In this document: positions 1 to 64,000 of the stretch, one piece after another
How the letters are laid out: each line of letters starts with the position of its first letter
Numbering within the stretch: position 1 is the first letter of the stretch
Virus record (IMG/VR): IMGVR_UViG_3300003886_000001
Location: 1-64,000 of that record
DNA from: a virus
Strand: one strand, 5' to 3'
Length of the DNA stretch: 64,000 nucleotides
Position numbers and translations under genes: made by a program
The notes under the pieces: model-generated
Databases searched by the model: none
What the model saw: only the letters and a program-made list of their open reading frames with translations
What the model was told of the DNA's origin: nothing

Positions 1-120
1 CAATTAGAGGCAGCTATTAGTGAAGTTGAAGTGATGGGAAACTATAATAGTCTAGCCCCTTTGATTGTAAAAAGGGCATTATATGAATATATTATGAAGT
101 TACTAAAAGGCCGTGAATAA
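1..120 (+). CDS. C-terminal end of an unidentified protein (partial)
   Basis: An open frame runs from the window edge to TAA at 118-120, giving 39 residues that end YIMKLLKGRE. Its stop overlaps the ATG of the recA-like gene (TAATG), so it is the preceding gene of the same operon. The visible part is helical and charged with no recognisable motif. Confidence 0.6.
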   Translation, partial: QLEAAISEVEVMGNYNSLAPLIVKRALYEYIMKLLKGRE

Positions 121-1154
121 TGGTGATGAAAGAAGATAACTCAGACTTTGGTACCCGTATGAAGTTTAATTCCGGTAGTAAATCAGCTGTAGCTACAGTT
201 ATCAAAGGTATTAGAAAAGACTATGGTGAGGATAGCATTGTTCTTGGTGATACTAAACGTGGGGTTGATGCTCTCCCAACTGGTAGCTTTGGATTGGATA
301 TTGCTACTGGAATTGGAGGATATCCGCGCGGCCGGTTGACTGTTTTAGCGGGCTGGGAGGCTTCAGGAAAAACTACTCATGCGCTCAAGGCTATTACTAG
401 TATTCAACGTATGGGTGGTAAAGCCGTATTTATTGATACAGAATATGCTTTGGACCCATTATGGGCAGAAAAACAAGGCGTGGACATGGGGACTTTGGAA
501 TGGATTCAAACGGAAGATTTGGAAACTGCCGGAGAAGTAGCTGTAAGATTAGCTGCTTCCCATACTATTGATTTACTTGTATTTGATTCAATTGCTGGAG
601 CCCCTATTAAAGCTGTAGTAGCGGGAGAATTGGGCGACTCCAACATGGGTAAACGGGCAAAGATAATGTCAGACTTTATTCCTAAATTAAATGGGCCTAT
701 CTCACGTAATAATATGTGGATGATATTTACTAATCAGCAGAGGGACTCATTAAATCCATATGCCCCGAAGCCGGTAAGGCCCGGAGGGCACGCCGCAAAC
801 TACCACGCTTCAATGATTATTATACTCAAGGCGAAGAAGAAGACAGGGAGTCCCGTAGAAATAATCGCACACGTGGAGAAGAATAAGATTAGCGTCCCAT
901 TTAAAGAGGCTAAATATTTTATGGACGACGACGGGGCAATTGATGAAGTTGATGAATTAGCCACAATATTAACCGATAAGACCCTAATTGATAAATTGGG
1001 AATAATACGTGAAGGGATGATGTATACATTGCCTAAGGGATGGCTCCCTAATCAAGAAAATAGATTCAAAGGAAAACCAGCTATATTAGAGCTATTAGGA
1101 CAAGATTTGGACCTCCTAGATAAGATTAAACAGGAAATTCTCTCAATAAAATGA
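120..1154 (+). CDS. recA: RecA/UvsX-like recombinase
   Basis: 344-residue P-loop recombinase, expected to coat single-stranded DNA and drive strand exchange in phage recombination and repair. Walker A GWEASGKT is at about residues 79-86, the catalytic-Glu strand FIDTEYALDP follows, and the Walker B-like LLVFDSIAG is near 152. The fold order is that of bacterial RecA, and the length is close to the RecA core. An ATG at 126 is an alternative start. It opens a tight cluster with an HNH nuclease and a methylase (ATGA overlap with the next gene). Confidence 0.9.
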   Translation: MVMKEDNSDFGTRMKFNSGSKSAVATVIKGIRKDYGEDSIVLGDTKRGVDALPTGSFGLDIATGIGGYPRGRLTVLAGWEASGKTTHALKAITSIQRMGGKAVFIDTEYALDPLWAEKQGVDMGTLEWIQTEDLETAGEVAVRLAASHTIDLLVFDSIAGAPIKAVVAGELGDSNMGKRAKIMSDFIPKLNGPISRNNMWMIFTNQQRDSLNPYAPKPVRPGGHAANYHASMIIILKAKKKTGSPVEIIAHVEKNKISVPFKEAKYFMDDDGAIDEVDELATILTDKTLIDKLGIIREGMMYTLPKGWLPNQENRFKGKPAILELLGQDLDLLDKIKQEILSIK

Positions 1155-1480
1155 ACTATAAAAAAAAGTATAAAAGCCATTCTTATCTAGAGTATATAGG
1201 TGAGCAGAGGTGTTGTATAACTGGAGAGTTAGGAGCAGATATACACCATGAATCTGTCACACATAAATACTCAGCGGGGTTAAAGAAGTATTTTGATTTT
1301 GGGGCAATCCCTCTAATTCATAAAGTACATATTGATGAACGACATGGTTGGGGAAAGACTTATTTTTGGAATTATTATAATAAAGACCCTAGAGATGTCG
1401 TTCGTCGTTTATTACAGAGTTATATTTTACTTGGATTTGATGATTTAGCCGAAGAAGCGTTGGAACTGGTTGACATATGA
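1151..1480 (+). CDS. Ref/YbcO-like HNH nuclease (putative)
   Basis: 109 residues resembling the recombination-enhancement (Ref, DUF968/YbcO) nuclease group: an early CCITG turn, a GADIHHE histidine pair, and a later IPLIHKVHIDERHG stretch that would complete the metal site. In phages such proteins act with RecA, and this one overlaps the recA-like gene by 4 bases, which supports the reading. The family call is by eye and the catalytic residues are unconfirmed. Confidence 0.6.
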   Translation: MNYKKKYKSHSYLEYIGEQRCCITGELGADIHHESVTHKYSAGLKKYFDFGAIPLIHKVHIDERHGWGKTYFWNYYNKDPRDVVRRLLQSYILLGFDDLAEEALELVDI

Positions 1481-2580
1481 CTTTAGAAGAAAATCCTCTA
1501 TATCTTAGCAAACAATTAATTACTTACATTGGAAATAAACGAGCACTACTTGGTGCGATTAATGTTGCTATAGATAAAGTTAAGAATCGTCTTGGTAAAT
1601 CCCGTCTCCATATACTTGATGCGTTTTCTGGGTCTGGTATTGTATCTCGTAATTTTAAACGACATGCAGCATACTTGGTGAGTATTGATATTGAGTCATA
1701 TGCCGTAGAAATTGCAAGATGTTATCTCCGTAACCACTCCACCGTTGATAATCATGAGCTGTTATCGCTTGTTGATGACTTAAATTCAAGGGTTGACACC
1801 TTGGATGTGCCCATGGGTTTTATTCAAGAGCTATATGCACCATTGCAAGATGACCAAATTACGAAAGATGACCGTGTCTTCTACTCCTCATATAATGCAC
1901 GTCGCCTAGATAATTATCGGAGAATGTTAGATGACGTTCCTATGTATAGGGGTTTGCTAATGGGTCCTCTTCTTAGTGAGGCATCAGTGCATGTTAATAC
2001 AGCTGGAGTTTTTAAGGGGTTCTACAAGGACCGATATACGAAAATAGGACAATTTGGTGGTACCAACAGAGATTCATTAAAACGTATTTTGGGTAGTATT
2101 AGGTTAGAGGCTCCAGTCCTGAGTCGTTTTGAGTGTGATGTTGAGATTATTCAAGGGGATATCAATACTCTTGTTCCCACGTTACAAAACTTTGATTTGT
2201 CCTACTTAGACCCACCCTATAACCAACACCCCTACGGGTCGAATTACTTTATGCTTAATCTGCTCACGAACTACAAGCGCCCCAAACACATTAGTCGCGT
2301 TTCCGGTATACCAACGAACTGGCAACGGTCAGATTACAATACACGCATTCGTTCAAGGGGCCGTCTTTCTGAGTTATTACAGTCGATAAACACAAAGTTT
2401 ATACTTATCTCGTTTAATGATGAAGGGTTTATTTCTTTAGCAGATATGATTCCAATGCTAGAAGAAATAGGTACTGTTGATGTGATGGAGTTTCAGTATA
2501 ACACATTTCGAGGTTGCCGCAATCTAAAGAATCGTAAGTCGCATGTGACAGAACGATTATTCTTGGTGGAAAAGTTATGA
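1477..2580 (+). CDS. DNA adenine-N6 methyltransferase (Dam/D12 class)
   Basis: 367 residues. N-terminal YIGNKRALLG (about 17-26) is the D12-class AdoMet signature, followed by LDAFSGSGIVSR for cofactor binding. Catalytic motif IV DPPYN is at about 245. This is the order seen in Dam-type N6-adenine methylases, so it should methylate adenine in a short recognition site of phage DNA. ATGA overlaps join it to the HNH gene upstream and the nuclease-like gene downstream, so it may be the methylase half of a modification pair. Confidence 0.88.
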   Translation: MTLEENPLYLSKQLITYIGNKRALLGAINVAIDKVKNRLGKSRLHILDAFSGSGIVSRNFKRHAAYLVSIDIESYAVEIARCYLRNHSTVDNHELLSLVDDLNSRVDTLDVPMGFIQELYAPLQDDQITKDDRVFYSSYNARRLDNYRRMLDDVPMYRGLLMGPLLSEASVHVNTAGVFKGFYKDRYTKIGQFGGTNRDSLKRILGSIRLEAPVLSRFECDVEIIQGDINTLVPTLQNFDLSYLDPPYNQHPYGSNYFMLNLLTNYKRPKHISRVSGIPTNWQRSDYNTRIRSRGRLSELLQSINTKFILISFNDEGFISLADMIPMLEEIGTVDVMEFQYNTFRGCRNLKNRKSHVTERLFLVEKL

Positions 2581-3149
2581 TTACTCACGAATTTTCAACT
2601 TCTAGTAACTTAGGAGGTATTGGTGAAGCTATTTTTCTTTTATTAGCGAGAGAAATTAGCAATAAGGTTATTAGCGTGTCAGAAGTAAAAGATTGGCAAT
2701 TGTTAGGAATTGACTTCATAGTAGACACCGTTCATTACGATACAAAACTAGACCTAAAGGCTACTGTTACCGGTAACATGGCTATAGAAACAATATCTAG
2801 AAAGGTGGAAGGCCGTATCAAGAAGGAAGGATGGTTTTATACTACTAAAGCTGACTGTATTGTATATATTTTTAGAGAGGACCTTTCGTGGAAACTATTC
2901 TTTTTTACATTAGGACAATTGAAGACTTTAGTGCATAGGTATAAACTAGCGACAAAAGAAGTATTTAATTATGGATACACCAGCGAAGTGATTTTGGTAC
3001 CATTATCGGAGCTAAAGGATAAAAAGTCATTAGAGATTCCGATTGTGAACTTCAAAGAATTAGATTTAACCTTCTTTAGGGAAACACACGAGTTTCTAAA
3101 GAGGAGAAAAGATAGCCTTGCCAAGATTAGACATAAGGCAAATGAATGA
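2577..3149 (+). CDS. Putative PD-(D/E)XK-fold nuclease
   Basis: 190 residues. The segment LGIDFIVD...DTKLDLKATVTGNMAIE (about 42-77) has the spacing of a PD-(D/E)XK core: an Asp, then D-x-K on the next strand, then GN-x-x-IE, a pattern seen in small phage nuclease-like proteins. No specific family is recognised. It overlaps the adenine methylase by 4 bases, so a cognate restriction or nicking role is possible; a structural or packaging nuclease role is the alternative. Confidence 0.5.
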   Translation: MITHEFSTSSNLGGIGEAIFLLLAREISNKVISVSEVKDWQLLGIDFIVDTVHYDTKLDLKATVTGNMAIETISRKVEGRIKKEGWFYTTKADCIVYIFREDLSWKLFFFTLGQLKTLVHRYKLATKEVFNYGYTSEVILVPLSELKDKKSLEIPIVNFKELDLTFFRETHEFLKRRKDSLAKIRHKANE

Positions 3150-4732
3150 AATTAGCAGAGCGAATAGACCTATTTTACGAGAAGGCAAATGTGGTCCATG
3201 GACATATCTATAGATACGACCTGTCCACCTATAGGAACCATTCCTCCCCCATGTCAATTTTTTGTAAACTTCATGGGGTATTCTACATGTCCCCTAATAA
3301 CCATTTAGCCGGACAGGGATGCCCCAAGTGTGGCAGATTACGCCGCAACAGATTAACCACTGAGGAATTCATACGGAAGGCTAAACTAGTACATGGGGAT
3401 ACTTATACCTACTGTTCAACAATTTATGGTAGGAACTCTCATGAGAATGTAGTAATAACATGTAGCCTTCATGGTGACTTTCTTCAATCTCCTAATAAGC
3501 ACCTCCAAGGGCATGGATGCCAATCATGTGGCAATTATGGAGCAATTCCTGATACCGTAGAGGGGTTTATAAAAAAGGCCGAGCACGTACACCACAGTAA
3601 ATATCTGTATACTGATGTTAAATATGTGAGTAGCAAACGAAAGATAACTATAATCTGTCCCGAACACGGCAGATTTCGTCAGTTACCGAATAACCACCTA
3701 GTCGGGTCCGGGTGCCCCAGTTGTGCATTAGTGTCATCCTCGTTGAAACAGAGAATGACGCAGGCAGAGTTTGAAGACAAAGCACGCAGTATGCATAAAT
3801 CGACTTATAGCTACGGAACATATAGTGGGATGGCAAATAGCATTGAGATAATTTGTCCAGAACACGGTAGCTTCTTTATTATTCGGGCTGAAGACCATCT
3901 CTATAAAAAGAGAGGGTGCTCTAGATGTAATCAATCCCACCAACAGCAACAAGTGAGGGAGTTACTAGATAGCCTAGGGATATTGTACAAGGAAAATGTT
4001 CGTACAATTATACCCCCATATGAATTAGACTTTTACATCCCGGATAGTAATTTAGCGATTGAAATAAACGGATTATATTGGCATAGCACTAAATATAAAG
4101 CTAAAAACTACCACTGGAACAAAGAAATACGTTGTCGGGAGTTAGGGATTAACCTATTACAATTTTGGCATCATGAGATTGGTGCGTTAGTGTTCTCCAT
4201 GATAAGAGCGAAATTAGGAGTCTTCACTAGGACAATATATGGTCGGAAGACCGTGATACGTGGTATATCGTCCGGAGACTATCGTGACTTTCTTAGGTCT
4301 AACCATCTACAAGGAGCAATAAACTCATCAGAAAGGAACGGATTATACTTTGTAGACGAGTTAGTCGCTGTAATGGGGTTTTCCAGGGGCAATCACTTAG
4401 ACAGATTTGCCACGATTAGAGATACCAGAGTTATTGGAGGGTTTACGAAGCTGTTAAAATCTTTTAATAAACATGATATTGTAAGTTTTTCAGCTAATAG
4501 ATATAGCGATGGCAATGTTTATGTGAAAAATGGATTTAGTTTAGAACGAGAGAATAAATATACATTATATTACACTGATGGGAACTCTTTATTCTCTAGA
4601 GAAAGGTTTCAAAGACATAAATTAAAAGGAGTAACATATGGTCAGTCGGTAGAGAAGTTTTTAAATCTACGAGGTATTTATTCGATTTATGGACCCGGTA
4701 CTAAAAAGTGGAGGTTGTTGAATGAATTATGA
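3146..4732 (+). CDS. Free-standing homing endonuclease-like protein with four zinc-knuckle repeats
   Basis: 528 residues. Four N-terminal repeats of about 65 residues (roughly 1-60, 68-128, 134-195, 205-262), each F-x-x-KA...H...Y...C-x-x-HG...NHL-x-G-x-GC-x-x-C, resemble the DUF723-type DNA-binding repeat. From about 290, PYELDFYIPDSNLAIEING and a later FWHHEI fit a Vsr/EDxHD-type nuclease core as in the Hef group of T4-like phages. The C-terminal third (about 370-528) resembles an extra domain often found there. Its position just before the ribonucleotide reductase is typical of mobile endonuclease genes. Confidence 0.8.
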   Translation: MKLAERIDLFYEKANVVHGHIYRYDLSTYRNHSSPMSIFCKLHGVFYMSPNNHLAGQGCPKCGRLRRNRLTTEEFIRKAKLVHGDTYTYCSTIYGRNSHENVVITCSLHGDFLQSPNKHLQGHGCQSCGNYGAIPDTVEGFIKKAEHVHHSKYLYTDVKYVSSKRKITIICPEHGRFRQLPNNHLVGSGCPSCALVSSSLKQRMTQAEFEDKARSMHKSTYSYGTYSGMANSIEIICPEHGSFFIIRAEDHLYKKRGCSRCNQSHQQQQVRELLDSLGILYKENVRTIIPPYELDFYIPDSNLAIEINGLYWHSTKYKAKNYHWNKEIRCRELGINLLQFWHHEIGALVFSMIRAKLGVFTRTIYGRKTVIRGISSGDYRDFLRSNHLQGAINSSERNGLYFVDELVAVMGFSRGNHLDRFATIRDTRVIGGFTKLLKSFNKHDIVSFSANRYSDGNVYVKNGFSLERENKYTLYYTDGNSLFSRERFQRHKLKGVTYGQSVEKFLNLRGIYSIYGPGTKKWRLLNEL

Positions 4733-7301
4733 AGAATTTCCCGAGAGGGTTTTAGACGAAGATTTCTTTGGTACGGAACTCGCCCGGAAAAACTGGGCTA
4801 GTAAATACCAATATAATAACGAAACCCCAGTTGGCACTTTTAAGCGTGTAGCACGCGCTCTAGCTAGTGTAGAAGATGATTCGGATTATTGGTATGGCCG
4901 ATTTCTGGATATGATGTTGAAAACAGAACTGTTGACAAATGGTGCATATAGGGCTGTCGGTCTGAAAAACACCTTCGGCGGACGTATCACAGCCAATATC
5001 GGAACAGAGTACAAAGGTGCCACCCTAACAAATTGCTTTATTACTGGTCCGGTAAAAGACGCTACTGTCTCCTATACACGAACTTTTGGTGACAACAATC
5101 ACATTGACGTAGAATATAAGAGTGAGAGCACTCCGGATAATCTAAAGAATATTATGCTCACACTACTTGAGCAGTCAGAGACATTAAAATCGGAGGGTGG
5201 ATACGGTATTAACTTCGGTTTTATACGCCCAAGAGGGTCCATCATCAAGAGCTTGGGCATCCGACATCCCGGTGTTGTGCATTATATGGATATATGGGAT
5301 AAAACTGCCGCAGTAATTGTAATGGGTGATACTGACGGTTATACAAATAAGCTTAAAAATTATAAGGTAGACGAGCCTAATACTATTAAATTAAAAAAGC
5401 AGGCAAGAAAAGGCGCACAAATGGCGGTTTTGCCTGTATGGCATCCTGATATTGAAGAGTATATTAGAGCTAAACAAACCCCCGGGCGTTTAACTAAGTT
5501 CAATATGTCTGTTTTAGTAGATGACAGGTTTATGAAAGCAGTAATCAACGACACCTTTTATAAGCTTACGTTTGAAGATATAGTATATAAACGAGTCAAA
5601 GCACGGGATTTGTATGATTTAATAATGCAATCTACATATAATCGGGCAGAACCCGGGATACTTTTTTATGATAATATGCAGAAGAACAATCCCCTATCCT
5701 ATCTTGGAGAAATAACTGCAACTAATCCCTGTGGAGAAATAGGGGGAAATCCAGATACCAGCACTGTATGTCTACTAGGGTCTATAAATTTAACTCAGTA
5801 CGTTAATAAGGACCGTACATTTAACTGGGAACAGTTAGAGGAAGATATTCCTACATTTGCCAGGGCACTCGATAATGTAAACGACTTGACTACTAGCCCA
5901 TTACCGCAGTATACTTGGGCTACAAAGAACATTCGTCAATATGGTATGGGGATAAATGGATTAGGCTCTACACTGTACATGCTAGGTATTTCATATAATT
6001 CCGCTGAAGGTAAAGACTTCACGGATAAGGTTACTAGTCTAAAGGAAGAATTAACCTGGAGAACATCTGCTTCTTTAGCGGCGGAGAAGGGGGTTTTCCC
6101 GGTGTATGACCAACAATTCTTGGAAACTGATTGGTTTACGAATTTTACTCGTATATCAGAAGAGGCTAAAGCCTTGATACGTAAACATGGGGTTAGAAAC
6201 GGTAAAACCACAACAAACCCACCCTTAGGCAATTCTTCGGTAATTTGTGATATTGTTTCTAATGGTATTGAACCGGTGTTTATGACCGAATATCAACGTA
6301 CCTACATTACGGATAGTTGGCCAAGTGGTTTATCTCCAGACACTATTAAAAAGACATTGAAAGAAACAAAGCATGGGGACGCAATAGTATGGGTTGGTGA
6401 TTATAGTGGTAGAAGGTGGTTGTATGAACCACATAATCGCGGACTCTGTATTACCGAAACTGTACGTGACTACGGGTATCAATGGGTACTTGACCATTAT
6501 CCAGAGGATGATGATGCATATATGGTCACAACGACTAGCCTCTCGGTCCAAGAACATGTTGATATCCAGGAAATAGTACAGCGTAATTGTAATCAATCCG
6601 TGTCTAAAACAGCCAATCTCCCCAACGATTATCCATACGATAAATTTAAAAAGCTCTATATTACAGCCTGGAAGAAAGGGTTAAATGGGTTCACCACGTA
6701 TCGTGCGGGCTCCATGGAGGCGGTTCTTAACCAGGTGGAGGAGTCTAAGGAGACAAAGCAGCCAGATGTTATCAGGAAAGACTTAAAGTTGCCAGATATA
6801 TTCATAAACGGGGATATGCACATTATCAAACGTGAAGGTCAAAAGTTTTATATGCACTTCTCATACTTGCCGGAGGATGTTGACGAAATATTTCCAATCG
6901 CATTATGGGTACAAACAAATAATACAGGGGAGATTCGTGAAGCTAATGGCGCAGTACGAGTGTTGGTTGATTTATTAGAAAAGTTTGAAATTGACCCTGA
7001 CCTCATTGAAGCGCAAAAGGAGAAGACCAAGGGAAATCCGGGCTATATGAGGGTAGCAAAATTAGTATCAATGTGTTTAAGGCATAATATACCTCTTGTT
7101 AATATCGTAGCCGCCTTCGATAGGGTTCCAGAGATTTATGTCACGGATTTAATTTTTGCTATAAAGAAGTTTTTATCAAACCACATCCCGAACGGGTTAA
7201 AAGCCACCGGTGTTATTTGCTCAGTATGTGGTAGTGATAATGTTATTTTTGAGTCTGGATGCACATTATGTAAAAGTTGTGGCGCATCGAATTGTGGATA
7301 A
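4722..7301 (+). CDS. nrdJ: Adenosylcobalamin-dependent (class II) ribonucleotide reductase
   Basis: 859 residues; reduces ribonucleotides to deoxyribonucleotides for phage DNA synthesis. The redox Cys in TLTNCFITG is C105, the radical-site NPCGEIG has C337, and VCLLGSINL has C350. The C-terminal CSVCGSDNVIFESGCTLC plus CGASNCG is the zinc-ribbon/thiol-relay tail characteristic of NrdJ, which argues against class I or III. No N-terminal ATP cone is visible and no separate small subunit is needed. It overlaps the homing endonuclease gene by 11 bases, and no intein or intron is seen. Confidence 0.9.
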   Translation: MNYEEFPERVLDEDFFGTELARKNWASKYQYNNETPVGTFKRVARALASVEDDSDYWYGRFLDMMLKTELLTNGAYRAVGLKNTFGGRITANIGTEYKGATLTNCFITGPVKDATVSYTRTFGDNNHIDVEYKSESTPDNLKNIMLTLLEQSETLKSEGGYGINFGFIRPRGSIIKSLGIRHPGVVHYMDIWDKTAAVIVMGDTDGYTNKLKNYKVDEPNTIKLKKQARKGAQMAVLPVWHPDIEEYIRAKQTPGRLTKFNMSVLVDDRFMKAVINDTFYKLTFEDIVYKRVKARDLYDLIMQSTYNRAEPGILFYDNMQKNNPLSYLGEITATNPCGEIGGNPDTSTVCLLGSINLTQYVNKDRTFNWEQLEEDIPTFARALDNVNDLTTSPLPQYTWATKNIRQYGMGINGLGSTLYMLGISYNSAEGKDFTDKVTSLKEELTWRTSASLAAEKGVFPVYDQQFLETDWFTNFTRISEEAKALIRKHGVRNGKTTTNPPLGNSSVICDIVSNGIEPVFMTEYQRTYITDSWPSGLSPDTIKKTLKETKHGDAIVWVGDYSGRRWLYEPHNRGLCITETVRDYGYQWVLDHYPEDDDAYMVTTTSLSVQEHVDIQEIVQRNCNQSVSKTANLPNDYPYDKFKKLYITAWKKGLNGFTTYRAGSMEAVLNQVEESKETKQPDVIRKDLKLPDIFINGDMHIIKREGQKFYMHFSYLPEDVDEIFPIALWVQTNNTGEIREANGAVRVLVDLLEKFEIDPDLIEAQKEKTKGNPGYMRVAKLVSMCLRHNIPLVNIVAAFDRVPEIYVTDLIFAIKKFLSNHIPNGLKATGVICSVCGSDNVIFESGCTLCKSCGASNCG

Positions 7302-7312
7302 GGAGGACAGTG

Positions 7313-7957
7313 ATGGATGACAAATTGATAGAGATTAAAGAAACAGATGCTTGGCCTACGGGAAAGAAAGTTACTATTGATGACAAATCTGTCGTTAATA
7401 TAAATACAGCAGCTACATATGAAGTAGGAAAAATATCATTTGACTACCCAAACACCAGCGGTACCTTTTATTCTGTCTCTCCGTACGGTACAGTTTTATT
7501 ACATATTCCTCCTGGTACCGGAAGATACTTTAGGTTTACATTCACTGGAACAGAGACTTTCTCAGGAGTTTACTCCGTAGACGTCCCCCCGTCGTTAGTT
7601 ACTGCGAGTATAGCTTTTACCGATATAACAGAAACTCCTACTATGATTCTTGGGGCCAACGTTACTAATATCGGAAATACATTTACCGCAGATTTGACTA
7701 CGAACCCTAATAACATCGGAGTCGTAACTTACGAATTTACTACAGAATATACATTACATAATTATGTGATAACTCCTACTATTACCAATAGTTATGGTGA
7801 TATACTTAATATTCCATTAAGTTGGAGCATCTCTACTTCAACTGATGGTACTAGTTTTTACGACCAGCCTACTCTTTACATGGACCTAACTGGATTAGCG
7901 GTAATTGACGCAGCTACATCTGCTATTTTACCTGCATATTATACGATTTCAATATAA
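7313..7957 (+). CDS. Beta-rich protein, possible virion component
   Basis: 214 residues from ATG 7313, preceded by a strong AAGGAGG. A start at 7277 in the same frame would overlap nrdJ and lacks a ribosome site. Rich in Thr, Ser, Tyr and alternating hydrophobics, with no helices of note, like a beta-sandwich tail or surface protein. No family recognised. The next gene starts on its stop codon. Confidence 0.6.
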   Translation: MDDKLIEIKETDAWPTGKKVTIDDKSVVNINTAATYEVGKISFDYPNTSGTFYSVSPYGTVLLHIPPGTGRYFRFTFTGTETFSGVYSVDVPPSLVTASIAFTDITETPTMILGANVTNIGNTFTADLTTNPNNIGVVTYEFTTEYTLHNYVITPTITNSYGDILNIPLSWSISTSTDGTSFYDQPTLYMDLTGLAVIDAATSAILPAYYTISI

Positions 7958-8424
7958 TGACTATTTATCAGATTTGGTTAGGACGCTCTCCCCCAACGGG
8001 GATTAAACGATGCATGCGGTCAGTGGAGGAGGTAGCAGGTAAATCTTATGTTCTAGACACAGAAGAGAAATATCCAGGTCTTCCCTATTTTGTACAAAGT
8101 AACTTAATGAGGTTAGAGATGGCGGTGAAAGTGCCAGATTTATTTTATATCGACTCCGACGTGGAGTTATTCAAGATTCCTGATTTTCCTAAAGTTGGAC
8201 CATATATGAGTACATGTGATAGATTTGAGGGGGTTTATCCTGCATTATTTTATGTAAATAATGAGACCTCAGTATTTAAGAGGGTCTTAGAGAATTACAA
8301 ATTAGTATATAATACACGACCACTAATAAACTTAGGCTTCTTTACACTAGTTAACACCATTGATACTACAGCTTACAAACATTATTATTTTACACATAGA
8401 AAGGAGTTTATATGTACGGATTAG
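7957..8424 (+). CDS. Small GT32-like glycosyltransferase (putative)
   Basis: 155 residues. It begins MTIYQIWLG, like the IPxxIHQxW start of GT32-type transferases, has SNLMRLEMAV where that family has an SDxxRxxxL helix, and carries a DxD-type motif in FYIDSDVEL (about 67-75) for metal and nucleotide-sugar binding. Short for the family, so it may be a minimal transferase modifying virion protein or DNA. Stop/start overlap with both neighbours. Confidence 0.6.
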   Translation: MTIYQIWLGRSPPTGIKRCMRSVEEVAGKSYVLDTEEKYPGLPYFVQSNLMRLEMAVKVPDLFYIDSDVELFKIPDFPKVGPYMSTCDRFEGVYPALFYVNNETSVFKRVLENYKLVYNTRPLINLGFFTLVNTIDTTAYKHYYFTHRKEFICTD

Positions 8425-9068
8425 GAAGAGTTCATTCACCCGATGACCGGGATAATAAGTTCCCGCTAAGTGAAAGGTTGCCGGTAGAACAGGCGCGTAA
8501 TACATGGAAATATTGGTGGGCTGACGGATGGTGGGGAAATCAACATGAAACTGAACAGTGTACGGCGTATAGCTGGCTCCATTGGGTTTCCGATGGCCCC
8601 GTTAAACATCCAAAGGACAAGTCTCCCGTAGAAAATCCGGTAAGCTTTTATGAGAAGGAGCAGGTGATTGATGGATTACCGCTTCCGCACCAAGGTAGTA
8701 CGGTTCGGGCTGGGGCAAAGATACTAAAAAGTCAGAACTTTATTCTATCCTATCATTGGGCGCAAAATATTGAAGATATTAAAGCTTGTTTACTAACTAC
8801 AGGACCATTAGTAGTAGGTACGCTTTGGACAACAGACATGTTAACACCTAACCCCAAGGGCATCATTAGACCAACTGGTAACAGTGCTGGCGGCCATGCA
8901 TATGTTTTGGATGGAATTAATCTAGGAAAGGGGCTGTTACGAATTAAAAACTCATGGGGCAGAGAATGGGGAAAGAAGGGATTTGCCTATATCCCTATCA
9001 GCGACTTTGCCCTGTTATTGACGGACCATGGAGAGGCATGCTTAGCTATTGAGAACCCGCTCATCTAA
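8412..9068 (+). CDS. Papain-like (C1A-type) cysteine peptidase
   Basis: 218 residues with the papain triad in order: Cys50 in ETEQCTAYSW, His162 in GGHAYVLDG, Asn180 in IKNSWGREWG. The Q-x(n)-C oxyanion residue appears as Q49 next to the Cys. There is no signal peptide or obvious propeptide, so it probably acts inside the cell or in assembly (for example processing a virion protein). Overlaps the transferase gene by 13 bases; RBS AAAGGAG before ATG 8412. Confidence 0.8.
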   Translation: MYGLGRVHSPDDRDNKFPLSERLPVEQARNTWKYWWADGWWGNQHETEQCTAYSWLHWVSDGPVKHPKDKSPVENPVSFYEKEQVIDGLPLPHQGSTVRAGAKILKSQNFILSYHWAQNIEDIKACLLTTGPLVVGTLWTTDMLTPNPKGIIRPTGNSAGGHAYVLDGINLGKGLLRIKNSWGREWGKKGFAYIPISDFALLLTDHGEACLAIENPLI

Positions 9069-9094
9069 TACTCATATGTAAGTAGTATACTTAG
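9069..9094 (+). promoter_or_regulatory. Variant phage promoter (TACTCAT-N10-TATACTTAG)
   Basis: TACTCAT at 9069-9075 and TATACT at 9086-9091, 10 bases apart, in a 66-base gap upstream of the exonuclease. It is a shorter-spaced relative of the TTCTCAT-N12-TAnnnT sites found elsewhere in the window. Confidence 0.4.
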
Positions 9095-9137
9095 AGAAGA
9101 AAGAAGGGAAAAATGATTTACCATTCAAGGGGGATTG

Positions 9138-9704
9138 ATGACTCACATAATGGTTGATGTTGAGACGCTTGGCACAAAACGTGAATCCGCCCCTGTTATA
9201 TCAATAGCAGCTGTAAAGTTTAATCTAAATAAAGGTATAGTAGAAGATAAAAATGCATTTCATCGTAATATTGACTTAAATGACGCATTAAAGTATGGTG
9301 TAGTAGAGGGGAGCACCCTTAAATGGTGGCAAACGTCAGATAAGCATTCTGTTTTTAAGGATATTATATTTGATTCCCATGCAGTTACCACAAGAAAAAC
9401 ATTAGACGAATTGGAAGAATGGTGCGGGCACTCCATAACACCATGGGCTAAAGGTACAGATTTTGATTTTGTGCTTATAGATAGACTGTATGAACAAACA
9501 GGGTTAAAGAACCCGTTTTCGGTATTTTGGCGCCATCGAGATACAAGGACCTTTGTGGATACAATCCGTAACTTAGGTGTACCTAAATTAGTAATTGAAA
9601 GACGGCAAGGACTAGCCCATAATGCATTGTCAGATGTTATTTACCAAGCAGATGAGCTAATAGCGTATAACCGAGCGGCCTTTGAGCTGCTCAAGGAGGT
9701 TTAA
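9138..9704 (+). CDS. DEDDh 3'-5' exonuclease
   Basis: 188 residues from ATG 9138 (a TTG three bases earlier is also possible). Exo I MVDVETLG, Exo II in KGTDFDFVLID, and HNALSDVIYQ with the DEDDh His and final Asp give all four acidic residues and the His. It resembles the small phage/Rv2179c-type exoribonucleases more than polymerase proofreading domains. Likely trims RNA or single-stranded DNA. RBS GGGGG precedes the start. Confidence 0.75.
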   Translation: MTHIMVDVETLGTKRESAPVISIAAVKFNLNKGIVEDKNAFHRNIDLNDALKYGVVEGSTLKWWQTSDKHSVFKDIIFDSHAVTTRKTLDELEEWCGHSITPWAKGTDFDFVLIDRLYEQTGLKNPFSVFWRHRDTRTFVDTIRNLGVPKLVIERRQGLAHNALSDVIYQADELIAYNRAAFELLKEV

Positions 9705-9706
9705 AG

Positions 9707-10210
9707 ATGTCTATACCAGGAACGAACAGGACGTTAGTAACCGACTGTGCCACGACTCCATCATATACTCAAGATTACACCACTACGGCGAATCTATATT
9801 ATCCTAATACAACGGTACCGGACCAGCAGGCTTTATATTTCCCATTCATCCCATCACCCTTCTTCCCTCAACCATATATTCCCCTTCCTCCTCAACCGTT
9901 ACCTTTACCATATTTTCACCCCTGGTTAACCTATTCGTTACCATGTGCTTGTAAAGGGGATAAAGAGGATGATGAAGATGGTACTACGCTGTCCCTCATC
10001 TTGTTAGGAATTGAAAAAGACAGGATAGCAGTATCGCTTAATGGTAATGAGTTAGAGATTACAGTGGATGGTAAACGCCGTAAAACATTTTCTATCATAG
10101 CTCATTTATATAATATTAAGGATACCAAAGTTAGTTTGCATGAGGGCATCTTAAGGATTCGTCTACCTTTCCTCGTTATTAATAAGGAGTTTGAGATAGA
10201 GAATGACTAA
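9707..10210 (+). CDS. Hsp20-like protein with a proline-rich N-terminus
   Basis: 167 residues. About residues 35-75 are a Pro/Phe/Tyr-rich segment (FPFIPSPFFPQPYIPLPP), unlike usual small heat-shock N-termini. From about 93 the alpha-crystallin pattern follows: a hydrophobic strand with LLGIEKDRIAV, NELEITVDG, then HEGILRIRLPFL matching the family A-x-x-x-x-G-x-L-x-x-x-x-P end. Probably an ATP-independent chaperone or a virion protein built on that fold. RBS AAGGAGG overlaps the exonuclease end. A second Hsp20 gene follows. Confidence 0.65.
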   Translation: MSIPGTNRTLVTDCATTPSYTQDYTTTANLYYPNTTVPDQQALYFPFIPSPFFPQPYIPLPPQPLPLPYFHPWLTYSLPCACKGDKEDDEDGTTLSLILLGIEKDRIAVSLNGNELEITVDGKRRKTFSIIAHLYNIKDTKVSLHEGILRIRLPFLVINKEFEIEND

Positions 10211-10385
10211 AACTCGTGAGATTAGAATTAGACCTTCAAGACCCTACACAACTTAGTTCAAACATTAAGGAATGGAATATTGATGGTGTATTTACCTATG
10301 TCTACAAAATACACTACCTATTGAGTAGTTAACTATATTTGCGTTCTTTCCCCGTGGGGCAAGTAGGCTCATTTAGTTAAGTGGG

Positions 10386-10414
10386 TTGACAAAGAATAGA
10401 TGGGTGGGTATACT
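10386..10414 (+). promoter_or_regulatory. Sigma70-type promoter for the second Hsp20 gene
   Basis: TTGACA at 10386-10391, 17-base spacer, TATACT at 10409-10414. It lies in the 220-base gap 10211-10432, which holds no gene I can support, and is followed by AAGGAGG and ATG 10433. Confidence 0.75.
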
Positions 10415-10432
10415 AGTAGTAAGGAGGCTACG

Positions 10433-10777
10433 ATGTTTAGTGAACCACTTACCATTCGTGATATGGAGGGTCTTGAGACTGAAATATCGAACATGAATCG
10501 TGCTGATACCAATATATCTAGTACCGTTGATAAATCTGGTGCTACAATTAGTTTTGTATTACCTGGGTATGAGAAAGAGGAGATTAAACTTTCTGTGACT
10601 GATGGTCTTCTAGATGTTGTAGCTATCAATGCAAGTGGTAATGGTGTGCATAAACCCTATAGACTGAGTAAAACCTACGATTTATCAAGGGTAAGTGCAA
10701 CGTTGAGGAATGGCATACTAAAAGTGTATCTGCCATTTCTGGAATCTGCAAAGCCTCGCAGCATATTGATTGACTAA
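10433..10777 (+). CDS. Small heat-shock protein (Hsp20/alpha-crystallin)
   Basis: 114 residues from ATG 10433, chosen because AAGGAGG lies 5 bases upstream; an in-frame ATG at 10400 falls inside the promoter. VLPGYEKEEIKLSV, the central strands, and ATLRNGILKVYLPF match the Hsp20 core from start to finish. Probably helps fold or assemble phage proteins. Transcribed from its own promoter. Confidence 0.8.
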   Translation: MFSEPLTIRDMEGLETEISNMNRADTNISSTVDKSGATISFVLPGYEKEEIKLSVTDGLLDVVAINASGNGVHKPYRLSKTYDLSRVSATLRNGILKVYLPFLESAKPRSILID

Positions 10778-10784
10778 TAAAGCG

Positions 10785-10805
10785 CTCATGTTGGTGTGCT
10801 ATACT
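10785..10805 (+). promoter_or_regulatory. Promoter, extended -10 with upstream CTCAT box
   Basis: TGCTATACT with TATACT at 10800-10805, and CTCAT at 10785-10789, 10 bases upstream. No TTGACA at the standard distance. RBS GAGAGGA and ATG 10823 follow. Confidence 0.5.
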
Positions 10806-10822
10806 GTCTTTAAGAGAGGATA

Positions 10823-11074
10823 ATGATGGTCGAAGAGCATATATTAATAAAATCTAGGGCTGTTCTTGGATATCAGATACCAAAGAATGAGAACGTAACG
10901 ATGGGGCCAAACGATTACTCTCCAGGGGAGATTGGAGCATACCCGCAATGGGTGTTACGTAATGTTGGAGAGAAGTCCCATTGGATAGTTAATGAGGATT
11001 ATATACTTGATTTTTACAACGATATTGGGTTAATTTATAAAGAGAAAGGAAAACATGTCAAATTCATACGGTGA
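10823..11074 (+). CDS. Hypothetical protein
   Basis: 83 residues, RBS GAGAGGA. Mixed polar sequence with Trp-rich centre (YPQWVLRNVGEKSHWIV). No family recognised. First gene of a short transcription unit leading to the DHH protein. Confidence 0.6.
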   Translation: MMVEEHILIKSRAVLGYQIPKNENVTMGPNDYSPGEIGAYPQWVLRNVGEKSHWIVNEDYILDFYNDIGLIYKEKGKHVKFIR

Positions 11075-11288
11075 AGAGGGGAAAAATATGGATATAGAGA
11101 AGTCCAAGAAATGGATTGCAGGAGCTACCTACAAGGAACTCTTGTCCCATTGGCGTTTTGCTCCTGTAGGCGACCCAATGTTTATTGGCGAATTAGGACA
11201 GTTTTATGTGGAAGAACTACATGAGAAGAAGAGCATGTTAGCATCAGGCGAAGATGTACAAGCGAGCAAAGATATAGGGTGGAATTAG
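11055..11288 (+). CDS. Hypothetical protein
   Basis: 77 residues from ATG 11055 (AAAGGA upstream), overlapping the previous gene by 20 bases. An ATG at 11088 preceded by GAGGGG is an equally good start and would give 66 residues. Acidic and helical, cytoplasmic. Not recognised. Confidence 0.55.
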   Translation: MSNSYGEEGKNMDIEKSKKWIAGATYKELLSHWRFAPVGDPMFIGELGQFYVEELHEKKSMLASGEDVQASKDIGWN

Positions 11289-12115
11289 TGAAATTTGTGG
11301 TTTATCATAATGACGAGGACGGTTTTGGAGCAGCATACGCCGCTTATAAGAAATTCGGGCCAACTGCTCAATATATCGCTATTTCCTATGGTGAGGATTT
11401 ACCATACTTTGGTAAAGACTCAGAAGTATATATGTTGGATTATAGTTTGCCAAGGGATGAAACTGAAGAACTGTCCTCGGCTATCAAGTCCTTAACAATA
11501 GTTGACCATCACAAAACTGCCGAAGAGGAGATTGGTGATTTACCATACACTTGTATTGACCAGTCTCACTCTGCGGCAGTTTTGGCATGGCAGGTTTTTC
11601 ACCCATCAACCGCAGTACCACGATTATTAAGGTATATTGAAGACGCTGACTTATCACAGTGGGGACTACAAAACTCTAAAGAGTTGTTTTACTACTTATC
11701 CATCTACCCTAGAGGATTTTCTGATTGGGAGGAATTGGCCTCCACTCTTGAACAGACAGATTACTTAACTACTAATATCTTCGTTACTGGTAAAACTGTG
11801 GTAGACGCGGTGCGGGCTCAAGCTAATTTGATTTATGACCGTACTATTAGTATGCTGTATATTGGTGGCCATTATGTCCCAGCAGTATGCTCTGCAATAC
11901 TCCAGATGGAATTACGTGAGTTATTGTTAGAGAAAAATTCAGACTTTTTATTCACAGCTAGCTTTTATATCGGTTACGATGATAAGGTACATGTCTCTTT
12001 ATTCTCTGACGGACTTTTTGATGTGTCAGCTATTGCAAAGCGTTATAATGGTGGAGGACACCCACATGCGGCGGCTTTTATCGTTGACGACTTAGAGGAA
12101 TTGAGGACAGGGTAG
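11279..12115 (+). CDS. DHH-family phosphoesterase (NrnA-like)
   Basis: 278 residues; manganese-dependent phosphoesterase expected to hydrolyse short oligoribonucleotides or pAp. HNDEDGFGAAY (10-20), a D in YMLDYSLP, DHH at about 75-77, and the DHHA1 substrate loop NGGGHPHAA near 258-266 are all present. It starts at GTG 11279 (alternative GTG 11288) overlapping the gene before. Useful for turning RNA fragments back into nucleotides during infection. Confidence 0.85.
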   Translation: MELVKFVVYHNDEDGFGAAYAAYKKFGPTAQYIAISYGEDLPYFGKDSEVYMLDYSLPRDETEELSSAIKSLTIVDHHKTAEEEIGDLPYTCIDQSHSAAVLAWQVFHPSTAVPRLLRYIEDADLSQWGLQNSKELFYYLSIYPRGFSDWEELASTLEQTDYLTTNIFVTGKTVVDAVRAQANLIYDRTISMLYIGGHYVPAVCSAILQMELRELLLEKNSDFLFTASFYIGYDDKVHVSLFSDGLFDVSAIAKRYNGGGHPHAAAFIVDDLEELRTG

Positions 12116-12117
12116 GT

Positions 12118-12507
12118 ATGGGAATAGACAATCCATTAGTGTTATTAGTGGATAGTATACGTAGGTTGCAGAAGCTCTATTGGTTAGAGAATGATTCCCT
12201 TACTGTCGTATATTCAGAAAATCCATTGTTGGATGATGTAGTATGCCTAGACATCGAGTCTACTACTTTATTTTCTACCACAGTGGCAAGACTATCAGCT
12301 AGTTTATTGGTTTGGAAGGTTAACCATAAGACAGATATAGATATTAAACTTAAAGAAATAGCTCCTTACGCTCAGACTATTTTGAATATTTTAGCGGTTA
12401 AGAAGCATTCTTGTAATTTTAAGACAGTGGGAATTGAGGTGAGTAATTCTTATCATATAAGATACGAAAGGTCATATAATAGCATTCTAGATATAACTAG
12501 GCAATAA
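12118..12507 (+). CDS. Single-module member of the IAPYAQ paralogue family
   Basis: 129 residues. Two beta strands end in LLVWKV, then KLKEIAPYAQTILNIL and a terminal helix YERSYNSILDI. The same string of features ends the four larger proteins that follow, so this looks like one module of that family standing alone. No known family recognised. Function unknown. Confidence 0.7.
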   Translation: MGIDNPLVLLVDSIRRLQKLYWLENDSLTVVYSENPLLDDVVCLDIESTTLFSTTVARLSASLLVWKVNHKTDIDIKLKEIAPYAQTILNILAVKKHSCNFKTVGIEVSNSYHIRYERSYNSILDITRQ

Positions 12508-12518
12508 GAAAGGAAAAT

Positions 12519-13442
12519 ATGGAAGTTAAAGTAGCTAAATTCGTAGGTGAAGTTCCTAATTCGTTATTACACTATGTGGATGGTGTACGTGCAACGTGTT
12601 TTATAATGGTACACTATAGTCTGTTGACAGCAATTGTGACTCTCTCAATTTCTGATAGTAATAGATATATAACCCACGGCACTGTTGAAGAGTTATATTA
12701 TGAAATTCCCATATTTACCAACGAAGCTGTCAATATGTTCTTGTCTGAGGCTAAGAGTCGTATTCTTAACATCTATACTAACGACGTAGATATAAGCCCG
12801 AGGACATTTCTTAAGAAGATTGACCAAGAGTTACGCGTGATGTGTCAGACAACTGAGTACGATACCGTCACATGGATAAAGGCGGAGGATTGGGTAACAC
12901 AGATATTTAATTCGCCTAGTAGTGATTATGAGCGGTCAATAGCCACTAGTATCAAGGATTTAAAGTCTTATTCTCCCGGCTATCTACACGATTTACAAAA
13001 TGATGTTGTTGCATATAATTATTCACGCTCACCTAATCTGGTAGTTGTGGGATTATTGAGTTATTTAGAAAAACTAGCCAAGAACTTTCAATCAGAATCC
13101 GCTATTAGACTACTTAAGTGGAAGTCCTACCATGAATCAACACTTGAGACTGTAAACATATACTTAAATCCGGAGGATAGGACTTTATATGCAGGGGAAC
13201 TGCTGCCAAGTGACCATCCAAGTAGGTCACGCCTGATAGTTTGGACACTATCTTTATGTAACGAGCAGGAAGTGAATAAGCGGTTAGAGGCAATAGCTCC
13301 TTACGCACAAACAATGATAGATATATTAAAGTCTAAACTAAATGGACCTAATACATTTTATCCTATTTCGCTTGATAAGAAGTACGAAAATGCATATAAG
13401 TCAATAACGAAGATACTGGGAGAAGAAAGGGTGTCTCCATGA
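12519..13442 (+). CDS. Two-module paralogue, copy 1
   Basis: 307 residues, RBS AAAGGA. N-terminal module: beta strands, then YEIPIFTNEAVNMFL and a helix. Middle helical domain near 125-190 with DLKSYSPGYLHDLQNDVVAY. C-terminal module: LIVWTLSLCNEQEVNKRL, IAPYAQTMIDIL and ENAYKSITKIL. Close in layout to the next three genes, so it arose by tandem duplication. No transmembrane or signal segment. Function unknown. Confidence 0.75.
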   Translation: MEVKVAKFVGEVPNSLLHYVDGVRATCFIMVHYSLLTAIVTLSISDSNRYITHGTVEELYYEIPIFTNEAVNMFLSEAKSRILNIYTNDVDISPRTFLKKIDQELRVMCQTTEYDTVTWIKAEDWVTQIFNSPSSDYERSIATSIKDLKSYSPGYLHDLQNDVVAYNYSRSPNLVVVGLLSYLEKLAKNFQSESAIRLLKWKSYHESTLETVNIYLNPEDRTLYAGELLPSDHPSRSRLIVWTLSLCNEQEVNKRLEAIAPYAQTMIDILKSKLNGPNTFYPISLDKKYENAYKSITKILGEERVSP

Positions 13443-14392
13443 GTGTAAAGATATTGACTAGGTTTTCTGAGATAGAGCCGAAATCACTACTCGTATTTGC
13501 TGAAGGGGCTACAAGTCCACGAACGCCCCGTTTAACACTATCTTTCCAATTTGATTTCTATTCTGAAACCCTGTATACAAAGATAGCGGATATGAATGAG
13601 GTAGTAATCGGGCTATCTCTCTCTACTCCTATACAAGAAGATAAAAATTCATCATACAGTATTGAGGTGCCGATTCTTACTAATCGTAGCGCTACATCCT
13701 TTCTACGAGATGTCCAACAGTTTCTAGTCAGGGAAGAATTGCAGAAGCGCGCCCTCGGGCACCAAAATAAAGAATCAATCTTTGAGAGGTTAAAGACATT
13801 CTGTGAGAGTCGCCTTGGAGAATATGAAGTTATTAACTGGAGGATGGCAGCTAGTTGGATAAGGGAGATAACACATAACCCAGGTAATCAATATGAAGAA
13901 GCTATTGCAAAGGGCATTAAAGACATAAATTCTTATTCTACTCGTCAGGATTTAATGGATTTACAAAATATGATTGTAGCATATAGTTATATGGTTACCC
14001 CCAGAATAGCAATAGTAGGGTTATGGTCATACCTTGTACATACATTAGTAGAAGACTTCAAGGCTACTGGTACGGGTGATGAAATGCTTCTCCCAAGACA
14101 CCCTATTAGAGTTACCAGATTATCGGGAAATCCACTTGCTCGTCATATATTCCTCCTAGTTTTAAGCCCAGAAACTAATAGTTTATTTGTAACTCTACCA
14201 TCGGTTGGCCCTGCCGCGCCATATCTTCTGTCTTGGGTACTTCCTACACTCCGAGAGGAAGAAGTTAATGACAAGTTAAACAAAGTATTACCCCATATGG
14301 AAGTAATACTCGATACGCTAGCTGACCGAGACATCTCTAGTAACAGGTATGAAGAGGCATATAAAAATATCGTAGATATAATTAAACGTTAG
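13439..14392 (+). CDS. Two-module paralogue, copy 2
   Basis: 317 residues, ATGA overlap with copy 1. Same order: an LTLSFQFD strand, VPILTNRSATSFLRDV, middle INWRMAASWIREI and INSYSTRQDLMDLQNMIVAY, then LLSWVLPTLREEEVNDKL, VLPHMEVILDTL and EEAYKNIVDII. The IAP-type centre is changed to VLPH. Function unknown. Confidence 0.75.
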   Translation: MSVKILTRFSEIEPKSLLVFAEGATSPRTPRLTLSFQFDFYSETLYTKIADMNEVVIGLSLSTPIQEDKNSSYSIEVPILTNRSATSFLRDVQQFLVREELQKRALGHQNKESIFERLKTFCESRLGEYEVINWRMAASWIREITHNPGNQYEEAIAKGIKDINSYSTRQDLMDLQNMIVAYSYMVTPRIAIVGLWSYLVHTLVEDFKATGTGDEMLLPRHPIRVTRLSGNPLARHIFLLVLSPETNSLFVTLPSVGPAAPYLLSWVLPTLREEEVNDKLNKVLPHMEVILDTLADRDISSNRYEEAYKNIVDIIKR

Positions 14393-14400
14393 GGAATACT

Positions 14401-15303
14401 ATGGATGTAAATATAACAACCAAGTTTTCAGCGACAGAACCTAATTCCTTGCTACGGTTTGACGAGGGTGATACGCAGCCAAATAACTGTTACCTATCCC
14501 TATCCTTTTATTTAGACTCAGAACCAGGTATTGATGTGTCTCTTTCCGCCTTTAAGCCGGCTAAAGATGAATGGGGTTGGGAGGTACCACCCTTTACTAA
14601 TAAGGGCGGTACCCGATTCCTCCATGCTATCTGTGGTGTTATTAACAACTCCCTTAGTACAGTCTCAGATAGAACTAGTATAATTGAAAGTGTTACAACA
14701 TTCTGTGATAGTAATATATCCAAATATGAGGCTATTAACTGGAAGTTGGCAACCGATTGGGTTAGGGGTATAGTTAGTAACCCTGTTAATGAGTATGAAA
14801 GTTCTATATCGGCTGCGGTTAAAGACTTAAAATCGTATTCTCCTAGTTATATACAAGATTTGCGGAATATGATTGTATCTTACAGCTATTTAGTTACCCC
14901 ACAGGTGGTAGTAGTCGGATTACTTGAATATCTGGTATATCTGAGACTAAATGGTGTCGAAGTGCCGCTTGAAGTCATGGAATGGACCCCCATTGACCCA
15001 ACCATTCGATACTCACTTGTAGTGTACTTAAATGTTGCTGATGGACTTTTATTTGTAAATACTATTTCTATGGGTAATAGAGGTAGCGGAGCAGACTTTT
15101 TAACCTGGAAATTTTCCTCCCTCCTCAATAAGAAGGAAGTAAATGATAGGTTAGAGCGAATAGCCCCTCATGCCAAGAAGATGCTTGAGATATTGTCTGT
15201 AAAAAGGGACATCAACCCTATAGTGGATTTTAATGAGTATAGCGATAGGTATAAAAAAGAATACAAATTAATTCAAGAATTAGTTATGGAGAAAGGACTC
15301 TAA
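14401..15303 (+). CDS. Two-module paralogue, copy 3
   Basis: 300 residues. LSLSFYLD strand, VPPFTNKGGTRFLHAI, middle INWKLATDWVRGIVSNP and SYSPSYIQDLRNMIVSY, then FLTWKFSSLLNKKEVNDRL, IAPHAKKMLEIL and YKKEYKLIQELV. The middle domain is nearly the same as in copy 2. No catalytic motif stands out. Confidence 0.75.
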   Translation: MDVNITTKFSATEPNSLLRFDEGDTQPNNCYLSLSFYLDSEPGIDVSLSAFKPAKDEWGWEVPPFTNKGGTRFLHAICGVINNSLSTVSDRTSIIESVTTFCDSNISKYEAINWKLATDWVRGIVSNPVNEYESSISAAVKDLKSYSPSYIQDLRNMIVSYSYLVTPQVVVVGLLEYLVYLRLNGVEVPLEVMEWTPIDPTIRYSLVVYLNVADGLLFVNTISMGNRGSGADFLTWKFSSLLNKKEVNDRLERIAPHAKKMLEILSVKRDINPIVDFNEYSDRYKKEYKLIQELVMEKGL

Positions 15304-16232
15304 TGAACATTCCTATTACTGTCAGTGAGGTATCTGATGAGTTTCCTAATACACTATTACAGGTGGATAAGGGAAAAGCCAAGCAGTGCTATTTAGGTGT
15401 TGCTGTTTATAATAATCCTCATAACCAATATAGTATAGATGTATATATCACCACGTCAAGTACAGGAAGAGAGGAAGATTCATCAGTATTCTCAAAGTTT
15501 TGGAAAATCCCGCTTGTAACTAACGAGACTGCTAATCGTTTTTTACATGGATTTAAAGATGTTTTAGAAAATGTGGTGTACTGGACCAATCAAAATCAAT
15601 TATCTAACTTTAAGTGGTCTACAGATTCAATATGGAAATATATCATTACATGCAATGATGTATCTCCTAAAAGTCGGATTAGCTGGCAAACAGCAGAGGC
15701 TTTTATGAAAGAGCTTGCAGTTAGTAACTTAATAGGTTCGCCGGACTTAGTAAATAGGGTTACACGAATTAGTGATGTTGATTTAGTGAGTTTACAAAAT
15801 AATATCATTAACTACATTTACTCGTACAACCTTCCAGTAGTACCACACTTATTAGAATATTTATACAAACTTCGTAATATATATACATTAACAGAAGAAG
15901 TTCCGTTGACTATAGTATATCGTAAAGATGAGAAGGGTTCTCTTTATCGTCGTGGAGTAGTCTGTTTTAATCAGTACAATAATACGTTATTTACTACATC
16001 TTTGAGATATGGTAAATCATCTCCCGATTATGTGTTTTCCTGGAATTTTGCACCTTGTAGTGACGATGAAATTAACTGTAAATTAGAGCAGATATCTCCG
16101 TTTGTACAGACTATGCTAAGAGTAATGGTTGTAGGACACCATTCTGTTAAGTTTGCTTTAGTTAGGGACTCTGTATTCTATACAAAAAAATACTACGATA
16201 GCCTTGACAGCATCACTACCGTCTTAAGCTAA
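15303..16232 (+). CDS. Two-module paralogue, copy 4
   Basis: 309 residues, start overlaps the stop of copy 3. The most diverged copy: WKIPLVTNETANRFLHGF, middle DVDLVSLQNNIINYIY, FSWNFAPCSDDEINCKL, ISPFVQTMLRVM and YYDSLDSITTVL. Its end overlaps by 9 bases the end of the DUF1003 gene on the other strand. Confidence 0.75.
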   Translation: MNIPITVSEVSDEFPNTLLQVDKGKAKQCYLGVAVYNNPHNQYSIDVYITTSSTGREEDSSVFSKFWKIPLVTNETANRFLHGFKDVLENVVYWTNQNQLSNFKWSTDSIWKYIITCNDVSPKSRISWQTAEAFMKELAVSNLIGSPDLVNRVTRISDVDLVSLQNNIINYIYSYNLPVVPHLLEYLYKLRNIYTLTEEVPLTIVYRKDEKGSLYRRGVVCFNQYNNTLFTTSLRYGKSSPDYVFSWNFAPCSDDEINCKLEQISPFVQTMLRVMVVGHHSVKFALVRDSVFYTKKYYDSLDSITTVLS

Positions 16233-16634
16233 TCCCACTAAGTCGTCTTTGTCTTGCTTGTCCTCCTCATCAATTGAGTCTTCAATATCGTCTAGAGTGT
16301 CTGCAAGGTCTTTAATATCATCAGCTATATGACGTACATTACTTTCTGTTTGTTGTGTCAAGTCATAGGCTACACGAGCGTCACGTCGGTCACTAGCAGA
16401 TTGCCTATTTTGGCTCATAAGAATGAACGGGGCTGCGTAGGCTGCCTGCATTGACAGCATGAGGTTCATAAATACAAATGGATATTGGTCCCAATGATAC
16501 ACATGTCCTATAGTGTTTAATGCCATCCAAATTGCTAAAATAAATGTTTGGATGGTAATAAATCTCCAGGAACCTACTGTCTGCACAATCTTATCGGCTA
16601 ACACCCTTTCGTCTGTTGTGTTCTTTTTTTTCAT
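16224..16634 (-). CDS. DUF1003 membrane protein
   Basis: 136 residues. Two membrane segments (about 25-42 and 50-70) separated by YHWDQYPFVF and followed by LSMQAAYAAPFILMSQNRQ, the DUF1003 signature. The last 45 residues are a strongly acidic predicted coiled coil. Sits in the inner membrane; the family has no settled function. It is a single convergent gene in a run of rightward genes. Confidence 0.85.
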   Translation of the reverse strand: MKKKNTTDERVLADKIVQTVGSWRFITIQTFILAIWMALNTIGHVYHWDQYPFVFMNLMLSMQAAYAAPFILMSQNRQSASDRRDARVAYDLTQQTESNVRHIADDIKDLADTLDDIEDSIDEEDKQDKDDLVGLA

Positions 16635-16701
16635 TATACATAGCCATCCACAGTTTAGTTATATCATTATATGACGATTATTTCAAGGCAAATCTAGGTA
16701 C

Positions 16702-16730
16702 TTGACCTCCTCGTTAGGAGGTGCTATACT
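16702..16730 (+). promoter_or_regulatory. Sigma70-type promoter with an inverted repeat in the spacer
   Basis: TTGACC at 16702-16707, 17-base spacer, TGC then TATACT at 16725-16730. ACCTCC at 16705-16710 and GGAGGT at 16717-16722 form a perfect 6-bp inverted repeat around a 6-base centre, placed between the -35 and -10 boxes like a repressor operator. Confidence 0.75.
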
Positions 16731-16748
16731 GCTTTAAGGAGGTAAGAC

Positions 16749-16844
16749 ATGCTGTTCATCCTATATATGGTTATCATCTGGGTAGCTATCAGGTATGGAG
16801 TCTATTACTTTCTAAAGGCGTTAGCGGCACTTGTTGATAAATAA
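16749..16844 (+). CDS. 31-residue membrane peptide
   Basis: ATG 16749 follows TTAAGGAGGTAAGAC, a near-ideal ribosome site, directly under a strong promoter. The product is one hydrophobic segment (MLFILYMVIIWVAIRYGVYY) with a short charged tail. First gene of the unit that includes the three SYG-WLxYY paralogues. Too short to place in a family. Confidence 0.7.
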   Translation: MLFILYMVIIWVAIRYGVYYFLKALAALVDK

Positions 16845-16847
16845 TAA

Positions 16848-17129
16848 ATGGCAATTAGAAAATATCCTGCTGGTGACCAGGATAGAGATACCAGAGTTGC
16901 CCCGAAGAGAGATGGTCATGTTAGTATGGGTTCTTATGGAACAATTGTTTATACATACAAATTGACCTTGGAACGACCTATGTTTGCAGGTCGGCTATAC
17001 CATCCGGTAGAGACATATGATGATGCAGTCAAATGGCTTGCTTATTATAAGAGCGCTACTCAGATTAAAGGCTTTGTTAATGCTCCACTTTACGTGCAGG
17101 CATGGTTTGTGCCTAGAGGTGAAACATAA
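16848..17129 (+). CDS. SYG-WLxYY paralogue A
   Basis: 93 residues. MGSYGTIVYTYKL, LYHPVETYDDAVKWLAYY and KGFVNAPLYVQAWFVP line up with the next two genes. No known family recognised; alternating strands and one amphipathic helix are likely. Shares the promoter at 16702. Confidence 0.65.
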   Translation: MAIRKYPAGDQDRDTRVAPKRDGHVSMGSYGTIVYTYKLTLERPMFAGRLYHPVETYDDAVKWLAYYKSATQIKGFVNAPLYVQAWFVPRGET

Positions 17130-17524
17130 TGGCATTTGAATCACTAATTCCTCCAACGTTAGGTAAATATTGGGGGAACTACTTAGCCAAGAATATGCCC
17201 AGGTTTAATTCTAGAAGAATCTATGGAACCTACGGTGCGATAATGCTACGTATTCAGTGGGAGTACCCGTATGCCCTTCCAAATTATCTATACCAAACGA
17301 TAAATAACGCGGCAGAGGCTAGTTGGTGGTTATCCTATTATAGAAATAGGCCTGACATTGATGGTGTAACGTTTTTTCCGGCCCCGGCGCAATACTCAAT
17401 GGGGACCTTTACTCCACCAGTGCTGCCGTCATATGTGGAGTACCCTGGACCAGAAGTGATGTGGGAAAAGGATGTATTACTAGCTGGACCCTACAAATTT
17501 GGGGATAAGGGATATACCTATTAA
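17129..17524 (+). CDS. SYG-WLxYY paralogue B
   Basis: 131 residues. YGTYGAIMLRIQW, LYQTINNAAEASWWLSYY, FFPAPAQYSMGTFTPP and a C-terminal WEKDVLLAGPYKFGDKGYTY tail. Closest to copy C, which has the same tail (AGAYAFGNDKHTF). Start overlaps the stop of copy A. Confidence 0.65.
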   Translation: MAFESLIPPTLGKYWGNYLAKNMPRFNSRRIYGTYGAIMLRIQWEYPYALPNYLYQTINNAAEASWWLSYYRNRPDIDGVTFFPAPAQYSMGTFTPPVLPSYVEYPGPEVMWEKDVLLAGPYKFGDKGYTY

Positions 17525-17526
17525 CG

Positions 17527-17952
17527 ATGAAAGTAAATTACGACACTCCACAACCTATAGGCGCTGGTGTTAACTCGGTTTTTCCTCGTCTAGAATACCG
17601 TTATAAAGACCGGCTAAAACTAAAGCTGCCGAAGTTAAATGCACTTAGGCAGTTTGGTAGCTATGGTATGATTGAAATTAGCGTGGTTTGGTTCTATCCA
17701 CTGAATCCACCAGGAAAGATATATCAGTCCGTGTTTAATGCTCCGGAAGCATCATATTGGCTTGCCTATTATCAACATGACGGAAATGTAACAGAAGCAC
17801 ACTTCGTGCCCTCTCCAGACCAATTTACTAGTGGGACGTTTAGTATTCCTATATCTCCCCCAGTTATTTCACCAGTTTCTCCGGCAGCGTGGTATATAGA
17901 GGATAAGGAAGCCGGAGCATATGCCTTTGGCAATGATAAACACACGTTCTAA
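17527..17952 (+). CDS. SYG-WLxYY paralogue C
   Basis: 141 residues. FGSYGMIEISVVW, IYQSVFNAPEASYWLAYY, FVPSPDQFTSGTFSIP. Aromatic-rich, soluble, no signal peptide. Tandem duplication with A and B. Function unknown. Confidence 0.65.
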   Translation: MKVNYDTPQPIGAGVNSVFPRLEYRYKDRLKLKLPKLNALRQFGSYGMIEISVVWFYPLNPPGKIYQSVFNAPEASYWLAYYQHDGNVTEAHFVPSPDQFTSGTFSIPISPPVISPVSPAAWYIEDKEAGAYAFGNDKHTF

Positions 17953-17999
17953 TCTTTCTCATAGACCAAGATGTTATCCTAGGGGAGAAAGGCAGACTG

Positions 18000-18929
18000 A
18001 TGAATCTAGCGGAATTGATGCGACCCACTAACTTAAATGATGTAATAGGTAATGAACACATAGTCAATCCACTAAGAAAACAATTAGCTGATGACACTCT
18101 AAGCCAGACACTCATGTTTACTGGGCAATATGGCTCTGGTAAAACAACTTTTGCTAAGATAATAGCTAAAGAGATAGAAGCAGACGTAACAGAGATTGAT
18201 TGCGGAAGCGAAGGTACGATTGATAACATTCGTCAATTAATTGTATCAGCTACCCATTCATCGCTATTCTCCCCAAAGAAAGTATTTATCTTTGATGAGG
18301 CGCATAAGCTCTCCCAAGTATCACAAACAGCCCTCCTCAAGACGCTGGAAGAGCCCAATAAAAACATCCATTTTATTCTCCTTACCAATGAGCCACAGAA
18401 ACTCTTGAAAACGATACAGAGCCGTTGTGTGGTCTACGAGACTAGACCAGCTACCAATGAACAGGTGGGTATCGCTGTCGGCAAGGTAAAAGATAAGTTT
18501 AATGTTACGTTTGAAGATAATAACGACTTCTGGTCAGTAATAGAAATCGCAGAGGGCTCTTTCCGAGTAATATACTCTTTATTAGAAAAGATTATTACAG
18601 CGGCAGGCCCTAATGGTCATATCTCATCTATTGACTTTAGGAACATTGTTGGGTCATACAAGGATGAAATAGTTAACAATGAAAATCTTCCTAAGGCATT
18701 GGTAGAAGGTAATATTGAAATAGCACTCTCATCATTAAATACACTGACAGACACTAGCACTCCCTTTGCTACGACGATGAGCATTTATAAGTACCTGCGC
18801 AAAGGATACATTGAAAAATGGGCGCGAGAAGAGCATGTGAAGTATATTCTCGTTGATATCACATCCCTCATTAGTAGTAAGTTAGTGAATTGGTATGACA
18901 TAGAACGGTTGATATGGAAATATCTCTAA
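18000..18929 (+). CDS. Sliding-clamp loader subunit (DnaX/RfcS-like AAA+ ATPase)
   Basis: 309 residues; opens and loads the DNA polymerase clamp. Walker A GQYGSGKTT (about 42-50), Walker B VFIFDEAHKL (about 95-104), sensor I LLTNEPQ, and the SRC arginine-finger motif in IQSRCVV (about 140). Lacks the zinc finger of bacterial DnaX, so it is closer to phage or archaeal small subunits. RBS GGGGAGAAAGG. The next gene overlaps its end by 16 bases. Confidence 0.85.
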   Translation: MNLAELMRPTNLNDVIGNEHIVNPLRKQLADDTLSQTLMFTGQYGSGKTTFAKIIAKEIEADVTEIDCGSEGTIDNIRQLIVSATHSSLFSPKKVFIFDEAHKLSQVSQTALLKTLEEPNKNIHFILLTNEPQKLLKTIQSRCVVYETRPATNEQVGIAVGKVKDKFNVTFEDNNDFWSVIEIAEGSFRVIYSLLEKIITAAGPNGHISSIDFRNIVGSYKDEIVNNENLPKALVEGNIEIALSSLNTLTDTSTPFATTMSIYKYLRKGYIEKWAREEHVKYILVDITSLISSKLVNWYDIERLIWKYL

Positions 18930-19909
18930 ATACACCATTTACGTTTGATAATATACTTATAGAGCCAAAATCAAAATCTAGAGTAAAATCACGAGCGATG
19001 GCTAAGACCACTACTTCTTTATACGGAATAGAGCTTCCAATGCCAGTGATTTCTGCTAGTATGTCTCTATTTGATACATTTCATAATGATATATCTACCA
19101 CATTTGCACAAGTTATGTATACCGCTGGAGGGCTACATATCTTTAGTCGGGGTTCACCCTTAAAGGATAGATTGGATATAGCTAAAACTATTTCAGGTAC
19201 CGGGATAGAATTCGGTATAGCAGTCAGTTATCAAGAGTTATTAGATAATCAAACAAGTTTAGAAGATTTGGACTCTTTTATTTCTATAGATATAGCAAAT
19301 GGGGCCATTTTAGATGAGATTATTTGGCAAGGAAGGTACCCATTAATATTGGGAAACTTTGGTAATCCTGGGGCAGTTCAACGAACAGACTTCCATGGGG
19401 ATATTATTTATAAATTAGGAATAGGAAGTGGTGCTGGTTGTACTACCAGGATAGTTACAGGAGTAGGTGCTCCTCAGGGGTGGTTAGTACGAGAAGCAGC
19501 GAGTAGGTCCGCAAGACCTATTATATCCGATGGAGGAATTAAGAATCCTGGGGATTTCGTAAAAGCCCTAGCTCTGGGGGCGAATGCGGTAATGATGGGT
19601 CATATGTTTGCTTCTGCGGTTGAAACTCCATGGTTACCGGTTAAGTTAGAGGACGGGAAATGGTACAAACCATATCGAGGGATGTCCTCATCTGAGGAGA
19701 AGAAATCTGTTTCTCACGTTGAGGGGGTGTCTGGGTATATACCATATTACGGAAAAACGGTAAAGGACATTATGCAGGAGTTGAGCGATGGTCTGCGCAG
19801 TGCGATGTCTTATGTAGATTCTTTTAATTTAGCAGAGTTCCGTAAGAATGTAGAGTTCTTAATAATTCCTCCTAATGATATAGAGACACAATCACGGATA
19901 GATGGATAG
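18914..19909 (+). CDS. IMP dehydrogenase / GMP reductase family enzyme
   Basis: 331 residues of TIM-barrel type. KLGIGSGAGCTTRIVTGVG carries the active-site Cys loop, and PIISDGGIKNPGDFVKALALG is the phosphate-binding signature. It has no CBS domains, and the GMSSSEEKKS flap is short, both more like GuaC (GMP reductase) than GuaB; the exact reaction is unsure. Fits purine pool adjustment alongside nrdJ. Confidence 0.8.
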   Translation: MEISLNTPFTFDNILIEPKSKSRVKSRAMAKTTTSLYGIELPMPVISASMSLFDTFHNDISTTFAQVMYTAGGLHIFSRGSPLKDRLDIAKTISGTGIEFGIAVSYQELLDNQTSLEDLDSFISIDIANGAILDEIIWQGRYPLILGNFGNPGAVQRTDFHGDIIYKLGIGSGAGCTTRIVTGVGAPQGWLVREAASRSARPIISDGGIKNPGDFVKALALGANAVMMGHMFASAVETPWLPVKLEDGKWYKPYRGMSSSEEKKSVSHVEGVSGYIPYYGKTVKDIMQELSDGLRSAMSYVDSFNLAEFRKNVEFLIIPPNDIETQSRIDG

Positions 19910-20480
19910 GAAGCCCGGGTTTACACTTAATCTTTCACACTATTTTCTATATAAACGGTCTCCCTATGGCAAAAGATGGATAATAATTGATGGGGATTAT
20001 ATTAGGACTCGTGGAGAGAAAAAGATACTACAGTACATTGAGTCTAACTACTCGTTAGGCTTTGTGTTTGGCTCATTTTTAGCTATAGGTAATACAAATG
20101 TTGCTGTGTATGATAATAAAGTACGCGGAGCAGTCAATTGGTATATACCTGCTACAAAAACTGAAGAATTTGAGACGTTAGAAAAATGTTTATATGAATC
20201 ATTTCGTCTAAACATTTCTCTTATGCCAAAAAGCAAGAACTCTTATCGAGCCATATGTTATAGTAAGCCGGTAGCAATGATGTTTATGGAGTTCGGTAAA
20301 GGAAGTGATAGACATCTGCCACCACAATACTTTGTTAGTAATAGACAGTTCCTATCAGGATTAAAAGATGGTATAGGGGCGTTTGACGGACACCTAATAC
20401 CTGGAAAAGGGTCTCAAAGAAAGTTTAGCACACAAGTGCAAGACCTGTACTATACGATACAAGAAGAATTAGATGAATAA
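19902..20480 (+). CDS. LAGLIDADG-fold protein lacking the catalytic acids
   Basis: 192 residues with two LAGLIDADG-like helices: LGFVFGSFLAIG at about 52-63 and FLSGLKDGIG at about 150-159, spaced as in a two-domain monomer. In both, the position that should be the catalytic Asp is Ile (LAIG, DGIG). It is therefore probably a DNA-binding relic or regulator rather than a nuclease. It overlaps the upstream gene by 8 bases. Confidence 0.55.
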   Translation: MDRKPGFTLNLSHYFLYKRSPYGKRWIIIDGDYIRTRGEKKILQYIESNYSLGFVFGSFLAIGNTNVAVYDNKVRGAVNWYIPATKTEEFETLEKCLYESFRLNISLMPKSKNSYRAICYSKPVAMMFMEFGKGSDRHLPPQYFVSNRQFLSGLKDGIGAFDGHLIPGKGSQRKFSTQVQDLYYTIQEELDE

Positions 20481-20483
20481 TTA

Positions 20484-20512
20484 TTGACGTAGGGGGCTTT
20501 GTATGCTATAAT
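20484..20512 (+). promoter_or_regulatory. Sigma70-type promoter placed at the start codon
   Basis: TTGACG 20484-20489, 17-base spacer, TGC then TATAAT 20507-20512. ATG follows after 6 bases, where transcription should begin, so the mRNA would be leaderless. Confidence 0.8.
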
Positions 20513-20518
20513 ATACAT

Positions 20519-21331
20519 ATGAAGGTCTTTATCTACGACAGCCCAAATGAATTAAATATAATATTTGGTGAACATGACTCTCTTATTCCCTTTCTTGGTA
20601 CCAACCTGTTGAACTTTTCTACAATGGGTATCATCAGGAATGCTCAGCAAACAGGCGAGGGTCACACAATATATCTACCGGACTCGTGGGAAGTCACAAA
20701 CACGAGTCTTTACTCTTTTTATACAAATGTAATTGAAACCCTAAAGGACCGCCAGACAAAAGAGTATGAACTAGTGTTTTTGATGAGTGTATTTTCTTTA
20801 GCAGTTGGTGATATCTCTAAAGATGATATAGCATATCTAAAACAACATCCGGAAAAGATGTTCCAAAACAACGGAGTTATTGGAGGGTACTTAAAAAAAG
20901 GCCAAGAGCTTCCTACCCCAGAGGAGTTTACTGGGTTTGACGCTTTCTGGAACTTAGATATTACGACTTATTTAGATATTAGTCAAAAGTTGGTTAGTCA
21001 GTTAACTGTTGATAGTATAGATATACCAGAAACAGTAACCGTTTATGGCAACCCATCTGTACTTTCTGATAAAATATCCAACAGCACCATTTGTGCTCCA
21101 TCCTATATTAGTAGGGAAGCATCTGTTGTAAACTCTTATATTGCTCCTGGTACTATCATTACCGGTGAAACAAAGATTTCTGGTAGTAAAGTATTTGGTT
21201 CTTTTATTGAAAACTCCACCATTTTAAGTTCTGAACTGACTGACTCAATTGTGTCAGACTCCCTTATAGAACAGATTAACCTCACCAAAGCAATAGTTCC
21301 TAAAGGAAGTATACTACAATATGAAGGGTAG
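20519..21331 (+). CDS. Protein with C-terminal left-handed beta-helix-like repeats
   Basis: 270 residues. Residues 1-175 are not recognised. From about 178, short hydrophobic repeats (NSTICAPSYISREASVVNSY, then IAPGTIITGETKISGSKV) resemble hexapeptide beta-helix coils, as found at the C-terminus of nucleotidyltransferases and in tail proteins. It has its own promoter and no ribosome site before ATG 20519. Function unknown. Confidence 0.6.
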   Translation: MKVFIYDSPNELNIIFGEHDSLIPFLGTNLLNFSTMGIIRNAQQTGEGHTIYLPDSWEVTNTSLYSFYTNVIETLKDRQTKEYELVFLMSVFSLAVGDISKDDIAYLKQHPEKMFQNNGVIGGYLKKGQELPTPEEFTGFDAFWNLDITTYLDISQKLVSQLTVDSIDIPETVTVYGNPSVLSDKISNSTICAPSYISREASVVNSYIAPGTIITGETKISGSKVFGSFIENSTILSSELTDSIVSDSLIEQINLTKAIVPKGSILQYEG

Positions 21332-21698
21332 ATTTAAGCTATTACGTCCTTATGCAGAAGATATTATGCAAGATTACCTATATGGCGACCTTAATATGAG
21401 TGAGATAGCTCTTAAATATGAGGTACACTACTCTAATTTAAGAAGATTTATAAAGTTTGAGATTAAAGAACGCGGGCTAGAGGAAAGCTTTAATGTTCAA
21501 TATATAAATGTTGAGGACTTTCATTGGTTGGATATAGGGGATACTTTTCAGTTTGCCGATTGGTTAACTATCTGGAGAATAACGAAAGTGACAGAGAAGG
21601 AAAATGATAAGGTATTTGAGCTAATACCTACCCCGTCTAGAAATACACTGCGTCATTGGATAAATGACAGTTTGGTAACGTCTCATGAGATATACTAA
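21321..21698 (+). CDS. Helix-turn-helix protein
   Basis: 125 residues. Residues 8-45 (YAEDIMQDYLYGDLNMSEIA, then LKYEVHYSNLRRFIKFEI) form a homeodomain-like HTH, followed by a small beta domain. The KERGLEE string recurs at the start of the next protein, suggesting local duplication. Possibly a DNA-recognition partner of the packaging machinery, given its place before terminase. Confidence 0.6.
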   Translation: MKGRFKLLRPYAEDIMQDYLYGDLNMSEIALKYEVHYSNLRRFIKFEIKERGLEESFNVQYINVEDFHWLDIGDTFQFADWLTIWRITKVTEKENDKVFELIPTPSRNTLRHWINDSLVTSHEIY

Positions 21699-22356
21699 GA
21701 TTAAAGAACGCGGGCTAGAAAAAAAGATTAAAGACGCCTTCTATAAAGATAAACTTAGCAAGACGCAGATTGCTAAAAAGTATGATTTGAACTATGTGGA
21801 AGTTTACTATTATCTTAGAGAAGATAAGATTAGGAATTATGATGATGAGAATTTAGAAGCCATCTCTATGTCCGACGAGGTTAGCCCTCTTAGTGCTATT
21901 ACTCATTATTTCCAGAGTGTTCATCAAGCGTCTAAGGAACTAGCATTTACCGGGATATTGGCACAGATGTACCGTGAAGAGATAGCTAAGATTGTTGATG
22001 AAGAAGGGTTATCAGCACTGTCGCTTGGGAGCAATAATGAGATTATGCGACTATGGCATAAAAATGCTCAAAAACTTAATAAGCTCGTAGAATTGGCACC
22101 AAAACAGTTAGAGGGGTATATTAACTTGTTTGCTCAGGTATTGGATGTGCAAAGGGAAGTCTCATATGTTAAAATAGTAACTGACCTACTACGTAAAGAT
22201 GACCCGGTCCTGTATCATAAATTACAACGAGCCCTAAACGCGGACCCAGTTGCTAAGAAGGTATTAGACTCTCTAACACGAGAAGACATAATAACTTATT
22301 GGGATTCTGAAGTTGGTTCCGTGGTGCGCGAAAAGGTTCCGGTACTTGAGGAGTAG
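21685..22356 (+). CDS. Putative terminase small subunit
   Basis: 223 residues. An N-terminal HTH (about 20-45, LSKTQIAKKYDLNYVEVYYY) is followed by long helices, the plan of many TerS proteins, and the next gene is the large terminase 2 bases downstream. No sequence signature proves the call; it rests on HTH, size and position. Confidence 0.55.
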   Translation: MRYTKIKERGLEKKIKDAFYKDKLSKTQIAKKYDLNYVEVYYYLREDKIRNYDDENLEAISMSDEVSPLSAITHYFQSVHQASKELAFTGILAQMYREEIAKIVDEEGLSALSLGSNNEIMRLWHKNAQKLNKLVELAPKQLEGYINLFAQVLDVQREVSYVKIVTDLLRKDDPVLYHKLQRALNADPVAKKVLDSLTREDIITYWDSEVGSVVREKVPVLEE

Positions 22357-22358
22357 CT

Positions 22359-24278
22359 ATGCCAAAAAAATCAGAGTTTAGAGCCACTTCTACATGGGGA
22401 GACCTACTTAAAAAGAGTGAATATGTAGCTAGGGAAGAGGCTGGAGAAACGTACCGTGTAAAGCCTGTAGATTTAAGAACTTTCGTTCTTAGCCACGACT
22501 ACCTAGGACAAGATATGTGGGGAATATCCCGGGTACAAGAAGATTTTCTTAAAACAGGGTCCGACCTTGAAAATGGTATAAACTTCTTTGTCCTATTTGT
22601 GGGGAAGGGGGGAGGAAAGAATTGGTCATCCGGGGTACTTTTCCTGTACATCGTCTATAAATTACTATGTATGTATGACCCTCATAAGTATCTAAACCAC
22701 AATAGCGCTAAAGCTATCACTTTAATTAACGTAGCAATTAACGAGATGCAAGCTAGGAAAAACTTCTTTAACCCGCTGATTAATATACTTCGCTCGGCTG
22801 GGGATAAAGCCTTTAAGCAGTTTGGATTTGACCCAGAAGCTGATATACAGAAGATGCAGGTAGTTTTCCCCAAAAATATAGAAATTATGTCAGCCAATAG
22901 CAGGGCTGGTGGTATTGAAGGATACGATTTGTTGGTCGCCATGGCGGACGAAGTAGATGATGTGGAGTTCCATAGTGTAGATAAAATTGTTGGGACACTC
23001 CGTACATCTTCTCAGTCAAGATTTCAAGGAAAAGAAAAAGTAGTAGTGATTTCATACCAACGATATGTAGGGTCTTCAGGTAAAATCAATGAGTTTTATG
23101 TAAATGCTGGAAACTTTTCCCATGTGTATGCGAGAAAGTACTCATCATGGGAATTTCACCCTGAAAAGAAAGAGTCTGACTTTGAGACATATTTCAAAGA
23201 AAATCCAGAGATGGCGGCGTGTGTTTATGGTTCCGTTGTTAGCGGTAGTTTTGTAGACTCGTGGATTAAAGAACCGCAAAGAATAAAAAATGCAATGAAT
23301 TGGGGGCGCACTTGGATTTTAGATTGGCCTCTACCGTACGATAGCTACAAAATAGGGTCAGAAGAGTGGAAGTCTCAACTTACACATAAAGAGTGGAGGC
23401 GTTCCCCACTATCAGAACATATCTATACAAAAGGTCACAGAAAACACCAGCTAGACCCATATAATTTACCTATTGCTAAACTAGGTGACCCCAATCAAAT
23501 TTATATATTTTGTGGTGACCCAGCATTAGGGTCAGAGGTAAACGGAGGGGATGGTTATGGGATTGCCTTGGCACATAGGGAAATAGTTAGTGATGACCGT
23601 AATCGTAGATATGTACGACCAATAATTGACCTGGCCTTTAGATTTACCGGAAGAATGTTTGATGAAGGACAGGTGCAGATGGTAGCAGTGGAAAAGTTTA
23701 TAACAAGCTTAAAAGACCTACATGGTTATAATATCAAATACTTTTCTTTTGATGGCTGGAATTCTGCCTCTTTAACCCAGTGGATTACTAAGACCTATCG
23801 AAATGCAGTTGTTCGGGACTTTAATCTGGTAGAAACTAAGGATTATACCGCGTTACGAGACGCTATATTTGGTGAAGTTCCGCCGGCGAACGGTAAAGGT
23901 GAAAAGGAAAGTAATGGAGGTATTGATTTACCGTGGCATCCTATTCTTTACGAGGAACTAAGAGAACTACGAGAGGACAGGAGTAAAAATCCTGCTAAAG
24001 TGGACCACCCTACAGGCGGCGGTAAGGACATTGCTGATGTTGTAGCTAAAGCTGTTTACACATTAACCTATGCGTGGCCATTTACGGATATAATATCTGT
24101 AGGAATTCCAGATAGAGAGGATGAGCTAGCCTCTAAAGTGAGAACTGGTGTTGCAACAGACGATGAGAAGCAAAAGTATATGGAAGAAGTATATTCAGAA
24201 ACTATCGGATTAGGTTCCTGGAAAAAGATGCACGTAAAAGATACTATTAACTTATATGATATCTTTCCAAAGATTTGA
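22359..24278 (+). CDS. terL: Terminase large subunit
   Basis: 639 residues; ATP-driven DNA packaging motor and headful nuclease. A variant Walker A VGKGGGKNW is at about 82-89 (glycine-rich, with N where T/S is usual), Walker B LLVAMADEVDD at about 191-201, and nuclease-domain acids occur in FCGDPALGSE (about 386) and GGKDIADV (about 554), with YFSFDGWNS between. The order and size fit phage TerL. Confidence 0.85.
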   Translation: MPKKSEFRATSTWGDLLKKSEYVAREEAGETYRVKPVDLRTFVLSHDYLGQDMWGISRVQEDFLKTGSDLENGINFFVLFVGKGGGKNWSSGVLFLYIVYKLLCMYDPHKYLNHNSAKAITLINVAINEMQARKNFFNPLINILRSAGDKAFKQFGFDPEADIQKMQVVFPKNIEIMSANSRAGGIEGYDLLVAMADEVDDVEFHSVDKIVGTLRTSSQSRFQGKEKVVVISYQRYVGSSGKINEFYVNAGNFSHVYARKYSSWEFHPEKKESDFETYFKENPEMAACVYGSVVSGSFVDSWIKEPQRIKNAMNWGRTWILDWPLPYDSYKIGSEEWKSQLTHKEWRRSPLSEHIYTKGHRKHQLDPYNLPIAKLGDPNQIYIFCGDPALGSEVNGGDGYGIALAHREIVSDDRNRRYVRPIIDLAFRFTGRMFDEGQVQMVAVEKFITSLKDLHGYNIKYFSFDGWNSASLTQWITKTYRNAVVRDFNLVETKDYTALRDAIFGEVPPANGKGEKESNGGIDLPWHPILYEELRELREDRSKNPAKVDHPTGGGKDIADVVAKAVYTLTYAWPFTDIISVGIPDREDELASKVRTGVATDDEKQKYMEEVYSETIGLGSWKKMHVKDTINLYDIFPKI

Positions 24279-24303
24279 ATGTCCTTGATTAATTGAGTAT
24301 AAT
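24275..24303 (+). promoter_or_regulatory. Sigma70-type promoter for the HD gene
   Basis: TTGAAT 24275-24280 (overlapping the end of terL), 17-base spacer, TATAAT 24298-24303. It decides the start of the next gene, since an ATG inside the -10 box cannot be used from this promoter. Confidence 0.65.
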
Positions 24304-24325
24304 GACAAAAAGAAGGGACATCGTC

Positions 24326-24874
24326 GTGGAGTTAGCCGTTATCAATAAAATCTTTCTTGAACGAGAAGTACAAAAAGTAACTGATGGCAATATGCAGGGG
24401 TTTTTACTAGCTGCCATGGGAGATTTTCCCTATTACTTCTGGGAAGCTCCTGCTAGTGTCGGGCAATACCACCCTAAGGACGAGCGCAAAGCTGGGGGAT
24501 TAGTTTTACACACGCGTAGAGTATGTAAATTAGTTGATATCTTTGTTAGGTTTTACGACCTAACATTATGGGAACGAGATATTCTTTTAGCGGCTTCTGT
24601 ATTACATGATTCTTTTGCAAGGGGAATCCCTCCTAAAGAGTTGGGAGCCTCAGATGTGATGCATCCACTTTATCCATTACTGCAATTTCCATTTAATGGT
24701 TATGCGGATAGATTCATAGATGCTAATAATTATGCAGTTCTTATGGAATGCATTTCTTCTCATAGCGGACCATGGAGCGTAAATCCCCTACTGAGGAGTA
24801 ATAAAAAGCTCCCAGGTATATTTCAGATAATAGATTATGTTGCCAGCAGAGAAAATATAGAGGTAAAGTTATAG
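24326..24874 (+). CDS. HD-domain phosphohydrolase
   Basis: 182 residues from GTG 24326, chosen because AGAAGGGA lies 7 bases upstream; ATG 24302 in the same frame sits in the promoter -10 box. Metal ligands appear in order: His62 (VLHTRR), HD at 94-95 (SVLHDSF), His146 (SSHSGPW). A metal-dependent phosphohydrolase acting on nucleotides or a cyclic nucleotide is likely; substrate unknown. Confidence 0.75.
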   Translation: MELAVINKIFLEREVQKVTDGNMQGFLLAAMGDFPYYFWEAPASVGQYHPKDERKAGGLVLHTRRVCKLVDIFVRFYDLTLWERDILLAASVLHDSFARGIPPKELGASDVMHPLYPLLQFPFNGYADRFIDANNYAVLMECISSHSGPWSVNPLLRSNKKLPGIFQIIDYVASRENIEVKL

Positions 24875-24882
24875 GAGTAAAA

Positions 24883-25227
24883 ATGTTACTTGAAGTTGAG
24901 TTCCCTAGAGACGCAGAAGTTAAAGAATCTTCATTTAATTCAAATTATCCTAAAATATTGGTAGATAAAGATGGGAAAGCTAGTGTTTTGGAGTCATCTG
25001 TACCAACTCTATCAAATGGAGAATCCGTAGCTGAGCCATTGGACTCTAAATTTGGAATAAACTACTCATTGTTGACATTTAAGGATACTAAGTCTTCATA
25101 TGTTATTCATTATATAAAATCAGGTCCAGTCATCCCTACACTCCCAATAACTATTACCTCAATTAACGGGGCATTAATAGGAACACTACAAGTATCTACC
25201 GGTGTATCAACGCTACTAATAAATTAA
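24883..25227 (+). CDS. Beta-rich protein, possible virion component
   Basis: 114 residues, RBS GGAG. SFNSNYPKILVDKDGKASVL resembles the N-terminus of the protein at 28757-29689 (SGSKYPKILINGTTGAYE). The rest is short strands ending in a beta-sandwich-like pattern. Not recognised. Confidence 0.55.
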   Translation: MLLEVEFPRDAEVKESSFNSNYPKILVDKDGKASVLESSVPTLSNGESVAEPLDSKFGINYSLLTFKDTKSSYVIHYIKSGPVIPTLPITITSINGALIGTLQVSTGVSTLLIN

Positions 25228-25239
25228 TGAGGAGATATA

Positions 25240-26445
25240 GTGAGTAATGCTGTTACCATGCACAAAATGGGGCCGAATAAGGAGTATATTCTTATATCGT
25301 CAATGGCTATATTTAGTAATAATCAAAGTGCTGTATTTATAAAACAAAGTGATTTATCCACTAAGTCAGTAACCCTAACCGGCACCGGCTCAGTTCCTAT
25401 GCCTACAGGGGATTCATTCGGGAACTTTATACCAGACGTAGGAGATTATGGACTCGTCGTGTTAAATCCTAGTGGTAGTATCGCTTGGTATGACTACACT
25501 AATGACGCTCTTTTAACTACTCCTGTAGGGAGCCCATATCTAATCAGCAGCGGGAACGACACATGGTATTATTATTCATTTTCTTCTGCCCCCACTCTTG
25601 TTGGTACATTAAATATTCTAAAATTTCCAACAAAGGTAATAATTACTTCCTATGACACAACTGGTGAAATAAATCATGTATTTGAAATACTTCTAACTTC
25701 CTCCTTGTCACTAAATGATATAACCAGTAATTTTACTTTAGCACCAAACTTAAATTTTAATTATCTAAATGATACTTATTTTGTAGAAGCTAGCACTTCC
25801 CATATTGCGTTAGTACAATCTAGTGACTACACACATGTATGGACTATACCATTAACTTCATTTTCATCCTTTAGTTTGGGCGGAGATGACCCTGTTTATA
25901 TATTGAGCGGTGACGGAAAAACTCTATATTTCTTCTATGAGGATGTTAATGGTAACCCCTTCGTTGCTCCAATTGATATAACTACGGGAGTTATAGGTTC
26001 AATTTCTACAGTGCCAGTATCTGCTGCGTATGCGGCTGGAACCATAGGAGTAACTGATAATGGCAGTGATAGACTTCTAGTCTGGCCTGGGGAAGCTGAT
26101 ATATTAGATTTAACTAATGGGGCAATTACCGCCATAGCTTCTCCTAATTTTAATATCAGCGTAAATGCAGACCTAGTGGAAGGATTTGTAGATGGAAATG
26201 GGAGCATGGTCGTATTCTTAGGGGATTCCTCTACCAATAAACTCTATATGAAGATAATACCAAAAGGCTCTACTACAGGAACAGAGTATAATTTAGCAGT
26301 CGGGACTAATGATAGATACGCCGCCTCATTGATGTGGGATGATACTACCCTTTACCTACTATACCCATATGCTTCTACTCAAACTAAGTTATTTGAGTTT
26401 AAGTTAAATCAAGTACCTAATAATATACCAATCACAATACCATAA
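25240..26445 (+). CDS. Beta-propeller-like protein, possible virion component
   Basis: 401 residues from GTG 25240 (RBS GAGGAG). Repeating blocks of about 45-60 residues, each with strand-turn-strand around G(D/N)(D/G) turns (DPVYILSGDGKTLYFFY, then GSDRLLVWPGEADILDL), suggest a beta-propeller. No signal peptide. It ends at the bidirectional terminator. A tail or receptor-binding role is a guess. Confidence 0.55.
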   Translation: MSNAVTMHKMGPNKEYILISSMAIFSNNQSAVFIKQSDLSTKSVTLTGTGSVPMPTGDSFGNFIPDVGDYGLVVLNPSGSIAWYDYTNDALLTTPVGSPYLISSGNDTWYYYSFSSAPTLVGTLNILKFPTKVIITSYDTTGEINHVFEILLTSSLSLNDITSNFTLAPNLNFNYLNDTYFVEASTSHIALVQSSDYTHVWTIPLTSFSSFSLGGDDPVYILSGDGKTLYFFYEDVNGNPFVAPIDITTGVIGSISTVPVSAAYAAGTIGVTDNGSDRLLVWPGEADILDLTNGAITAIASPNFNISVNADLVEGFVDGNGSMVVFLGDSSTNKLYMKIIPKGSTTGTEYNLAVGTNDRYAASLMWDDTTLYLLYPYASTQTKLFEFKLNQVPNNIPITIP

Positions 26446-26450
26446 AAATA

Positions 26451-26475
26451 GCCCGGGAAACCGGGCTTCTTCTAT
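26451..26475. terminator. Bidirectional intrinsic terminator
   Basis: GCCCGG at 26451-26456 and CCGGGC at 26461-26466 around a GAAA loop, followed by TTCTTCTATTTT on the plus strand and preceded by ATAAAAATA, giving a U-rich tail on the other strand. It lies between two convergent genes. Confidence 0.85.
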
Positions 26476-26723
26476 TTTATCTCATGCTTTCTATATTGCT
26501 CAAGGAAGTTATCGAGCAAAAATGTTGAAGAGGCGGCTAATAGTGAGCCAAATTTAATATAAGCAACAATCTCTTCTTTAGTCGCGTACTTATTTTCTAT
26601 TAAAAAGTTAAGGTGGGCTTCAAGCATTCCTCCAACTGCCTCTATTTCTTCTTCACTAGGTATATACACTGGCATCCCTATATTAAAGATAAAATCTGGG
26701 TCTTTATCCATTATTCCTTTCAT
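26472..26723 (-). CDS. Hypothetical protein
   Basis: 83 residues, acidic and helical, with no motif recognised. It overlaps the zinc-finger gene upstream by 20 bases and is the last gene of the leftward block. Confidence 0.6.
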   Translation of the reverse strand: MKGIMDKDPDFIFNIGMPVYIPSEEEIEAVGGMLEAHLNFLIENKYATKEEIVAYIKFGSLLAASSTFLLDNFLEQYRKHEIK

Positions 26724-27171
26724 CGTACTCTTCGCTCTCTAGATAGTCTGTGCCTATTTTAATGTTAAGCAGTTTTACGTTGGTAACGGGAACATCGTAG
26801 TGTCTATGTTCGGAGGTGTCCTTACGACGTATATACACTATATTATCAACAATACGTACAATACGATATTCTCTAGCGTACCTCCTCTTGCTCAGAACTC
26901 TTTTTAGCATTTTTGCTAGAATATATACACTATCACCTACCTTTAGTTTAGAGACTGACCTACACTCTTTGAAGATAGGGATACTTATCTTACTGATAAC
27001 CCTTTCTTTAAGTATAGACGTGATGGAGTTTTTCTTAAACCACCCACATGTAGTAGGAGGTCGTCCTCGCTTATAAGGAGTAATAAAATAATTTCCGCAT
27101 GCTGTACACTTTCTACTATGGGGAACCTGTTGACCATGGCTCTCTGTACAGTCTTTTACGTTAATTTTCAT
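26704..27171 (-). CDS. Zinc-knuckle protein with AT-hook core and SH3-like domain
   Basis: 155 residues. KCTACGNYFITPYKRGRPPTTC puts an AT-hook-like RGRPP between the two halves of a zinc knuckle. From about 80, GDSVYILAKM...REYRIVRIVDNIVYIRR reads like a KOW/SH3-type barrel. The protein at 58870-59232 has the same two-part plan. Likely binds AT-rich DNA; function unknown. Confidence 0.65.
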   Translation of the reverse strand: MKINVKDCTESHGQQVPHSRKCTACGNYFITPYKRGRPPTTCGWFKKNSITSILKERVISKISIPIFKECRSVSKLKVGDSVYILAKMLKRVLSKRRYAREYRIVRIVDNIVYIRRKDTSEHRHYDVPVTNVKLLNIKIGTDYLESEEYDERNNG

Positions 27172-27596
27172 TATTCCTCTTTTCTGAATAGTACAACATT
27201 GTTAAGTTTGTCAAGTAGGTTTTCATGTAATTCATAGTTATTATTAAATTGATAAAGATAGTATATCACTCCTTGATTTTTTAGTGCAACTTCTTGTAGA
27301 TATCGTAGGCTACTTTCTACTAGATACTCGTCTTGTTTAGCAGCGTAGTGTAGACGGTCTGGCAGCCCTAAGAATCTTACATTTCCAGAAACAAACGTAG
27401 GAGTCATTATACCATTAGTTATTAACCATCCCCACTGCTTAACTAAATGTGGGTATAGTTTGGCTGCTTCTTTAGTCATCTTATTAACTACTACTAATTT
27501 CCCGTCTTTTCGTACGAAACTAGTAATAGGTAATACCAAAGTGTTCTCTTCACCAGCATAACTAAGGTAAGAGTCCTCTGGAACAACCACTACCAT
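27171..27596 (-). CDS. Degenerate macro-domain-like protein
   Basis: 141 residues. LVLPITSFVRKDGKLVVVNK, then MTKEAAKLYPHLVKQWGWLI resembles the start of phage macro domains (IVIPTNxxVKKxGxxVMGxG, then LAKQAKxxYPxL), and ESSLRYLQEVALKN fits the later helix. The glycine-rich ADP-ribose loop is replaced, so binding is uncertain. Start/stop overlaps with both neighbours. Confidence 0.5.
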   Translation of the reverse strand: MVVVVPEDSYLSYAGEENTLVLPITSFVRKDGKLVVVNKMTKEAAKLYPHLVKQWGWLITNGIMTPTFVSGNVRFLGLPDRLHYAAKQDEYLVESSLRYLQEVALKNQGVIYYLYQFNNNYELHENLLDKLNNVVLFRKEE

Positions 27597-27946
27597 TATA
27601 CAGAATACCTGTTCAGCCCAAATAAGATATCAGGTTCGACTGCCTTTTCCACTACAGCAGCTACTTTGCCAGCACGGGCGGCTGAAAGATGGGATTGTAA
27701 CCATAGCTTAGTAGAGGGGCGGAAATTATAATGAATATTGTGGTCATAGATTCTTTCTGCGAATGCCGATAGCACATCCTCTAGTGTACGATATTTATTT
27801 TCATTTACAAATATCGTAGTAGGGGTAAAAGATGTTTGTCTTGACCCTATCTCGACTGTAGCGTCAGATATATGACTATACAAGAGAATATCCCGGATAT
27901 GTTTACTTAACTTCTCTGTTTTTGAAGATAATTTTACTAGTATCAT
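27596..27946 (-). CDS. Hypothetical protein
   Basis: 116 residues, RBS AAGGAGAAAC. Mixed alpha/beta; not recognised. Upstream on this strand is an extended -10 TGCTATAAT (about 27971-27980), so it may head a transcript covering the four genes to 26472. Confidence 0.6.
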   Translation of the reverse strand: MILVKLSSKTEKLSKHIRDILLYSHISDATVEIGSRQTSFTPTTIFVNENKYRTLEDVLSAFAERIYDHNIHYNFRPSTKLWLQSHLSAARAGKVAAVVEKAVEPDILFGLNRYSV

Positions 27947-28006
27947 CGTAGTTTCTCCTTCAGCTACGATAATTATAGCAATTCTCCATATTAGATATAT
28001 GAGAGC

Positions 28007-28675
28007 TTAGACTCGTAGCTCATATGGCCAGTTTTGTATTATTTCGGTAATTACAGGGTCTCTCATAATCTCTGTCAGAGTTATTTCTCGTATATATGGT
28101 AGAGACTTAGAAAGTTCTATGATATAATCCATTCCTGTAGCTGGTGCGTAGATGTCGTTCTGGTTTTCATCACCTGTTACAACTATTTTACTATGGTTTC
28201 CGAGCCTAGTCAAAATCATAAGCATCTGTTGTGGAGTTATGTTTTGCGCCTCATCAACGATGAGTAATTCATTCTCTACTGTTGTTCCCCTCATAAATGC
28301 TAGCGGCGCTCTTCTAATTTTTCCTGCAATAACGAGGGAGTCAAAGGTTTTTTCTCCAGCATCACCAAACTTGTTAAAGAATGAAATTATAGGTATAAGA
28401 AATGGGTCCATTTTATCTTCTAATTTGCCTGGCAGAAACCCTATCTTTTCAGTAGTTACTGACGGCCGCGTAACGGCGATTCTGTCAATTCCATTGTCTT
28501 CTAGTAATAACTTCATAGCAGTATAGACAGCGGTAAATGTTTTTGCGGTGCCAGCTACCCCTCTTAAGACTACTATCTTGTTGTTTCTTATCGCATCTAC
28601 CGCAACTAATTGTAATTGGTTGAGGTGGTACTTCTTTAGAAGAGAACGGGTACTGAGGCCCTTTTTGGTAGCCAT
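28007..28675 (-). CDS. phoH: PhoH-like ATPase
   Basis: 222 residues. Walker A GVAGTAKTF (39-47), RPSVTTEKIGFLPG typical of PhoH, Walker B LLIVDEAQNITPQQ (138-151) and TGDENQND. The compact phage PhoH form, lacking the KH domain. A common phage accessory gene with unproven role, perhaps an RNA helicase-nuclease partner. RBS AAAGGAGAA. Confidence 0.9.
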   Translation of the reverse strand: MATKKGLSTRSLLKKYHLNQLQLVAVDAIRNNKIVVLRGVAGTAKTFTAVYTAMKLLLEDNGIDRIAVTRPSVTTEKIGFLPGKLEDKMDPFLIPIISFFNKFGDAGEKTFDSLVIAGKIRRAPLAFMRGTTVENELLIVDEAQNITPQQMLMILTRLGNHSKIVVTGDENQNDIYAPATGMDYIIELSKSLPYIREITLTEIMRDPVITEIIQNWPYELRV

Positions 28676-28756
28676 AATTCTCCTTTAGTAATAAACAAAA
28701 GTAGCCCCATCGGTTTCCCGAGACGCTACTAATAACTTTATGAGATGTAGTCATAT

Positions 28757-29689
28757 TTATACAGCAATAGCACTACTAGCGGATAATCCGTTGTCATTCA
28801 TTACCATGTACGATATAGAGTTTCCGGAAGTTACCCCAGAAGCTAAATCAGCGTATACCGCAGAGTTACCGGGTATTGTAGGACCATCTACTTTGGCAAT
28901 CAGGGTGTAGGAAGACGCAGCTATAGCATAGACGCTTATACCGATTAAAGAAGCAGTATAAGTGGCTGTTGCGTCACCGTTAACTACGGAAATAGTTATA
29001 ACATCATTGATGGCAACGGTTATCTTATCAGTAAAAGTCTGGCCACCAGCAACAGCAGGCAAGGGATGGGTAGCTTTTGTCACTGCATTAACTTGAACAT
29101 TAACTGTACTAGCTACTGAAGGTGCAACTGAAGGTGTAAGGGTATATCCGATAGATAAGTCTTCACTAGCCGTGGCCGTATAGCTGTAGACCGTAGTTGT
29201 GGCACTAATGGCAGCTGTAGCAGTTCCTGGATTATTAGCCACGGGAGTGCTACTGAAAGTGGCATACGTAGGTGTTCTGTACACGTCGGTTGGAGATAAA
29301 TAGGTATTAGTCCAACTAAGGTTGGCGGCACTGGCTATAGGAGTATTCCACGCAGCGGTAAGAACAGGCGCTGGGACTGCTTTATGTACCACGTTATTTT
29401 CTCCCGCGCTATCTAGATATATCATTGTATCAAAATCTTTTCCTAGTGCCAAACTATATGTAGTAGAATTTACCACGACTGAGGTGTCAACATCAGGTTC
29501 CCAGACAACCCAAGTATCATCTACCCCGACTAAAGGGGTAAGTATGTTTGACTCATCTGTAGAATCTGCGATAGCTTCATAAGCGCCAGTTGTCCCGTTT
29601 ATCAATATTTTAGGATACTTTGACCCTGAGGTAAAGGCGTTACTACCACCTACTGTCTTTTTTACTAAATTAGCATATCTTTGAACCAT
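28757..29689 (-). CDS. Likely virion protein with Ig/fibronectin-like C-terminus
   Basis: 310 residues, Ala/Thr/Ser/Val-rich, low in charged residues after residue 100, in keeping with an abundant structural protein. The last 50 residues (YTLIAKVDGPTIPG...SYMVMNDNGLSASSA) look like an Ig/Fn3 strand pattern. KYPKILINGTTGAY is shared with the protein at 24883-25227. RBS AGGAGAG. Confidence 0.6.
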   Translation of the reverse strand: MVQRYANLVKKTVGGSNAFTSGSKYPKILINGTTGAYEAIADSTDESNILTPLVGVDDTWVVWEPDVDTSVVVNSTTYSLALGKDFDTMIYLDSAGENNVVHKAVPAPVLTAAWNTPIASAANLSWTNTYLSPTDVYRTPTYATFSSTPVANNPGTATAAISATTTVYSYTATASEDLSIGYTLTPSVAPSVASTVNVQVNAVTKATHPLPAVAGGQTFTDKITVAINDVITISVVNGDATATYTASLIGISVYAIAASSYTLIAKVDGPTIPGNSAVYADLASGVTSGNSISYMVMNDNGLSASSAIAV

Positions 29690-29701
29690 CTCTCTCTCCT
29701 A

Positions 29702-29896
29702 TTAAAGTACGTACTTAGCGAGTTCTCCGCTATCGTCCGTTTCTTCTGTTTCATCATTATGTTCTGTAAGCCTATGCTGCAAATGCACAATGAATCTCCT
29801 GACTTCATTTACGTGCAAATTAGTTAGTTCGTCATCATTTAAAATATCTTCAACTACCTCCATTATTACGATTCTATGGTTATTAGTATCTGACAT
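29702..29896 (-). CDS. Hypothetical acidic protein
   Basis: 64 residues from ATG 29896. An upstream in-frame start at 29932 has no ribosome site, whereas TATAAT (29903-29908 on this strand) sits 6 bases before ATG 29896, so a leaderless start is likely. Acidic C-terminus (HNDETEETDDSGELAKYVL). Not recognised. Confidence 0.55.
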   Translation of the reverse strand: MSDTNNHRIVIMEVVEDILNDDELTNLHVNEVRRFIVHLQHRLTEHNDETEETDDSGELAKYVL

Positions 29897-29937
29897 GAGG
29901 CTATTATACCATGATGGTGGCGAGCAACACAACCGGA

Positions 29938-30126
29938 TTATAGTGGTGGAAACAACGTGATGGTATATTCATTTAACCCTTCCAAAGCATGTGTAATAAT
30001 CGGTTTAATTTCTAAATCCCCAGCTACTTTAAGCTCTTTTGCTAGTTCCCCTCTCGCTATCCCAGTGCAGTTAATAGGAATTACAATTAGGTCGGAATCG
30101 AAGATACTAGTTTCTAGAAAAGCCAT
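29938..30126 (-). CDS. Macro-domain-like fragment
   Basis: 62 residues. FDSDLIVIPINCTGIARGEL, then AKELK resembles the first strand, NxxG loop and following helix of a macro domain, but the rest of the fold is missing. Either a truncated ADP-ribose binder or chance. It overlaps the gene upstream by 20 bases. Confidence 0.45.
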   Translation of the reverse strand: MAFLETSIFDSDLIVIPINCTGIARGELAKELKVAGDLEIKPIITHALEGLNEYTITLFPPL

Positions 30127-30751
30127 GTTTCCATTCCATCCAATCTCTAATTTCAGTTACAACCTCGTCAGCAGTTAGGTCGTTTTCTACTGGTGACCAC
30201 TTTAACATTGGTGCGGTATTCAAGTCAATAGCAAACCACCCTACGGTATAGTTACCAACGTAGTCAATTGCTAAGAGGGGAAATTCTTTATTGTACAGCA
30301 TATTCTCAAAAACGGAATGAACTGTATCTATTGAGACGTCTCCAACATTTGACTTCCATGGATGACTAGAGGAATACTGTAGTTTGGTTAACAAATGTCC
30401 CAGCTGTAGCCTCCGAATTGTGAATTTATGGGGGATAAAGACGCTTGCAAAACTGTTTGGGTATTGACTTAATGCGTCCTTAGCACCCATCTTTTCTTTG
30501 CCAGTCCCGGCATGTGCATAAGGGTCAGTATAAACCACAAAGTCCTTAGTTGGTCCAAACCGGTCGTATAGAGCAGTTACTGTACCGTGTGTAACAACAT
30601 TTTCTCCTAAGGACTTTAAGTATTCAAATGCATCCTTTCTGTGGGCAGCCCGGGACATCCGCTTAAATACATGATGAGGCTCTTTATTTATCAGTATATC
30701 AAAATGATGGTCATAATAATCAATGAAATCTGTTTTAAGTAGTAGCTTCAT
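30107..30751 (-). CDS. Hypothetical protein, possibly ATP-grasp-like
   Basis: 214 residues. The C-terminal half has FPLLAIDYVGNYTVGWFAID, then LNTAP, which recalls the D-x-N-x-x-P metal site that ends ATP-grasp ligases. The N-terminal half (FKRMSRAAHRKDAFEYLKS) could hold the grasp lysine. No firm family. Read with caution. Confidence 0.45.
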   Translation of the reverse strand: MKLLLKTDFIDYYDHHFDILINKEPHHVFKRMSRAAHRKDAFEYLKSLGENVVTHGTVTALYDRFGPTKDFVVYTDPYAHAGTGKEKMGAKDALSQYPNSFASVFIPHKFTIRRLQLGHLLTKLQYSSSHPWKSNVGDVSIDTVHSVFENMLYNKEFPLLAIDYVGNYTVGWFAIDLNTAPMLKWSPVENDLTADEVVTEIRDWMEWKHGFSRN

Positions 30752-30763
30752 TATAGCTCCAGA

Positions 30764-31123
30764 TTAAACTTTTGGATAGGGCTGCGTAAGCTCAACAACT
30801 AGACACTCACCTTCCATATGAGCGATGTAGTGGGTTCCAACCTCCACTGGTGGGTTGACATTTTGTATAAAAGCTACTGCACACACCATATGTACTGTAG
30901 GAGTTACGGAGTATGCTTCGGGGTCTTCCTTACTAGTAGGAGTTAATCCTATCGCTTTGCGTTCCGGGTCGTAGCTAAAGCGCACATATCGTGGGCTATT
31001 AATAAGTCTTATAGCCTTCACACTAAGGCCAAAGCGCTGCAACTTCTGATACGTCACTGTTGCTACCGGTAGAGAATTCGTCCGAACGTTAGCGTCACTA
31101 CGCTTAAAAGTTTCAAAACTCAT
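30764..31123 (-). CDS. Hypothetical protein
   Basis: 119 residues, RBS AAAGGAAA. Beta-rich; RLINSPRYVRFSYDPERKAI resembles a phage DNA-binding beta-hairpin segment, but no family is recognised. The 130 bases upstream on this strand hold TATACT/TATGTT repeats likely to be promoters, and no gene. Confidence 0.6.
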   Translation of the reverse strand: MSFETFKRSDANVRTNSLPVATVTYQKLQRFGLSVKAIRLINSPRYVRFSYDPERKAIGLTPTSKEDPEAYSVTPTVHMVCAVAFIQNVNPPVEVGTHYIAHMEGECLVVELTQPYPKV

Positions 31124-31254
31124 GGCAATTTCCTTTCAAAAGAACGATATCTTTCTCTTCCATAAGATTAACATAGTATACATTAGAAAGATGAATCCTA
31201 TAATAAGACGATAGCAATCCTTAAGCGTGCTTTTATTACTATAGTAATTTCATT

Positions 31255-31404
31255 TCAATTACCAAAGGTTATCTCTTCTGCGATTTCGTCAAGCCCTAAT
31301 CCATAGTTCTTTACTTTTTCCGCATATTTCTCCCAGTCTTCATCATTCCAATTGTCTGTAGGGTATGCAGGATATCCATTAGGGTCTGATTCGTTTTGGT
31401 CCAT
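31255..31404 (-). CDS. Small acidic protein
   Basis: 49 residues from ATG 31404 with GAGG upstream. Trp-rich acidic centre (TDNWNDEDWEKYAEKVKNYG) and an amphipathic end. Upstream TGCTATGAT is a plausible extended -10 box. Not recognised. Confidence 0.55.
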   Translation of the reverse strand: MDQNESDPNGYPAYPTDNWNDEDWEKYAEKVKNYGLGLDEIAEEITFGN

Positions 31405-31471
31405 TACTTGTACCTCAAGTCTATCATAGCATACATTAGGCGTTAGCCATAGGAGTTATGTGATTTTGTTT

Positions 31472-31783
31472 CTATTCTTTTATTTTAGAAAAGATAGATT
31501 GTACTAACTTGATATCGTCTGGGATAAGTGGAGGGAAAGCTCCAATGACTATCGGTGTCTGGCCAAGGATAAACTTCTTTGGCACTATATTAAAAAATCT
31601 GTGTTTTGGGAAACCTCTTATTAACTCTTGTATTACCTCGTTAAAAGCATCGGCTCCTAGTTGTATCAATAAGGAGCTTTCTGTTAACATCTTTTCCGTA
31701 GCAGGTTCGGTATCAACGGGATGTACTTCTTGTACCAAATACTGGTTGTCTTCCATTTCCCAGTCATGCATAGTGATATTCAT
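31472..31783 (-). CDS. Hypothetical protein
   Basis: 103 residues, cytoplasmic, mixed alpha/beta. It follows the 31785 gene after one base. No motif recognised. Confidence 0.55.
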   Translation of the reverse strand: MNITMHDWEMEDNQYLVQEVHPVDTEPATEKMLTESSLLIQLGADAFNEVIQELIRGFPKHRFFNIVPKKFILGQTPIVIGAFPPLIPDDIKLVQSIFSKIKE

Positions 31784-31784
31784 T

Positions 31785-32048
31785 TTAGTTTAACACCTTT
31801 TCTTCGCTAGACGCCGGCTGTTCATTTAAGTATTCCATATATTCTTGGGCAAAGGAGTTTTTTACTAATTCGCTTAACATGGATAGTAACACATTATTGC
31901 TTAGCAAGACATTGCTAGCTATGAGCCTGCCTTCTACCGCATCCATAGCTAGCATCTGGTTCTGACTCTTAGTTAGCTCTTCAAGATATTTTAAGAAATT
32001 AAATACATCTATTAAGAACTTGTCTTGTCCTTCAGTTAAGGTCTCCAT
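31785..32048 (-). CDS. Hypothetical helical protein
   Basis: 87 residues, almost wholly helical with leucine heptads (LLSNNVLLSMLSELVKNS). First gene of the leftward block. It is divergent from 32097 across a 48-base gap. Confidence 0.55.
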   Translation of the reverse strand: METLTEGQDKFLIDVFNFLKYLEELTKSQNQMLAMDAVEGRLIASNVLLSNNVLLSMLSELVKNSFAQEYMEYLNEQPASSEEKVLN

Positions 32049-32066
32049 AAGGCTCCATTCTCATTC

Positions 32067-32092
32067 TTCTCATTCCAAAGTGTCTAGAATAG
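32067..32092 (+). promoter_or_regulatory. Phage-type promoter TTCTCAT-N11-TAGAAT
   Basis: TTCTCAT 32067-32073, TAGAATAG 32085-32092. The ATG at 32097 starts 6 bases after the -10 box, with no ribosome site. Confidence 0.65.
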
Positions 32093-32096
32093 AAGT

Positions 32097-32330
32097 ATGC
32101 CTAAGTATATGCTACTTTTCGGCCTTCTGCAAGCCACCGGAGCTACTGGTATGCTATGGTTTCTTTCCTTGCCACACCTCACTATGATTTATAACATGGG
32201 GCTGTTACTAGTTTTTATTCTATCAAGCCTCGCTTTTGGGGCGTGGGGGTATTTTGCGGGCTACGCAAGAGCACAAGAAGTGCGAGAGGACGGGTTTCTT
32301 AAATATCTATCTAAGGAGAATAGGCCGTGA
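32097..32330 (+). CDS. Two-segment membrane protein
   Basis: 77 residues: hydrophobic segments at about 4-24 and 32-56, then a charged tail. Leaderless start predicted from the phage-type promoter. Membrane function unknown; it is followed by a second membrane protein. Confidence 0.6.
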   Translation: MPKYMLLFGLLQATGATGMLWFLSLPHLTMIYNMGLLLVFILSSLAFGAWGYFAGYARAQEVREDGFLKYLSKENRP

Positions 32331-32524
32331 CTTGGTCTATCGTTGAATGGTTGTCTACCATACTAATAGGAGCAGTAGCTGTATTGATTGGAGGGATGGA
32401 CTTCTTTTATATCTTTCATATGAGTTTTCTTGACAGCTGCCTAGTTTTTATAGCGCTTTTGTTAGCCATCACACTGCTATCTGTTGTTATTGAGCGGCTG
32501 CTTGGAATTGCCGAGCTACCATGA
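32327..32524 (+). CDS. Two-segment membrane protein
   Basis: 65 residues from GTG 32327 (GTGA overlap, RBS AAGGAGAA). Hydrophobic at about 8-30 and 35-55. It could form a pair with the preceding membrane protein; holin-like topology is possible but not shown. Confidence 0.6.
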   Translation: MTWSIVEWLSTILIGAVAVLIGGMDFFYIFHMSFLDSCLVFIALLLAITLLSVVIERLLGIAELP

Positions 32525-32540
32525 TAGACTTTATCTGTCT

Positions 32541-32729
32541 ATGAAAAAACTCACTGTTGTTTGTGATAGATGTGATACACTAATTGATACGGGATATTAC
32601 GACACAAGTGGAGGAGAGTGGTCGTGGTTTGCTGAACCCCATGAGAAGGTTATTTGTGACCATTGTATGCACAAAGATTCTAGATATAGGGAGTTGTATG
32701 GTAATATTGCCTGGCAAGAGATTGATTGA
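32541..32729 (+). CDS. Small zinc-ribbon protein
   Basis: 62 residues from ATG 32541; a longer frame from 32484 would overlap the gene before. VCDRCDTLIDTGYY...VICDHCMHKD has two CxxC pairs 30 residues apart, a four-Cys zinc ribbon. Probably binds nucleic acid or protein. Confidence 0.65.
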   Translation: MKKLTVVCDRCDTLIDTGYYDTSGGEWSWFAEPHEKVICDHCMHKDSRYRELYGNIAWQEID

Positions 32730-33057
32730 ATTGACGGAAGGGTCTATACAAGCTAAGGAATATCCGGAATTGTTGTTGTTGTTAGTATATATGGAAGAGA
32801 GGTATGGATTTAGAGTAAAAGAGTCTTTTGACACCATAGTACAGGAAGCTCAGGATATAACCGCAAACCCACTTAGGATAAACGATATGACCTCTACCAT
32901 GTTCTTTTTTATGACCTATCTACAACATCCTTATGGGTTTACAGTCCTCTCTTTCGATAACCTATTATCAGAGTTAAATTCGTCAATAGTAGAGACTATA
33001 TCTAATTCAATTCTCATGCAGACAGAGTATAGTAGAAAAGAGGAAGTGGACAAATGA
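32698..33057 (+). CDS. Hypothetical protein
   Basis: 119 residues if ATG 32698 is used; TTG codons just past the zinc-ribbon stop are alternatives. Helical with LLLLLVYMEERYGF early and a Ser/Asn-rich end. Not recognised. ATGA overlap with the next gene. Confidence 0.5.
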   Translation: MVILPGKRLIELTEGSIQAKEYPELLLLLVYMEERYGFRVKESFDTIVQEAQDITANPLRINDMTSTMFFFMTYLQHPYGFTVLSFDNLLSELNSSIVETISNSILMQTEYSRKEEVDK

Positions 33058-33263
33058 CTATTTGGGAATACTGGCATGCTCCATTGTTTATCAGGCACAG
33101 AGAGCGAATTTATATGGGATATCAGAAGGAAGTTACCCATCTAAAGCGCACTACTGTAGCGTCAGACTCTGATATACGACGACAGGCAATAGCTAATTTA
33201 ACCCATGATATGTATAAAATTATAGAAGATATTAAGGAAGTGTTGACAAAGAATGCCGACTAA
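33054..33263 (+). CDS. Hypothetical protein
   Basis: 69 residues, basic and helical, no motif recognised. Overlaps NADAR by 11 bases. Confidence 0.5.
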   Translation: MTIWEYWHAPLFIRHRERIYMGYQKEVTHLKRTTVASDSDIRRQAIANLTHDMYKIIEDIKEVLTKNAD

Positions 33264-33768
33264 AGTTGGGTCTAACCCTAATATAGGTTTTGTAACAGAC
33301 ACTCACGTCTACTTTCTCGATGGGATGTTCTCACAGTGGAAACCCGCTGTAATTAAAGACCTCGAAAGCGGTAACACGTTTGCTAATGCCGAACAATACA
33401 TGATGTATTATAAAGCCCTGACCATGAAGGACGGAATTTCTGCTAAACTGATTTTGGCAGAAACTCATCCTGCCCGAGTCAAGAAACTCGGGAGGGGGAT
33501 TATAGGTTTTGATGAAGATAAATGGGACGAGGTAAAGGAGAACATAGTGTATAAAGGAAATTACCTTAAATTCACACAAAATCCAGACTACTTATTAACC
33601 ATCAAGAAGCTTGTTGGCCGAACTTTTGTAGAGTGTTCATACTATGACCGGATATGGGGAATTGGCCTAGACATTTCAAACCTTGATATATTGGATGAAA
33701 GCAAGTGGTTGGGATTAAACCTACTAGGAAAGGCTATTAGCAAAGTAGCCGTTGATATAGATGTCTGA
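33253..33768 (+). CDS. NADAR-family (YbiA-like) N-glycosidase
   Basis: 171 residues. FLDGMFSQW, ANAEQYMMYYKA, ARVKKLGRGI and RIWGIGLDI are the ordered NADAR motifs. The family acts on ADP-ribose-linked substrates; some members remove ADP-ribose from guanine in DNA and so reverse DarT-type toxins. In a phage this suggests anti-defence, though the substrate here is unknown. Confidence 0.85.
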   Translation: MPTKVGSNPNIGFVTDTHVYFLDGMFSQWKPAVIKDLESGNTFANAEQYMMYYKALTMKDGISAKLILAETHPARVKKLGRGIIGFDEDKWDEVKENIVYKGNYLKFTQNPDYLLTIKKLVGRTFVECSYYDRIWGIGLDISNLDILDESKWLGLNLLGKAISKVAVDIDV

Positions 33769-34141
33769 GGAACTGTTCTATGACTTACATAACACGGTAG
33801 AAGCGTACTTTGAAGACTATAAAGAATACCTCTTGAAAAATGGGGTACTTTATAAACGCGCTATCTGGGATGTAACAGGATATTTTACTAATATTTTGAA
33901 GGATTGGTTGACCACACCGTCTTTAACAGTCTGGTGGTATGGTGCCATCTATTGCGGTGATTATGAAGAAATTATTACAACCGTAGATGTTGAAGAGTTT
34001 ATTGAGGGGGATTACAAGTCAACAATTTGGTACAGTACGGATACAATACCTCGTTATCGTGGGTTTAAGACAATAAAAGGAGAATTCGTTGAGAGGTATC
34101 CACAAGGACCACCTAGAGGGGAATTGCACAAGAAAGGATAA
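33761..34141 (+). CDS. Hypothetical protein
   Basis: 126 residues, aromatic-rich (LTVWWYGAIYCGDYEEI). No family recognised. It lies between NADAR and the phosphoesterase, co-transcribed by its overlaps. Confidence 0.55.
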   Translation: MSEELFYDLHNTVEAYFEDYKEYLLKNGVLYKRAIWDVTGYFTNILKDWLTTPSLTVWWYGAIYCGDYEEIITTVDVEEFIEGDYKSTIWYSTDTIPRYRGFKTIKGEFVERYPQGPPRGELHKKG

Positions 34142-34143
34142 CA

Positions 34144-34779
34144 ATGAGAGTTAGAGTTTATGGTGACTTACATGCTAATTTTAGACTTTTACATTTTATT
34201 ACAAACAAGTTACTTAAAGATATTGATGAGGTGTGGATTGCCGGAGATTTTGGATACGGATTTCCTTCAACCTTTAACACTATAGTAGTGCCAAGAATAC
34301 CTGTTAAGTTTATCCGTGGAAATCACGATAATCCAATAGTTAGGGAGGACTTTAATTGGAAGGGGTTTGAGTACATTAAAGACGGTACAATCAAAGACGG
34401 GGTGTTATTTATTGGTGGCGCTTGGTCAGTAGATAAGGAATACCGTATTCCAGGAGTTAGCTGGTGGGACCAAGAAGAACTAAATCAACCAGAAATGGAT
34501 GAGATTGAGCATAGTATTGAAGGTAAGATTGATACGGTTATAACCCATGAGGCCCCTTATGTTATGTATCCGTACCTTCACCCATCATTGTTGTTTCCTA
34601 ATAGAACCTCAGAATTTCTGGACCACCTGCGCCGAAAAGTTTTGGTAGGTGAGATGAAGCCCAACCTATGGATTTTTGGCCACCATCACAAACACTTAGA
34701 GAAGGTCATTGACGGTACTAGATTTGTAGGTTTGGACGTTGCTGAGACGTTAGACCATCTGGACCTAGATGTTCCATAA
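34144..34779 (+). CDS. Calcineurin-like metallophosphoesterase
   Basis: 211 residues. VYGDLHAN, AGDFGYG, IRGNHDNP, VITHEAP and FGHHHKHL give every metal ligand of the fold in order. Next to two ligases it may process RNA or DNA ends (2',3'-cyclic phosphate or 5' ends), but the substrate is inferred only from position. Confidence 0.85.
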   Translation: MRVRVYGDLHANFRLLHFITNKLLKDIDEVWIAGDFGYGFPSTFNTIVVPRIPVKFIRGNHDNPIVREDFNWKGFEYIKDGTIKDGVLFIGGAWSVDKEYRIPGVSWWDQEELNQPEMDEIEHSIEGKIDTVITHEAPYVMYPYLHPSLLFPNRTSEFLDHLRRKVLVGEMKPNLWIFGHHHKHLEKVIDGTRFVGLDVAETLDHLDLDVP

Positions 34780-35416
34780 ATATCCGAGGATACCCCACGT
34801 TATAGGTAGTAAAGGGACGGGAGATGACCTTTTTGCAGAAACTCCGAGAGGAAGCTTTTCCGCCTACGAAAAATTAGACGGCTCCTGTGTAGGGATAACT
34901 ATGTCTTCAAACAATGTTTTACAATTTATGAATCGTGGAGGATTTATTGAAGAAAAACGACCACATGAACAATGGGGAGCCTTAAAACGTTGGGCGTATA
35001 AGAATTATAACAAGTTGTACTCTATATTTAAGAAAACTCCTGGTATTATTATCTTTGGAGAGTGGTTGTGGGCTAAACATACTATTTATTACAACCGTCT
35101 ACCAGATTATTTTATAGCATTTGACACCTGGGACCCTAAGAGTGGATTTTTACCTCTTCATCCCAATAATTATATAAAGACATTAGTGTCAGCCTCTCCA
35201 ATAGGTGGAACCGATAGCATAGCACGGTGGTTGAAAGACCAGGATTATCGACCTAGCTATGGTGACCAATTTGAAGGATTTATCTTTAGGAGTATTGATG
35301 ATTATAGCATTAGATATAAATATGTCGTATTTCAAGTAGGTAAAACTCATTGGTATGAGTTGCCGGTAACACAAAATAGGCTAAGTTCATCCTTCTCACG
35401 AAACGTCCTGCTATAG
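34769..35416 (+). CDS. RNA ligase (Rnl2-like nucleotidyltransferase)
   Basis: 215 residues. Motif I EKLDGS with the adenylated Lys35, motif III FGEWLWAKHTI, motif IIIa FIAFDTWD, motif IV QFEGFIFR, motif V RYKYVVF. Small size without an added C-terminal domain fits Rnl2-type or similar ligases that seal nicked RNA. It overlaps the phosphoesterase by 11 bases, as expected of an end-healing and sealing pair. Confidence 0.8.
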   Translation: MFHKYPRIPHVIGSKGTGDDLFAETPRGSFSAYEKLDGSCVGITMSSNNVLQFMNRGGFIEEKRPHEQWGALKRWAYKNYNKLYSIFKKTPGIIIFGEWLWAKHTIYYNRLPDYFIAFDTWDPKSGFLPLHPNNYIKTLVSASPIGGTDSIARWLKDQDYRPSYGDQFEGFIFRSIDDYSIRYKYVVFQVGKTHWYELPVTQNRLSSSFSRNVLL

Positions 35417-35420
35417 TAAT
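35393..35420 (+). promoter_or_regulatory. Phage-type promoter TTCTCAC-N12-TATAGT
   Basis: TTCTCAC 35393-35399, 12 bases, TATAGTAAT 35412-35420, at the very end of the RNA ligase gene and ahead of DNA ligase. Confidence 0.65.
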
Positions 35421-35443
35421 AACAGAAACGGGAGGAACACTAA

Positions 35444-36529
35444 ATGAAGACTTGGCCCAAACTCTACTATACCAATAACTCTGGTAAACTGTATGAATGG
35501 GGTATCTGGGTTGATGGCAGTGAAATTTATACTAAATACGGAGGGGTTGGGGACTCTAAGCAGGTCGCTATAAAGTGTGCTACACCGAAAAACGTAGGCA
35601 AGTCTAATGAGACTACTCCCCAAGAGCAGGCGGAATTAGAAGCAGAAGCTATGTGGGTATTCAAGAAAGAACGCCGATATAGCGAGAACGAGGAGGATTC
35701 TAGTATTGTTGAACGGCTTCGTCCGATGCTCGCAAAGAAATTAGGGGAATTACCGGATAAAGTATTTCCCGTAGCTGTTCAGCCTAAATTGGATGGTATT
35801 CGCTGTCTGATTAAAATTGATAACGGTAATATAGAGATGGTAAGTAGGTCGGGCAAGCCAATCGTTACCTGTGGGCATATTAGCCAACAGATTCAGGCAA
35901 TGAAGTTGCCGTCAATGGTAATTGATGGAGAGCTTTATAACCACGATATTACTTTCCAAGCCATTACTAAGTTGGTTAAAAAGTATTATCCCGGCAAAAG
36001 CGAGGACATCAACTTCGTGTATTATGACAGCTATACCGAAACTACCAAAGATTTACCGTGGGAAGAGCGACATACTTTTTCACAAACTTCAAGTAATGTA
36101 CATAAACTAGCACATATGAATGCTAGGGATGAGGAAGGAATTAAAGCCGCTCATCGGTGGAATATTAAGTCAGGCTATGAGGGCTCTATCATCCGTATTT
36201 CCCGGGGTATAAAGAAGTTGGATTACAGGACGGGAGCACGGTCCTCTGCACTGTTAAAGCTAAAGGATTTCCTTGATGATGAGTATCCAGTTGTTGGATA
36301 TACCGAGGGTATAGGAAAGTTTACTGGGTGTATCATCTACGAGTGTAAAACTCCTGAGGGAATATCATTCAATGTAGTTCCTAGGGGGACAATGGAAGAA
36401 CGTAAGTATTGGTTTAAGAACGCGCGTAGGTTCATAGGAAACCAGTTAACGGTAAGGTACTTTGCAACCACTGAGGATGGGGTTCCTAGGTTTCCAATTG
36501 GTATAGGAATTCGTTGGGATAAAGAATGA
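35444..36529 (+). CDS. ATP-dependent DNA ligase with N-terminal WGR-like domain
   Basis: 361 residues, RBS GGGAGG. Residues 1-75 (SGKLYEWGIWVDGSEIYTKY) resemble a WGR-type domain. The ligase core has motif I VQPKLDGIR with Lys115, VIDGELY, FVYYDSY, GYEGSIIRI and LLKLKDF, then an OB domain from about 275. Seals DNA nicks in replication. Confidence 0.9.
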   Translation: MKTWPKLYYTNNSGKLYEWGIWVDGSEIYTKYGGVGDSKQVAIKCATPKNVGKSNETTPQEQAELEAEAMWVFKKERRYSENEEDSSIVERLRPMLAKKLGELPDKVFPVAVQPKLDGIRCLIKIDNGNIEMVSRSGKPIVTCGHISQQIQAMKLPSMVIDGELYNHDITFQAITKLVKKYYPGKSEDINFVYYDSYTETTKDLPWEERHTFSQTSSNVHKLAHMNARDEEGIKAAHRWNIKSGYEGSIIRISRGIKKLDYRTGARSSALLKLKDFLDDEYPVVGYTEGIGKFTGCIIYECKTPEGISFNVVPRGTMEERKYWFKNARRFIGNQLTVRYFATTEDGVPRFPIGIGIRWDKE

Positions 36530-36978
36530 AATTATATATCACTGTTATTGACTCGGTAGAGGGAATTGAAGAAATATGTGGATACTTTACCGACAAAAAG
36601 TTTGCAGAGAGGCTGGCAACCACTATTGGAGGAACCGTACTGACGGGAACCGTAGACGAGTTTGACCATACAGAATGGTTAAAGTTCATTGAAACTAATA
36701 ACTTACACTACTTCCATACAGAGAGTGTAGTAGGTAAAGATACTATAGTCGGACAACAGGAAATGACATTAGGTGGCGTCATACGTAATTCAGTTTACCT
36801 TATGTTAGGAGGTACTGAGGATATTGTTGTGGGAAGTATCTGGACTACTAGCCAAAAAGAAGCCGCAGCTTATATAGAACATGTCGTGGAGGATATTTTT
36901 CCTAATATTCCAGTCGAGACTACACCTTCCGGCAATGAAAAATGGTATGAAGAGATATTATGGGAAAGGACGCCATGA
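36526..36978 (+). CDS. Hypothetical protein, paralogue of next gene
   Basis: 150 residues. CGYFTDKKFAERLATTIGGT, WLKFIETNNLHYFHTES and VGSIWTTSQKEAAAYIE line up with the next gene. ATGA overlap with DNA ligase. No family recognised. Confidence 0.6.
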   Translation: MKLYITVIDSVEGIEEICGYFTDKKFAERLATTIGGTVLTGTVDEFDHTEWLKFIETNNLHYFHTESVVGKDTIVGQQEMTLGGVIRNSVYLMLGGTEDIVVGSIWTTSQKEAAAYIEHVVEDIFPNIPVETTPSGNEKWYEEILWERTP

Positions 36979-37391
36979 AAATTTACCAGGTTTACATGGA
37001 AGATGAGCTAGACTTTATTGAGTACGGGCATTTCTTCAAAGAGGAAGACGCTGCTGCTCTAGCACAACATCTGGGGGCATATGTAAAGACTGTAGTTGTG
37101 GATGCGTCCATAGCCGTACTAGAATATATCAGAGAAAATGACCTCTACTACTGGAATGTCATTAATTCTGAGGGCGAGTTTAGCGGTGTAGTATTACCAC
37201 CTTCGGAGGAATGGGAATGGGATAATAAACAACTCAGAAATAGCATTAGTATAGACGGAGATGGTGAAATAAATGCTAGTGTCTGGGCCTCCACGGAAGA
37301 AAAGGCTATTGAATACGTTAAATGTAATGAGTCTATTAATACTCCTGACCAGCGTTATTACACAACCGTTGTTTTTACGGTCCCATCATGA
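36975..37391 (+). CDS. Hypothetical protein, paralogue of previous gene
   Basis: 138 residues from ATG 36975 (ATGA overlap). YGHFFKEEDAAALAQHLGAY, YIRENDLYYWNVINSEGE and ASVWASTEEKAIEYVK match the neighbour, so the pair arose by duplication. Function unknown. Confidence 0.6.
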   Translation: MKIYQVYMEDELDFIEYGHFFKEEDAAALAQHLGAYVKTVVVDASIAVLEYIRENDLYYWNVINSEGEFSGVVLPPSEEWEWDNKQLRNSISIDGDGEINASVWASTEEKAIEYVKCNESINTPDQRYYTTVVFTVPS

Positions 37392-37413
37392 TTTTCTGTA
37401 AAAACACTTATAC

Positions 37414-37441
37414 TACTCATACGTAACTATCCTAGACTAGG
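37414..37441 (+). promoter_or_regulatory. Phage-type promoter TACTCAT-N12-TAGACT
   Basis: TACTCAT 37414-37420, TAGACTAGG 37433-37441, followed by GGAGGAAG and the rtcB ATG. Confidence 0.6.
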
Positions 37442-37458
37442 AACTAGGAGGAAGTAAA

Positions 37459-38733
37459 ATGGAACCTTTTAAAACTGGCCAGATATATAAGATGAACGAG
37501 GGGAAAGTTTGGGCGACCTTTCTTCTTTCTGATTCATTGATGTCCGGTGTTGATGAGAAAACGATGAACCAGATTCGTAATTCTATGCGATTGCCAGGAG
37601 TAAAGAGTGTTACTATTACCCCAGACGTTCACTTTGGGTATGGGGTGGCTATCGGTACTGTTGTTCATTCTGAAACTCACTTGTATCCAGACGTTGTAGG
37701 GGTTGACCCAGCTTGTAGTGTGTCATTGTCTCGTATCCATGGAGTTAATGGTCTCTCCAAGCTGAAAGAGAAAAAGGATGTCTTAAAAAGTATAAAGGAG
37801 CGGGTCAGTGTAGGTAGGGGGAGGGTAAACAAACAAGCTCCGCCTTTGACCATGAGGGGATTTAAACAGGTAATTGACGGATTCTTAACCCCAGCACTAA
37901 GCTGGTTGTCTTATAGAGAGGACAAGTTATGGAAGAGCGAAACTAGAGAATACCAACAAGTTGGGGATTTATTAGAGTTATTAATGACAGATACTATGCT
38001 AGGACAGGTAGGTAGTATCGGCTCAGGAAATCATTTTATAGAATTACAAGAAGATGAGGAAGGGTCGCTTTATGTAATGGCACACTTTGGTAGTAGGGGC
38101 ATAGGTGCTACCGGTGCTAAGTTATTAGAAGACATGGTAAGAGAGGAATTAAAGTCATGGGGAGTAACTACCGAGCTACTTTATATGCCTGCGGAAAGCA
38201 ACATTGGTAAACTATACAATGTTTTCCAACGGGCCATGCTAGAATGGTCAACCTATAACCATGAAATAGTACAGGAGGCGATTGAACAAGCTATCCGTGA
38301 GACATTCCCAGAGGCCCGTAGGGAGGCTATCGGGCATATACCGCATAACTTTATAGAAAGGAGGCTGGGATTATTTGTAGGCCGTAAAGGCGCCACTCCA
38401 GCATATGGTAAAGTTCCATTGTTAATCCCGGGGAGCATGGGTACAGCTAGTTATGTGCTTAGCCCGGGAGTAAAAGCCGCTAAATTGGGAGAGTCAGTTT
38501 CCCATGGTGCTGGACGGCTTTTTAGTCGTAGAGCCGCTAAAGCCACTCTAAACCAGAAAGAGGTTAACCAAGAGTTTAAAAATAATGGAATTATCGGAAA
38601 CTTTGAAGACGTTCCTTTGGACGAAGCTCCGGGGGCATATAAGGATATAGACGAAATAATTAAATCGTTGGTAAACTCAGAAGTTGCAGTTGTGGAAAAG
38701 AAATTAAAGCCAGTGATGGTAATAAAAGGGTAA
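37459..38733 (+). CDS. rtcB: RtcB-type RNA ligase
   Basis: 424 residues; GTP- and Mn-dependent ligase joining 2',3'-cyclic-phosphate or 3'-phosphate ends to 5'-OH ends. GVDPAC supplies the metal ligands Asp83 and Cys86 (usual form DIGCG), then GSIGSGNHFIEL, AHFGSRGIG, PGSMGTASYVL and the guanylated His in VSHGAGR (His349). Complete in length. RBS AGGAGGAAG and its own phage-type promoter. It would rejoin tRNAs cut by ribotoxins. Confidence 0.9.
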   Translation: MEPFKTGQIYKMNEGKVWATFLLSDSLMSGVDEKTMNQIRNSMRLPGVKSVTITPDVHFGYGVAIGTVVHSETHLYPDVVGVDPACSVSLSRIHGVNGLSKLKEKKDVLKSIKERVSVGRGRVNKQAPPLTMRGFKQVIDGFLTPALSWLSYREDKLWKSETREYQQVGDLLELLMTDTMLGQVGSIGSGNHFIELQEDEEGSLYVMAHFGSRGIGATGAKLLEDMVREELKSWGVTTELLYMPAESNIGKLYNVFQRAMLEWSTYNHEIVQEAIEQAIRETFPEARREAIGHIPHNFIERRLGLFVGRKGATPAYGKVPLLIPGSMGTASYVLSPGVKAAKLGESVSHGAGRLFSRRAAKATLNQKEVNQEFKNNGIIGNFEDVPLDEAPGAYKDIDEIIKSLVNSEVAVVEKKLKPVMVIKG

Positions 38734-38781
38734 ATCTTATTTTGCCCACGAGGTTAGGAAACTAACAGAAATGAGATAAAA

Positions 38782-39210
38782 ATGAAAGGAATAGCAGCCC
38801 CAGAGCAGGAAAATCAAAAGATAGAAGGAATGTCTCCTGCTGAATTATCAGCATTTACAACGTTAATGAGTCTAGCTCCCGTTGATGAAGAGTCCAAATT
38901 ATCAATCCCCCCTTTGCTTGAGAATTATATCTCCAAAGGTATAGTTATTAGTCTTAAACCATATCCTTCACGTCACTACGCTAACTTATGGGAAGAGGTA
39001 CGCGCCGTTATTAATGAATGTCATCTAAGAGGAGGACATATTGATGGGCTTATTGAAAAGTTACCCCTCGCCTTTTATGATGGTGAGACATACTTAGGGT
39101 TTAAGAGGTATATGGAGGATATGAATAAGTGGAGCGATACTCTAGATAAAGAGATTTCTGTACAAATAAAGTGGGCACAGGAAGTGATGAATAAAATTAA
39201 GAGCTTATAA
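38782..39210 (+). CDS. Hypothetical protein
   Basis: 142 residues, weak ribosome site (GAGAT). Helical, soluble, no motif recognised. It lies between rtcB and the PP-loop gene. Confidence 0.55.
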   Translation: MKGIAAPEQENQKIEGMSPAELSAFTTLMSLAPVDEESKLSIPPLLENYISKGIVISLKPYPSRHYANLWEEVRAVINECHLRGGHIDGLIEKLPLAFYDGETYLGFKRYMEDMNKWSDTLDKEISVQIKWAQEVMNKIKSL

Positions 39211-39229
39211 CTGTGGTAGGAGTATAATT

Positions 39230-40006
39230 ATGAGTGTTATTGTTGCTATAAGTGGTGGAAAGGCTAGTGCCTGGTGTGCAAACTGGGCACTTAAGAAATA
39301 TGATAGGGAAAATGTAATTTTGTACTTTAATGACACAAAATGGGAACACCCAGACTTATATAGATTTTTAAAGGACGTGAGTAACTATCTTCATCATGAC
39401 ATCACGTTTGATTCTGATGGTAGAAGCCCAGCACAGTTATTTTTGGATTATAGGGCTTTAGCCAATAACAGGATGCCCTTTTGTTCACGTGTGTTAAAGG
39501 CAGAAAGACTGCAACGATTCTACAAGGATGGGGACATTTTAGTTTTTGGTATAGGACCAGATGAATTAAACCGAGCAAGAAGAATTGTTAGTGTATATCA
39601 AAAGGTTGCTACTAAAACTGGTAAGTCTTGTAATGTTGTACTTCCCCTTATCATAGAAGATGTGACAACTGCTAATATTGATGATTTTCTTTCTAAAGCT
39701 GGTATAGAGGAACCTTTATTATATAAATTAGGATTTTTGCATAACAATTGCTCAGGAGGATGTGTTCGTGCTGGTAAAAAGCATTGGAAACTTCTATATG
39801 AAAAACTCCCTGAGGTGTATGCTGAAAGGGAAAGAATTGAAGAAGGCGTTAGGACTTATTTAAAAAAGGATATACACTTTTTTAGGGACGAGACTTTAAG
39901 AGATTTTCGCGGCAGAATAGAAAGAAAGGAGTTATCTTCCTATTATGACATTGACGATAAAGAGGAAGGGGTAGAGTGTATTGGTATTTGTGGAACCCAG
40001 TCATAG
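39230..40006 (+). CDS. PAPS-reductase-like PP-loop ATPase
   Basis: 258 residues, RBS TAGGAG. PP-loop SGGKAS at 8-13, LYFNDTKWEHPDLYRFL, and two Cys-bearing motifs (RMPFCSRVLKAERL and HNNCSGGCVRAGKKHW). Members activate a substrate with ATP and serve in sulfate reduction, tRNA thiolation, DNA phosphorothioation or nucleoside modification. Substrate not fixed by sequence; DNA or tRNA modification fits the context. Confidence 0.75.
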   Translation: MSVIVAISGGKASAWCANWALKKYDRENVILYFNDTKWEHPDLYRFLKDVSNYLHHDITFDSDGRSPAQLFLDYRALANNRMPFCSRVLKAERLQRFYKDGDILVFGIGPDELNRARRIVSVYQKVATKTGKSCNVVLPLIIEDVTTANIDDFLSKAGIEEPLLYKLGFLHNNCSGGCVRAGKKHWKLLYEKLPEVYAERERIEEGVRTYLKKDIHFFRDETLRDFRGRIERKELSSYYDIDDKEEGVECIGICGTQS

Positions 40007-40014
40007 TCTCATCA

Positions 40015-40042
40015 TTCTCATACACATCTTCTCTACTCTTAG
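40015..40042 (+). promoter_or_regulatory. Phage-type promoter TTCTCAT-N12-TACTCT
   Basis: TTCTCAT 40015-40021, TACTCTTAG 40034-40042, in the 54-base gap before 40061, followed by GAAAGGAA. Confidence 0.6.
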
Positions 40043-40060
40043 TAGAGAAGAAAGGAATAT

Positions 40061-40528
40061 ATGTTAATTAGATTTCATAGTTTCACGGACTTAATTACAA
40101 ATTCAAGTTCTACAGTATACATTTATCTCACAGAGAAAACCGAGGAGGTTATTAAGGACTTGGTAAGGCTGCTGCTATCAAGGAATGGTAGCAATGAAAC
40201 CTTTGACTCACTTTTCTCTATTGAGCACCTAACGGGGGAAGGTACTCATGAATACGACTTCTATGAAAACATCTATGATATCGAAAGTATTGATGGAGAT
40301 TGGGAAGCATTAGAGAAGGCTAAAAACGAAGCCGAGGATAAACTCGCCTATCTTAAGAAGTATGCAGAAGAGCATGGACATTCGTCTTTTGAAGATGAAA
40401 ACTATCATGAATATGATTATGCTAGTACCTTAAAAATTACAGCTAAACATCCAAAAGACGCAGCTGCCGCCAAGATATTAAGTTCATTACGTAGTTTATT
40501 TGAATACGAAGCAGTGTTTGATGGTTAG
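40061..40528 (+). CDS. Protein with N-terminal TNSSS motif beside radical SAM gene
   Basis: 155 residues. It begins MLIRFHSFTDLITNSSSTVY, like the many small proteins starting FxxDFVTNSSSxSFI seen in phages and bacteria. The rest is acidic with a coiled stretch (EALEKAKNEAEDKLAYLKKY). The radical SAM gene begins inside its last codons. Function unknown. Confidence 0.6.
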   Translation: MLIRFHSFTDLITNSSSTVYIYLTEKTEEVIKDLVRLLLSRNGSNETFDSLFSIEHLTGEGTHEYDFYENIYDIESIDGDWEALEKAKNEAEDKLAYLKKYAEEHGHSSFEDENYHEYDYASTLKITAKHPKDAAAAKILSSLRSLFEYEAVFDG

Positions 40529-41429
40529 CCTAGAGGGGATGCGTATACGTAAGTCTATTGATGACAATTATAGTGCTTTTTTCACAGATGACGGTAAAAC
40601 ATATAGATTTAAATTAACTGATGCCCCCATGAAGGAATTAACATTTCCAGAGTTTTATGATGTAGCAATTAACACCTGGTGTGCTGGCGGATGTGGGTAT
40701 TGTTATGTAGGTGCCAAAGAGTCTGGTATGCATTTTCCCGGGGCTGTGGGGAACATAAAAAGAATCTTTGGGCATATGACTCTGAATGAACGGCCTTTTC
40801 AGGTGGCACTTGGCGGTGAGGGAGAACCTACCGCGCACCCAGACTTTCTAGAGGTCTTAGAAACCTTTAGAGGGCTAGGAATAGCGCCAAACTATACTAC
40901 TAATGGTATGCATTTAAGTACGGAGCTTATTGCTGCAACCAAAGAGTTTAATAGTGGGGTAGCTGTAAGCATGCATCCACAGTTAAGAACATATAGCGTT
41001 AATGCCATTAAAGAGTACTCCAAAGCAGGTATCAGATTAAACTTACACTTTGTGGTGTCTAATGCAAAAAGTATTGACCTATTATGGAAAGCGGTTGAAG
41101 AGTGGAATGATGTAGTTGAACACTTTGTAGTGCTTCCGTATATGAGTAATAGAGAGGCCCCATTCAAACGTGTTGACACAGACTATCTAGCGCGAACATT
41201 AGATTCTAGAGAGGATATCAGTAAAATAGCGTTCGGTTCTAATTTATATAAGTTTTTGAGTGTACGAGACTATCCGGTCAGCTTGTATGAGCCCGAAGCT
41301 ATGAGTAAATACTTGGTGTTAAGTGACCCAATTAAACTTTACTCCGATTCTCACAGTATGAAACCAGTGACCAAAGGGCCACTTTGGAGGTTGGTAAACA
41401 TTCTGTCTATGGAAGATAACGGTGTGTAA
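40521..41429 (+). CDS. Radical SAM enzyme
   Basis: 302 residues from ATG 40521 (ATG 40539 also possible). Cys54, Cys58 and Cys61 in NTWCAGGCGYCYVG form the CxxxCxxC [4Fe-4S] site; GGEGEPTAHPDF is the SAM-binding GGE-type motif and PNYTTNGMHL the next strand. No auxiliary cluster domain is seen. Substrate unknown; tRNA, DNA-base or peptide modification are all possible. Confidence 0.85.
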   Translation: MVSLEGMRIRKSIDDNYSAFFTDDGKTYRFKLTDAPMKELTFPEFYDVAINTWCAGGCGYCYVGAKESGMHFPGAVGNIKRIFGHMTLNERPFQVALGGEGEPTAHPDFLEVLETFRGLGIAPNYTTNGMHLSTELIAATKEFNSGVAVSMHPQLRTYSVNAIKEYSKAGIRLNLHFVVSNAKSIDLLWKAVEEWNDVVEHFVVLPYMSNREAPFKRVDTDYLARTLDSREDISKIAFGSNLYKFLSVRDYPVSLYEPEAMSKYLVLSDPIKLYSDSHSMKPVTKGPLWRLVNILSMEDNGV

Positions 41430-41850
41430 CCCGAGAGTTTCTTTACTAATAGCTAAAGAGGATGAAAACGGAAACCTACTGCTACTTCTTAGGAAAGAAG
41501 GTGATTCTTACCTTTTACCCAGCGTCTGCTCAGATTTAGGTGAATATACTGAGGCGGCCGCAAAGCGAATGTTATCAGAAATTACTAAAGACAATAACGA
41601 CGATTTATCTCTACTTGAGATAGTGGAGCATTTTGAAGATGATTGTTACATAGGGTTTTACTATTATGTTAGTGTAGCCGATAACGCAGTAGTACCACAA
41701 AACTATGTATGGAAAGAGGAACAGGAGGTTATTAGTCTTTTACAGGATGGAGTTTACCATACTGTAGAACTTGATTCAAGGCTTGACTCCAAGCAACGCC
41801 TATGCTATGATATAGAAAGGTATGGGGGTGACAAGGTTTCGACAGGGTAA
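41422..41850 (+). CDS. Nudix-like protein with degenerate Nudix box
   Basis: 142 residues from GTG 41422, overlapping the radical SAM stop. ARVSLL-type start strand and GEYTEAAAKRMLSEITK stand where GxxxxEAAxRELxEE is expected: Arg kept, RE changed to RM and EE to EI, so hydrolase activity is doubtful. The last 27 bases of the gene lie inside the tmRNA. Confidence 0.6.
   Translation: MCNPRVSLLIAKEDENGNLLLLLRKEGDSYLLPSVCSDLGEYTEAAAKRMLSEITKDNNDDLSLLEIVEHFEDDCYIGFYYYVSVADNAVVPQNYVWKEEQEVISLLQDGVYHTVELDSRLDSKQRLCYDIERYGGDKVSTG
41783..41811 (+). promoter_or_regulatory. Sigma70-type promoter for the tmRNA
   Basis: TTGACT 41783-41788, 17-base spacer, TGC then TATGAT 41806-41811, all inside the Nudix-like gene. 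Predicted start about 6 bases before the tmRNA 5' end. Confidence 0.65.
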
Positions 41851-42076
41851 AAAACAATTAACTAGCGTGCAGGGGTGGGCTGGCCCCTTAATCAAGCCCA
41901 AAATTAATAATTAACAACTATGCTATGCCACTCGCCGCTTAGAGCGAGAACCGCCCGCAGCTAGCGCACAATAGCTGTACGCTTTATAGATTTGAACAAA
42001 ACTTTTTGATACGCACGTACAGAAGGTTAGTTAGACGTTGCTCTGGACGCGGGTTCGACTCCCGCCGCCTCCACCA
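41824..42076 (+). ncRNA. ssrA: tmRNA
   Basis: 253 bases. 5' GGGGGTG pairs with CGCCTCC near the 3' end; 3' GGACGCGGGTTCGACTCCCG and CGCCTCCACCA are the classic tRNA-like end with encoded CCA. The tag frame ends NNYAMPLAA and then TAG at 41940-41942, with the LAA end recognised by ClpXP-type proteases; the resume codon is about 41904-41913. Shorter than bacterial tmRNAs (about 350). It rescues stalled ribosomes. Confidence 0.93.
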
Positions 42077-42124
42077 TCTGTTGTTGAAAAAAGATAAGGT
42101 ATTGTATTCTTGTGTGTCTAACAC

Positions 42125-42152
42125 TTCTCATCAATGAGTACAGTACCATGAA
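42125..42152 (+). promoter_or_regulatory. Phage-type promoter TTCTCAT-N12-TACCAT
   Basis: TTCTCAT 42125-42131, TACCATGAA 42144-42152, in the 94-base gap between the tmRNA and the rIIA-like gene. Confidence 0.6.
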
Positions 42153-42170
42153 TCATAGATAGGAGTATAG

Positions 42171-44138
42171 GTGATTCCAACTCAGGAAAAGACTGTTACT
42201 AATGAGATTAAAGGTAGCTTGAGAAGCAAGCGTATGACCCTTGACCCTGATAGTATTACTCATATCATGGGTATTCTAACAGACTTATATAGCGACCCAG
42301 CTATGGCGGTTATCCGTGAATACACGTTAAACGCTATTGATTCTCATGCCGCTGCCGGAAAAGGAGATGTTCCTGTTACGATTGGGTTACCAACGGCGTT
42401 TAGTGATACCTTCGTTGTTAAAGACGAAGGTATTGGAATGGACGAGGAAGAGGTATTTAATACCTTTGGCAGCTACGGAGCTTCTACAAAACGAGAAAGT
42501 GATAACTATACGGGGCAGCTAGGGTTAGGGTGTAAGTCTGGCCTAACGTTGACGAACCAATTTTCGCTAGTAGCAATTAAAGATGGTATCAAATGTGCTT
42601 TTTCTGTCCATAAGGACGAATTTGGTGTACCTTGTATTACAAAGTTGTATCAGGGTTTAACAGACGCTCACAATGGCGTAGAGGTCTCAATAGCGATTAA
42701 AGACGTGGAGGAGTTTAAGAAAAGGGCGGCACGATTCTTCCCATTCGTTACCCCTATCCCTGTATTTCTAAACGAGTTTAGCGTACAAACAAAACCTATC
42801 TTGGAAATATCGCCATCTATCAAGATTGTTGATAGTACACAAGACTGTGTAGTAATGGGTAATGTACCTTACCCATTTGTACATGATAAGTTATTTAGGA
42901 CCCTGACGAGGCCCTCTATAGTTTTGTACGCAAAAATGGGAGAAGTAAACTTTACTCCAAGTAGGGAGAGTCTTCACTATACTGCGAAGACAAAGGATTT
43001 CTTGAATCGTAAATACGAAGAATTGGAAGATAAGTTAGCGTCTAAGATATCACAAGACTTAGACTTAGCCGACAACTATGCTGAGGCTTGCAAACTCTGT
43101 AGGGATAAGAAGTACTATGCATTATTGATAGACCTCTCCGCCATGAAAGTACCGATGTTTCATGGAGAGGAAGTCTCCTCTAGTTTGTATGCATTCTCAC
43201 CAATAAAGAGTTATTATTTGGATAACGGTAAGTTGAAATTTAAGCGTAAGGGTACTACATCCTTTTATACAGATAATTTAGGAATAACTGTCTTGATACA
43301 TGACAACCCTTATCTGACTTCAACTAACCGTAGAAAATTGAAGATATTTATGCTTGAGAAGGGGTTAAATGAAGTATATTATATTACCAATAGCCTAGAT
43401 AGCTATTTTAGTCCCATTGTTAGTACACAGATGAAGACTATCACCATAGAGGACTTAAAATATATAAAATTACCGTCACGAAGTGGTAAATGTGAGAGCA
43501 AATGGCCTCGACTTGAAGTGAAGCGTCATACCGCTTGGAGCCGTCAGGTCGAGTTTGTTATGGACACCGAGGCCGAAGTAAAGGCACGAAAAGGTGATAT
43601 TGTATTTCTATCAAGAGGTCCACTAAAAATAAATGCATATACTTTAACCTCTTTGTTCCCTGATACCTATTTTTATGCTGTACCGGCATCTCGCGCACCC
43701 TCATTTAGGCATCTCTCCCCCCGTGCCCGCTCTATTAACGAATTTTTGCTCAACCAGTTGATAAAAATTGAAAACTCTATGACAGATGCTCAGAAACTAC
43801 GTGTAGCCGGTATACCAAGCCAAGCCTTAATTAAGTTATCTCCAAATATCTTGTCTAGTGACCAAATACAAGATAAACAGTTGAGGGCGTTTGGGCAGAA
43901 GATAGTAGCAGTCGATGAGGCTGTCATAAAAATTCATAACGAGCCTTGGTCGACATTTAGAAGAATATGCACCACCTCTGGTCTTGCAGAACTGGTTATG
44001 GATATAGGTCAGGATATTAGAGAGTCTTTTATTAAGGAATCCGACGCTTTAGCTAAAAAGTATCCGCTACTGTTTGTTTCTCAAGACCGCACATTCACCC
44101 AATCCTATATAGACTATGTAAATGAAAGGAATTTATGA
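42171..44138 (+). CDS. rIIA: rIIA-like protein (GHKL ATPase)
   Basis: 655 residues from GTG 42171 (RBS AGGAG). IREYTLNAIDSH is the GHKL N-box, VKDEGIGMDEEE the G1 box, GQLGLGCKSG the G2 box, as in Hsp90/MutL folds and in T4 rIIA. In T4 the rII proteins act at the membrane to block prophage exclusion; a similar protective role is inferred. ATGA overlap with the rIIB-like gene. Confidence 0.85.
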   Translation: MIPTQEKTVTNEIKGSLRSKRMTLDPDSITHIMGILTDLYSDPAMAVIREYTLNAIDSHAAAGKGDVPVTIGLPTAFSDTFVVKDEGIGMDEEEVFNTFGSYGASTKRESDNYTGQLGLGCKSGLTLTNQFSLVAIKDGIKCAFSVHKDEFGVPCITKLYQGLTDAHNGVEVSIAIKDVEEFKKRAARFFPFVTPIPVFLNEFSVQTKPILEISPSIKIVDSTQDCVVMGNVPYPFVHDKLFRTLTRPSIVLYAKMGEVNFTPSRESLHYTAKTKDFLNRKYEELEDKLASKISQDLDLADNYAEACKLCRDKKYYALLIDLSAMKVPMFHGEEVSSSLYAFSPIKSYYLDNGKLKFKRKGTTSFYTDNLGITVLIHDNPYLTSTNRRKLKIFMLEKGLNEVYYITNSLDSYFSPIVSTQMKTITIEDLKYIKLPSRSGKCESKWPRLEVKRHTAWSRQVEFVMDTEAEVKARKGDIVFLSRGPLKINAYTLTSLFPDTYFYAVPASRAPSFRHLSPRARSINEFLLNQLIKIENSMTDAQKLRVAGIPSQALIKLSPNILSSDQIQDKQLRAFGQKIVAVDEAVIKIHNEPWSTFRRICTTSGLAELVMDIGQDIRESFIKESDALAKKYPLLFVSQDRTFTQSYIDYVNERNL

Positions 44139-45217
44139 ATGTATCTTTTAATATTACTCATTCGGACACGGATGGTATACAAATAATAGTGTATATTGAT
44201 GGTACCGCGTACGTTGCCAGTGAGTCACATCTGTTGTTTAAGGATATTTTGAAAGCCTGTCGAGAGCTTGACTTTGAAAATCTGGCTCAGTTATTTGACG
44301 TAAAGGGGGTCCTTACCGAAACATTATCACAACTTAGCGAACGTGTAAGAATTAGTGAGACTACGCTATATTTTGATGGTGAGCCTATGTTTGGTAAATT
44401 AACTACTATTCTTGTGAATACGTATAGAGATGGAAGGGATTTTGTCCCGCTGCTTAACTTTTTAGAAAACCTTATGAATAATCCCAGTAGAGGCAGTAGA
44501 GAACAGCTGTATGGATTTCTAGAACACCACCATTTTTCAATTACATCTGATGGGCACTTTTTAGCCTATAAGGGAGTAAATAGCGATAGGCATTCTCTTC
44601 ATAACGGGTATGGTATCGTGGACGGAGTAATAACACATGGAACCTTACCAAATAAAGACGGTTCTATTATTGAAATGGGAAGGGACAGAGTCGTAGAAGA
44701 CCCTAACCAGGGATGTACAGTAGGACTCCATGTAGGCACCTATTTATATGCCAGTAGTTACGGATACGTGACCGTGCTGGTCAAGGTTAATCCACGAGAT
44801 GTAGTGTCAGTACCTATTGATTCAGACTATCAGAAGCTGAGAGTTACCAGATATAAAGTTTTACATGAGGTATCCGAAGAAGTACCTGATGATTATTATG
44901 AGGATACTATGCTAATTCCAGATGATGAGTATGATGATGCTGAGTTAATACCGGAGCTATCAGACGATAGAGTAGACGACTTATTAGTGGATATGGCTGT
45001 TTCAACGCTAGAAGAAGAAGCTTCAAACTATACTTATAAGGGACGTATGGCTGGTTCATACAAGCAGCTAGCGGAAAGATTAGGATTTAGTAGGGATGTA
45101 GCCGAGTATCTAGATAACTCTCATTCTGCTAATGCAGTTTACCGGTATCATGTAGATAGGTTAAGGGATGCCTATTTATCAGAAGGTGATGGTGATGAGG
45201 AAAATAACCCAACATGA
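44135..45217 (+). CDS. rIIB: rIIB-like protein
   Basis: 360 residues. HFLAYKGVNSDRHSLHN, then QGCTVGLHVGTYLYASSYGY and VKVNPRDVVSVPID are the rIIB-type core. The C-terminal part is acidic (YDDAELIPELSDDRVDD), then a short HTH-like region at 290-340. Paired with rIIA by a 4-base overlap, as in T4. Confidence 0.8.
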   Translation: MNVSFNITHSDTDGIQIIVYIDGTAYVASESHLLFKDILKACRELDFENLAQLFDVKGVLTETLSQLSERVRISETTLYFDGEPMFGKLTTILVNTYRDGRDFVPLLNFLENLMNNPSRGSREQLYGFLEHHHFSITSDGHFLAYKGVNSDRHSLHNGYGIVDGVITHGTLPNKDGSIIEMGRDRVVEDPNQGCTVGLHVGTYLYASSYGYVTVLVKVNPRDVVSVPIDSDYQKLRVTRYKVLHEVSEEVPDDYYEDTMLIPDDEYDDAELIPELSDDRVDDLLVDMAVSTLEEEASNYTYKGRMAGSYKQLAERLGFSRDVAEYLDNSHSANAVYRYHVDRLRDAYLSEGDGDEENNPT

Positions 45218-45560
45218 ATTGCGGAGTGTTGAGTTAATTTTAGACAAGATTCGTACTGTCATTGATTTGGAGTATTTCTATGATGATGAGCAGAACATCT
45301 TAGCCATTGGGGATAACTACATTATGCGTGGTGGCACTATCACACAGTATAATGGGGCTGTAGAACAAGACATCTTCCGTCTAATATACGGAGAAGACCA
45401 TCCAGGAGACGACCATTTTGACTTTTCTCGTTGGGAGGAGGAGGACGTGGCGTCCGCAAACGCGGTAGAGCCGTTGTTACCGATATTTCTTGCCAATCTA
45501 TTCCAACGATGGGGAGAAGAGCTTATTTATTCAAAGTTCAAATTGGGGCTGAAAGGATAA
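45195..45560 (+). CDS. Hypothetical protein
   Basis: 121 residues from ATG 45195, chosen for spacing from GAAGG (starts at 45168 and 45189 are possible). It overlaps rIIB by 23 bases. Acidic, alpha/beta, not recognised. Confidence 0.55.
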   Translation: MRKITQHELRSVELILDKIRTVIDLEYFYDDEQNILAIGDNYIMRGGTITQYNGAVEQDIFRLIYGEDHPGDDHFDFSRWEEEDVASANAVEPLLPIFLANLFQRWGEELIYSKFKLGLKG

Positions 45561-45561
45561 A

Positions 45562-45774
45562 ATGGTTAAATTAGAGCACAGGCCTTATAATCCCCTGTTA
45601 AAGTTGAAATCAATAACAGCGGATGTGATTAATACCCTAGGTAGCGAAGAGGCAGTATCATATATTACCAAGTACCATCACGATGGGGAAACAGGAGAAG
45701 TTTATTATGATACTCCATCCGGGAAGGTAAAGGTATGCTGTGATGAGAAATATGTCTACTTATCTTGGGCGTAA
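45562..45774 (+). CDS. Hypothetical protein
   Basis: 70 residues, RBS GAAAGGA. A helix then a beta-hairpin (GEVYYDTPSGKVKVCCDEKY). No family recognised. Confidence 0.5.
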   Translation: MVKLEHRPYNPLLKLKSITADVINTLGSEEAVSYITKYHHDGETGEVYYDTPSGKVKVCCDEKYVYLSWA

Positions 45775-45779
45775 TTGAC

Positions 45780-45962
45780 ATGTCAAAAGATTATGATACG
45801 TGGTACAATGAGGTAGAGATTTCTGTATGGGGTCTGTTATTTACCAATATGGATGTTTATGAAGATGTTAACTTCGAAGCCATTTTTGCCAGCGGAATGG
45901 AACCATACAACGTTGCGGAATACTTGTACTTAAGGGAGTATACAGATGAGACTACCGGTTGA
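45780..45962 (+). CDS. Hypothetical protein
   Basis: 60 residues from ATG 45780. Acidic, aromatic (WYNEVEISVWGLLF). No family recognised. Overlaps the next gene by 17 bases. Confidence 0.5.
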   Translation: MSKDYDTWYNEVEISVWGLLFTNMDVYEDVNFEAIFASGMEPYNVAEYLYLREYTDETTG

Positions 45963-46131
45963 ACTATTGATAGTTGATAAAAAAAACCATCGTAAACTAG
46001 TTAGTGTCCCTCTCTTGTTAGTATCCAAGCGCAGTGAGCTTATAGACAGCGCCAAGGCATATGTTAAACAAAGTTGGCGAGGATATACTTTAATTAGTGT
46101 GCATGAGGGACGACTATTCAACGATGGTTAA
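45946..46131 (+). CDS. Hypothetical protein
   Basis: 61 residues, RBS AGGGAG. Basic, beta-alpha-beta pattern. No family recognised. Overlaps the next start by 8 bases. Confidence 0.5.
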   Translation: MRLPVELLIVDKKNHRKLVSVPLLLVSKRSELIDSAKAYVKQSWRGYTLISVHEGRLFNDG

Positions 46132-46276
46132 GATTACTTACGACATTGTTGAAAATGGGGTAACATATGGTAAAGGGATAGTGTACACAGAGGAAGACGA
46201 TGCCGACAAGTGGTTTTTCCATATCATTAGACATGATAAACATGTTATCAGTTATGAGGTAGAACATGTTAGATGA
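46124..46276 (+). CDS. Hypothetical 50-residue protein
   Basis: ATG 46124 overlaps the gene before, TGA 46274-46276. Strand-turn-strand (MVKITYDIVENGVTYGKGIV) and an acidic turn. Fits the unbroken chain of overlapping small genes. Confidence 0.5.
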   Translation: MVKITYDIVENGVTYGKGIVYTEEDDADKWFFHIIRHDKHVISYEVEHVR

Positions 46277-46550
46277 GGATGCTCTAGAAGAGGTAAAGGT
46301 AATTAGTCGTGTTATTTTTTCTAATGGAAAGGGGGAGACCATCGTATTAGAAACAGAACATGGGCTAGAAGAGATAAGACAGCAATTATACATTATTAGC
46401 GCTAAAAAGACCCTACATGCAAAGTTCAGGGGAGCAGACGCATTTAACAAACTACATTATGAGTTTACATGGAATGTCGAAGACCGAGACTTAGATGACA
46501 TGATTAAAGAGTTTTTAGGAGCCGGCTGGGTTATTAGAAATGAGGAATAA
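46266..46550 (+). CDS. Hypothetical protein
   Basis: 94 residues, overlaps the previous gene by 11 bases. Alpha/beta; ends in WVIRNEE. Not recognised. Confidence 0.55.
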   Translation: MLDEDALEEVKVISRVIFSNGKGETIVLETEHGLEEIRQQLYIISAKKTLHAKFRGADAFNKLHYEFTWNVEDRDLDDMIKEFLGAGWVIRNEE

Positions 46551-46553
46551 AGA

Positions 46554-46703
46554 ATGGAATACATAATAATTATCCCGGTTTTACTTGCTATAAATTACCT
46601 GCTAGTAAAGAAACCAGCGAAAAACTTCTTGCGTATGGAAGTTGTAGGATACTTATTGGTAGGCGGTCTTGTTAGATTTGCCCACTTACTAAATATTTTG
46701 TAA
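46554..46703 (+). CDS. Small membrane protein
   Basis: 49 residues, RBS GAGGAATAAAG. Hydrophobic at about 3-18 and 30-49 with a basic link (KKPAKNFLR). Last gene of the rII unit. Confidence 0.6.
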   Translation: MEYIIIIPVLLAINYLLVKKPAKNFLRMEVVGYLLVGGLVRFAHLLNIL

Positions 46704-46706
46704 GCC

Positions 46707-46736
46707 TTGACAATCAGTCTTCCAATCTGCTATAGT
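46707..46736 (+). promoter_or_regulatory. Sigma70-type promoter placed at the start codon
   Basis: TTGACA 46707-46712, 18-base spacer, TGC then TATAGT 46731-46736. The ATG at 46744 is 7 bases further on, so the transcript would begin at or next to it. Confidence 0.8.
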
Positions 46737-46743
46737 GATTTAA

Positions 46744-46974
46744 ATGACTAAATATACGATTTTTTATATGACAAACCAAAGAGAAGCAGCGGAGGGGGAT
46801 ATGGACGCCGATGCTGTTAAACAGGTCTTTGATGATAAGGAAGTTGAAGTAATTTTGAAACAAGATAATCTAACGTTTCTTGCCCTAAAAGACCAACTAA
46901 ACGGACATAGTAACCCCGCTCACCCGGCTGTAAAGGGGCCGTTAGTAATGATTGAAGATTCAGAATTATGGTAA
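46744..46974 (+). CDS. Hypothetical protein
   Basis: 76 residues. No ribosome site is present before ATG 46744; a leaderless start is inferred from the promoter. Small acidic alpha/beta protein. Next gene starts on its stop. Confidence 0.6.
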   Translation: MTKYTIFYMTNQREAAEGDMDADAVKQVFDDKEVEVILKQDNLTFLALKDQLNGHSNPAHPAVKGPLVMIEDSELW

Positions 46975-47240
46975 CTGTAGATAAACTTAAATCGCTTTTA
47001 CAAATTATAGAAAAGGAGTATCCTGATGTTTATAATTGGGATACAATTGATGAGCTACAGCTATCACTAGACGAAGCAGAAGACAGGGAACAGCTTAAAC
47101 GCTCGGACTTTAAGATGGAAACTCCGGAGGGGAATAAGTCTGTTTTGAGTTTGGCTCTTGCCATCTTTGATTATGCCCAAGACACCGGACTGGTTTATTG
47201 GGAAGTAGATGAACTAATTGGAGAATTATTTAATGTCTAA
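46968..47240 (+). CDS. Hypothetical protein
   Basis: 90 residues, acidic and helical. Not recognised. Translationally coupled to the gene before. Confidence 0.55.
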   Translation: MVTVDKLKSLLQIIEKEYPDVYNWDTIDELQLSLDEAEDREQLKRSDFKMETPEGNKSVLSLALAIFDYAQDTGLVYWEVDELIGELFNV

Positions 47241-47243
47241 TAC

Positions 47244-47271
47244 TTCTCATGTAGCTGTAAAGTAAGATTAG
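47244..47271 (+). promoter_or_regulatory. Phage-type promoter TTCTCAT-N12-TAAGAT
   Basis: TTCTCAT 47244-47250, TAAGATTAG 47263-47271; ATG 47275 is 6 bases after TAAGAT, again without a ribosome site. Confidence 0.7.
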
Positions 47272-47274
47272 GGC

Positions 47275-47505
47275 ATGAGTCAAACAGAAGACCTTCACGA
47301 GGTTGTAAACGCGCTCCGCGAGGAGATGATTAAGCTTAAGAAGGGCGCTTATGCGTTAAGCCTGTTAGCACTAACGTACGATTCTCTTAGACAACGTGAT
47401 AATGCTGCTAGCACTCGACATGCTCATCGGTTACTATCCTTAGCTAGTGAAGCACTTTTCGCCGCCCAAGAGCATTTTAACGACATATCTAGTAGAGAGG
47501 ATTAA
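47275..47505 (+). CDS. Hypothetical helical protein
   Basis: 76 residues, all helix (DLHEVVNALREEMIKLKKGA). Leaderless start predicted. Not recognised. Confidence 0.55.
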   Translation: MSQTEDLHEVVNALREEMIKLKKGAYALSLLALTYDSLRQRDNAASTRHAHRLLSLASEALFAAQEHFNDISSRED

Positions 47506-47506
47506 T

Positions 47507-47707
47507 ATGGACATCTACCTTTTTTCTTATAGTGGCCTTGGTTCCACAGACCGAGAGTTAGTAGTGTCTCCTAGTGAGTCCAAAGCATGGGAATTAGTGC
47601 AGGAAAGATATCCGGAACGAGAACATGAGAACTGGCAACTACAAGGCACGATAGATACCTCTCAAGGAGTGGTTGCAGAGGAATTATTCAATAATTGTGG
47701 AGAGTAA
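47507..47707 (+). CDS. Hypothetical protein
   Basis: 66 residues from ATG 47507 with AGAGAGGA upstream; an in-frame start at 47447 would overlap the gene before by 59 bases. MDIYLFSYSGLGSTDRELVV opens like a signalling or strand-rich domain, not recognised. Confidence 0.55.
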   Translation: MDIYLFSYSGLGSTDRELVVSPSESKAWELVQERYPEREHENWQLQGTIDTSQGVVAEELFNNCGE

Positions 47708-47718
47708 GGAAGTTAATC

Positions 47719-48198
47719 ATGTCCTGGAAAAATCACAAGAAATACGCTTATAGGGACAGATATATTCGGAATACTTTGAATGCAAGAAAAATCTATCAAA
47801 GCTATCCGCCTCTTTTTGTTGCGGGGGAAAATCTCCAGCGGGGGACGCCACGTCTACAGGACAGGATGCAATACTGCTCGTTTGGGGTTAGGAAAGTAAC
47901 CCGTTTGGTTACCCCTGTCGAGGAACCTGATGATTATGTAACACGAATCTCTCAAGATGAATTCTGGGGCCTTGAAGAAAAGGAGTATGAGGATAAATAC
48001 ATTGCTGTACGTTATAACCTTGATAGGTCACTTCATGGAGATGGACCTTATTGGAAATGGTGGAAAAAACAAAGTAAACGAGTGACACGTCGTCAGAACC
48101 GCTCCTATTGTAAAAGTGTTATGGACGACGAAGAACGGGCAGAAAGAAAGCTGCCAGAACATAATTTTCGGGAGTATACGGACTGGTCTTGGTATTAA
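47719..48198 (+). CDS. Hypothetical basic protein
   Basis: 159 residues from ATG 47719 (AAGGAAG upstream). Tyr/Arg/Lys-rich at both ends (KNHKKYAYRDRYIRNTLNAR; KWWKKQSKRVTRRQNRSYCK), so it may bind nucleic acid. No family recognised. Confidence 0.55.
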   Translation: MSWKNHKKYAYRDRYIRNTLNARKIYQSYPPLFVAGENLQRGTPRLQDRMQYCSFGVRKVTRLVTPVEEPDDYVTRISQDEFWGLEEKEYEDKYIAVRYNLDRSLHGDGPYWKWWKKQSKRVTRRQNRSYCKSVMDDEERAERKLPEHNFREYTDWSWY

Positions 48199-48932
48199 TG
48201 AGAGCCCCACACAACAGAACGTTGACCTGTTCTGCATCTGAGCTAGAAGAGCTCTCAAAAGACCTTCTATACCTGCATTCCCGCCGCCGGCCCGCTGCTT
48301 TTGTTAACCGTGTAATTAACCAGGACTTGTGGGAGGCTGCCCAATTTTTACCAAAGAAGTTTGTGGACCTTCTCATCCTGGACAACTTAACCAAGAATTA
48401 TATAAACTACACGTCATGGTTTTCAGAAGTTTTGGACATGCTAGCTCCAACCCTAAAGCCTACAGCTTCCGTATACGTGTGCAGCGATTGGAGAACATCT
48501 ACCCTCATATTTCCCGTATTAGAACGGTACTTCCACGTACGCAATAGGATTACTTGGGAACCTGGAAGAGGAGCAAATACAAACTGGAAGAATAACACGG
48601 AGGATATCTGGTTTGCCACATGCACGGATGATTACCAGTTCAACCAATCAAATCTTTGGCCAAATGTTTCTATTCCGCCTTGGGAAGACACTGACCACCC
48701 AATCCAGAAACCCGAGAAACTTATTGCTAAACTTATACTTGCTAGTTCACGCGAAGACGGTATGGTATTTGCTCCTTTTCTGGGCAGTGGTACTACAGCC
48801 GTCGTTGCGAAAAAGTTGAACAGAAGGTTTTGTGGAATTGAACTAAATCGCGAATACTGCTGTTGGACGCTAAAACGCTTGCAGAAAGCAGAATCAGACA
48901 AACGCATCCAAGGGTATTATATAGCCTCTTGA
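48198..48932 (+). CDS. DNA methyltransferase fold with altered catalytic motif
   Basis: 244 residues from ATG 48198 (TAATG overlap). C-terminal FLGSGTTAVVAKKLNRRFCG is the AdoMet-binding motif of beta-class N4/N6 methylases, and TDHPIQKPEKL is the usual segment before it. Motif IV, expected as DPPY after a hydrophobic strand, reads LLILDNLT (D62-T65). The Asp stays but the base-stacking aromatic is lost, so it may be inactive or bind an unusual target. Confidence 0.7.
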   Translation: MRAPHNRTLTCSASELEELSKDLLYLHSRRRPAAFVNRVINQDLWEAAQFLPKKFVDLLILDNLTKNYINYTSWFSEVLDMLAPTLKPTASVYVCSDWRTSTLIFPVLERYFHVRNRITWEPGRGANTNWKNNTEDIWFATCTDDYQFNQSNLWPNVSIPPWEDTDHPIQKPEKLIAKLILASSREDGMVFAPFLGSGTTAVVAKKLNRRFCGIELNREYCCWTLKRLQKAESDKRIQGYYIAS

Positions 48933-48957
48933 CACGACTTCTAAACTATGATATACT
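48929..48957 (+). promoter_or_regulatory. Sigma70-type promoter of the tRNA cluster
   Basis: TTGACA 48929-48934, 17-base spacer, TATACT 48952-48957. Reads into the first tRNA. Confidence 0.8.
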
Positions 48958-49004
48958 ATGTTTGTTGGTAAGGAGGATTTAGGTCTCGATTACGAGAACG
49001 GAAT

Positions 49005-49093
49005 GGAGGATTGCCAGAGTCGGCCAATTGGGTCTCGCTGCTAACGAGAACGGTGTAATAGCCACAGAGGTTCGAATCCTCTATCCTCCTCCA
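49005..49093 (+). tRNA. tRNA-Ser (anticodon GCT)
   Basis: Acceptor GGAGGAT/ATCCTCC, stem TCTCG/CGAGA with loop CTGCTAA, long variable arm, CCA encoded. Confidence 0.9.
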
Positions 49094-49096
49094 ATT

Positions 49097-49171
49097 GCGG
49101 TTATGGTGTTAATGGTAGCACAGGGGTCTTCCAAACCACAGGCCAGGGTTCGAATCCCTGTAACCGCTCCA
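49097..49171 (+). tRNA. tRNA-Gly (TCC)
   Basis: Acceptor GCGGTTA/TAACCGC, anticodon loop CTTCCAA, CCA encoded. Confidence 0.9.
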
Positions 49172-49174
49172 AAA

Positions 49175-49249
49175 GTCGGCTTGGTGTAATGGGAACATGG
49201 CACTCTCCAAAAGTGTTAGATGCAGGTTCGACCCCTGTGGCCGGCGCCA
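49175..49249 (+). tRNA. tRNA-Trp (CCA)
   Basis: Acceptor GTCGGCT/GGCCGGC, anticodon loop CTCCAAA, CCA encoded. Confidence 0.88.
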
Positions 49250-49252
49250 AAT

Positions 49253-49327
49253 GGTTTGTTGATATAACGGAAATTATACTAACCTGTCACGTTAGAAATA
49301 GGGGTTCGACTCCCCTACAGACCGCCA
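49253..49327 (+). tRNA. tRNA-Asp (GTC)
   Basis: Acceptor GGTTTGT/ACAGACC, stem CTAAC/GTTAG with loop CTGTCAC, CCA encoded. Confidence 0.88.
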
Positions 49328-49366
49328 ATTTTAATCTTCCTCATGATTGTACGAGCTACAATGTAT

Positions 49367-49441
49367 TCTAGGATGGTGAAAGGGTATCACGGCAGACTGT
49401 TAATCTGTCAGTTGTAGGTTCGAATCCTACTCCTAGAGCCA
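49367..49441 (+). tRNA. tRNA-Asn (GTT)
   Basis: Acceptor TCTAGGA/TCCTAGA, loop CTGTTAA, CCA encoded. Confidence 0.9.
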
Positions 49442-49442
49442 A

Positions 49443-49516
49443 GCTTCTGTAGGACAATGGTTAGTCTCCCCGGCTCTTACCCGGTATATTCCAGTTCGAA
49501 TCTGGACAGAAGCACC
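49443..49516 (+). tRNA. tRNA-Lys (CTT)
   Basis: Acceptor GCTTCTG/CAGAAGC, loop CTCTTAC in a CCGG/CCGG stem whose outer pair is mismatched, CCA encoded. Confidence 0.82.
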
Positions 49517-49527
49517 ACTTCTCACCA

Positions 49528-49554
49528 AACTCATCTTCAAGCTGCTAGACTAAG
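49528..49554 (+). promoter_or_regulatory. Possible phage-type promoter within the tRNA cluster
   Basis: AACTCAT 49528-49534, 11 bases, TAGACTAAG 49546-49554, in the 70-base gap before tRNA-Lys(TTT). Confidence 0.4.
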
Positions 49555-49586
49555 TAAGTAAGGAAAGGAAGGAAAGACAACAACTT

Positions 49587-49661
49587 GCTCCCGTGGCCGA
49601 ACGGTTAGGCATCCGACTTTTAATCGGTACAGCGTAGGTTCGACTCCTACCGGGGGCACCA
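49587..49661 (+). tRNA. tRNA-Lys (TTT)
   Basis: Acceptor GCTCCCG/CGGGGGC, stem CCGA/TCGG with loop CTTTTAA, CCA encoded. Confidence 0.9.
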
Positions 49662-49790
49662 GGAGTTCCGGCTCCTACAAACCGGTACAGAAAAGGCGAC
49701 GGTTTCTGTAGAGCACGGGGGTAGCTCACCCCCAAGTCGCAAAACAAAAGGGTGGTTTTCACGGTCTTTTCCCACCTTATATATAAAAAA
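49662..49790 (+). ncRNA. Structured spacer, candidate non-coding RNA
   Basis: No gene fits. ACAGAAA and TTTCTGT pair around AGGCGACGG, AAACCG and CGGTTT offer a competing helix, and GCGAC...GTCGC encloses a GGGGGT-AGCTC-ACCCCC hairpin. A GGGTGG...CCCACC hairpin follows. Longest untranslated structured spacer in the cluster. Confidence 0.45.
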
Positions 49791-49867
49791 AGACACTTCT
49801 CTACCCGGGGACACTAGAGGGTCTGGTGGTAAGGTGAGAAATTATAACACCTCACAGCCACCATTCT

Positions 49868-49958
49868 GGAAGATGCCGCTAAATGGCTGGCAACTGGTCT
49901 TGAAAACCAGGGGAGCACCTAAGAAGGGCTCGGGGTTCGATTCCTCCATCTTCCTCCA
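49868..49958 (+). tRNA. tRNA-Ser (TGA)
   Basis: Acceptor GGAAGAT/ATCTTCC, stem CTGGT/ACCAG with loop CTTGAAA, long variable arm, CCA encoded. Confidence 0.9.
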
Positions 49959-49969
49959 AGAACAAGTAT

Positions 49970-50045
49970 GGGGACGCATGTGCCAAGGGGGCGAGGATGC
50001 CTTGCAAGCAACCTGTGGAGAGTTCGATTCCCTCCGTCTCCACCA
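49970..50045 (+). tRNA. tRNA-Ala (TGC)
   Basis: Acceptor GGGGACG/CGTCTCC, loop CTTGCAA, one mismatch in each of the anticodon and T stems, CCA encoded. Confidence 0.8.
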
Positions 50046-50047
50046 TA

Positions 50048-50137
50048 GGCAAGTAGTTTACTTGAATAGAACAGCGCACCTAGATAGACGCGTATTTAAT
50101 AGGGTGTGAAAGCGCAGGTTCGACTCCTGTCTTGCCA
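50048..50137 (+). tRNA. tRNA-like element, anticodon arm not resolved
   Basis: 90 bases. Acceptor GGCAAG/CTTGCC, D stem GTTT/GAAC and T arm CAGG/CCTG fold, but the anticodon region has only GCGC/GCGT around a 12-base loop containing CCTAGAT. Length suggests a class II (Leu-type) origin. No CCA encoded. Possibly a decayed tRNA-Leu. Confidence 0.45.
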
Positions 50138-50231
50138 ACTCTCGCGTGAGCGAGTGATAGCGGAATAATGCGCGGGTTGCGGGGCACAATGGAATGAGTA
50201 TCGCCATGGACACGAAAAGGATACTCTTTAT

Positions 50232-50319
50232 GCTAGGACGGCAACGATGGTGAGTTGTGATGGACTGTAAATCCATTGCCCTTTGGGCTTAGTAGGTTCG
50301 AATCCTATTCCTAGCACCA
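50232..50319 (+). tRNA. tRNA-Tyr (GTA)
   Basis: Acceptor GCTAGGA/TCCTAGC, loop CTGTAAA, long variable arm, CCA encoded. The 94 bases before it hold two hairpins (CTCGC/GCGAG and GAGTATC/GATACTC) and no gene. Confidence 0.9.
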
Positions 50320-50463
50320 ATGAAGTTAGTACCGGGTAAACCTATCTGTCTGTCGGCTGAGGATAGCCTAGAATTAAGTCGAAGCCTTCTAGAGCCATCC
50401 ACCCCTGTATTAGCTTTAGTAAAGGCGTACAAGCGCTCTCAGAGGCTTATACAAAAATAGGAT

Positions 50464-50541
50464 GGTCCTCGGGTGTGGCTGGTGCCAGCACACGTGTCTG
50501 AAAAACACGAGGTTGCAGTTCGATTCTGCGGGGGACCACCA
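50464..50541 (+). tRNA. tRNA-Phe (GAA)
   Basis: Acceptor GGTCCTC/GGGGACC, stem CGTGT/ACACG with loop CTGAAAA, CCA encoded. The 144-base spacer before it contains only an unsupported 46-codon frame. Confidence 0.9.
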
Positions 50542-50544
50542 CAT

Positions 50545-50621
50545 GTTGGATGATGCCGAAATGGTTGAGGCACCAGACTGTGAATCTGGAGTAATGGGTT
50601 CAATTCCCATCATCCAACCCA
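50545..50621 (+). tRNA. tRNA-His (GTG) with G-1
   Basis: TTGGATG/CATCCAA plus an extra 5' G opposite C73, the histidine identity pair. Stem CCAGA/TCTGG, loop CTGTGAA, CCA encoded. Confidence 0.92.
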
Positions 50622-50627
50622 TATAAT

Positions 50628-50704
50628 CGGGAATTAGCGCAGCCTGGTAGCGCACCTGTTTTGGGAACAGGGGGCCACAAGTTCGAATCTTGTATTCCCG
50701 ACCA
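50628..50704 (+). tRNA. tRNA-Pro (TGG)
   Basis: Acceptor CGGGAAT/ATTCCCG, stem CCTGT/ACAGG with loop TTTGGGA, CCA encoded. Confidence 0.92.
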
Positions 50705-50706
50705 AT

Positions 50707-50781
50707 GCCTTCTAAGCATAAATGGTGATGCACTAGCCTTGTAAACTGGTGAAGTCGGTTCGATTCCGGCAGAGGGCTCCA
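50707..50781 (+). tRNA. tRNA-Thr (TGT)
   Basis: Acceptor GCCTTCT/AGAGGGC, loop CTTGTAA, one mismatch at the stem base next to the loop, CCA encoded. Confidence 0.85.
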
Positions 50782-50785
50782 AAGT

Positions 50786-50874
50786 GTGATAGTGGCGGAA
50801 TTGGTATACGCGCTGGTCTCAAAAACCAGTTAGGTTAATCCCTTATGTGGGTTCGACTCCCACCTATCTCACCA
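50786..50874 (+). tRNA. tRNA-Leu (CAA)
   Basis: Acceptor GTGATAG/CTATCTC with one mismatch, stem CTGGT/ACCAG with loop CTCAAAA, long variable arm, CCA encoded. Confidence 0.88.
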
Positions 50875-50877
50875 TAT

Positions 50878-50952
50878 TGCCTGCTAGTCTAAATGGTAAA
50901 ACGTCGGACTCTGAATCCGTACTTCCAGGTTCGAATCCTGGGCGGGCAGCCA
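50878..50952 (+). tRNA. tRNA-Gln (CTG)
   Basis: Acceptor TGCCTGC/GCGGGCA, loop CTCTGAA, CCA encoded. Confidence 0.9.
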
Positions 50953-50955
50953 CAT

Positions 50956-51035
50956 AGTGGTGTATACCCTCCGTCTGATACACGGTAGAAAGGTTACTTG
51001 GTTCCAAGTTGGTTCGATTCCAACCACCACTACCA
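50956..51035 (+). tRNA. tRNA-like element without a standard anticodon arm
   Basis: 80 bases. Acceptor AGTGGTG/CACCACT, T arm GTTGG/CCAAC with loop TTCGATT and encoded CCA are perfect. The middle folds as GTGTA/TACAC or CCGT/ACGG, and no 5-bp stem with a 7-base loop sits where the anticodon should be. Confidence 0.45.
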
Positions 51036-51040
51036 CATAT

Positions 51041-51068
51041 TTCTCATAAAAGTTTGGTCTATGATAAG
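51041..51068 (+). promoter_or_regulatory. Phage-type promoter TTCTCAT-N12-TATGAT
   Basis: TTCTCAT 51041-51047, TATGATAAG 51060-51068, followed by AGGGAAGGG and ATG 51086. Confidence 0.7.
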
Positions 51069-51085
51069 GTTTGAAGGGAAGGGAC

Positions 51086-51310
51086 ATGGATAACCTTATA
51101 TTTACTGTAGACGAATTGGTTACTCACCTCATGAGCCTTAAAGGTAGAGGTATAATAACTGGCAAAGAACCCGTGTTGGATACTGGTTATTTTGGAATTA
51201 CGCACGTGGTCCGTCATATAGATGGAGAGGTTCCGGTCGTTACTTTAGAAAGTGATGAATTAAACGTAGCAGCCATAAAATCCGCCCCACAAAAAATGAC
51301 TTCACTTTAA
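51086..51310 (+). CDS. Hypothetical protein
   Basis: 74 residues from ATG 51086 (RBS AAGGGA). Alpha/beta, with VDELVTHLMSLKGRGI and a central TGYFGITHVVRH. It resembles small phage proteins encoded beside ligases, but no family is named. Overlaps the ligase start by one base. Confidence 0.55.
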   Translation: MDNLIFTVDELVTHLMSLKGRGIITGKEPVLDTGYFGITHVVRHIDGEVPVVTLESDELNVAAIKSAPQKMTSL

Positions 51311-52248
51311 TGGTTTGGAAAGTGTTTAAATCACGAATCAAGCTTTTTCCTCATCCTAATGCTGAAAGACTAGTTATTGGGAAGGTGGGAAAGTACCAGG
51401 TAGTAACACTTAAGGGACTTTATGTAGATTGTGAGGATGTTGTTTTTGTCCCAGCTAAATCTGTTCTTCCGGACGAATTAGCTAATGACTATAGGGAATA
51501 CTTAGGTGGTCCTGAAAAAAACCGTGTACGTGAAGTCTCCCTTCGGGGAGAAGTTTCCATGGGGATGGTTTTCAAGGTTGATGAAGTAACTAAAAACCTT
51601 CCCTATAAGGAAGATATAAGCGAGTTACTTGGTATTTATAAATACGAGCCCTCTATTCCAGTTAGTTTGTCTGGGGACGTACTCAAAATACCGAAGGGTA
51701 CCTTCTCACAGCATGACGTAGAAAGGTATAATAACGATTTTCGGGGCGATGAGGAAGTTTCCGTTACAGAGAAAATCCATGGTAGTCAAGTAATTTTAGG
51801 AAGGTCCAAGGAAGGGGAAATATTTGTAACCTCAAAAGGGTTGATGTCCCGTGGGCTGTCCTTAGTCGAGTCTGATAGAAATACCTATTGGAGGGCTGCC
51901 AGGAAATGGCTAGACGCAATCTCATATTTCTCACCTAGACATGATGTACAGTTTATTGGAGAGGTTGTTCCCGTACAGAAAGGATTTTCATATGGGTTTG
52001 ATACACCTACTATACTATTCTTTGATGTACGGGTTGATGGAGAAGGTGCAGCTAGGCATACTGGACTTTTATGGGTTCCCAGCATCTATAATGGACCTTT
52101 TTCCGGGGCTCCGCTAAACCCAAGTGGAAATGAGCAGGTGAGTGGAAAAGAAGTACATATAAAGGAAGGAATCGTAATAAAAGGAGAGAACGCAATAGTA
52201 AAAATTCTTAACAAGAAGTATAAAGAAACCGGAGAAGAGATAAGTTGA
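51310..52248 (+). CDS. Rnl5-type RNA ligase (DraRnl-like)
   Basis: 312 residues. N-terminal OB domain (about 1-95) with FPHPNAERLVIGKVGKYQVV and VFVPAKSVLPDEL matches the Deinococcus RNA ligase (Rnl5) arrangement. The ligase core has motif I EKIHGS with Lys155, a later FIGEVVPVQKGF (motif III) and EGIVIKGE (motif IV). Rnl5 seals 3'-OH/5'-phosphate breaks in RNA held in duplex. It lies inside the tRNA cluster. Confidence 0.82.
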   Translation: MVWKVFKSRIKLFPHPNAERLVIGKVGKYQVVTLKGLYVDCEDVVFVPAKSVLPDELANDYREYLGGPEKNRVREVSLRGEVSMGMVFKVDEVTKNLPYKEDISELLGIYKYEPSIPVSLSGDVLKIPKGTFSQHDVERYNNDFRGDEEVSVTEKIHGSQVILGRSKEGEIFVTSKGLMSRGLSLVESDRNTYWRAARKWLDAISYFSPRHDVQFIGEVVPVQKGFSYGFDTPTILFFDVRVDGEGAARHTGLLWVPSIYNGPFSGAPLNPSGNEQVSGKEVHIKEGIVIKGENAIVKILNKKYKETGEEIS

Positions 52249-52273
52249 CAAGTGACCTAGAATGTGCTATTCT
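52245..52273 (+). promoter_or_regulatory. Sigma70-type promoter of the second tRNA group
   Basis: TTGACA 52245-52250, 17-base spacer, TGC then TATTCT 52268-52273; the first tRNA base is 52282. Confidence 0.8.
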
Positions 52274-52281
52274 TTAGGCAT

Positions 52282-52357
52282 GCGGGTATAGACCAACGGC
52301 AGAGTCAAACGACTTAAAATCGTTTCAGTGTGGGTTCGAATCCCACTACCCGCACCA
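52282..52357 (+). tRNA. tRNA-Leu (TAA) with short variable loop
   Basis: 76 bases. Acceptor GCGGGTA/TACCCGC, stem AACGA/TCGTT with loop CTTAAAA, CCA encoded. The variable region is class I length, unlike normal bacterial tRNA-Leu. Confidence 0.85.
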
Positions 52358-52434
52358 ATAGAGAGGAAAAGGCTCCATCCAAAACCCTTACCCAGGGTAC
52401 AGTGGTTAAAACCTCTTAAAAACCTTACTTTCTT

Positions 52435-52509
52435 ACGTCTGTAGTTCAATGGTCAGAACCTCCGGCTTATATCCGGCTAATCTGGGTTCGAATCCCGGCA
52501 GACGTACCA
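52435..52509 (+). tRNA. tRNA-Ile (TAT)
   Basis: Acceptor ACGTCTG/CAGACGT, loop CTTATAT, CCA encoded. Reads AUA directly. Confidence 0.85.
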
Positions 52510-52512
52510 CAA

Positions 52513-52587
52513 GCCCGGTTAGCGCAACGGAAGCGCGGCTGCCCTACAAGCAGTAGGTTATAGGTTCGAATCCTATACTGGGCACCA
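52513..52587 (+). tRNA. tRNA-Val (TAC) with C33
   Basis: Acceptor GCCCGGT/ACTGGGC, loop CCTACAA, so base 33 is C instead of the near-universal U. CCA encoded. Confidence 0.85.
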
Positions 52588-52626
52588 ATAGAGGAAAAGG
52601 CGAACCTCTTTAAACACCTTCTCCAT

Positions 52627-52698
52627 TGCGGCGCGCCTAGGAGGTAGCACGGGCTCATACTCCGTTGCTCAAGGGTTCGATTCCCTTCGCCGCCACCA
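52627..52698 (+). tRNA. tRNA-Met-type (CAT)
   Basis: 72 bases. GCGGCG/CGCCGC with a U1:C72 mismatch, stem ACGGG/TCCGT, loop CTCATAC, CCA encoded. Either elongator Met or an Ile2 tRNA with modified C34. Confidence 0.8.
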
Positions 52699-52699
52699 T

Positions 52700-52779
52700 C
52701 GCAGAGAGGAGGCTATTGGTTCGCCTCACGTGTCTCATACGCACGTTTAGTGTAAGTTCGATTCTTGCCTCTGCAACCA
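52700..52779 (+). tRNA. Initiator-like tRNA-Met (CAT)
   Basis: 80 bases. Acceptor CGCAGAG/CTCTGCA leaves C1 opposite A72, and D stem GAGG/CCTC has A11:U24, both marks of bacterial initiator tRNA. Loop CTCATAC. The three G:C pairs of initiator anticodon stems are not present (CGTGT/GCACG). Ends GCAACCA as in tRNA-fMet. Confidence 0.8.
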
Positions 52780-52780
52780 T

Positions 52781-52830
52781 GTAAGCGTTTGGTAGACATA
52801 AACGTGGGTTCGAGTCCCACTGCTTGCACT
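52781..52830 (+). tRNA. Truncated tRNA-like element (about 50 bases)
   Basis: Acceptor GTAAGCG/TGCTTGC and T arm GTGGG/CCCAC with loop TTCGAGT are intact; in between only GTTT-GGTAGACAT-AAAC remains. No anticodon arm and no CCA. Remnant of an internal deletion or a minihelix RNA. Confidence 0.55.
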
Positions 52831-52837
52831 TTTTTAA

Positions 52838-52914
52838 GGTGTGATAGTTTAGCGGGCTAAAACACAAGGCTTTCAACCTTGTAGACACCGGTTCAAATCC
52901 GGTTCACACCACCA
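52838..52914 (+). tRNA. tRNA-Glu (TTC)
   Basis: Acceptor GGTGTGA/TCACACC, stem CAAGG/CCTTG with loop CTTTCAA, CCA encoded. Confidence 0.92.
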
Positions 52915-52984
52915 GGTCCTTCTGGCATAATTGGATAAGGCATAGCCCTGCGAAGGCTAAGATTACAGGTTCGAGTCCTGTGGA
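52915..52984 (+). tRNA. Degenerate tRNA-Arg (GCG), acceptor lost
   Basis: Anticodon stem TAGCC/GGCTA with loop CTGCGAA and T arm ACAGG/CCTGT are good. The 3' acceptor strand does not pair with the 5' end beyond about 4 bases and runs straight into the next tRNA. No CCA. Probably non-functional. Confidence 0.5.
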
Positions 52985-52985
52985 T

Positions 52986-53059
52986 GCGAGGTTAGTTTAA
53001 CGGTAGAACTTCTCGTTGCCAACGAGAGGATGTGGGTTCGACTCCCTCCCTTCGCTCCA
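52986..53059 (+). tRNA. tRNA-Gly (GCC)
   Basis: Acceptor GCGAGG/CTTCGC with wobble, stem TCTCG/CGAGA with loop TTGCCAA, CCA encoded. Confidence 0.88.
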
Positions 53060-53060
53060 T

Positions 53061-53135
53061 GCTGGAATAGCTTAATTGGTAAAGCCTCCGTTTCGTAAAC
53101 GGGGAAATGTTGGTTCGAAGCCGACTTCCAGCCCC
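53061..53135 (+). tRNA. tRNA-Thr (CGT), no full CCA
   Basis: Acceptor GCTGGAA/TTCCAGC, stem CCGT/ACGG with loop TTCGTAA. After the discriminator only CC precedes the next tRNA. Confidence 0.88.
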
Positions 53136-53211
53136 GCTCGGATAGTTTCAGTTGGTAGAACGCTTCCTTGGTAAGGAAGAGGTCAGCGGTTCGAGCCCGC
53201 TTCCGAGCCCC
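53136..53211 (+). tRNA. tRNA-Thr (GGT), no full CCA
   Basis: Acceptor GCTCGGA/TCCGAGC, stem CTTCC/GGAAG with loop TTGGTAA; again CC then the next tRNA. Confidence 0.9.
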
Positions 53212-53287
53212 GCCCCGTTCGTCTAGTGGATAAGACGCCAGTCTTCTAAACTGGTAATCGTGGGTTCGAATCCTACACGGGGCACCA
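53212..53287 (+). tRNA. tRNA-Arg (TCT)
   Basis: Acceptor GCCCCGT/ACGGGGC, stem CCAGT/ACTGG with loop CTTCTAA, CCA encoded. Confidence 0.92.
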
Positions 53288-53290
53288 TAT

Positions 53291-53366
53291 GGCTCTATGG
53301 TCTAACGGATAAGACGCCAGTCTTCGAAACTGGTAGATGTGGGTTCGACTCCTACTAGGGCCACCA
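53291..53366 (+). tRNA. tRNA-Arg (TCG)
   Basis: Acceptor GGCTCTA/TAGGGCC, stem CCAGT/ACTGG with loop CTTCGAA, CCA encoded. Anticodon arm nearly the same as the previous tRNA-Arg. Confidence 0.92.
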
Positions 53367-53369
53367 CAT

Positions 53370-53444
53370 GTTCCCATAGTTTAATGGATAGAATAAGGGT
53401 TTCCTAAACCTTTGATGTCGGTTCGATTCCGGCTGGGAACACCA
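53370..53444 (+). tRNA. tRNA-Arg (CCT)
   Basis: Acceptor GTTCCCA/TGGGAAC, loop TTCCTAA, CCA encoded. Last of this run, 15 bases before the RNase H gene. Confidence 0.9.
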
Positions 53445-53459
53445 TTATAAGGAGGACAC

Positions 53460-53846
53460 GTGAGGGCTAAGCTACATTTTGATGGTTCTTTGGAGAGTTA
53501 CGGTTACGTGATTGAATCCGCCATCGTTACAGGGGACACTAGACGTGTCCCTTCTGATTTGAAGCAAACTAATAATGTAGCTGAGTATTTGGGGCTAATC
53601 GCGGGCCTTGAAACAGCCATAAACCTAGGAATAAGTGACATTGAAATTATAGGGGATTCAAAATTAGTAATCTACCAGGTAGAAGGTAGATATAAATGCC
53701 GGGCTAAACACCTAAAGCCTCTATTACACAAAGCGAAAAGACTATTGTCCCTAATGCCCAGTTACAACCTCAGGTGGGTCCCCAGGGCTGAAAATAGAGC
53801 AGATAACTATAGCCGGGTATGTCTTCAGAATTTTATTACAAATTAA
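53460..53846 (+). CDS. rnhA: Ribonuclease HI
   Basis: 128 residues from GTG 53460 (RBS AAGGAGGAC). Catalytic acids in order: Asp8 (FDGS), Glu42 (NNVAEYLG), Asp66 (IGDSKLV), Asp115 (ENRADNYS). Degrades RNA in RNA:DNA hybrids such as primers. Compact form without the basic handle. Transcribed with the tRNAs ahead of it. Confidence 0.9.
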   Translation: MRAKLHFDGSLESYGYVIESAIVTGDTRRVPSDLKQTNNVAEYLGLIAGLETAINLGISDIEIIGDSKLVIYQVEGRYKCRAKHLKPLLHKAKRLLSLMPSYNLRWVPRAENRADNYSRVCLQNFITN

Positions 53847-53901
53847 ACGCGTTCGTATATATGTCGTCCAGGACAGGGTTTCTAGCAATAACAAGGATAT
53901 C

Positions 53902-54102
53902 ATGGAAATTGACAAGGAAAAATCGGCAATGGTGCTAATAAACGCGATGAGGAACGAATTAAGAGCGGTTTTAGATTTTCCGGCAACTAATAAAAGCGAT
54001 GATTGGAGAAGCGAAGTAGAGATGACGATTAAAACTGCGGAGTTGTATATTTACCGTGTAGGACGACAAAAACCCAATTATATGAACTATGAGAATGCCT
54101 AA
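53902..54102 (+). CDS. Hypothetical helical protein
   Basis: 66 residues, ATG 53902 with AAGGAT upstream. Helical, charged, soluble. Not recognised. Next gene starts on its stop. Confidence 0.5.
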   Translation: MEIDKEKSAMVLINAMRNELRAVLDFPATNKSDDWRSEVEMTIKTAELYIYRVGRQKPNYMNYENA

Positions 54103-54272
54103 TGATATTTTTAGCAATAATAGATTTTATTTTAGCTGTAATTTTAATATGGATGTTTCTAAATACTAAATCAAGAAGTTTAAGGTTTTTATTGCTATTA
54201 GGAGCGTTGGTAGAAGTGCTATCAGGAACATTGGAGATGTTGCATATAGTAGGTGTAGGACATGGTTTTTAA
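54102..54272 (+). CDS. Small membrane protein
   Basis: 56 residues, ATG 54102 (TAATG overlap), TAA 54270-54272. Two hydrophobic segments (about 2-20 and 29-42) around NTKSRS. Not recognised. Confidence 0.55.
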   Translation: MIFLAIIDFILAVILIWMFLNTKSRSLRFLLLLGALVEVLSGTLEMLHIVGVGHGF

Positions 54273-54591
54273 GAAATTGAAGACAGTTAATTTACAATTA
54301 AGATTTGGTAGGATATTGGATGATGATGAAGTTAATGTTGGATATAATAGCGTTAAATATGCATTTCTAGAATCCCATGGTAGTAAATTAGGACCTATAA
54401 AAAGTGTTAGGAGAGTATATGGAAATACCGTGGTGGACGTTGATTGTGACATTTTGGCGGGCCTTGTAGAAAAGGCTGAAAAGTATGTTAGAGAAGGTAC
54501 GCCAGAAAGAAAAACGGATAAGGTAGGAGAAATAGGAAGTAGGGCCTATAAAGGCATAGATACAACATTAGTTATTGAGGTGGGAGTATAA
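54262..54591 (+). CDS. Hypothetical protein, paralogue of next gene
   Basis: 109 residues, overlaps the membrane protein by 11 bases. LQLRFGRILDDDEVN and SVRRVYGNTVVDV match the next gene (LTIEFGSILDDDRLK; YTKRYQGKTIVRV). No family recognised. Confidence 0.6.
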   Translation: MVFKKLKTVNLQLRFGRILDDDEVNVGYNSVKYAFLESHGSKLGPIKSVRRVYGNTVVDVDCDILAGLVEKAEKYVREGTPERKTDKVGEIGSRAYKGIDTTLVIEVGV

Positions 54592-54746
54592 TGAAGCTAA
54601 CTATTGAATTTGGTAGTATCCTTGACGACGACAGGTTAAAGAGCGCTTTGCAGGCCGTAAAAAGGGGTATGAAGGATTATGGTACATTTGATTACCGTTA
54701 TCGTTATACTAAACGATATCAGGGTAAAACGATAGTTAGAGTATGA
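54591..54746 (+). CDS. Hypothetical protein, short paralogue
   Basis: 51 residues, ATG 54591 (TAATG), TGA 54744-54746. A shortened version of the previous protein, and coupled to it. Confidence 0.55.
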   Translation: MKLTIEFGSILDDDRLKSALQAVKRGMKDYGTFDYRYRYTKRYQGKTIVRV

Positions 54747-55030
54747 TTATTAATAGAATAGAACCAATTATAAAAGAGAATTGGAAGTATTTACACCTTA
54801 ATCATGAAACAGGATATCTTTTACTTACAGGGGATGATTATTACGTCCCTGAGCCAATTAAACGATGGAGAGTCTATTTAGAAACCTTTGCTGATGCTAA
54901 CGCTCTTTTAGATGAAGTTACTCCGTTTGCACAACAAATGCTTGATAATTTAGCATATTTTGAAGCAAAAAACCAGATTAGTAAACTCTGTAGAAAAACT
55001 TTCGTAGACGCAGGTAAACCCTACTACTAA
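54743..55030 (+). CDS. Single-module IAPYAQ-family protein
   Basis: 95 residues, ATGA overlap. LNHETGYLLLTG strands, IKRWRVYLETFADANALLDE, VTPFAQQMLDNL, and ISKLCRKTF at the end. Very close to the protein at 63635-63967 (same VRxWRV...TPFAQQMxDN...ITKLCxxT order), and a cousin of the 12-16 kb set. Function unknown. Confidence 0.65.
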   Translation: MIINRIEPIIKENWKYLHLNHETGYLLLTGDDYYVPEPIKRWRVYLETFADANALLDEVTPFAQQMLDNLAYFEAKNQISKLCRKTFVDAGKPYY

Positions 55031-55264
55031 ACATACGAATCTATTAGATAGCCATTTCCTAAAACTAACTAAAGGTCCCCTTAGCACTCCTAAGAGTGCA
55101 AACTAATTTAACCTAATTTATGTAGCTATTATTTAGCGCCCTGGGAAGGTGCGTTATTTATTTACGGCGAATCCTAGTGGGTAACGCCACGCCCTGTCAG
55201 TCCTCTACATGTGCTTAGTAATAACTATCTACTAGTTTAGCCTATCTATATGAACAACGCAAAC
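55031..55264 (+). other. Intergenic region without a recognisable gene
   Basis: About 230 bases. It holds a GCACTC-CTAA-GAGTGC hairpin at about 55086-55101 and a GC-rich stretch near 55140-55200, but no frame or RNA family that I can support. Confidence 0.5.
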
Positions 55265-55293
55265 TTGACATATAGGTATGAGGGTGCTATACT
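55265..55293 (+). promoter_or_regulatory. Sigma70-type promoter of the third tRNA group
   Basis: TTGACA 55265-55270, 17-base spacer, TGC then TATACT 55288-55293; transcription would begin at or just before the first tRNA base. Confidence 0.85.
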
Positions 55294-55301
55294 ACCTACA
55301 T

Positions 55302-55388
55302 GCGGAAGTGGTGTAATGGTAGCCACGCAGGTCTTAGGAACCTGTGCCCGTAATGGGCGTGAGGGTTCAAGTCCCTCCTTCCGCACCA
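55302..55388 (+). tRNA. tRNA-Leu (TAG)
   Basis: Acceptor GCGGAAG/CTTCCGC, stem CAGGT/ACCTG with loop CTTAGGA, variable arm GCCCGTAATGGGC, CCA encoded. Confidence 0.93.
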
Positions 55389-55391
55389 TAT

Positions 55392-55465
55392 GAGTAGTTG
55401 GCCGAAAGGATAGGCAGGTGTCTGCAAAACACCCTACGTTGGTTCGATTCCAGCACTGCTCTCCA
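55392..55465 (+). tRNA. tRNA-Cys (GCA)
   Basis: Acceptor GAGTAGT/ACTGCTC, stem GGTGT/ACACC with loop CTGCAAA, CCA encoded. Confidence 0.92.
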
Positions 55466-55469
55466 TTAT

Positions 55470-55543
55470 TGCTCGGTGGTGAAAGGGTATCACAACTGAC
55501 TTTGAATCAGTTATTGCGGGTTCGAATCCTGCCCGGGCATCCA
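55470..55543 (+). tRNA. tRNA-Gln (TTG)
   Basis: Acceptor TGCTCGG/CCGGGCA, stem ACTGA/TCAGT with loop CTTTGAA, CCA encoded. Confidence 0.92.
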
Positions 55544-55710
55544 AAAAGAACAAAGCAAATCTGGTAAATAGAAAACCTAAAGGGTAAGATGCCTCGATAA
55601 CCGAGGTATTAAATAAGAACCTGTCGTAGACATGAACTCTACCGATATTTAGGCAAGCCTAAAAAATAAGGAACGTCTCTACGACCCTCTCAGAGTTTGG
55701 TACATAAAAG
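55544..55710 (+). ncRNA. Structured 3' region after the tRNAs, candidate small RNA
   Basis: GCCTCGATAACCGAGGT and TAGGCAAGCCTA hairpins lie inside or beside a long-range GTCGTAGAC...GTCTCTACGAC pairing (about 55623-55683), closed by the terminator. No coding frame. It would be released by tRNA processing. Confidence 0.45.
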
Positions 55711-55736
55711 AAGCACCTTTTTAGGTGCTTTTCTTT
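55711..55736. terminator. Intrinsic terminator
   Basis: AAGCACCT 55711-55718 and AGGTGCTT 55723-55730 with a TTTT loop, then TTCTTT. The leftward gene that faces it uses the loop for its stop codon, so it may serve both strands. Confidence 0.85.
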
Positions 55737-55888
55737 ACTATAATTAAGCCGATAATTGCTAATGTTACGATTATTAACAGGGCCGGAAAATGGCCGGCCG
55801 TCCAAAGAGTAATGAGGACAAATCCTCCTAGAAATGTAAGTAATATCACTATTACAACCAGTGTGGCAACCCATCCAAAGACATACAT
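55721..55888 (-). CDS. Two-segment membrane protein
   Basis: 55 residues from ATG 55888 (RBS GGAGGAAT), stop TAA at 55721-55723. Hydrophobic at about 6-28 and 35-50, ending KKST. Last of a run of small membrane proteins. Confidence 0.65.
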   Translation of the reverse strand: MYVFGWVATLVVIVILLTFLGGFVLITLWTAGHFPALLIIVTLAIIGLIIVKKST

Positions 55889-55960
55889 TTATTCCTCCAA
55901 AACTATGAAAATTAGAAGAATGAAGAAGGAACCAAAGGCTACCACAAAGTCAATAATCAT
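55889..55960 (-). CDS. 23-residue membrane peptide
   Basis: ATG 55960 overlaps the TGA of the gene before (ATGA). A single hydrophobic helix (MIIDFVVAFGSFFILLIFIV) ending LEE. Its end supplies the ribosome site of the next gene, so it may serve coupling. Confidence 0.5.
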   Translation of the reverse strand: MIIDFVVAFGSFFILLIFIVLEE

Positions 55961-56115
55961 TTCCACCTCTCTTCAACCATGACACCTATGATGATAAGTC
56001 CGAGCCCTACCACAAGCCCTCCAAGCATGGCTAACACGGAGCCTGTCAGGGCGGTAGCTATACCTATGAACACCACCACAGATACATATAGGACCGACAC
56101 TATTAGTTTAACCAC
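55957..56115 (-). CDS. Two-segment membrane protein
   Basis: 52 residues from GTG 56115 (TAGTG overlap). Gly/Val-rich hydrophobic segments at about 3-22 and 28-46, basic end EERWK. Not recognised. Confidence 0.6.
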   Translation of the reverse strand: MVKLIVSVLYVSVVVFIGIATALTGSVLAMLGGLVVGLGLIIIGVMVEERWK

Positions 56116-56374
56116 TATGAGAGTCCAACACTTCTTGGATTGCTACCACTGCTGGGGGAACAAAGATTGCCAGAGAGATTCCTCCGAGGAAGAACAGGAC
56201 CCAGAAGTATGAAACCCCGAAAAACAGCGGTAGGTTACCAAACCCAATGATAATTCCGGCTATAATAAGCCCTACAAACGCTATGGCTGATAGCTGTATG
56301 ACATATACAGCCACTACCATTAGTTTATTTAATACGAGCTTGTTTAAGATTTCGGTCACCATTTTTTCCATCAT
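56108..56374 (-). CDS. Two-segment membrane protein
   Basis: 88 residues, RBS AAGGAGAAG. Amphipathic start, then hydrophobic segments at about 20-45 and 48-78. Not recognised. Confidence 0.65.
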   Translation of the reverse strand: MMEKMVTEILNKLVLNKLMVVAVYVIQLSAIAFVGLIIAGIIIGFGNLPLFFGVSYFWVLFFLGGISLAIFVPPAVVAIQEVLDSHSG

Positions 56375-56392
56375 TTACTTCTCCTTATCTAA

Positions 56393-57154
56393 TCAGTGAG
56401 TAAACACTACTTTGGCGTCTGGTCCACGATGCAACCGCCAAGTTGAGCCATCAAATGAAGGTAAGTACCCTGCAAGCCACAAGGTGCGTAGACTAGCCCA
56501 TGGATTGGGTCGGCTAATCCCTTTCCAAGATGCTATACTTGGGAAGAGACTGCCTATGTAACCTGTTGCGCCTATGGAATCATCTCTTATTGAATCCCCG
56601 ACCGAATTCCGTACCGCACCCACCACTGAGTCACCAATTGGATACCACACCGAGTTCCATACCGAACCCCATACCGAACTCCACATTGAGTTTCGTATTG
56701 TATGTAGCACCGATTCCCACACTGGGACCTCTGATAAATCCCACACGGTTGCCACCCAGTCTGCGAGTAGGGTGTGCAACCTGTCCTTTGGCAACTCTGG
56801 TCCATTTACAAACAGGGGATTGATAGGATGGTTAGCTTCATACAGCCAAAACTTAGCCAACCTGTTCTGCTCCTCAGCGCTGATAATGCTAACCGGTAGA
56901 CACTCACTAACACGTGTTGATGTTTCATCCGCAGTAATGATGTGTTGTGGTTGTACCTCAACTTGTAGGTACTCACTTGAGCTACCCTGATACCGAACAG
57001 CATTCCAGAAGGTATGAGCTACATGTAAACCTGTTCCGCAAGTGCCTTTTTCGGGTGGGTCGGGATTAGCGACATGTAGTGGTTTACCTATCTCCCACTG
57101 TGTTTTCTTATCGTAGTAGCTAGTCATATCAAGTGTCACAGCTTTGTAATACAC
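56393..57154 (-). CDS. rIIB-related domain fused to a short tryptophan-serine-valine repeat
   Basis: 253 residues. The first 110 (GTCGTGLHVAHTFWNAVRY, then EYLQVEVQPQHIITADE) resemble the central domain of the rIIB-like protein (CTVGLHVGTYLYA, VKVNPRDVVSVP). Residues about 148-190 repeat every 4-5 residues around SVW/SV (SSVWGSVWNSVW, then VGAVRNSVGDSIRDDSIG). The tail is unlike either part. Function unknown. Confidence 0.65.
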   Translation of the reverse strand: MYYKAVTLDMTSYYDKKTQWEIGKPLHVANPDPPEKGTCGTGLHVAHTFWNAVRYQGSSSEYLQVEVQPQHIITADETSTRVSECLPVSIISAEEQNRLAKFWLYEANHPINPLFVNGPELPKDRLHTLLADWVATVWDLSEVPVWESVLHTIRNSMWSSVWGSVWNSVWYPIGDSVVGAVRNSVGDSIRDDSIGATGYIGSLFPSIASWKGISRPNPWASLRTLWLAGYLPSFDGSTWRLHRGPDAKVVFTH

Positions 57155-57480
57155 GATTTACTTCTCCTTTGTATTTCATTTTTCCATGAAAGGGCGTGAA
57201 CTTCGCCGACTCCCCAAAGAACTACTACGGTATGGTTTTCAATACCATCGGTATACTCCTTCTCTATAATCCTGTCCTCAGTAATACAGGTGGTCTCAGT
57301 TTCACCGTTTCCCCACCAGATATTGATGGGGCCTTTCCCGTATAGGTACAAACTAATACCTGTTAGTTCATTAGCGAATACCGACCATAATGAGTCCTTG
57401 TTATAGTTCTTTTCAAGCCACAATACCAACCCCTCATCCCCAGCTACTTCAAGGTCTTCCAGAGCGTCTTTAATGGTCAT
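57136..57480 (-). CDS. Hypothetical protein
   Basis: 114 residues, acidic with a beta centre (ISLYLYGKGPINIWWGNGET). No ribosome site; TACTAT lies 5 bases upstream of ATG, so a leaderless start is inferred. Overlaps the repeat gene by 19 bases. Confidence 0.6.
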   Translation of the reverse strand: MTIKDALEDLEVAGDEGLVLWLEKNYNKDSLWSVFANELTGISLYLYGKGPINIWWGNGETETTCITEDRIIEKEYTDGIENHTVVVLWGVGEVHALSWKNEIQRRSKSCITKL

Positions 57481-57482
57481 GA

Positions 57483-57510
57483 CCTATAGTAACAAAGTCA
57501 TATCTAAGAA
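57483..57510 (-). promoter_or_regulatory. Phage-type promoter TTCTTAG-N12-TACTAT
   Basis: On the minus strand TTCTTAG (57504-57510) and TACTATAGG (57483-57491) are 12 bases apart; ATG 57480 follows at once. Confidence 0.55.
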
Positions 57511-57683
57511 GTATGATAGAAGAGGACAATTCCCGCTATGGCTATAAGGATGGTAAGGATAGCTGCCTCCCCCAGGATTAAGAAGGAGGAATTAATCGCC
57601 GACAAAACGAGCAACACCACAATAGCGATAAATAAAACAGCTGAAATACCAAGGGCTAGTAGCTTAATTAGGTCGACTAACAT
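57504..57683 (-). CDS. Two-segment membrane protein
   Basis: 59 residues from ATG 57683 (RBS GGAGGAAC), stop TAG 57504-57506. Hydrophobic at about 5-30 and 34-56. Same style as the other small membrane proteins of this block. Confidence 0.65.
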   Translation of the reverse strand: MLVDLIKLLALGISAVLFIAIVVLLVLSAINSSFLILGEAAILTILIAIAGIVLFYHTS

Positions 57684-57698
57684 ACTGTTCCTCCACTT

Positions 57699-57726
57699 TC
57701 TATTATATTACCATCATACATGAGAA
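57699..57726 (-). promoter_or_regulatory. Phage-type promoter TTCTCAT-N12-TATAAT (leftward)
   Basis: Minus strand TTCTCAT 57720-57726 and TATAATAGA 57699-57707. Divergent partner of the site at 57743. Confidence 0.75.
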
Positions 57727-57742
57727 ACATGAGTTCTCATAC

Positions 57743-57770
57743 TTCTCATTAAAGTATGGGGTATCCTTGT
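57743..57770 (+). promoter_or_regulatory. Phage-type promoter TTCTCAT-N12-TATCCT (rightward)
   Basis: TTCTCAT 57743-57749, TATCCTTGT 57762-57770; a second TTCTCAT stands at 57734-57740. Reads into a structured leader and the 57897 gene. Confidence 0.7.
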
Positions 57771-57777
57771 TTTGTAA

Positions 57778-57896
57778 GTAGGGAGGTTAATGTAACGCTT
57801 CCCGGAGGTATGGGAGGCACCCCGTTAGAAGCCTCCTCCCCTGAGGTGTCTCCCTAGGATAGGGCACCTCGGGGATTCCTTTAGGAGGAGAGATTT
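57778..57896 (+). promoter_or_regulatory. Structured 5' leader
   Basis: GGGAGGC...GCCTCC (about 57809-57837) and CCCCTGAGGTG...CACCTCGGGG (about 57837-57875) form two strong stems, with an inner CCCTAGGATAGGG. The ribosome site AGGAGGAG follows. Attenuator, riboswitch or RNA-protection element are all possible. Confidence 0.55.
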
Positions 57897-58196
57897 ATGC
57901 CTTGGATAATAAAAGTACCGTTTCTTGTCCCTACGTGGGCTGCTGCCCAGACTTGGGGACCAATTATTTTGGTAAATAATAGGTATGCACTTACCACTAA
58001 AACCTTAGCACATGAATTGAGACACTATGTCCAGAGCATGTGGTTTGGTTTTATCCTGTGGCCCGCAGCTTACCTAGTTGCCTGGGCTATCGGGGGGTTT
58101 TCTTATCGCAATAATTGGTTCGAGAAGGATGCTAGAAACCATTCTGTTGACCCCCGTTATGTTAAGTGGGCTCAAAACACCAAATATCCTGTATGA
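57897..58196 (+). CDS. HExxH metallopeptidase-like protein
   Basis: 99 residues, RBS AGGAGGAG. LAHELRHYVQ puts His39, Glu40 and His43 in a zinc-protease helix; Glu in WFEKDAR is a candidate third ligand. A hydrophobic segment at about 49-70 may anchor it. Only rightward gene in this block; its end overlaps the 3D-domain gene on the other strand by 25 bases. Confidence 0.65.
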   Translation: MPWIIKVPFLVPTWAAAQTWGPIILVNNRYALTTKTLAHELRHYVQSMWFGFILWPAAYLVAWAIGGFSYRNNWFEKDARNHSVDPRYVKWAQNTKYPV

Positions 58197-58618
58197 ACAC
58201 CAAACTTAAATGCCTTTGTAGTGCCTTTGAGTAGGATGTCCACTGCCTTTGTGTAGCGTGGGTTCATGGTGTCCCATACAATACCCTTCATCAGGAGCTT
58301 GCCGTTGTTATCATATACGGCAACTTTTATTCCGCATAGTTTCTTCCCGTTTCTAAAGAACAAGTCCTGGCTTAATGCTACTTGATGGGGAAGATTCGGC
58401 CCGCAACTAGCGATACTGGGGCTGGAGTCAGTCTGGTTTTCCACGGGATTATATGCCGTGATACGCCTAAGCCTGATAATAGGGGGTAATTGTGCGGTAG
58501 GGTGGACGATGAGGCTTTTGGCTAAGGTAACATCAACTCCCATGGGGGGTATTTGTCTAGACCATAGCAGAGTAGTAAGGCCTAGCATGATTACCAGTAG
58601 TGCAGCCATTCTAAGCAT
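58172..58618 (-). CDS. 3D-domain (RlpA-like barrel) protein with N-terminal membrane anchor
   Basis: 148 residues. Residues 1-20 are a signal or anchor helix. ITAYNPVENQTDSSPSIASC, then IVWDTMNPRYTKAVDI hold the three conserved Asp residues of 3D domains, which occur in peptidoglycan-cleaving proteins. Likely exported and acts on the cell wall, perhaps in lysis. Confidence 0.8.
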   Translation of the reverse strand: MLRMAALLVIMLGLTTLLWSRQIPPMGVDVTLAKSLIVHPTAQLPPIIRLRRITAYNPVENQTDSSPSIASCGPNLPHQVALSQDLFFRNGKKLCGIKVAVYDNNGKLLMKGIVWDTMNPRYTKAVDILLKGTTKAFKFGVHTGYLVF

Positions 58619-58823
58619 GCCTAATCATCTCCGGAGAGTAACTGAGCCCGGCTAATTTGACTCCCTCTTGCTCAATCTCTTTTGTGGGGCCATGATGTTC
58701 CTGTAGGAATCCCATAACATTGTTAGGACGACACGCGGCTAGTGCCTCTTCAACCGTTTCGAAGTCCCCTAAGAATGTAGCATGAGTACCAGCTATTACC
58801 CTAACCTTGATGCTGGTACCCAT
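58611..58823 (-). CDS. Hypothetical protein
   Basis: 70 residues from ATG 58823, chosen for the AAGGAGAAG site; the frame is open back to 58877. FLGDFETVEEALAACR reads as a small alpha/beta domain. Not recognised. Confidence 0.55.
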   Translation of the reverse strand: MGTSIKVRVIAGTHATFLGDFETVEEALAACRPNNVMGFLQEHHGPTKEIEQEGVKLAGLSYSPEMIRHA

Positions 58824-58869
58824 GACTTCTCCTTCAAGACTCAGTTCCTGCAAGAGGAAGGGGGAAACC

Positions 58870-59232
58870 TCAACCACTCCACCCTACCTTTACGAGGTTA
58901 GCTACGGGCTGCGGAAGAATTTCTCCGAAGTAGTTCACGTGAGCCTTTTCTCCTTCAACGTCGACCACCTGTACGGGAGTAGCGTACTGGATGGCATGTG
59001 CCCGGTTCTTGTAGACGTCAAGCGGGCGAACTACCGTGTCACCGGCGACAATAGGGCCATCAACTGCGACCAGCACCTTTTCCTTTTCCTTCCGGGGACG
59101 ACCTACCGGACGCTTGGGGGCGTTTCGGCAAGTTGGGCACTTCAGCGGAGGCCGGCCACGACCAAGCTGTACATGCTCAAATTCGGAACCACATTCGGTA
59201 CAAACCTTGGTAACTGCCTTAGTGTTTTCCAT
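58870..59232 (-). CDS. Zinc-knuckle protein with AT-hook core and SH3-like domain
   Basis: 120 residues. KVCTECGSEFEHVQLGRGRP, then PLKCPTC is a four-Cys zinc site with RGRP between the halves, then a second hook GRPRK (about 44-48). GDTVVRPLDV...VQVVDVEGEKAHVNYFG looks like an SH3/KOW barrel. Same plan as 26704-27171. Leaderless start under a phage-type promoter. Confidence 0.65.
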   Translation of the reverse strand: MENTKAVTKVCTECGSEFEHVQLGRGRPPLKCPTCRNAPKRPVGRPRKEKEKVLVAVDGPIVAGDTVVRPLDVYKNRAHAIQYATPVQVVDVEGEKAHVNYFGEILPQPVANLVKVGWSG

Positions 59233-59235
59233 GTC

Positions 59236-59263
59236 TTTATATTACCTCGTCTCTTTATGAGAA
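59236..59263 (-). promoter_or_regulatory. Phage-type promoter TTCTCAT-N12-TAATAT (leftward)
   Basis: Minus strand TTCTCAT 59257-59263, TAATATAAA 59236-59244, then ATG 59232 six bases after TAATAT. Confidence 0.7.
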
Positions 59264-59448
59264 GGATGACCAAATATGGTCAAAACCTTGTCAAACTGGC
59301 AATGCTCCTCCATTTCCTTTACCTCTAGTCTAGTAGGGCTTTCATAGATGGCTAATTGCTTGCCCGGCCGGGAAGGGACCAGGTAAATCACAAAGTCCCA
59401 TTCTGGGTCAGATACTTTAGTAACAAGTTGTGGTTGTCCGTATGTCAT
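59242..59448 (-). CDS. Hypothetical protein
   Basis: 68 residues, ATGA overlap with the helicase upstream. Mixed alpha/beta, not recognised. Its last codons overlie the promoter of the zinc-knuckle gene. Confidence 0.55.
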   Translation of the reverse strand: MTYGQPQLVTKVSDPEWDFVIYLVPSRPGKQLAIYESPTRLEVKEMEEHCQFDKVLTIFGHPSHKETR

Positions 59449-61352
59449 TCTTCCAACTGCCTTCGGTATTTGTGGACAAGGTGCTGTCCTATGATTGCCT
59501 GCTTAGAAGTCAAAAACGGGGCTTCGGCCAAAGAATGTCCAATGTTAGAGTCTACCATACTAAATCCCATCCCATTCCTTTCGGTAGCCCTGTCAGAATC
59601 TAACAGCGCTAGCTGCTGTAGCTTAGCGTGAATGATGCTAATTTCGTCCTCCTCCATGTACTCTGCGGTTTCTTCTATCTCTCGATAGGTGGGGTAATCG
59701 TCGTCATTAAGCTGATATTCGGCATCAAGCGCCTTATCAATAACCCTTTGTTTCCCGATAACGGTCTGGGCCATAAGGGCATCGAGACTGCCTTCCAATA
59801 CCAAGTGCTGTACCAAGACGGCATCATCTTGTCCAATACGGTGGCACCTGTCTTCTGCCTGGCTAATGTTTCCAGGCACCCAGTCTAACTCTGCAAACAC
59901 TACGTGGGAGGCTGCCGTTAGCGTAATTCCTACCCCGGCCGCCTGTATGTTCCCGAGGAAGTATTGCACGCTAGGGTCATTCTGGAACCTGCTTACGGCA
60001 ATTTCCCGGTCTTCCATCTTAGTGTCTCCGGTCAAGACAACGGCTGCCTCTCCCAGGTCTTCTTTAAGGGCGTAGATGACATCTTTATGGTGGGCGAACA
60101 CAACCACCTTATGGTCGATATTGTGGAGATGTTCCAACACGTACGGTATTTTAGCTACCGCCGTATCATGACGAAGCGCGGATAACTCACTAAAGTATAC
60201 CGCAAAGTCGTGCCGGAGTTCAGAAACCGCATGGGCATATTCCTCAGGACTGCCCGCTTTAGCCAACTCCACGTTAGCCTTCAAGGTCTCTTGCTTTTCC
60301 CACGCCTCTGCTTCTGCCTTTACCAGATAGCGTGCATCACCTTCGGGTGGAATTTCAATAATCTGTCGCCGCTTTGCTGGCAATTCTGTTAGTACGTCTT
60401 CCTTTAAACGCCTAATCATTAAACTACTCCGCAGCCGGTCCTGCAATTCTTCAAGGTTGCTTGACCCATTAAAGTCCCAACCGTAACCATTATTTGTAGC
60501 GCCGCAGTAGCGCTGGGCGTAGGTCCAGTAGGAAGGCCATTCCTTGGAGTCCAGGGAATGGAGTACCGGATATAGTTCAATAGGGCGATTAGTAATTGGC
60601 GTCCCTGTCAGGTAAATGCGTTTGTTGGCTTGAATGCCATTAATGGCAGCTTTACCTGTCTTTGTTTTTTTGGCCCCAAAGATGTACTTTGTCCGTTGGG
60701 CAGTCTGGTGCTTGAGGTAATGCACCTCATCAATAATGAGGATATCCCACACCTGACTAGTTAGGACCTCGTGGTGTTTTCTAACCACGTCGTAGTTAAT
60801 AATGACTATGTCCACATTCTCGGGATACTTACTGCGGTTGACAACACCGATTGTGTAAGGGAGAACGAGCCACTTTTCTAGTTCTTTACGCCAATTGAGA
60901 CGCAAAGAGGCTGGACAGATAATCAGAACTTTCTGCTTTTCAGAGGAATTAATAACCCCTATAGTTTCAATGGTTTTGCCCAGCCCCATTTCATCGCCCA
61001 ACAAGGTACCGGTCTTATTTAATGCAAATGCAATCCCGGCCTTTTGGTAAGGTAGGTATTCCAGGCCTTTCGGAGAGTCTACCGAAAGGTTAGCATCAGT
61101 AGCGCGAGAAAGCTCTCGATTAGCCTCTCGTTGCTCTAAAACTTCCGTCGGAACCTTCCCCCAGTGGCAGATGGTCCATTCCCCGTCATTCTCGCGAACA
61201 ACAGAATAGCCATCCTTTTTCAGATTAGCCTTGTCTTTCTTCCACAAGGCCCAGAACTCTTGCGTTGTATGGGCTTTGCGAAGAATACGTTCCCCATATT
61301 TAGTGCGGACAGTTCTGGGCTCGGTCCAGTTAAGTTGGTCTAGAACTTCCAT
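59445..61352 (-). CDS. SNF2-family DNA helicase/translocase
   Basis: 635 residues. An N-terminal region of about 95 residues, then LPYQKAGIAFAL, Walker A GDEMGLGKT (119-127), motif Ia ICPASLRLNW, motif II DEVH (208-211), TGTPITNRP, and the C-terminal RecA-like half with AAGVGITLTAASHV and EDRCHRIGQ (motif VI). Closest in build to SMARCAL1/HARP-type fork-remodelling ATPases. Likely replication or repair. Confidence 0.92.
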   Translation of the reverse strand: MEVLDQLNWTEPRTVRTKYGERILRKAHTTQEFWALWKKDKANLKKDGYSVVRENDGEWTICHWGKVPTEVLEQREANRELSRATDANLSVDSPKGLEYLPYQKAGIAFALNKTGTLLGDEMGLGKTIETIGVINSSEKQKVLIICPASLRLNWRKELEKWLVLPYTIGVVNRSKYPENVDIVIINYDVVRKHHEVLTSQVWDILIIDEVHYLKHQTAQRTKYIFGAKKTKTGKAAINGIQANKRIYLTGTPITNRPIELYPVLHSLDSKEWPSYWTYAQRYCGATNNGYGWDFNGSSNLEELQDRLRSSLMIRRLKEDVLTELPAKRRQIIEIPPEGDARYLVKAEAEAWEKQETLKANVELAKAGSPEEYAHAVSELRHDFAVYFSELSALRHDTAVAKIPYVLEHLHNIDHKVVVFAHHKDVIYALKEDLGEAAVVLTGDTKMEDREIAVSRFQNDPSVQYFLGNIQAAGVGITLTAASHVVFAELDWVPGNISQAEDRCHRIGQDDAVLVQHLVLEGSLDALMAQTVIGKQRVIDKALDAEYQLNDDDYPTYREIEETAEYMEEDEISIIHAKLQQLALLDSDRATERNGMGFSMVDSNIGHSLAEAPFLTSKQAIIGQHLVHKYRRQLEE

Positions 61353-61354
61353 AT

Positions 61355-61381
61355 CTAAATCCTAGCATAACTACATGAGAG
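61355..61381 (-). promoter_or_regulatory. Variant phage-type promoter CTCTCAT-N10-TAGGAT (leftward)
   Basis: Minus strand CTCTCAT 61375-61381 and TAGGATTTAG 61355-61364, ATG 61352 six bases after TAGGAT. No ribosome site before the helicase. Confidence 0.45.
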
Positions 61382-61392
61382 CCTCCTGAGGA

Positions 61393-61662
61393 TTAATCTT
61401 TAACCTTCTCTAGGGTAACCATATTAAAACTTACTGCAAATCTTTCTAGGTATACCTCGGTCCTCAGAGGGTACACTTCTACCCTTCGTACCAGGTACCG
61501 TTTCTCCTTAACCAGTAACGTCCTTACCTGGTTGCGGTCAGAATCCGAGCCAGCTTCAAAAAATGGAATAACAATGTCCCCAGGTTGTAAAGGATAGGTA
61601 GGGTCATCAAAGACGACCTTACCATTTGGTAAAACATCAGGCTTAGTAAAGTTTTGTGTCAT
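61393..61662 (-). CDS. Hypothetical protein
   Basis: 89 residues. YPLQPGDIVIPFFEAGSDSD and YLVRRVEVYPLRTEVYLERF suggest an SH3-like barrel. ATGA-type overlap with the next gene upstream; GGGGGGAAAG ribosome site. Confidence 0.55.
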   Translation of the reverse strand: MTQNFTKPDVLPNGKVVFDDPTYPLQPGDIVIPFFEAGSDSDRNQVRTLLVKEKRYLVRRVEVYPLRTEVYLERFAVSFNMVTLEKVKD

Positions 61663-62132
61663 CTTTCCCCCCGTATATAGCGGACTTCAAAGGGATATTC
61701 CAGATAGTTAGCCAAAGACATTTCATGCTCGGGCTGAGAGTCCTCAAGATGTAGTTGTACAACTTCCTCCATTTCCGTATATAGCTCCTCTAAGGTTGCA
61801 GCGGTGACAGCTGCCTGCCAACGCAACGCTCCTGCCGACCAATTATGCTCTAGTTGTACTGTTGCAAAAGGATAGTAACCTAGGCACAGGTCGTGGATAT
61901 TATTGTATGCTAGTGCCGCGCCTGTATCTTCGACGTCGTCGTGATGGAAGTGGTTAATAAGTATTTGAGCTGGGCGTTGTATCTCGTTGAGGATTGTCTC
62001 CATAGACACGCCCTCTGCAATATCCCACCACAAAACAAGTCTAGCATGGGGAGAGTCTTCGTCTCCGCTAACTAGATAACTATCTTTTACGTGGAGGCCG
62101 ATTCTCTTAGGACCGCCCATTATCAATTCCAT
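61659..62132 (-). CDS. Probable IAPYAQ-family member (two diverged modules)
   Basis: 157 residues, RBS AAAGGA. LVLWWDI...METILNEIQRPAQILINHF and later ALRWQAAVTAATLEELYTEM, then EEVVQLHLED repeat the W-strand plus helix order of the family twice. More diverged than its neighbours, so membership is likely but not certain. Confidence 0.55.
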   Translation of the reverse strand: MELIMGGPKRIGLHVKDSYLVSGDEDSPHARLVLWWDIAEGVSMETILNEIQRPAQILINHFHHDDVEDTGAALAYNNIHDLCLGYYPFATVQLEHNWSAGALRWQAAVTAATLEELYTEMEEVVQLHLEDSQPEHEMSLANYLEYPFEVRYIRGER

Positions 62133-62134
62133 TT

Positions 62135-62467
62135 TTAAGTCCTTTCTACATAATTTGAGATACGCTTTTCAGCGCCGGCGGCATTACCAACTAATGCTCT
62201 AATAAACCCCCATCTACTTCCACGTGGATAAGGTGGTGCCATAATGTACTCATTAAGAATTATTTGAGCATCCACTACCAGCTTTGGGAGTAGTGACTCA
62301 GCGTATTCCGGGGTACGTGAGGGAATAAACCACCACCTAAACACAGCACCATAAAATACTTCTACATCAGATACTTTAGAGTTAATAGCTAATACTCCAG
62401 TATCAAGATGCAAGGCAATATAGGATGCCTTAAGTATAGGGTGATATTCTACTTTAACAGTCTTCAT
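62135..62467 (-). CDS. IAPYAQ-family member, single module
   Basis: 110 residues. Strands IALHLDTGVLAINS, then FRWWFIPSRTPEYAESLLPK and LVVDAQIILNEY fit the module; the C-terminal helix (AGAEKRISNYVE) replaces the usual Y-x-x-Y-x-x-I end. Function unknown. Confidence 0.6.
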   Translation of the reverse strand: MKTVKVEYHPILKASYIALHLDTGVLAINSKVSDVEVFYGAVFRWWFIPSRTPEYAESLLPKLVVDAQIILNEYIMAPPYPRGSRWGFIRALVGNAAGAEKRISNYVERT

Positions 62468-63023
62468 GGTCTGGTTTTTCTCGGGCTAGATTCCGGCAAT
62501 CAAATAAATATTCCTTTAGGTCTAAAAGGACCGTTATTAAATCATCCTCTTCATAGGATGCATTCAATATAGGAGCCCTAGGGTTATCCTCTAAATAATG
62601 ACTCATGTCTTCCAATTGTCCGTCTGTTGTATAACTATACACAGAGTCAATAATTCTCCCATCATCCCAATCGGCGGCCTCTACATAACGTACTGGTTTA
62701 TGTTCCTCTGTACGCGTCTTGCAGGCTGTAGCTATTCTTGCGTGGGCTTCTAATGCAGAACCACCCGAATCCAAGGCAATCTGAGCATCTCCCGCAATAT
62801 TTCCCAGCAAACTATCAGCGGCAATCGGGGTTAATACCCCTATAGGCCAGACTAGTGACTTCGTTCGTAGTCCCTCCGACCTCTGTATTGATAAGCTACC
62901 GGCACCCCAATCTAACACTACCTCGCAAGGATGGGGCTTATTAGTAGGAAAGTCATACCATAATGAGTTCTTGAGTCGTGCGGAATCAAGAGCAGTGGGG
63001 ATGATGTTAATAATTCTCCTCAT
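62454..63023 (-). CDS. IAPYAQ-family member with extra C-terminal domain
   Basis: 189 residues from ATG 63023 (ATGA overlap; the frame is open to 63041). Strands VVLDWGAGSLSIQ, then LVWPIGVLTPIAADSLLGNI and AGDAQIALDS form the module. Residues about 110-189 (WDDGRIIDSVYSYTT...LLDLKEYLFDCRNLA) are an added domain. Function unknown. Confidence 0.6.
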   Translation of the reverse strand: MRRIINIIPTALDSARLKNSLWYDFPTNKPHPCEVVLDWGAGSLSIQRSEGLRTKSLVWPIGVLTPIAADSLLGNIAGDAQIALDSGGSALEAHARIATACKTRTEEHKPVRYVEAADWDDGRIIDSVYSYTTDGQLEDMSHYLEDNPRAPILNASYEEDDLITVLLDLKEYLFDCRNLAREKPDHEDC

Positions 63024-63412
63024 GCTCGTACAGCCCCGCATGCTTCCGCAATACGATTATAGGATGTTCTAGCGGATTCTGATACAACACTTCCCGCTAA
63101 GTCGTCCCAGATACTATCGGTTGGCGTTGCCGTTACCTCGCTGCCGTCAAGGACCCGTTGAGCAAACGGTTTAACGGTGTTCATAAGTGCATCCGCCGCA
63201 GGTCCTGATAGCGGGGCGATAGGCCATTCCAACGTAATTCCTACTAACACCCCTTCCGGGATTCTTCCGACGTCCCGGGTAAGGACATATAGACGCCCCG
63301 TTTCAAGGTCAAGACGCAAGAAACACGCCTCGGCCTCGCTATTCTGTTGAAGGGCTAAGTCTAGTTGCAGGATAGTATTAACCCTAACGTCCTTGACGGT
63401 TACAAGACGCAC
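63020..63412 (-). CDS. IAPYAQ-family member, single module
   Basis: 130 residues if GTG 63412 is used, which follows a GGGGAG site and the stop of the gene before; the frame is open to ATG 63475, which would overlap that gene by 62 bases. FLRLDLETGRLYVLT, ITLEWPIAPLSGPAADALMN, VKPFAQRVLDG and ARTSYNRIAEACG give the whole module. Confidence 0.6.
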   Translation of the reverse strand: MRLVTVKDVRVNTILQLDLALQQNSEAEACFLRLDLETGRLYVLTRDVGRIPEGVLVGITLEWPIAPLSGPAADALMNTVKPFAQRVLDGSEVTATPTDSIWDDLAGSVVSESARTSYNRIAEACGAVRA

Positions 63413-63413
63413 C

Positions 63414-63611
63414 TCAGTCTCCCCACCCCTCTGCTCGGTCCGCGCATTCATCACACTGGTAGTGGGCGCGGACATCGAGTTGTGTCAGCCGATTAGGTTC
63501 CCCGCAGGTGGGGCAAGGGAGGTTACGTGGGTTACGCCGAGTAGAGCGACGCAAGGCGCTACCACTATTCTCGAATCCAACACCATCAATCGGTTCATCG
63601 TAGTAATCCAT
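63414..63611 (-). CDS. Zinc-ribbon protein
   Basis: 65 residues. LPCPTCGEPNRLTQLDVRAH, then YQCDEC has two CxxC pairs, 20 residues apart. An Arg-rich segment (RRSTRRNPRN) precedes it, so nucleic-acid binding is likely. Start codon 5 bases after the promoter -10 box. Confidence 0.7.
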   Translation of the reverse strand: MDYYDEPIDGVGFENSGSALRRSTRRNPRNLPCPTCGEPNRLTQLDVRAHYQCDECADRAEGWGD

Positions 63612-63616
63612 GTCTT

Positions 63617-63645
63617 ACTATAGCACCTGGTCATCTAGGTGTCAA
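63617..63645 (-). promoter_or_regulatory. Sigma70-type promoter placed at the start codon (leftward)
   Basis: Minus strand TTGACA 63640-63645, 17-base spacer, TGC then TATAGT 63617-63622, then 5 bases to ATG 63611. Confidence 0.8.
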
Positions 63646-63967
63646 CAGTTTGTTGACACAGTTTTGTGATTTGACGCTTCGCAGTGATAAACGGAGGGCC
63701 AAAACGCAGCACGTCTCCCGAGGCTGTATCAACAAACTGGCAGTTGTCAATCATTTGTTGAGCAAACGGGGTAATACTCTCTAGCAGGTCGTTGACATCT
63801 TCTGGTGCAACAATAACACGCCAATGTCTGACGGGGTTAGTGCGTGCGGCAGAATCTGTTTTTGGGGCGTCGTACCCCACTAGTGTAAGCTCTTCGCTAG
63901 CAATGTTGAAACGTACGTAAACAAACTTCCTGTCAGTAGCATTAACAATCTTTAAAGTTGTGGACAT
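63635..63967 (-). CDS. IAPYAQ-family member, single module
   Basis: 110 residues, RBS AAGGGGAGA. VRFNIASEELTLVG, VRHWRVIVAPEDVNDLLES, ITPFAQQMIDNC and KRQITKLCQQTV. Near twin of 54743-55030 although 9 kb away and on the other strand. Function unknown. Confidence 0.65.
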   Translation of the reverse strand: MSTTLKIVNATDRKFVYVRFNIASEELTLVGYDAPKTDSAARTNPVRHWRVIVAPEDVNDLLESITPFAQQMIDNCQFVDTASGDVLRFGPPFITAKRQITKLCQQTVDT

Positions 63968-64000
63968 TTATCTCCCCTTCTGCTAAGACTCCGATTATAT

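Follow-up and report, generated by a model that had tools for sequence, protein, structure and literature searches.

Why would a phage carry five consecutive genes for related, unrecognised proteins, and what might those proteins do? The question arose at positions 12118-16232 of the window (the whole 64,000-nucleotide stretch analysed), where the original prediction placed a tandem array of five genes sharing one module. Pairwise blastp and phmmer searches confirmed at the sequence level that these five ORFs are homologous far beyond chance (E to 1e-53): the long copies match each other at E 1e-8 to 8e-53 with 23-34% identity, and the short P0001 matches the C-termini of all four (E 8e-7 to 4e-10), bearing out amplification in tandem. 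P0002 and P0003 join in an ATGA overlap, P0004 and P0005 overlap by one base, and P0005 is the most divergent module-linker-module copy. Although the copies have diverged to about 23-39% identity, all five ORFs are intact, as expected if every copy is kept, and each retains the core motif; this combination requires purifying selection. The copies are too diverged for dN/dS, and selection for diversity among them, as first suggested, may have acted. The DHH phosphoesterase gene is a probable operon partner of the array and marks the left boundary of the insertion; a scan for promoters and terminators gave a result near chance. A clamp-loader gene lies downstream. A surface-interaction role, also raised originally, looks unlikely, since inspection by eye revealed no targeting signal in the array proteins, the genes lie tightly behind the phosphoesterase gene, and some relatives (described below) are fused to DNA-binding domains.

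Table 1. Features of the array, its flanks and the other family members inside the window.
Feature	Position	Strand	Evidence and remarks
DHH phosphoesterase gene, 2 bases upstream of P0001	11279..12115	+	phrog_4771 E 2e-60
P0001, single C-type module (about residues 35-129)	12118..12507	+	129 aa; module HMM E 4e-21
P0002, module-helical linker-module	12519..13442	+	307 aa; pairwise searches, module model, bacterial-only HMM
P0003, module-helical linker-module	13439..14392	+	317 aa; pairwise searches, module model
P0004, module-helical linker-module	14401..15303	+	300 aa; AlphaFold model
P0004 N-module (residues 30-108)	14488..14724	+	strands 30-62, helices 67-108; pLDDT 84-93
P0004 helical linker (residues 113-182)	14737..14946	+	helices 117-182
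P0004 C-module (residues 189-296)	14965..15288	+	module HMM 207-294; strands 189-222, helices 244-296
P0005, module-linker-module	15303..16232	+	309 aa; pairwise searches, module model
Putative membrane protein, convergent to array	16224..16634	-	right boundary of insertion
P0015, isolated single-module gene in tRNA region	54743..55030	+	module HMM E 9e-23
P0021, cluster B, module plus helical-linker type	61659..62132	-	module HMM E 1.6e-9
P0022, cluster B, single module	62135..62467	-	module HMM E 1.7e-5; iterated 3.5e-15
P0020, cluster B, module plus helical linker	62454..63041	-	module HMM
P0014, cluster B, single module	63020..63475	-	module HMM
P0013, cluster B, single module	63635..63967	-	module HMM E 5e-25

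The shared module spans ~80 residues with a predicted beta-beta-beta-alpha-alpha (beta3-alpha2) fold (pLDDT 87, pTM 0.78), and its signature comprises an L[DN]xxxGxL...W-strand, an LLxxIxPxAQxxLD helix and an AxxxIxxLC helix. Conserved positions are of the core type (Leu, Trp, Pro-x-Ala-Gln, Ile, Cys) and include no active-site-like polar set. Both the module model and an AlphaFold model of P0004 (mean pLDDT 71) agree with the proposal that the long copies hold two modules around a helical linker: the same order of strands and helices recurs at both ends of P0004, with the C-module modelled at lower confidence and the N-module giving a weak module-HMM match at residues 52-83. Built from sequences outside the array, a module model marked all array C-modules (i-E 1e-10 to 1.5e-4) and, at corresponding positions, all four N-modules (i-E 0.002-0.13), for instance residues 41-88 and 211-305 of P0002. 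Two genes of the module-plus-linker type, 68458-69051 and 67723-68307, also match the N-terminal part and linker of the array proteins (E 1.5e-8 and 5e-4, respectively) and are themselves matched by the module model. However, direct profile comparison of N- and C-modules was not significant (P 0.4), so internal duplication, the weaker but supported part of the original prediction, rests on transitive evidence.

Profile and fold searches yielded neither unrelated folds nor an already characterised family. We found no match above cut-off or otherwise convincing in Pfam, PHROGs or NCBIfam (best phage PHROGs match E 0.0014), none for the phage module family among PDB sequences, nothing at E <= 0.001 when Foldseek compared the module and P0004 with PDB and BFVD, and no match of PADLOC defence models to phage proteins. 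We attribute the weak Pfam and PHROGs matches to chance (ALG11_N, Orbi_VP2, phrog_20775 and others; E 0.007-0.3). Beside the module genes we identified no known defence or counter-defence gene and no acr or cas neighbour, and searches of open-access literature found neither the module family nor a comparable phage expansion reported. The family is thus unrecognised, as first proposed; it is now named as a domain missing from the searched libraries, and its profile can be used to find members elsewhere.

Five homologous genes proved an undercount. Profile searching of the 119.7-kb uncultured phage identified 22 intact family genes with about 27 modules (9% of the DNA), 11 of the genes inside the window and 17 outside the array, arranged as four clusters, on both strands, plus one singleton. 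Sixteen were linked even by single-sequence search, and further searching of the family brought P0022 to E 4e-23. The next largest paralogous group has 2 members in this genome and 4 in a collinear sister phage. Modules occur alone, with a helical domain, or in the module-helical-module form of the array. The family proteins range from neutral to acidic, save for one that is clearly basic. Net charges within the array are only -1 to -8 over 129-317 residues, and DNA mimicry of the Ocr/ArdA anti-restriction type was rejected for it; some copies elsewhere are more acidic, to -18. An SprT-like gene neighbouring family members is also duplicated.

Thermus phage phiYS40 is distantly related to this phage, and the module family was not found in phiYS40, TMA or YS40_Isch, which belong to the same broad lineage (portal 46% identity). 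A copy-number comparison set 22 genes here against none in the sister, searched with the module HMM, or in the other phiYS40-clade records searched. Sister homologues of the flanking phosphoesterase and membrane-protein genes (G001:117912-118721 and G001:117463-117762) are nearly adjacent, indicating that the array is absent there. A YS40_Isch match (E 0.0017) was dropped for want of the module motif, as were tblastn matches to Erwinia and Serratia jumbo phages (E 0.5-2), which failed the module HMM. Scans of viral contigs with phage or bacterial members found the module elsewhere in two cases only: a contig of 11.9 kb and the WAC08241 plasmid of Streptomyces, which IMG/VR also includes. For a virus, such a lineage-specific expansion is rare: a single module occupies 9% of the phage's DNA, is missing from its closest relatives and is shared with plasmids.

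The family is not confined to the phage. P0014 gave the link to Streptomyces plasmid proteins (tblastn E 7e-6), and the phage HMM matched plasmid proteins at 1e-6 to 3e-12 and in one case at 3e-5; among 1,800 shuffled controls the best reached E 0.009. In the reverse direction, an HMM built from bacterial members alone recovered P0014 (best, E 1.6e-21) and P0002 (E 3e-9), covered the module and helical part of 67723-68307 (residues 48-188, E 1.4e-9), and found nothing below E 0.1 in the sister phage. As judged from these matches, the module is not a phage invention: it also occurs on plasmids of Streptomyces and other actinobacteria in "hypothetical proteins" such as WP_274036677.1, WP_331725119.1, WP_266976158.1 and WP_213173142.1, and the array is part of a lineage-specific expansion of one small module common to phage and plasmids. 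In most plasmid proteins the module is followed by the C-terminal helical domain also present in phage genes 67723-68307, 68458-69051 and 62454-63041; the array linkers and these three genes align with it (..GL..YL..), the P0004 linker being its equivalent (...VVGLLEYL.. / ..VLHGLWGYL..). The module-linker-module form is absent from the bacterial sequences compared. Whereas the phage has 22 family genes, none with a helix-turn-helix (HTH), the plasmids, from high-GC hosts, have one or two copies per replicon, and several bacterial proteins have the module-plus-helical unit fused C-terminally to an HTH domain: HTH_31 (E 3e-7), Aca2_YdiL (PF08965; E 4.7e-7, above Pfam's cut-off, in Streptomyces proteins) and, below cut-off, HTH_23-like and HTH_58-like domains. 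Only this fusion partner, and not the phage family, belongs to Aca2/YdiL; scanned phage family proteins matched neither it nor an HTH. The sole bacterial PADLOC match, RmrA (E 3.6e-5), is confined to the HTH part. Phage accessory genes are hereby linked to HTH-fused plasmid proteins. The fusion ties the module to DNA binding in bacteria only, and the phage copies may act differently.

The reading we favour, at a probability of roughly 0.45, is that the copies are diversified protein-interaction modules, borrowed from the biology of mobile elements, whose targets are proteins of the host or of rival elements. As the conserved positions are core-type with no active-site-like polar set, we infer that the module-plus-helical unit is a non-catalytic interaction domain (partner-binding or dimerising), an assignment made by exclusion because fold searches returned no informative match. 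On plasmids this unit may control or oligomerise the attached DNA-binding regulator; for the phage copies, which have no DNA-binding part, action in trans is the likeliest mode. Having diverged, the copies might each bind their own target protein from the host or a rival element (regulators that bear the module could be among these targets), and the bound protein would be blocked or redirected during infection, so that duplication followed by divergence could give the phage a panel of binders. If the copies do bind different partners, they could serve directly as a set of probes for host targets or counter-defence functions. It is rather unlikely that the 22 diverged copies of a plasmid regulatory or interaction module form an outright arsenal, each neutralising a different host or rival-element protein, either by joining with regulators on resident plasmids that bear the module or by capping proteins of defence; if true, phage counter-factors would gain a new, modular class whose scaffold can be recognised.

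It is conceivable, if on balance improbable, that each copy instead serves specifically to inhibit a defence system (as an anti-CRISPR, anti-restriction or similar protein), the HTH-fused bacterial forms being inhibitors with Aca-type autoregulation. An abundance of small, diverging genes in a mobile element, with relatives on plasmids, would fit, as would the Aca2/YdiL-like domain of one bacterial fusion. AcrIF24, both Acr and Aca in one protein (PMC9638941), provides a precedent for inhibitor and regulator in one chain and a conceptual analogue of the HTH-fused forms, with effector and DNA-binding part in one mobile-element protein; no sequence relation to the module family was found, and the likeness is conceptual. 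However, regulators of the Aca2/YdiL type are not restricted to phages and Acr loci (PMC8434428), the fused module-plus-linker matches a sensor domain in length, and neither the PADLOC results nor the gene neighbourhoods described above point to counter-defence.

The interaction-module reading also has to be weighed against three further explanations. Two-module proteins with many paralogues could assemble combinatorially, and the array closely follows the phosphoesterase gene and precedes a clamp-loader gene, which would suit hetero-oligomeric building blocks of phage machinery (replication, condensation or an assembly scaffold); we consider this doubtful, as the collinear sister and other phiYS40-clade phages share the core genes yet have no modules, and plasmids carry relatives as single genes. 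Direct binding of nucleic acid by the modules, in a regulatory or DNA-protecting role, is still less probable: although bacterial homologues are fused to DNA-binding domains and the array may form an operon with the phosphoesterase gene, DNA binding in the bacterial proteins sits in a separate domain, and all but one of the phage proteins are neutral to acidic. Least probable of all is that a selfish gene segment was amplified passively and almost neutrally, most copies having no specific function. The restriction to one lineage, the clusters on both strands and the duplicated SprT-like neighbour would be compatible with it, but the intact, strongly diverged ORFs that keep their core motif imply purifying selection.

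An earlier reading had placed five related genes in tandem at 12118-16232 (array A), and all five ORFs proved intact at these coordinates, with their products linked to one another by both blastp and phmmer. Profiles built from the five proteins recover more members elsewhere in the genome. Iterating a profile of the shared module to convergence, we found 22 module genes in the record, a count with which a second search independently agrees (see table; HMM E-values for module searches were computed on small local databases). The long array proteins and the product of 69041-69697 carry two modules apiece, giving a total of ~27, and the module genes span 10.8 kb, or 9% of the record. As a comparison scale for family size, we clustered all gene-like ORFs by single-sequence similarity: the module family formed a group of 16 genes, against 2 for the runner-up in this genome and a maximum of 4 in the sister phage IMGVR_UViG_3300009702_000014. 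Module copies are too diverged for dN/dS. Third-position GC is 0.54-0.70 in cluster D and 0.29-0.36 in array A.

Module genes of the record (record positions)
Feature	Position	Strand	Content	Basis
Array A	12118-16232	+	5 module genes	profile search
Singleton module gene	54743	+		profile search
Cluster B	61659-63967	-	5 module genes	profile search
Cluster C	66841-70632	+	8 module genes	profile search
Cluster D	73723-74721	-	3 module genes	profile search

AlphaFold models the single-module protein P0008 as three strands and two helices (pLDDT 87, pTM 0.78), and the long array protein P0004 as two modules joined by a helical linker (mean pLDDT 71; 84-93 in the N-part, weaker in the C-part). The original prediction of a related N-terminal module in the long copies stands on three indirect lines, although a direct comparison of N- and C-terminal profiles was not significant. 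The N-parts have their elements in the same order as the module; they give weak, position-consistent matches to a model built without array sequences; and N-part plus linker matches the module-plus-linker genes starting at 68458 and 67723. On these three lines we take the N-part to be a module. Tree building put the four N-modules in one group (support 0.87) and the C-modules in another with P0001, the single-module array protein (support 0.98), the pattern that duplication of an entire two-module gene would leave. The residues conserved across modules (L, W, PxAQ, I, C) are of core type, nothing among them resembling an active-site set, and known folds and families gave no informative match.

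The record is 119,665 bases long. Portal identity is 46% to Thermus phage phiYS40 and 76% to the sister phage (202 kb), the nearest relative found and collinear with the record across most of its length. The record, of which the window is bases 1-64000, holds 32 tRNA genes and also encodes ribonucleotide reductase, RIIA, a clamp loader and a DHH phosphoesterase. Region 120-45600 places the record on a phiYS40-lineage branch at ~40% GC, a lineage whose other IMG/VR members include records of 152-202 kb; across 48000-64000, GC climbs from ~39% to 42-47% around the tRNA region.

Array A starts 2 bases downstream of the DHH gene and ends convergent with 16224-16634 (-). Inside it are gaps of 11 and 8 bases and overlaps of 1 and 4 bases, a tight packing that would fit a single transcript; a promoter scan gave a result near chance. 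In the sister phage, homologues of the two flanking genes lie ~150 bases apart (aligned ends), the interval being mainly the remainder of both genes plus a short hairpin-like stretch. Because these homologues are nearly adjacent, array A is a real and clean presence/absence difference within a syntenic backbone; the empty site rules out an assembly artefact. The module HMM found no match at useful E-values in the whole sister phage. Nor was a module found in other records reached via the portal, including phiYS40, TMA and YS40_Isch, some records being fragments; collection scans used short conserved patterns that detect only close relatives, so absence elsewhere is not proof. At 16848-17952 lies a row of small look-alike proteins (93, 131 and 141 aa; motif YGxIxxxxxW..YP), the first two of which have homologues ~3.5 kb apart in the sister phage.

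Outside phages, the link to a bacterial family rests on tblastn and profile searches. In a tblastn search, the single-module protein P0014 (63020-63475, cluster B) matched proteins encoded on Streptomyces plasmids (E 7e-6, 34.5%), a relationship confirmed by profile searches both ways against shuffled and sister-phage controls. Most plasmid proteins examined consist of a module and a helical domain ending GLxxYLxxLR, the same unit as in phage genes 67723-68307, 68458-69051 and 62454-63041 and in the N-terminal two thirds of the proteins of array A. Relatives are also present in Natronoglycomyces, and a more distant one, which does not match the phage profile itself, lies on a Chromobacterium plasmid bearing terminase genes. 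At E <= 1e-5 the family was matched in only 3 of 396 Actinomycetota genomes, the starting genome included, and so occurs sporadically in this phylum.

Several bacterial module proteins add a C-terminal helix-turn-helix (HTH): HTH_31 in NBC_00212 and S. kronopolitis proteins, an Aca2/YdiL-like domain (passing the cut-off in S. kronopolitis and falling short of it in two others), and HTH_23-like in two proteins and HTH_58-like in one, all three below cut-off. HTH domains are absent from every phage copy scanned. That bacterial proteins repeatedly join the module to DNA-binding domains suggests that it functions in partner binding, sensing or dimerisation. The phage copies, stand-alone or doubled and much diverged yet all intact, would then suggest a set of trans-acting binders directed at host or rival-element proteins. 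Anti-CRISPR-like activity is a serious rival explanation, given the bacterial fusion of the module to Aca2/YdiL; however, Aca2-like regulators are found in other settings too (PMC8434428), and the module is unmatched by any defence model. Three Streptomyces proteins (L080, L081 and L078) combining module, helical domain and Aca2/YdiL-like HTH are candidate regulators on mobile elements, and may possibly lead to inhibitor operons not yet known.

Near clusters C and D, an SprT-like metalloprotease gene occurs in two copies, at 66224-66715 (+) and 72243-72713 (-) of the record (in L002 coordinates, offset by 64000 from the record: 2224-2715 and 8243-8713), both matching one identical place in the sister phage; an SprT-like gene also lies ~4 kb from the module gene of the Natronoglycomyces plasmid. 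Upstream of module gene 70106, a short repeated unit encoding MKVKEEE (L002:5935-6366) is in frame with the module ORF, given a TTG start. At 76.1-78.7 kb (L002:12600-14700, -), a run of small proteins, not linked to each other by single-sequence search, looks alike by eye (VxxxYLVxxxxxxR...LxxxxITExEY) and is possibly another diverged array.
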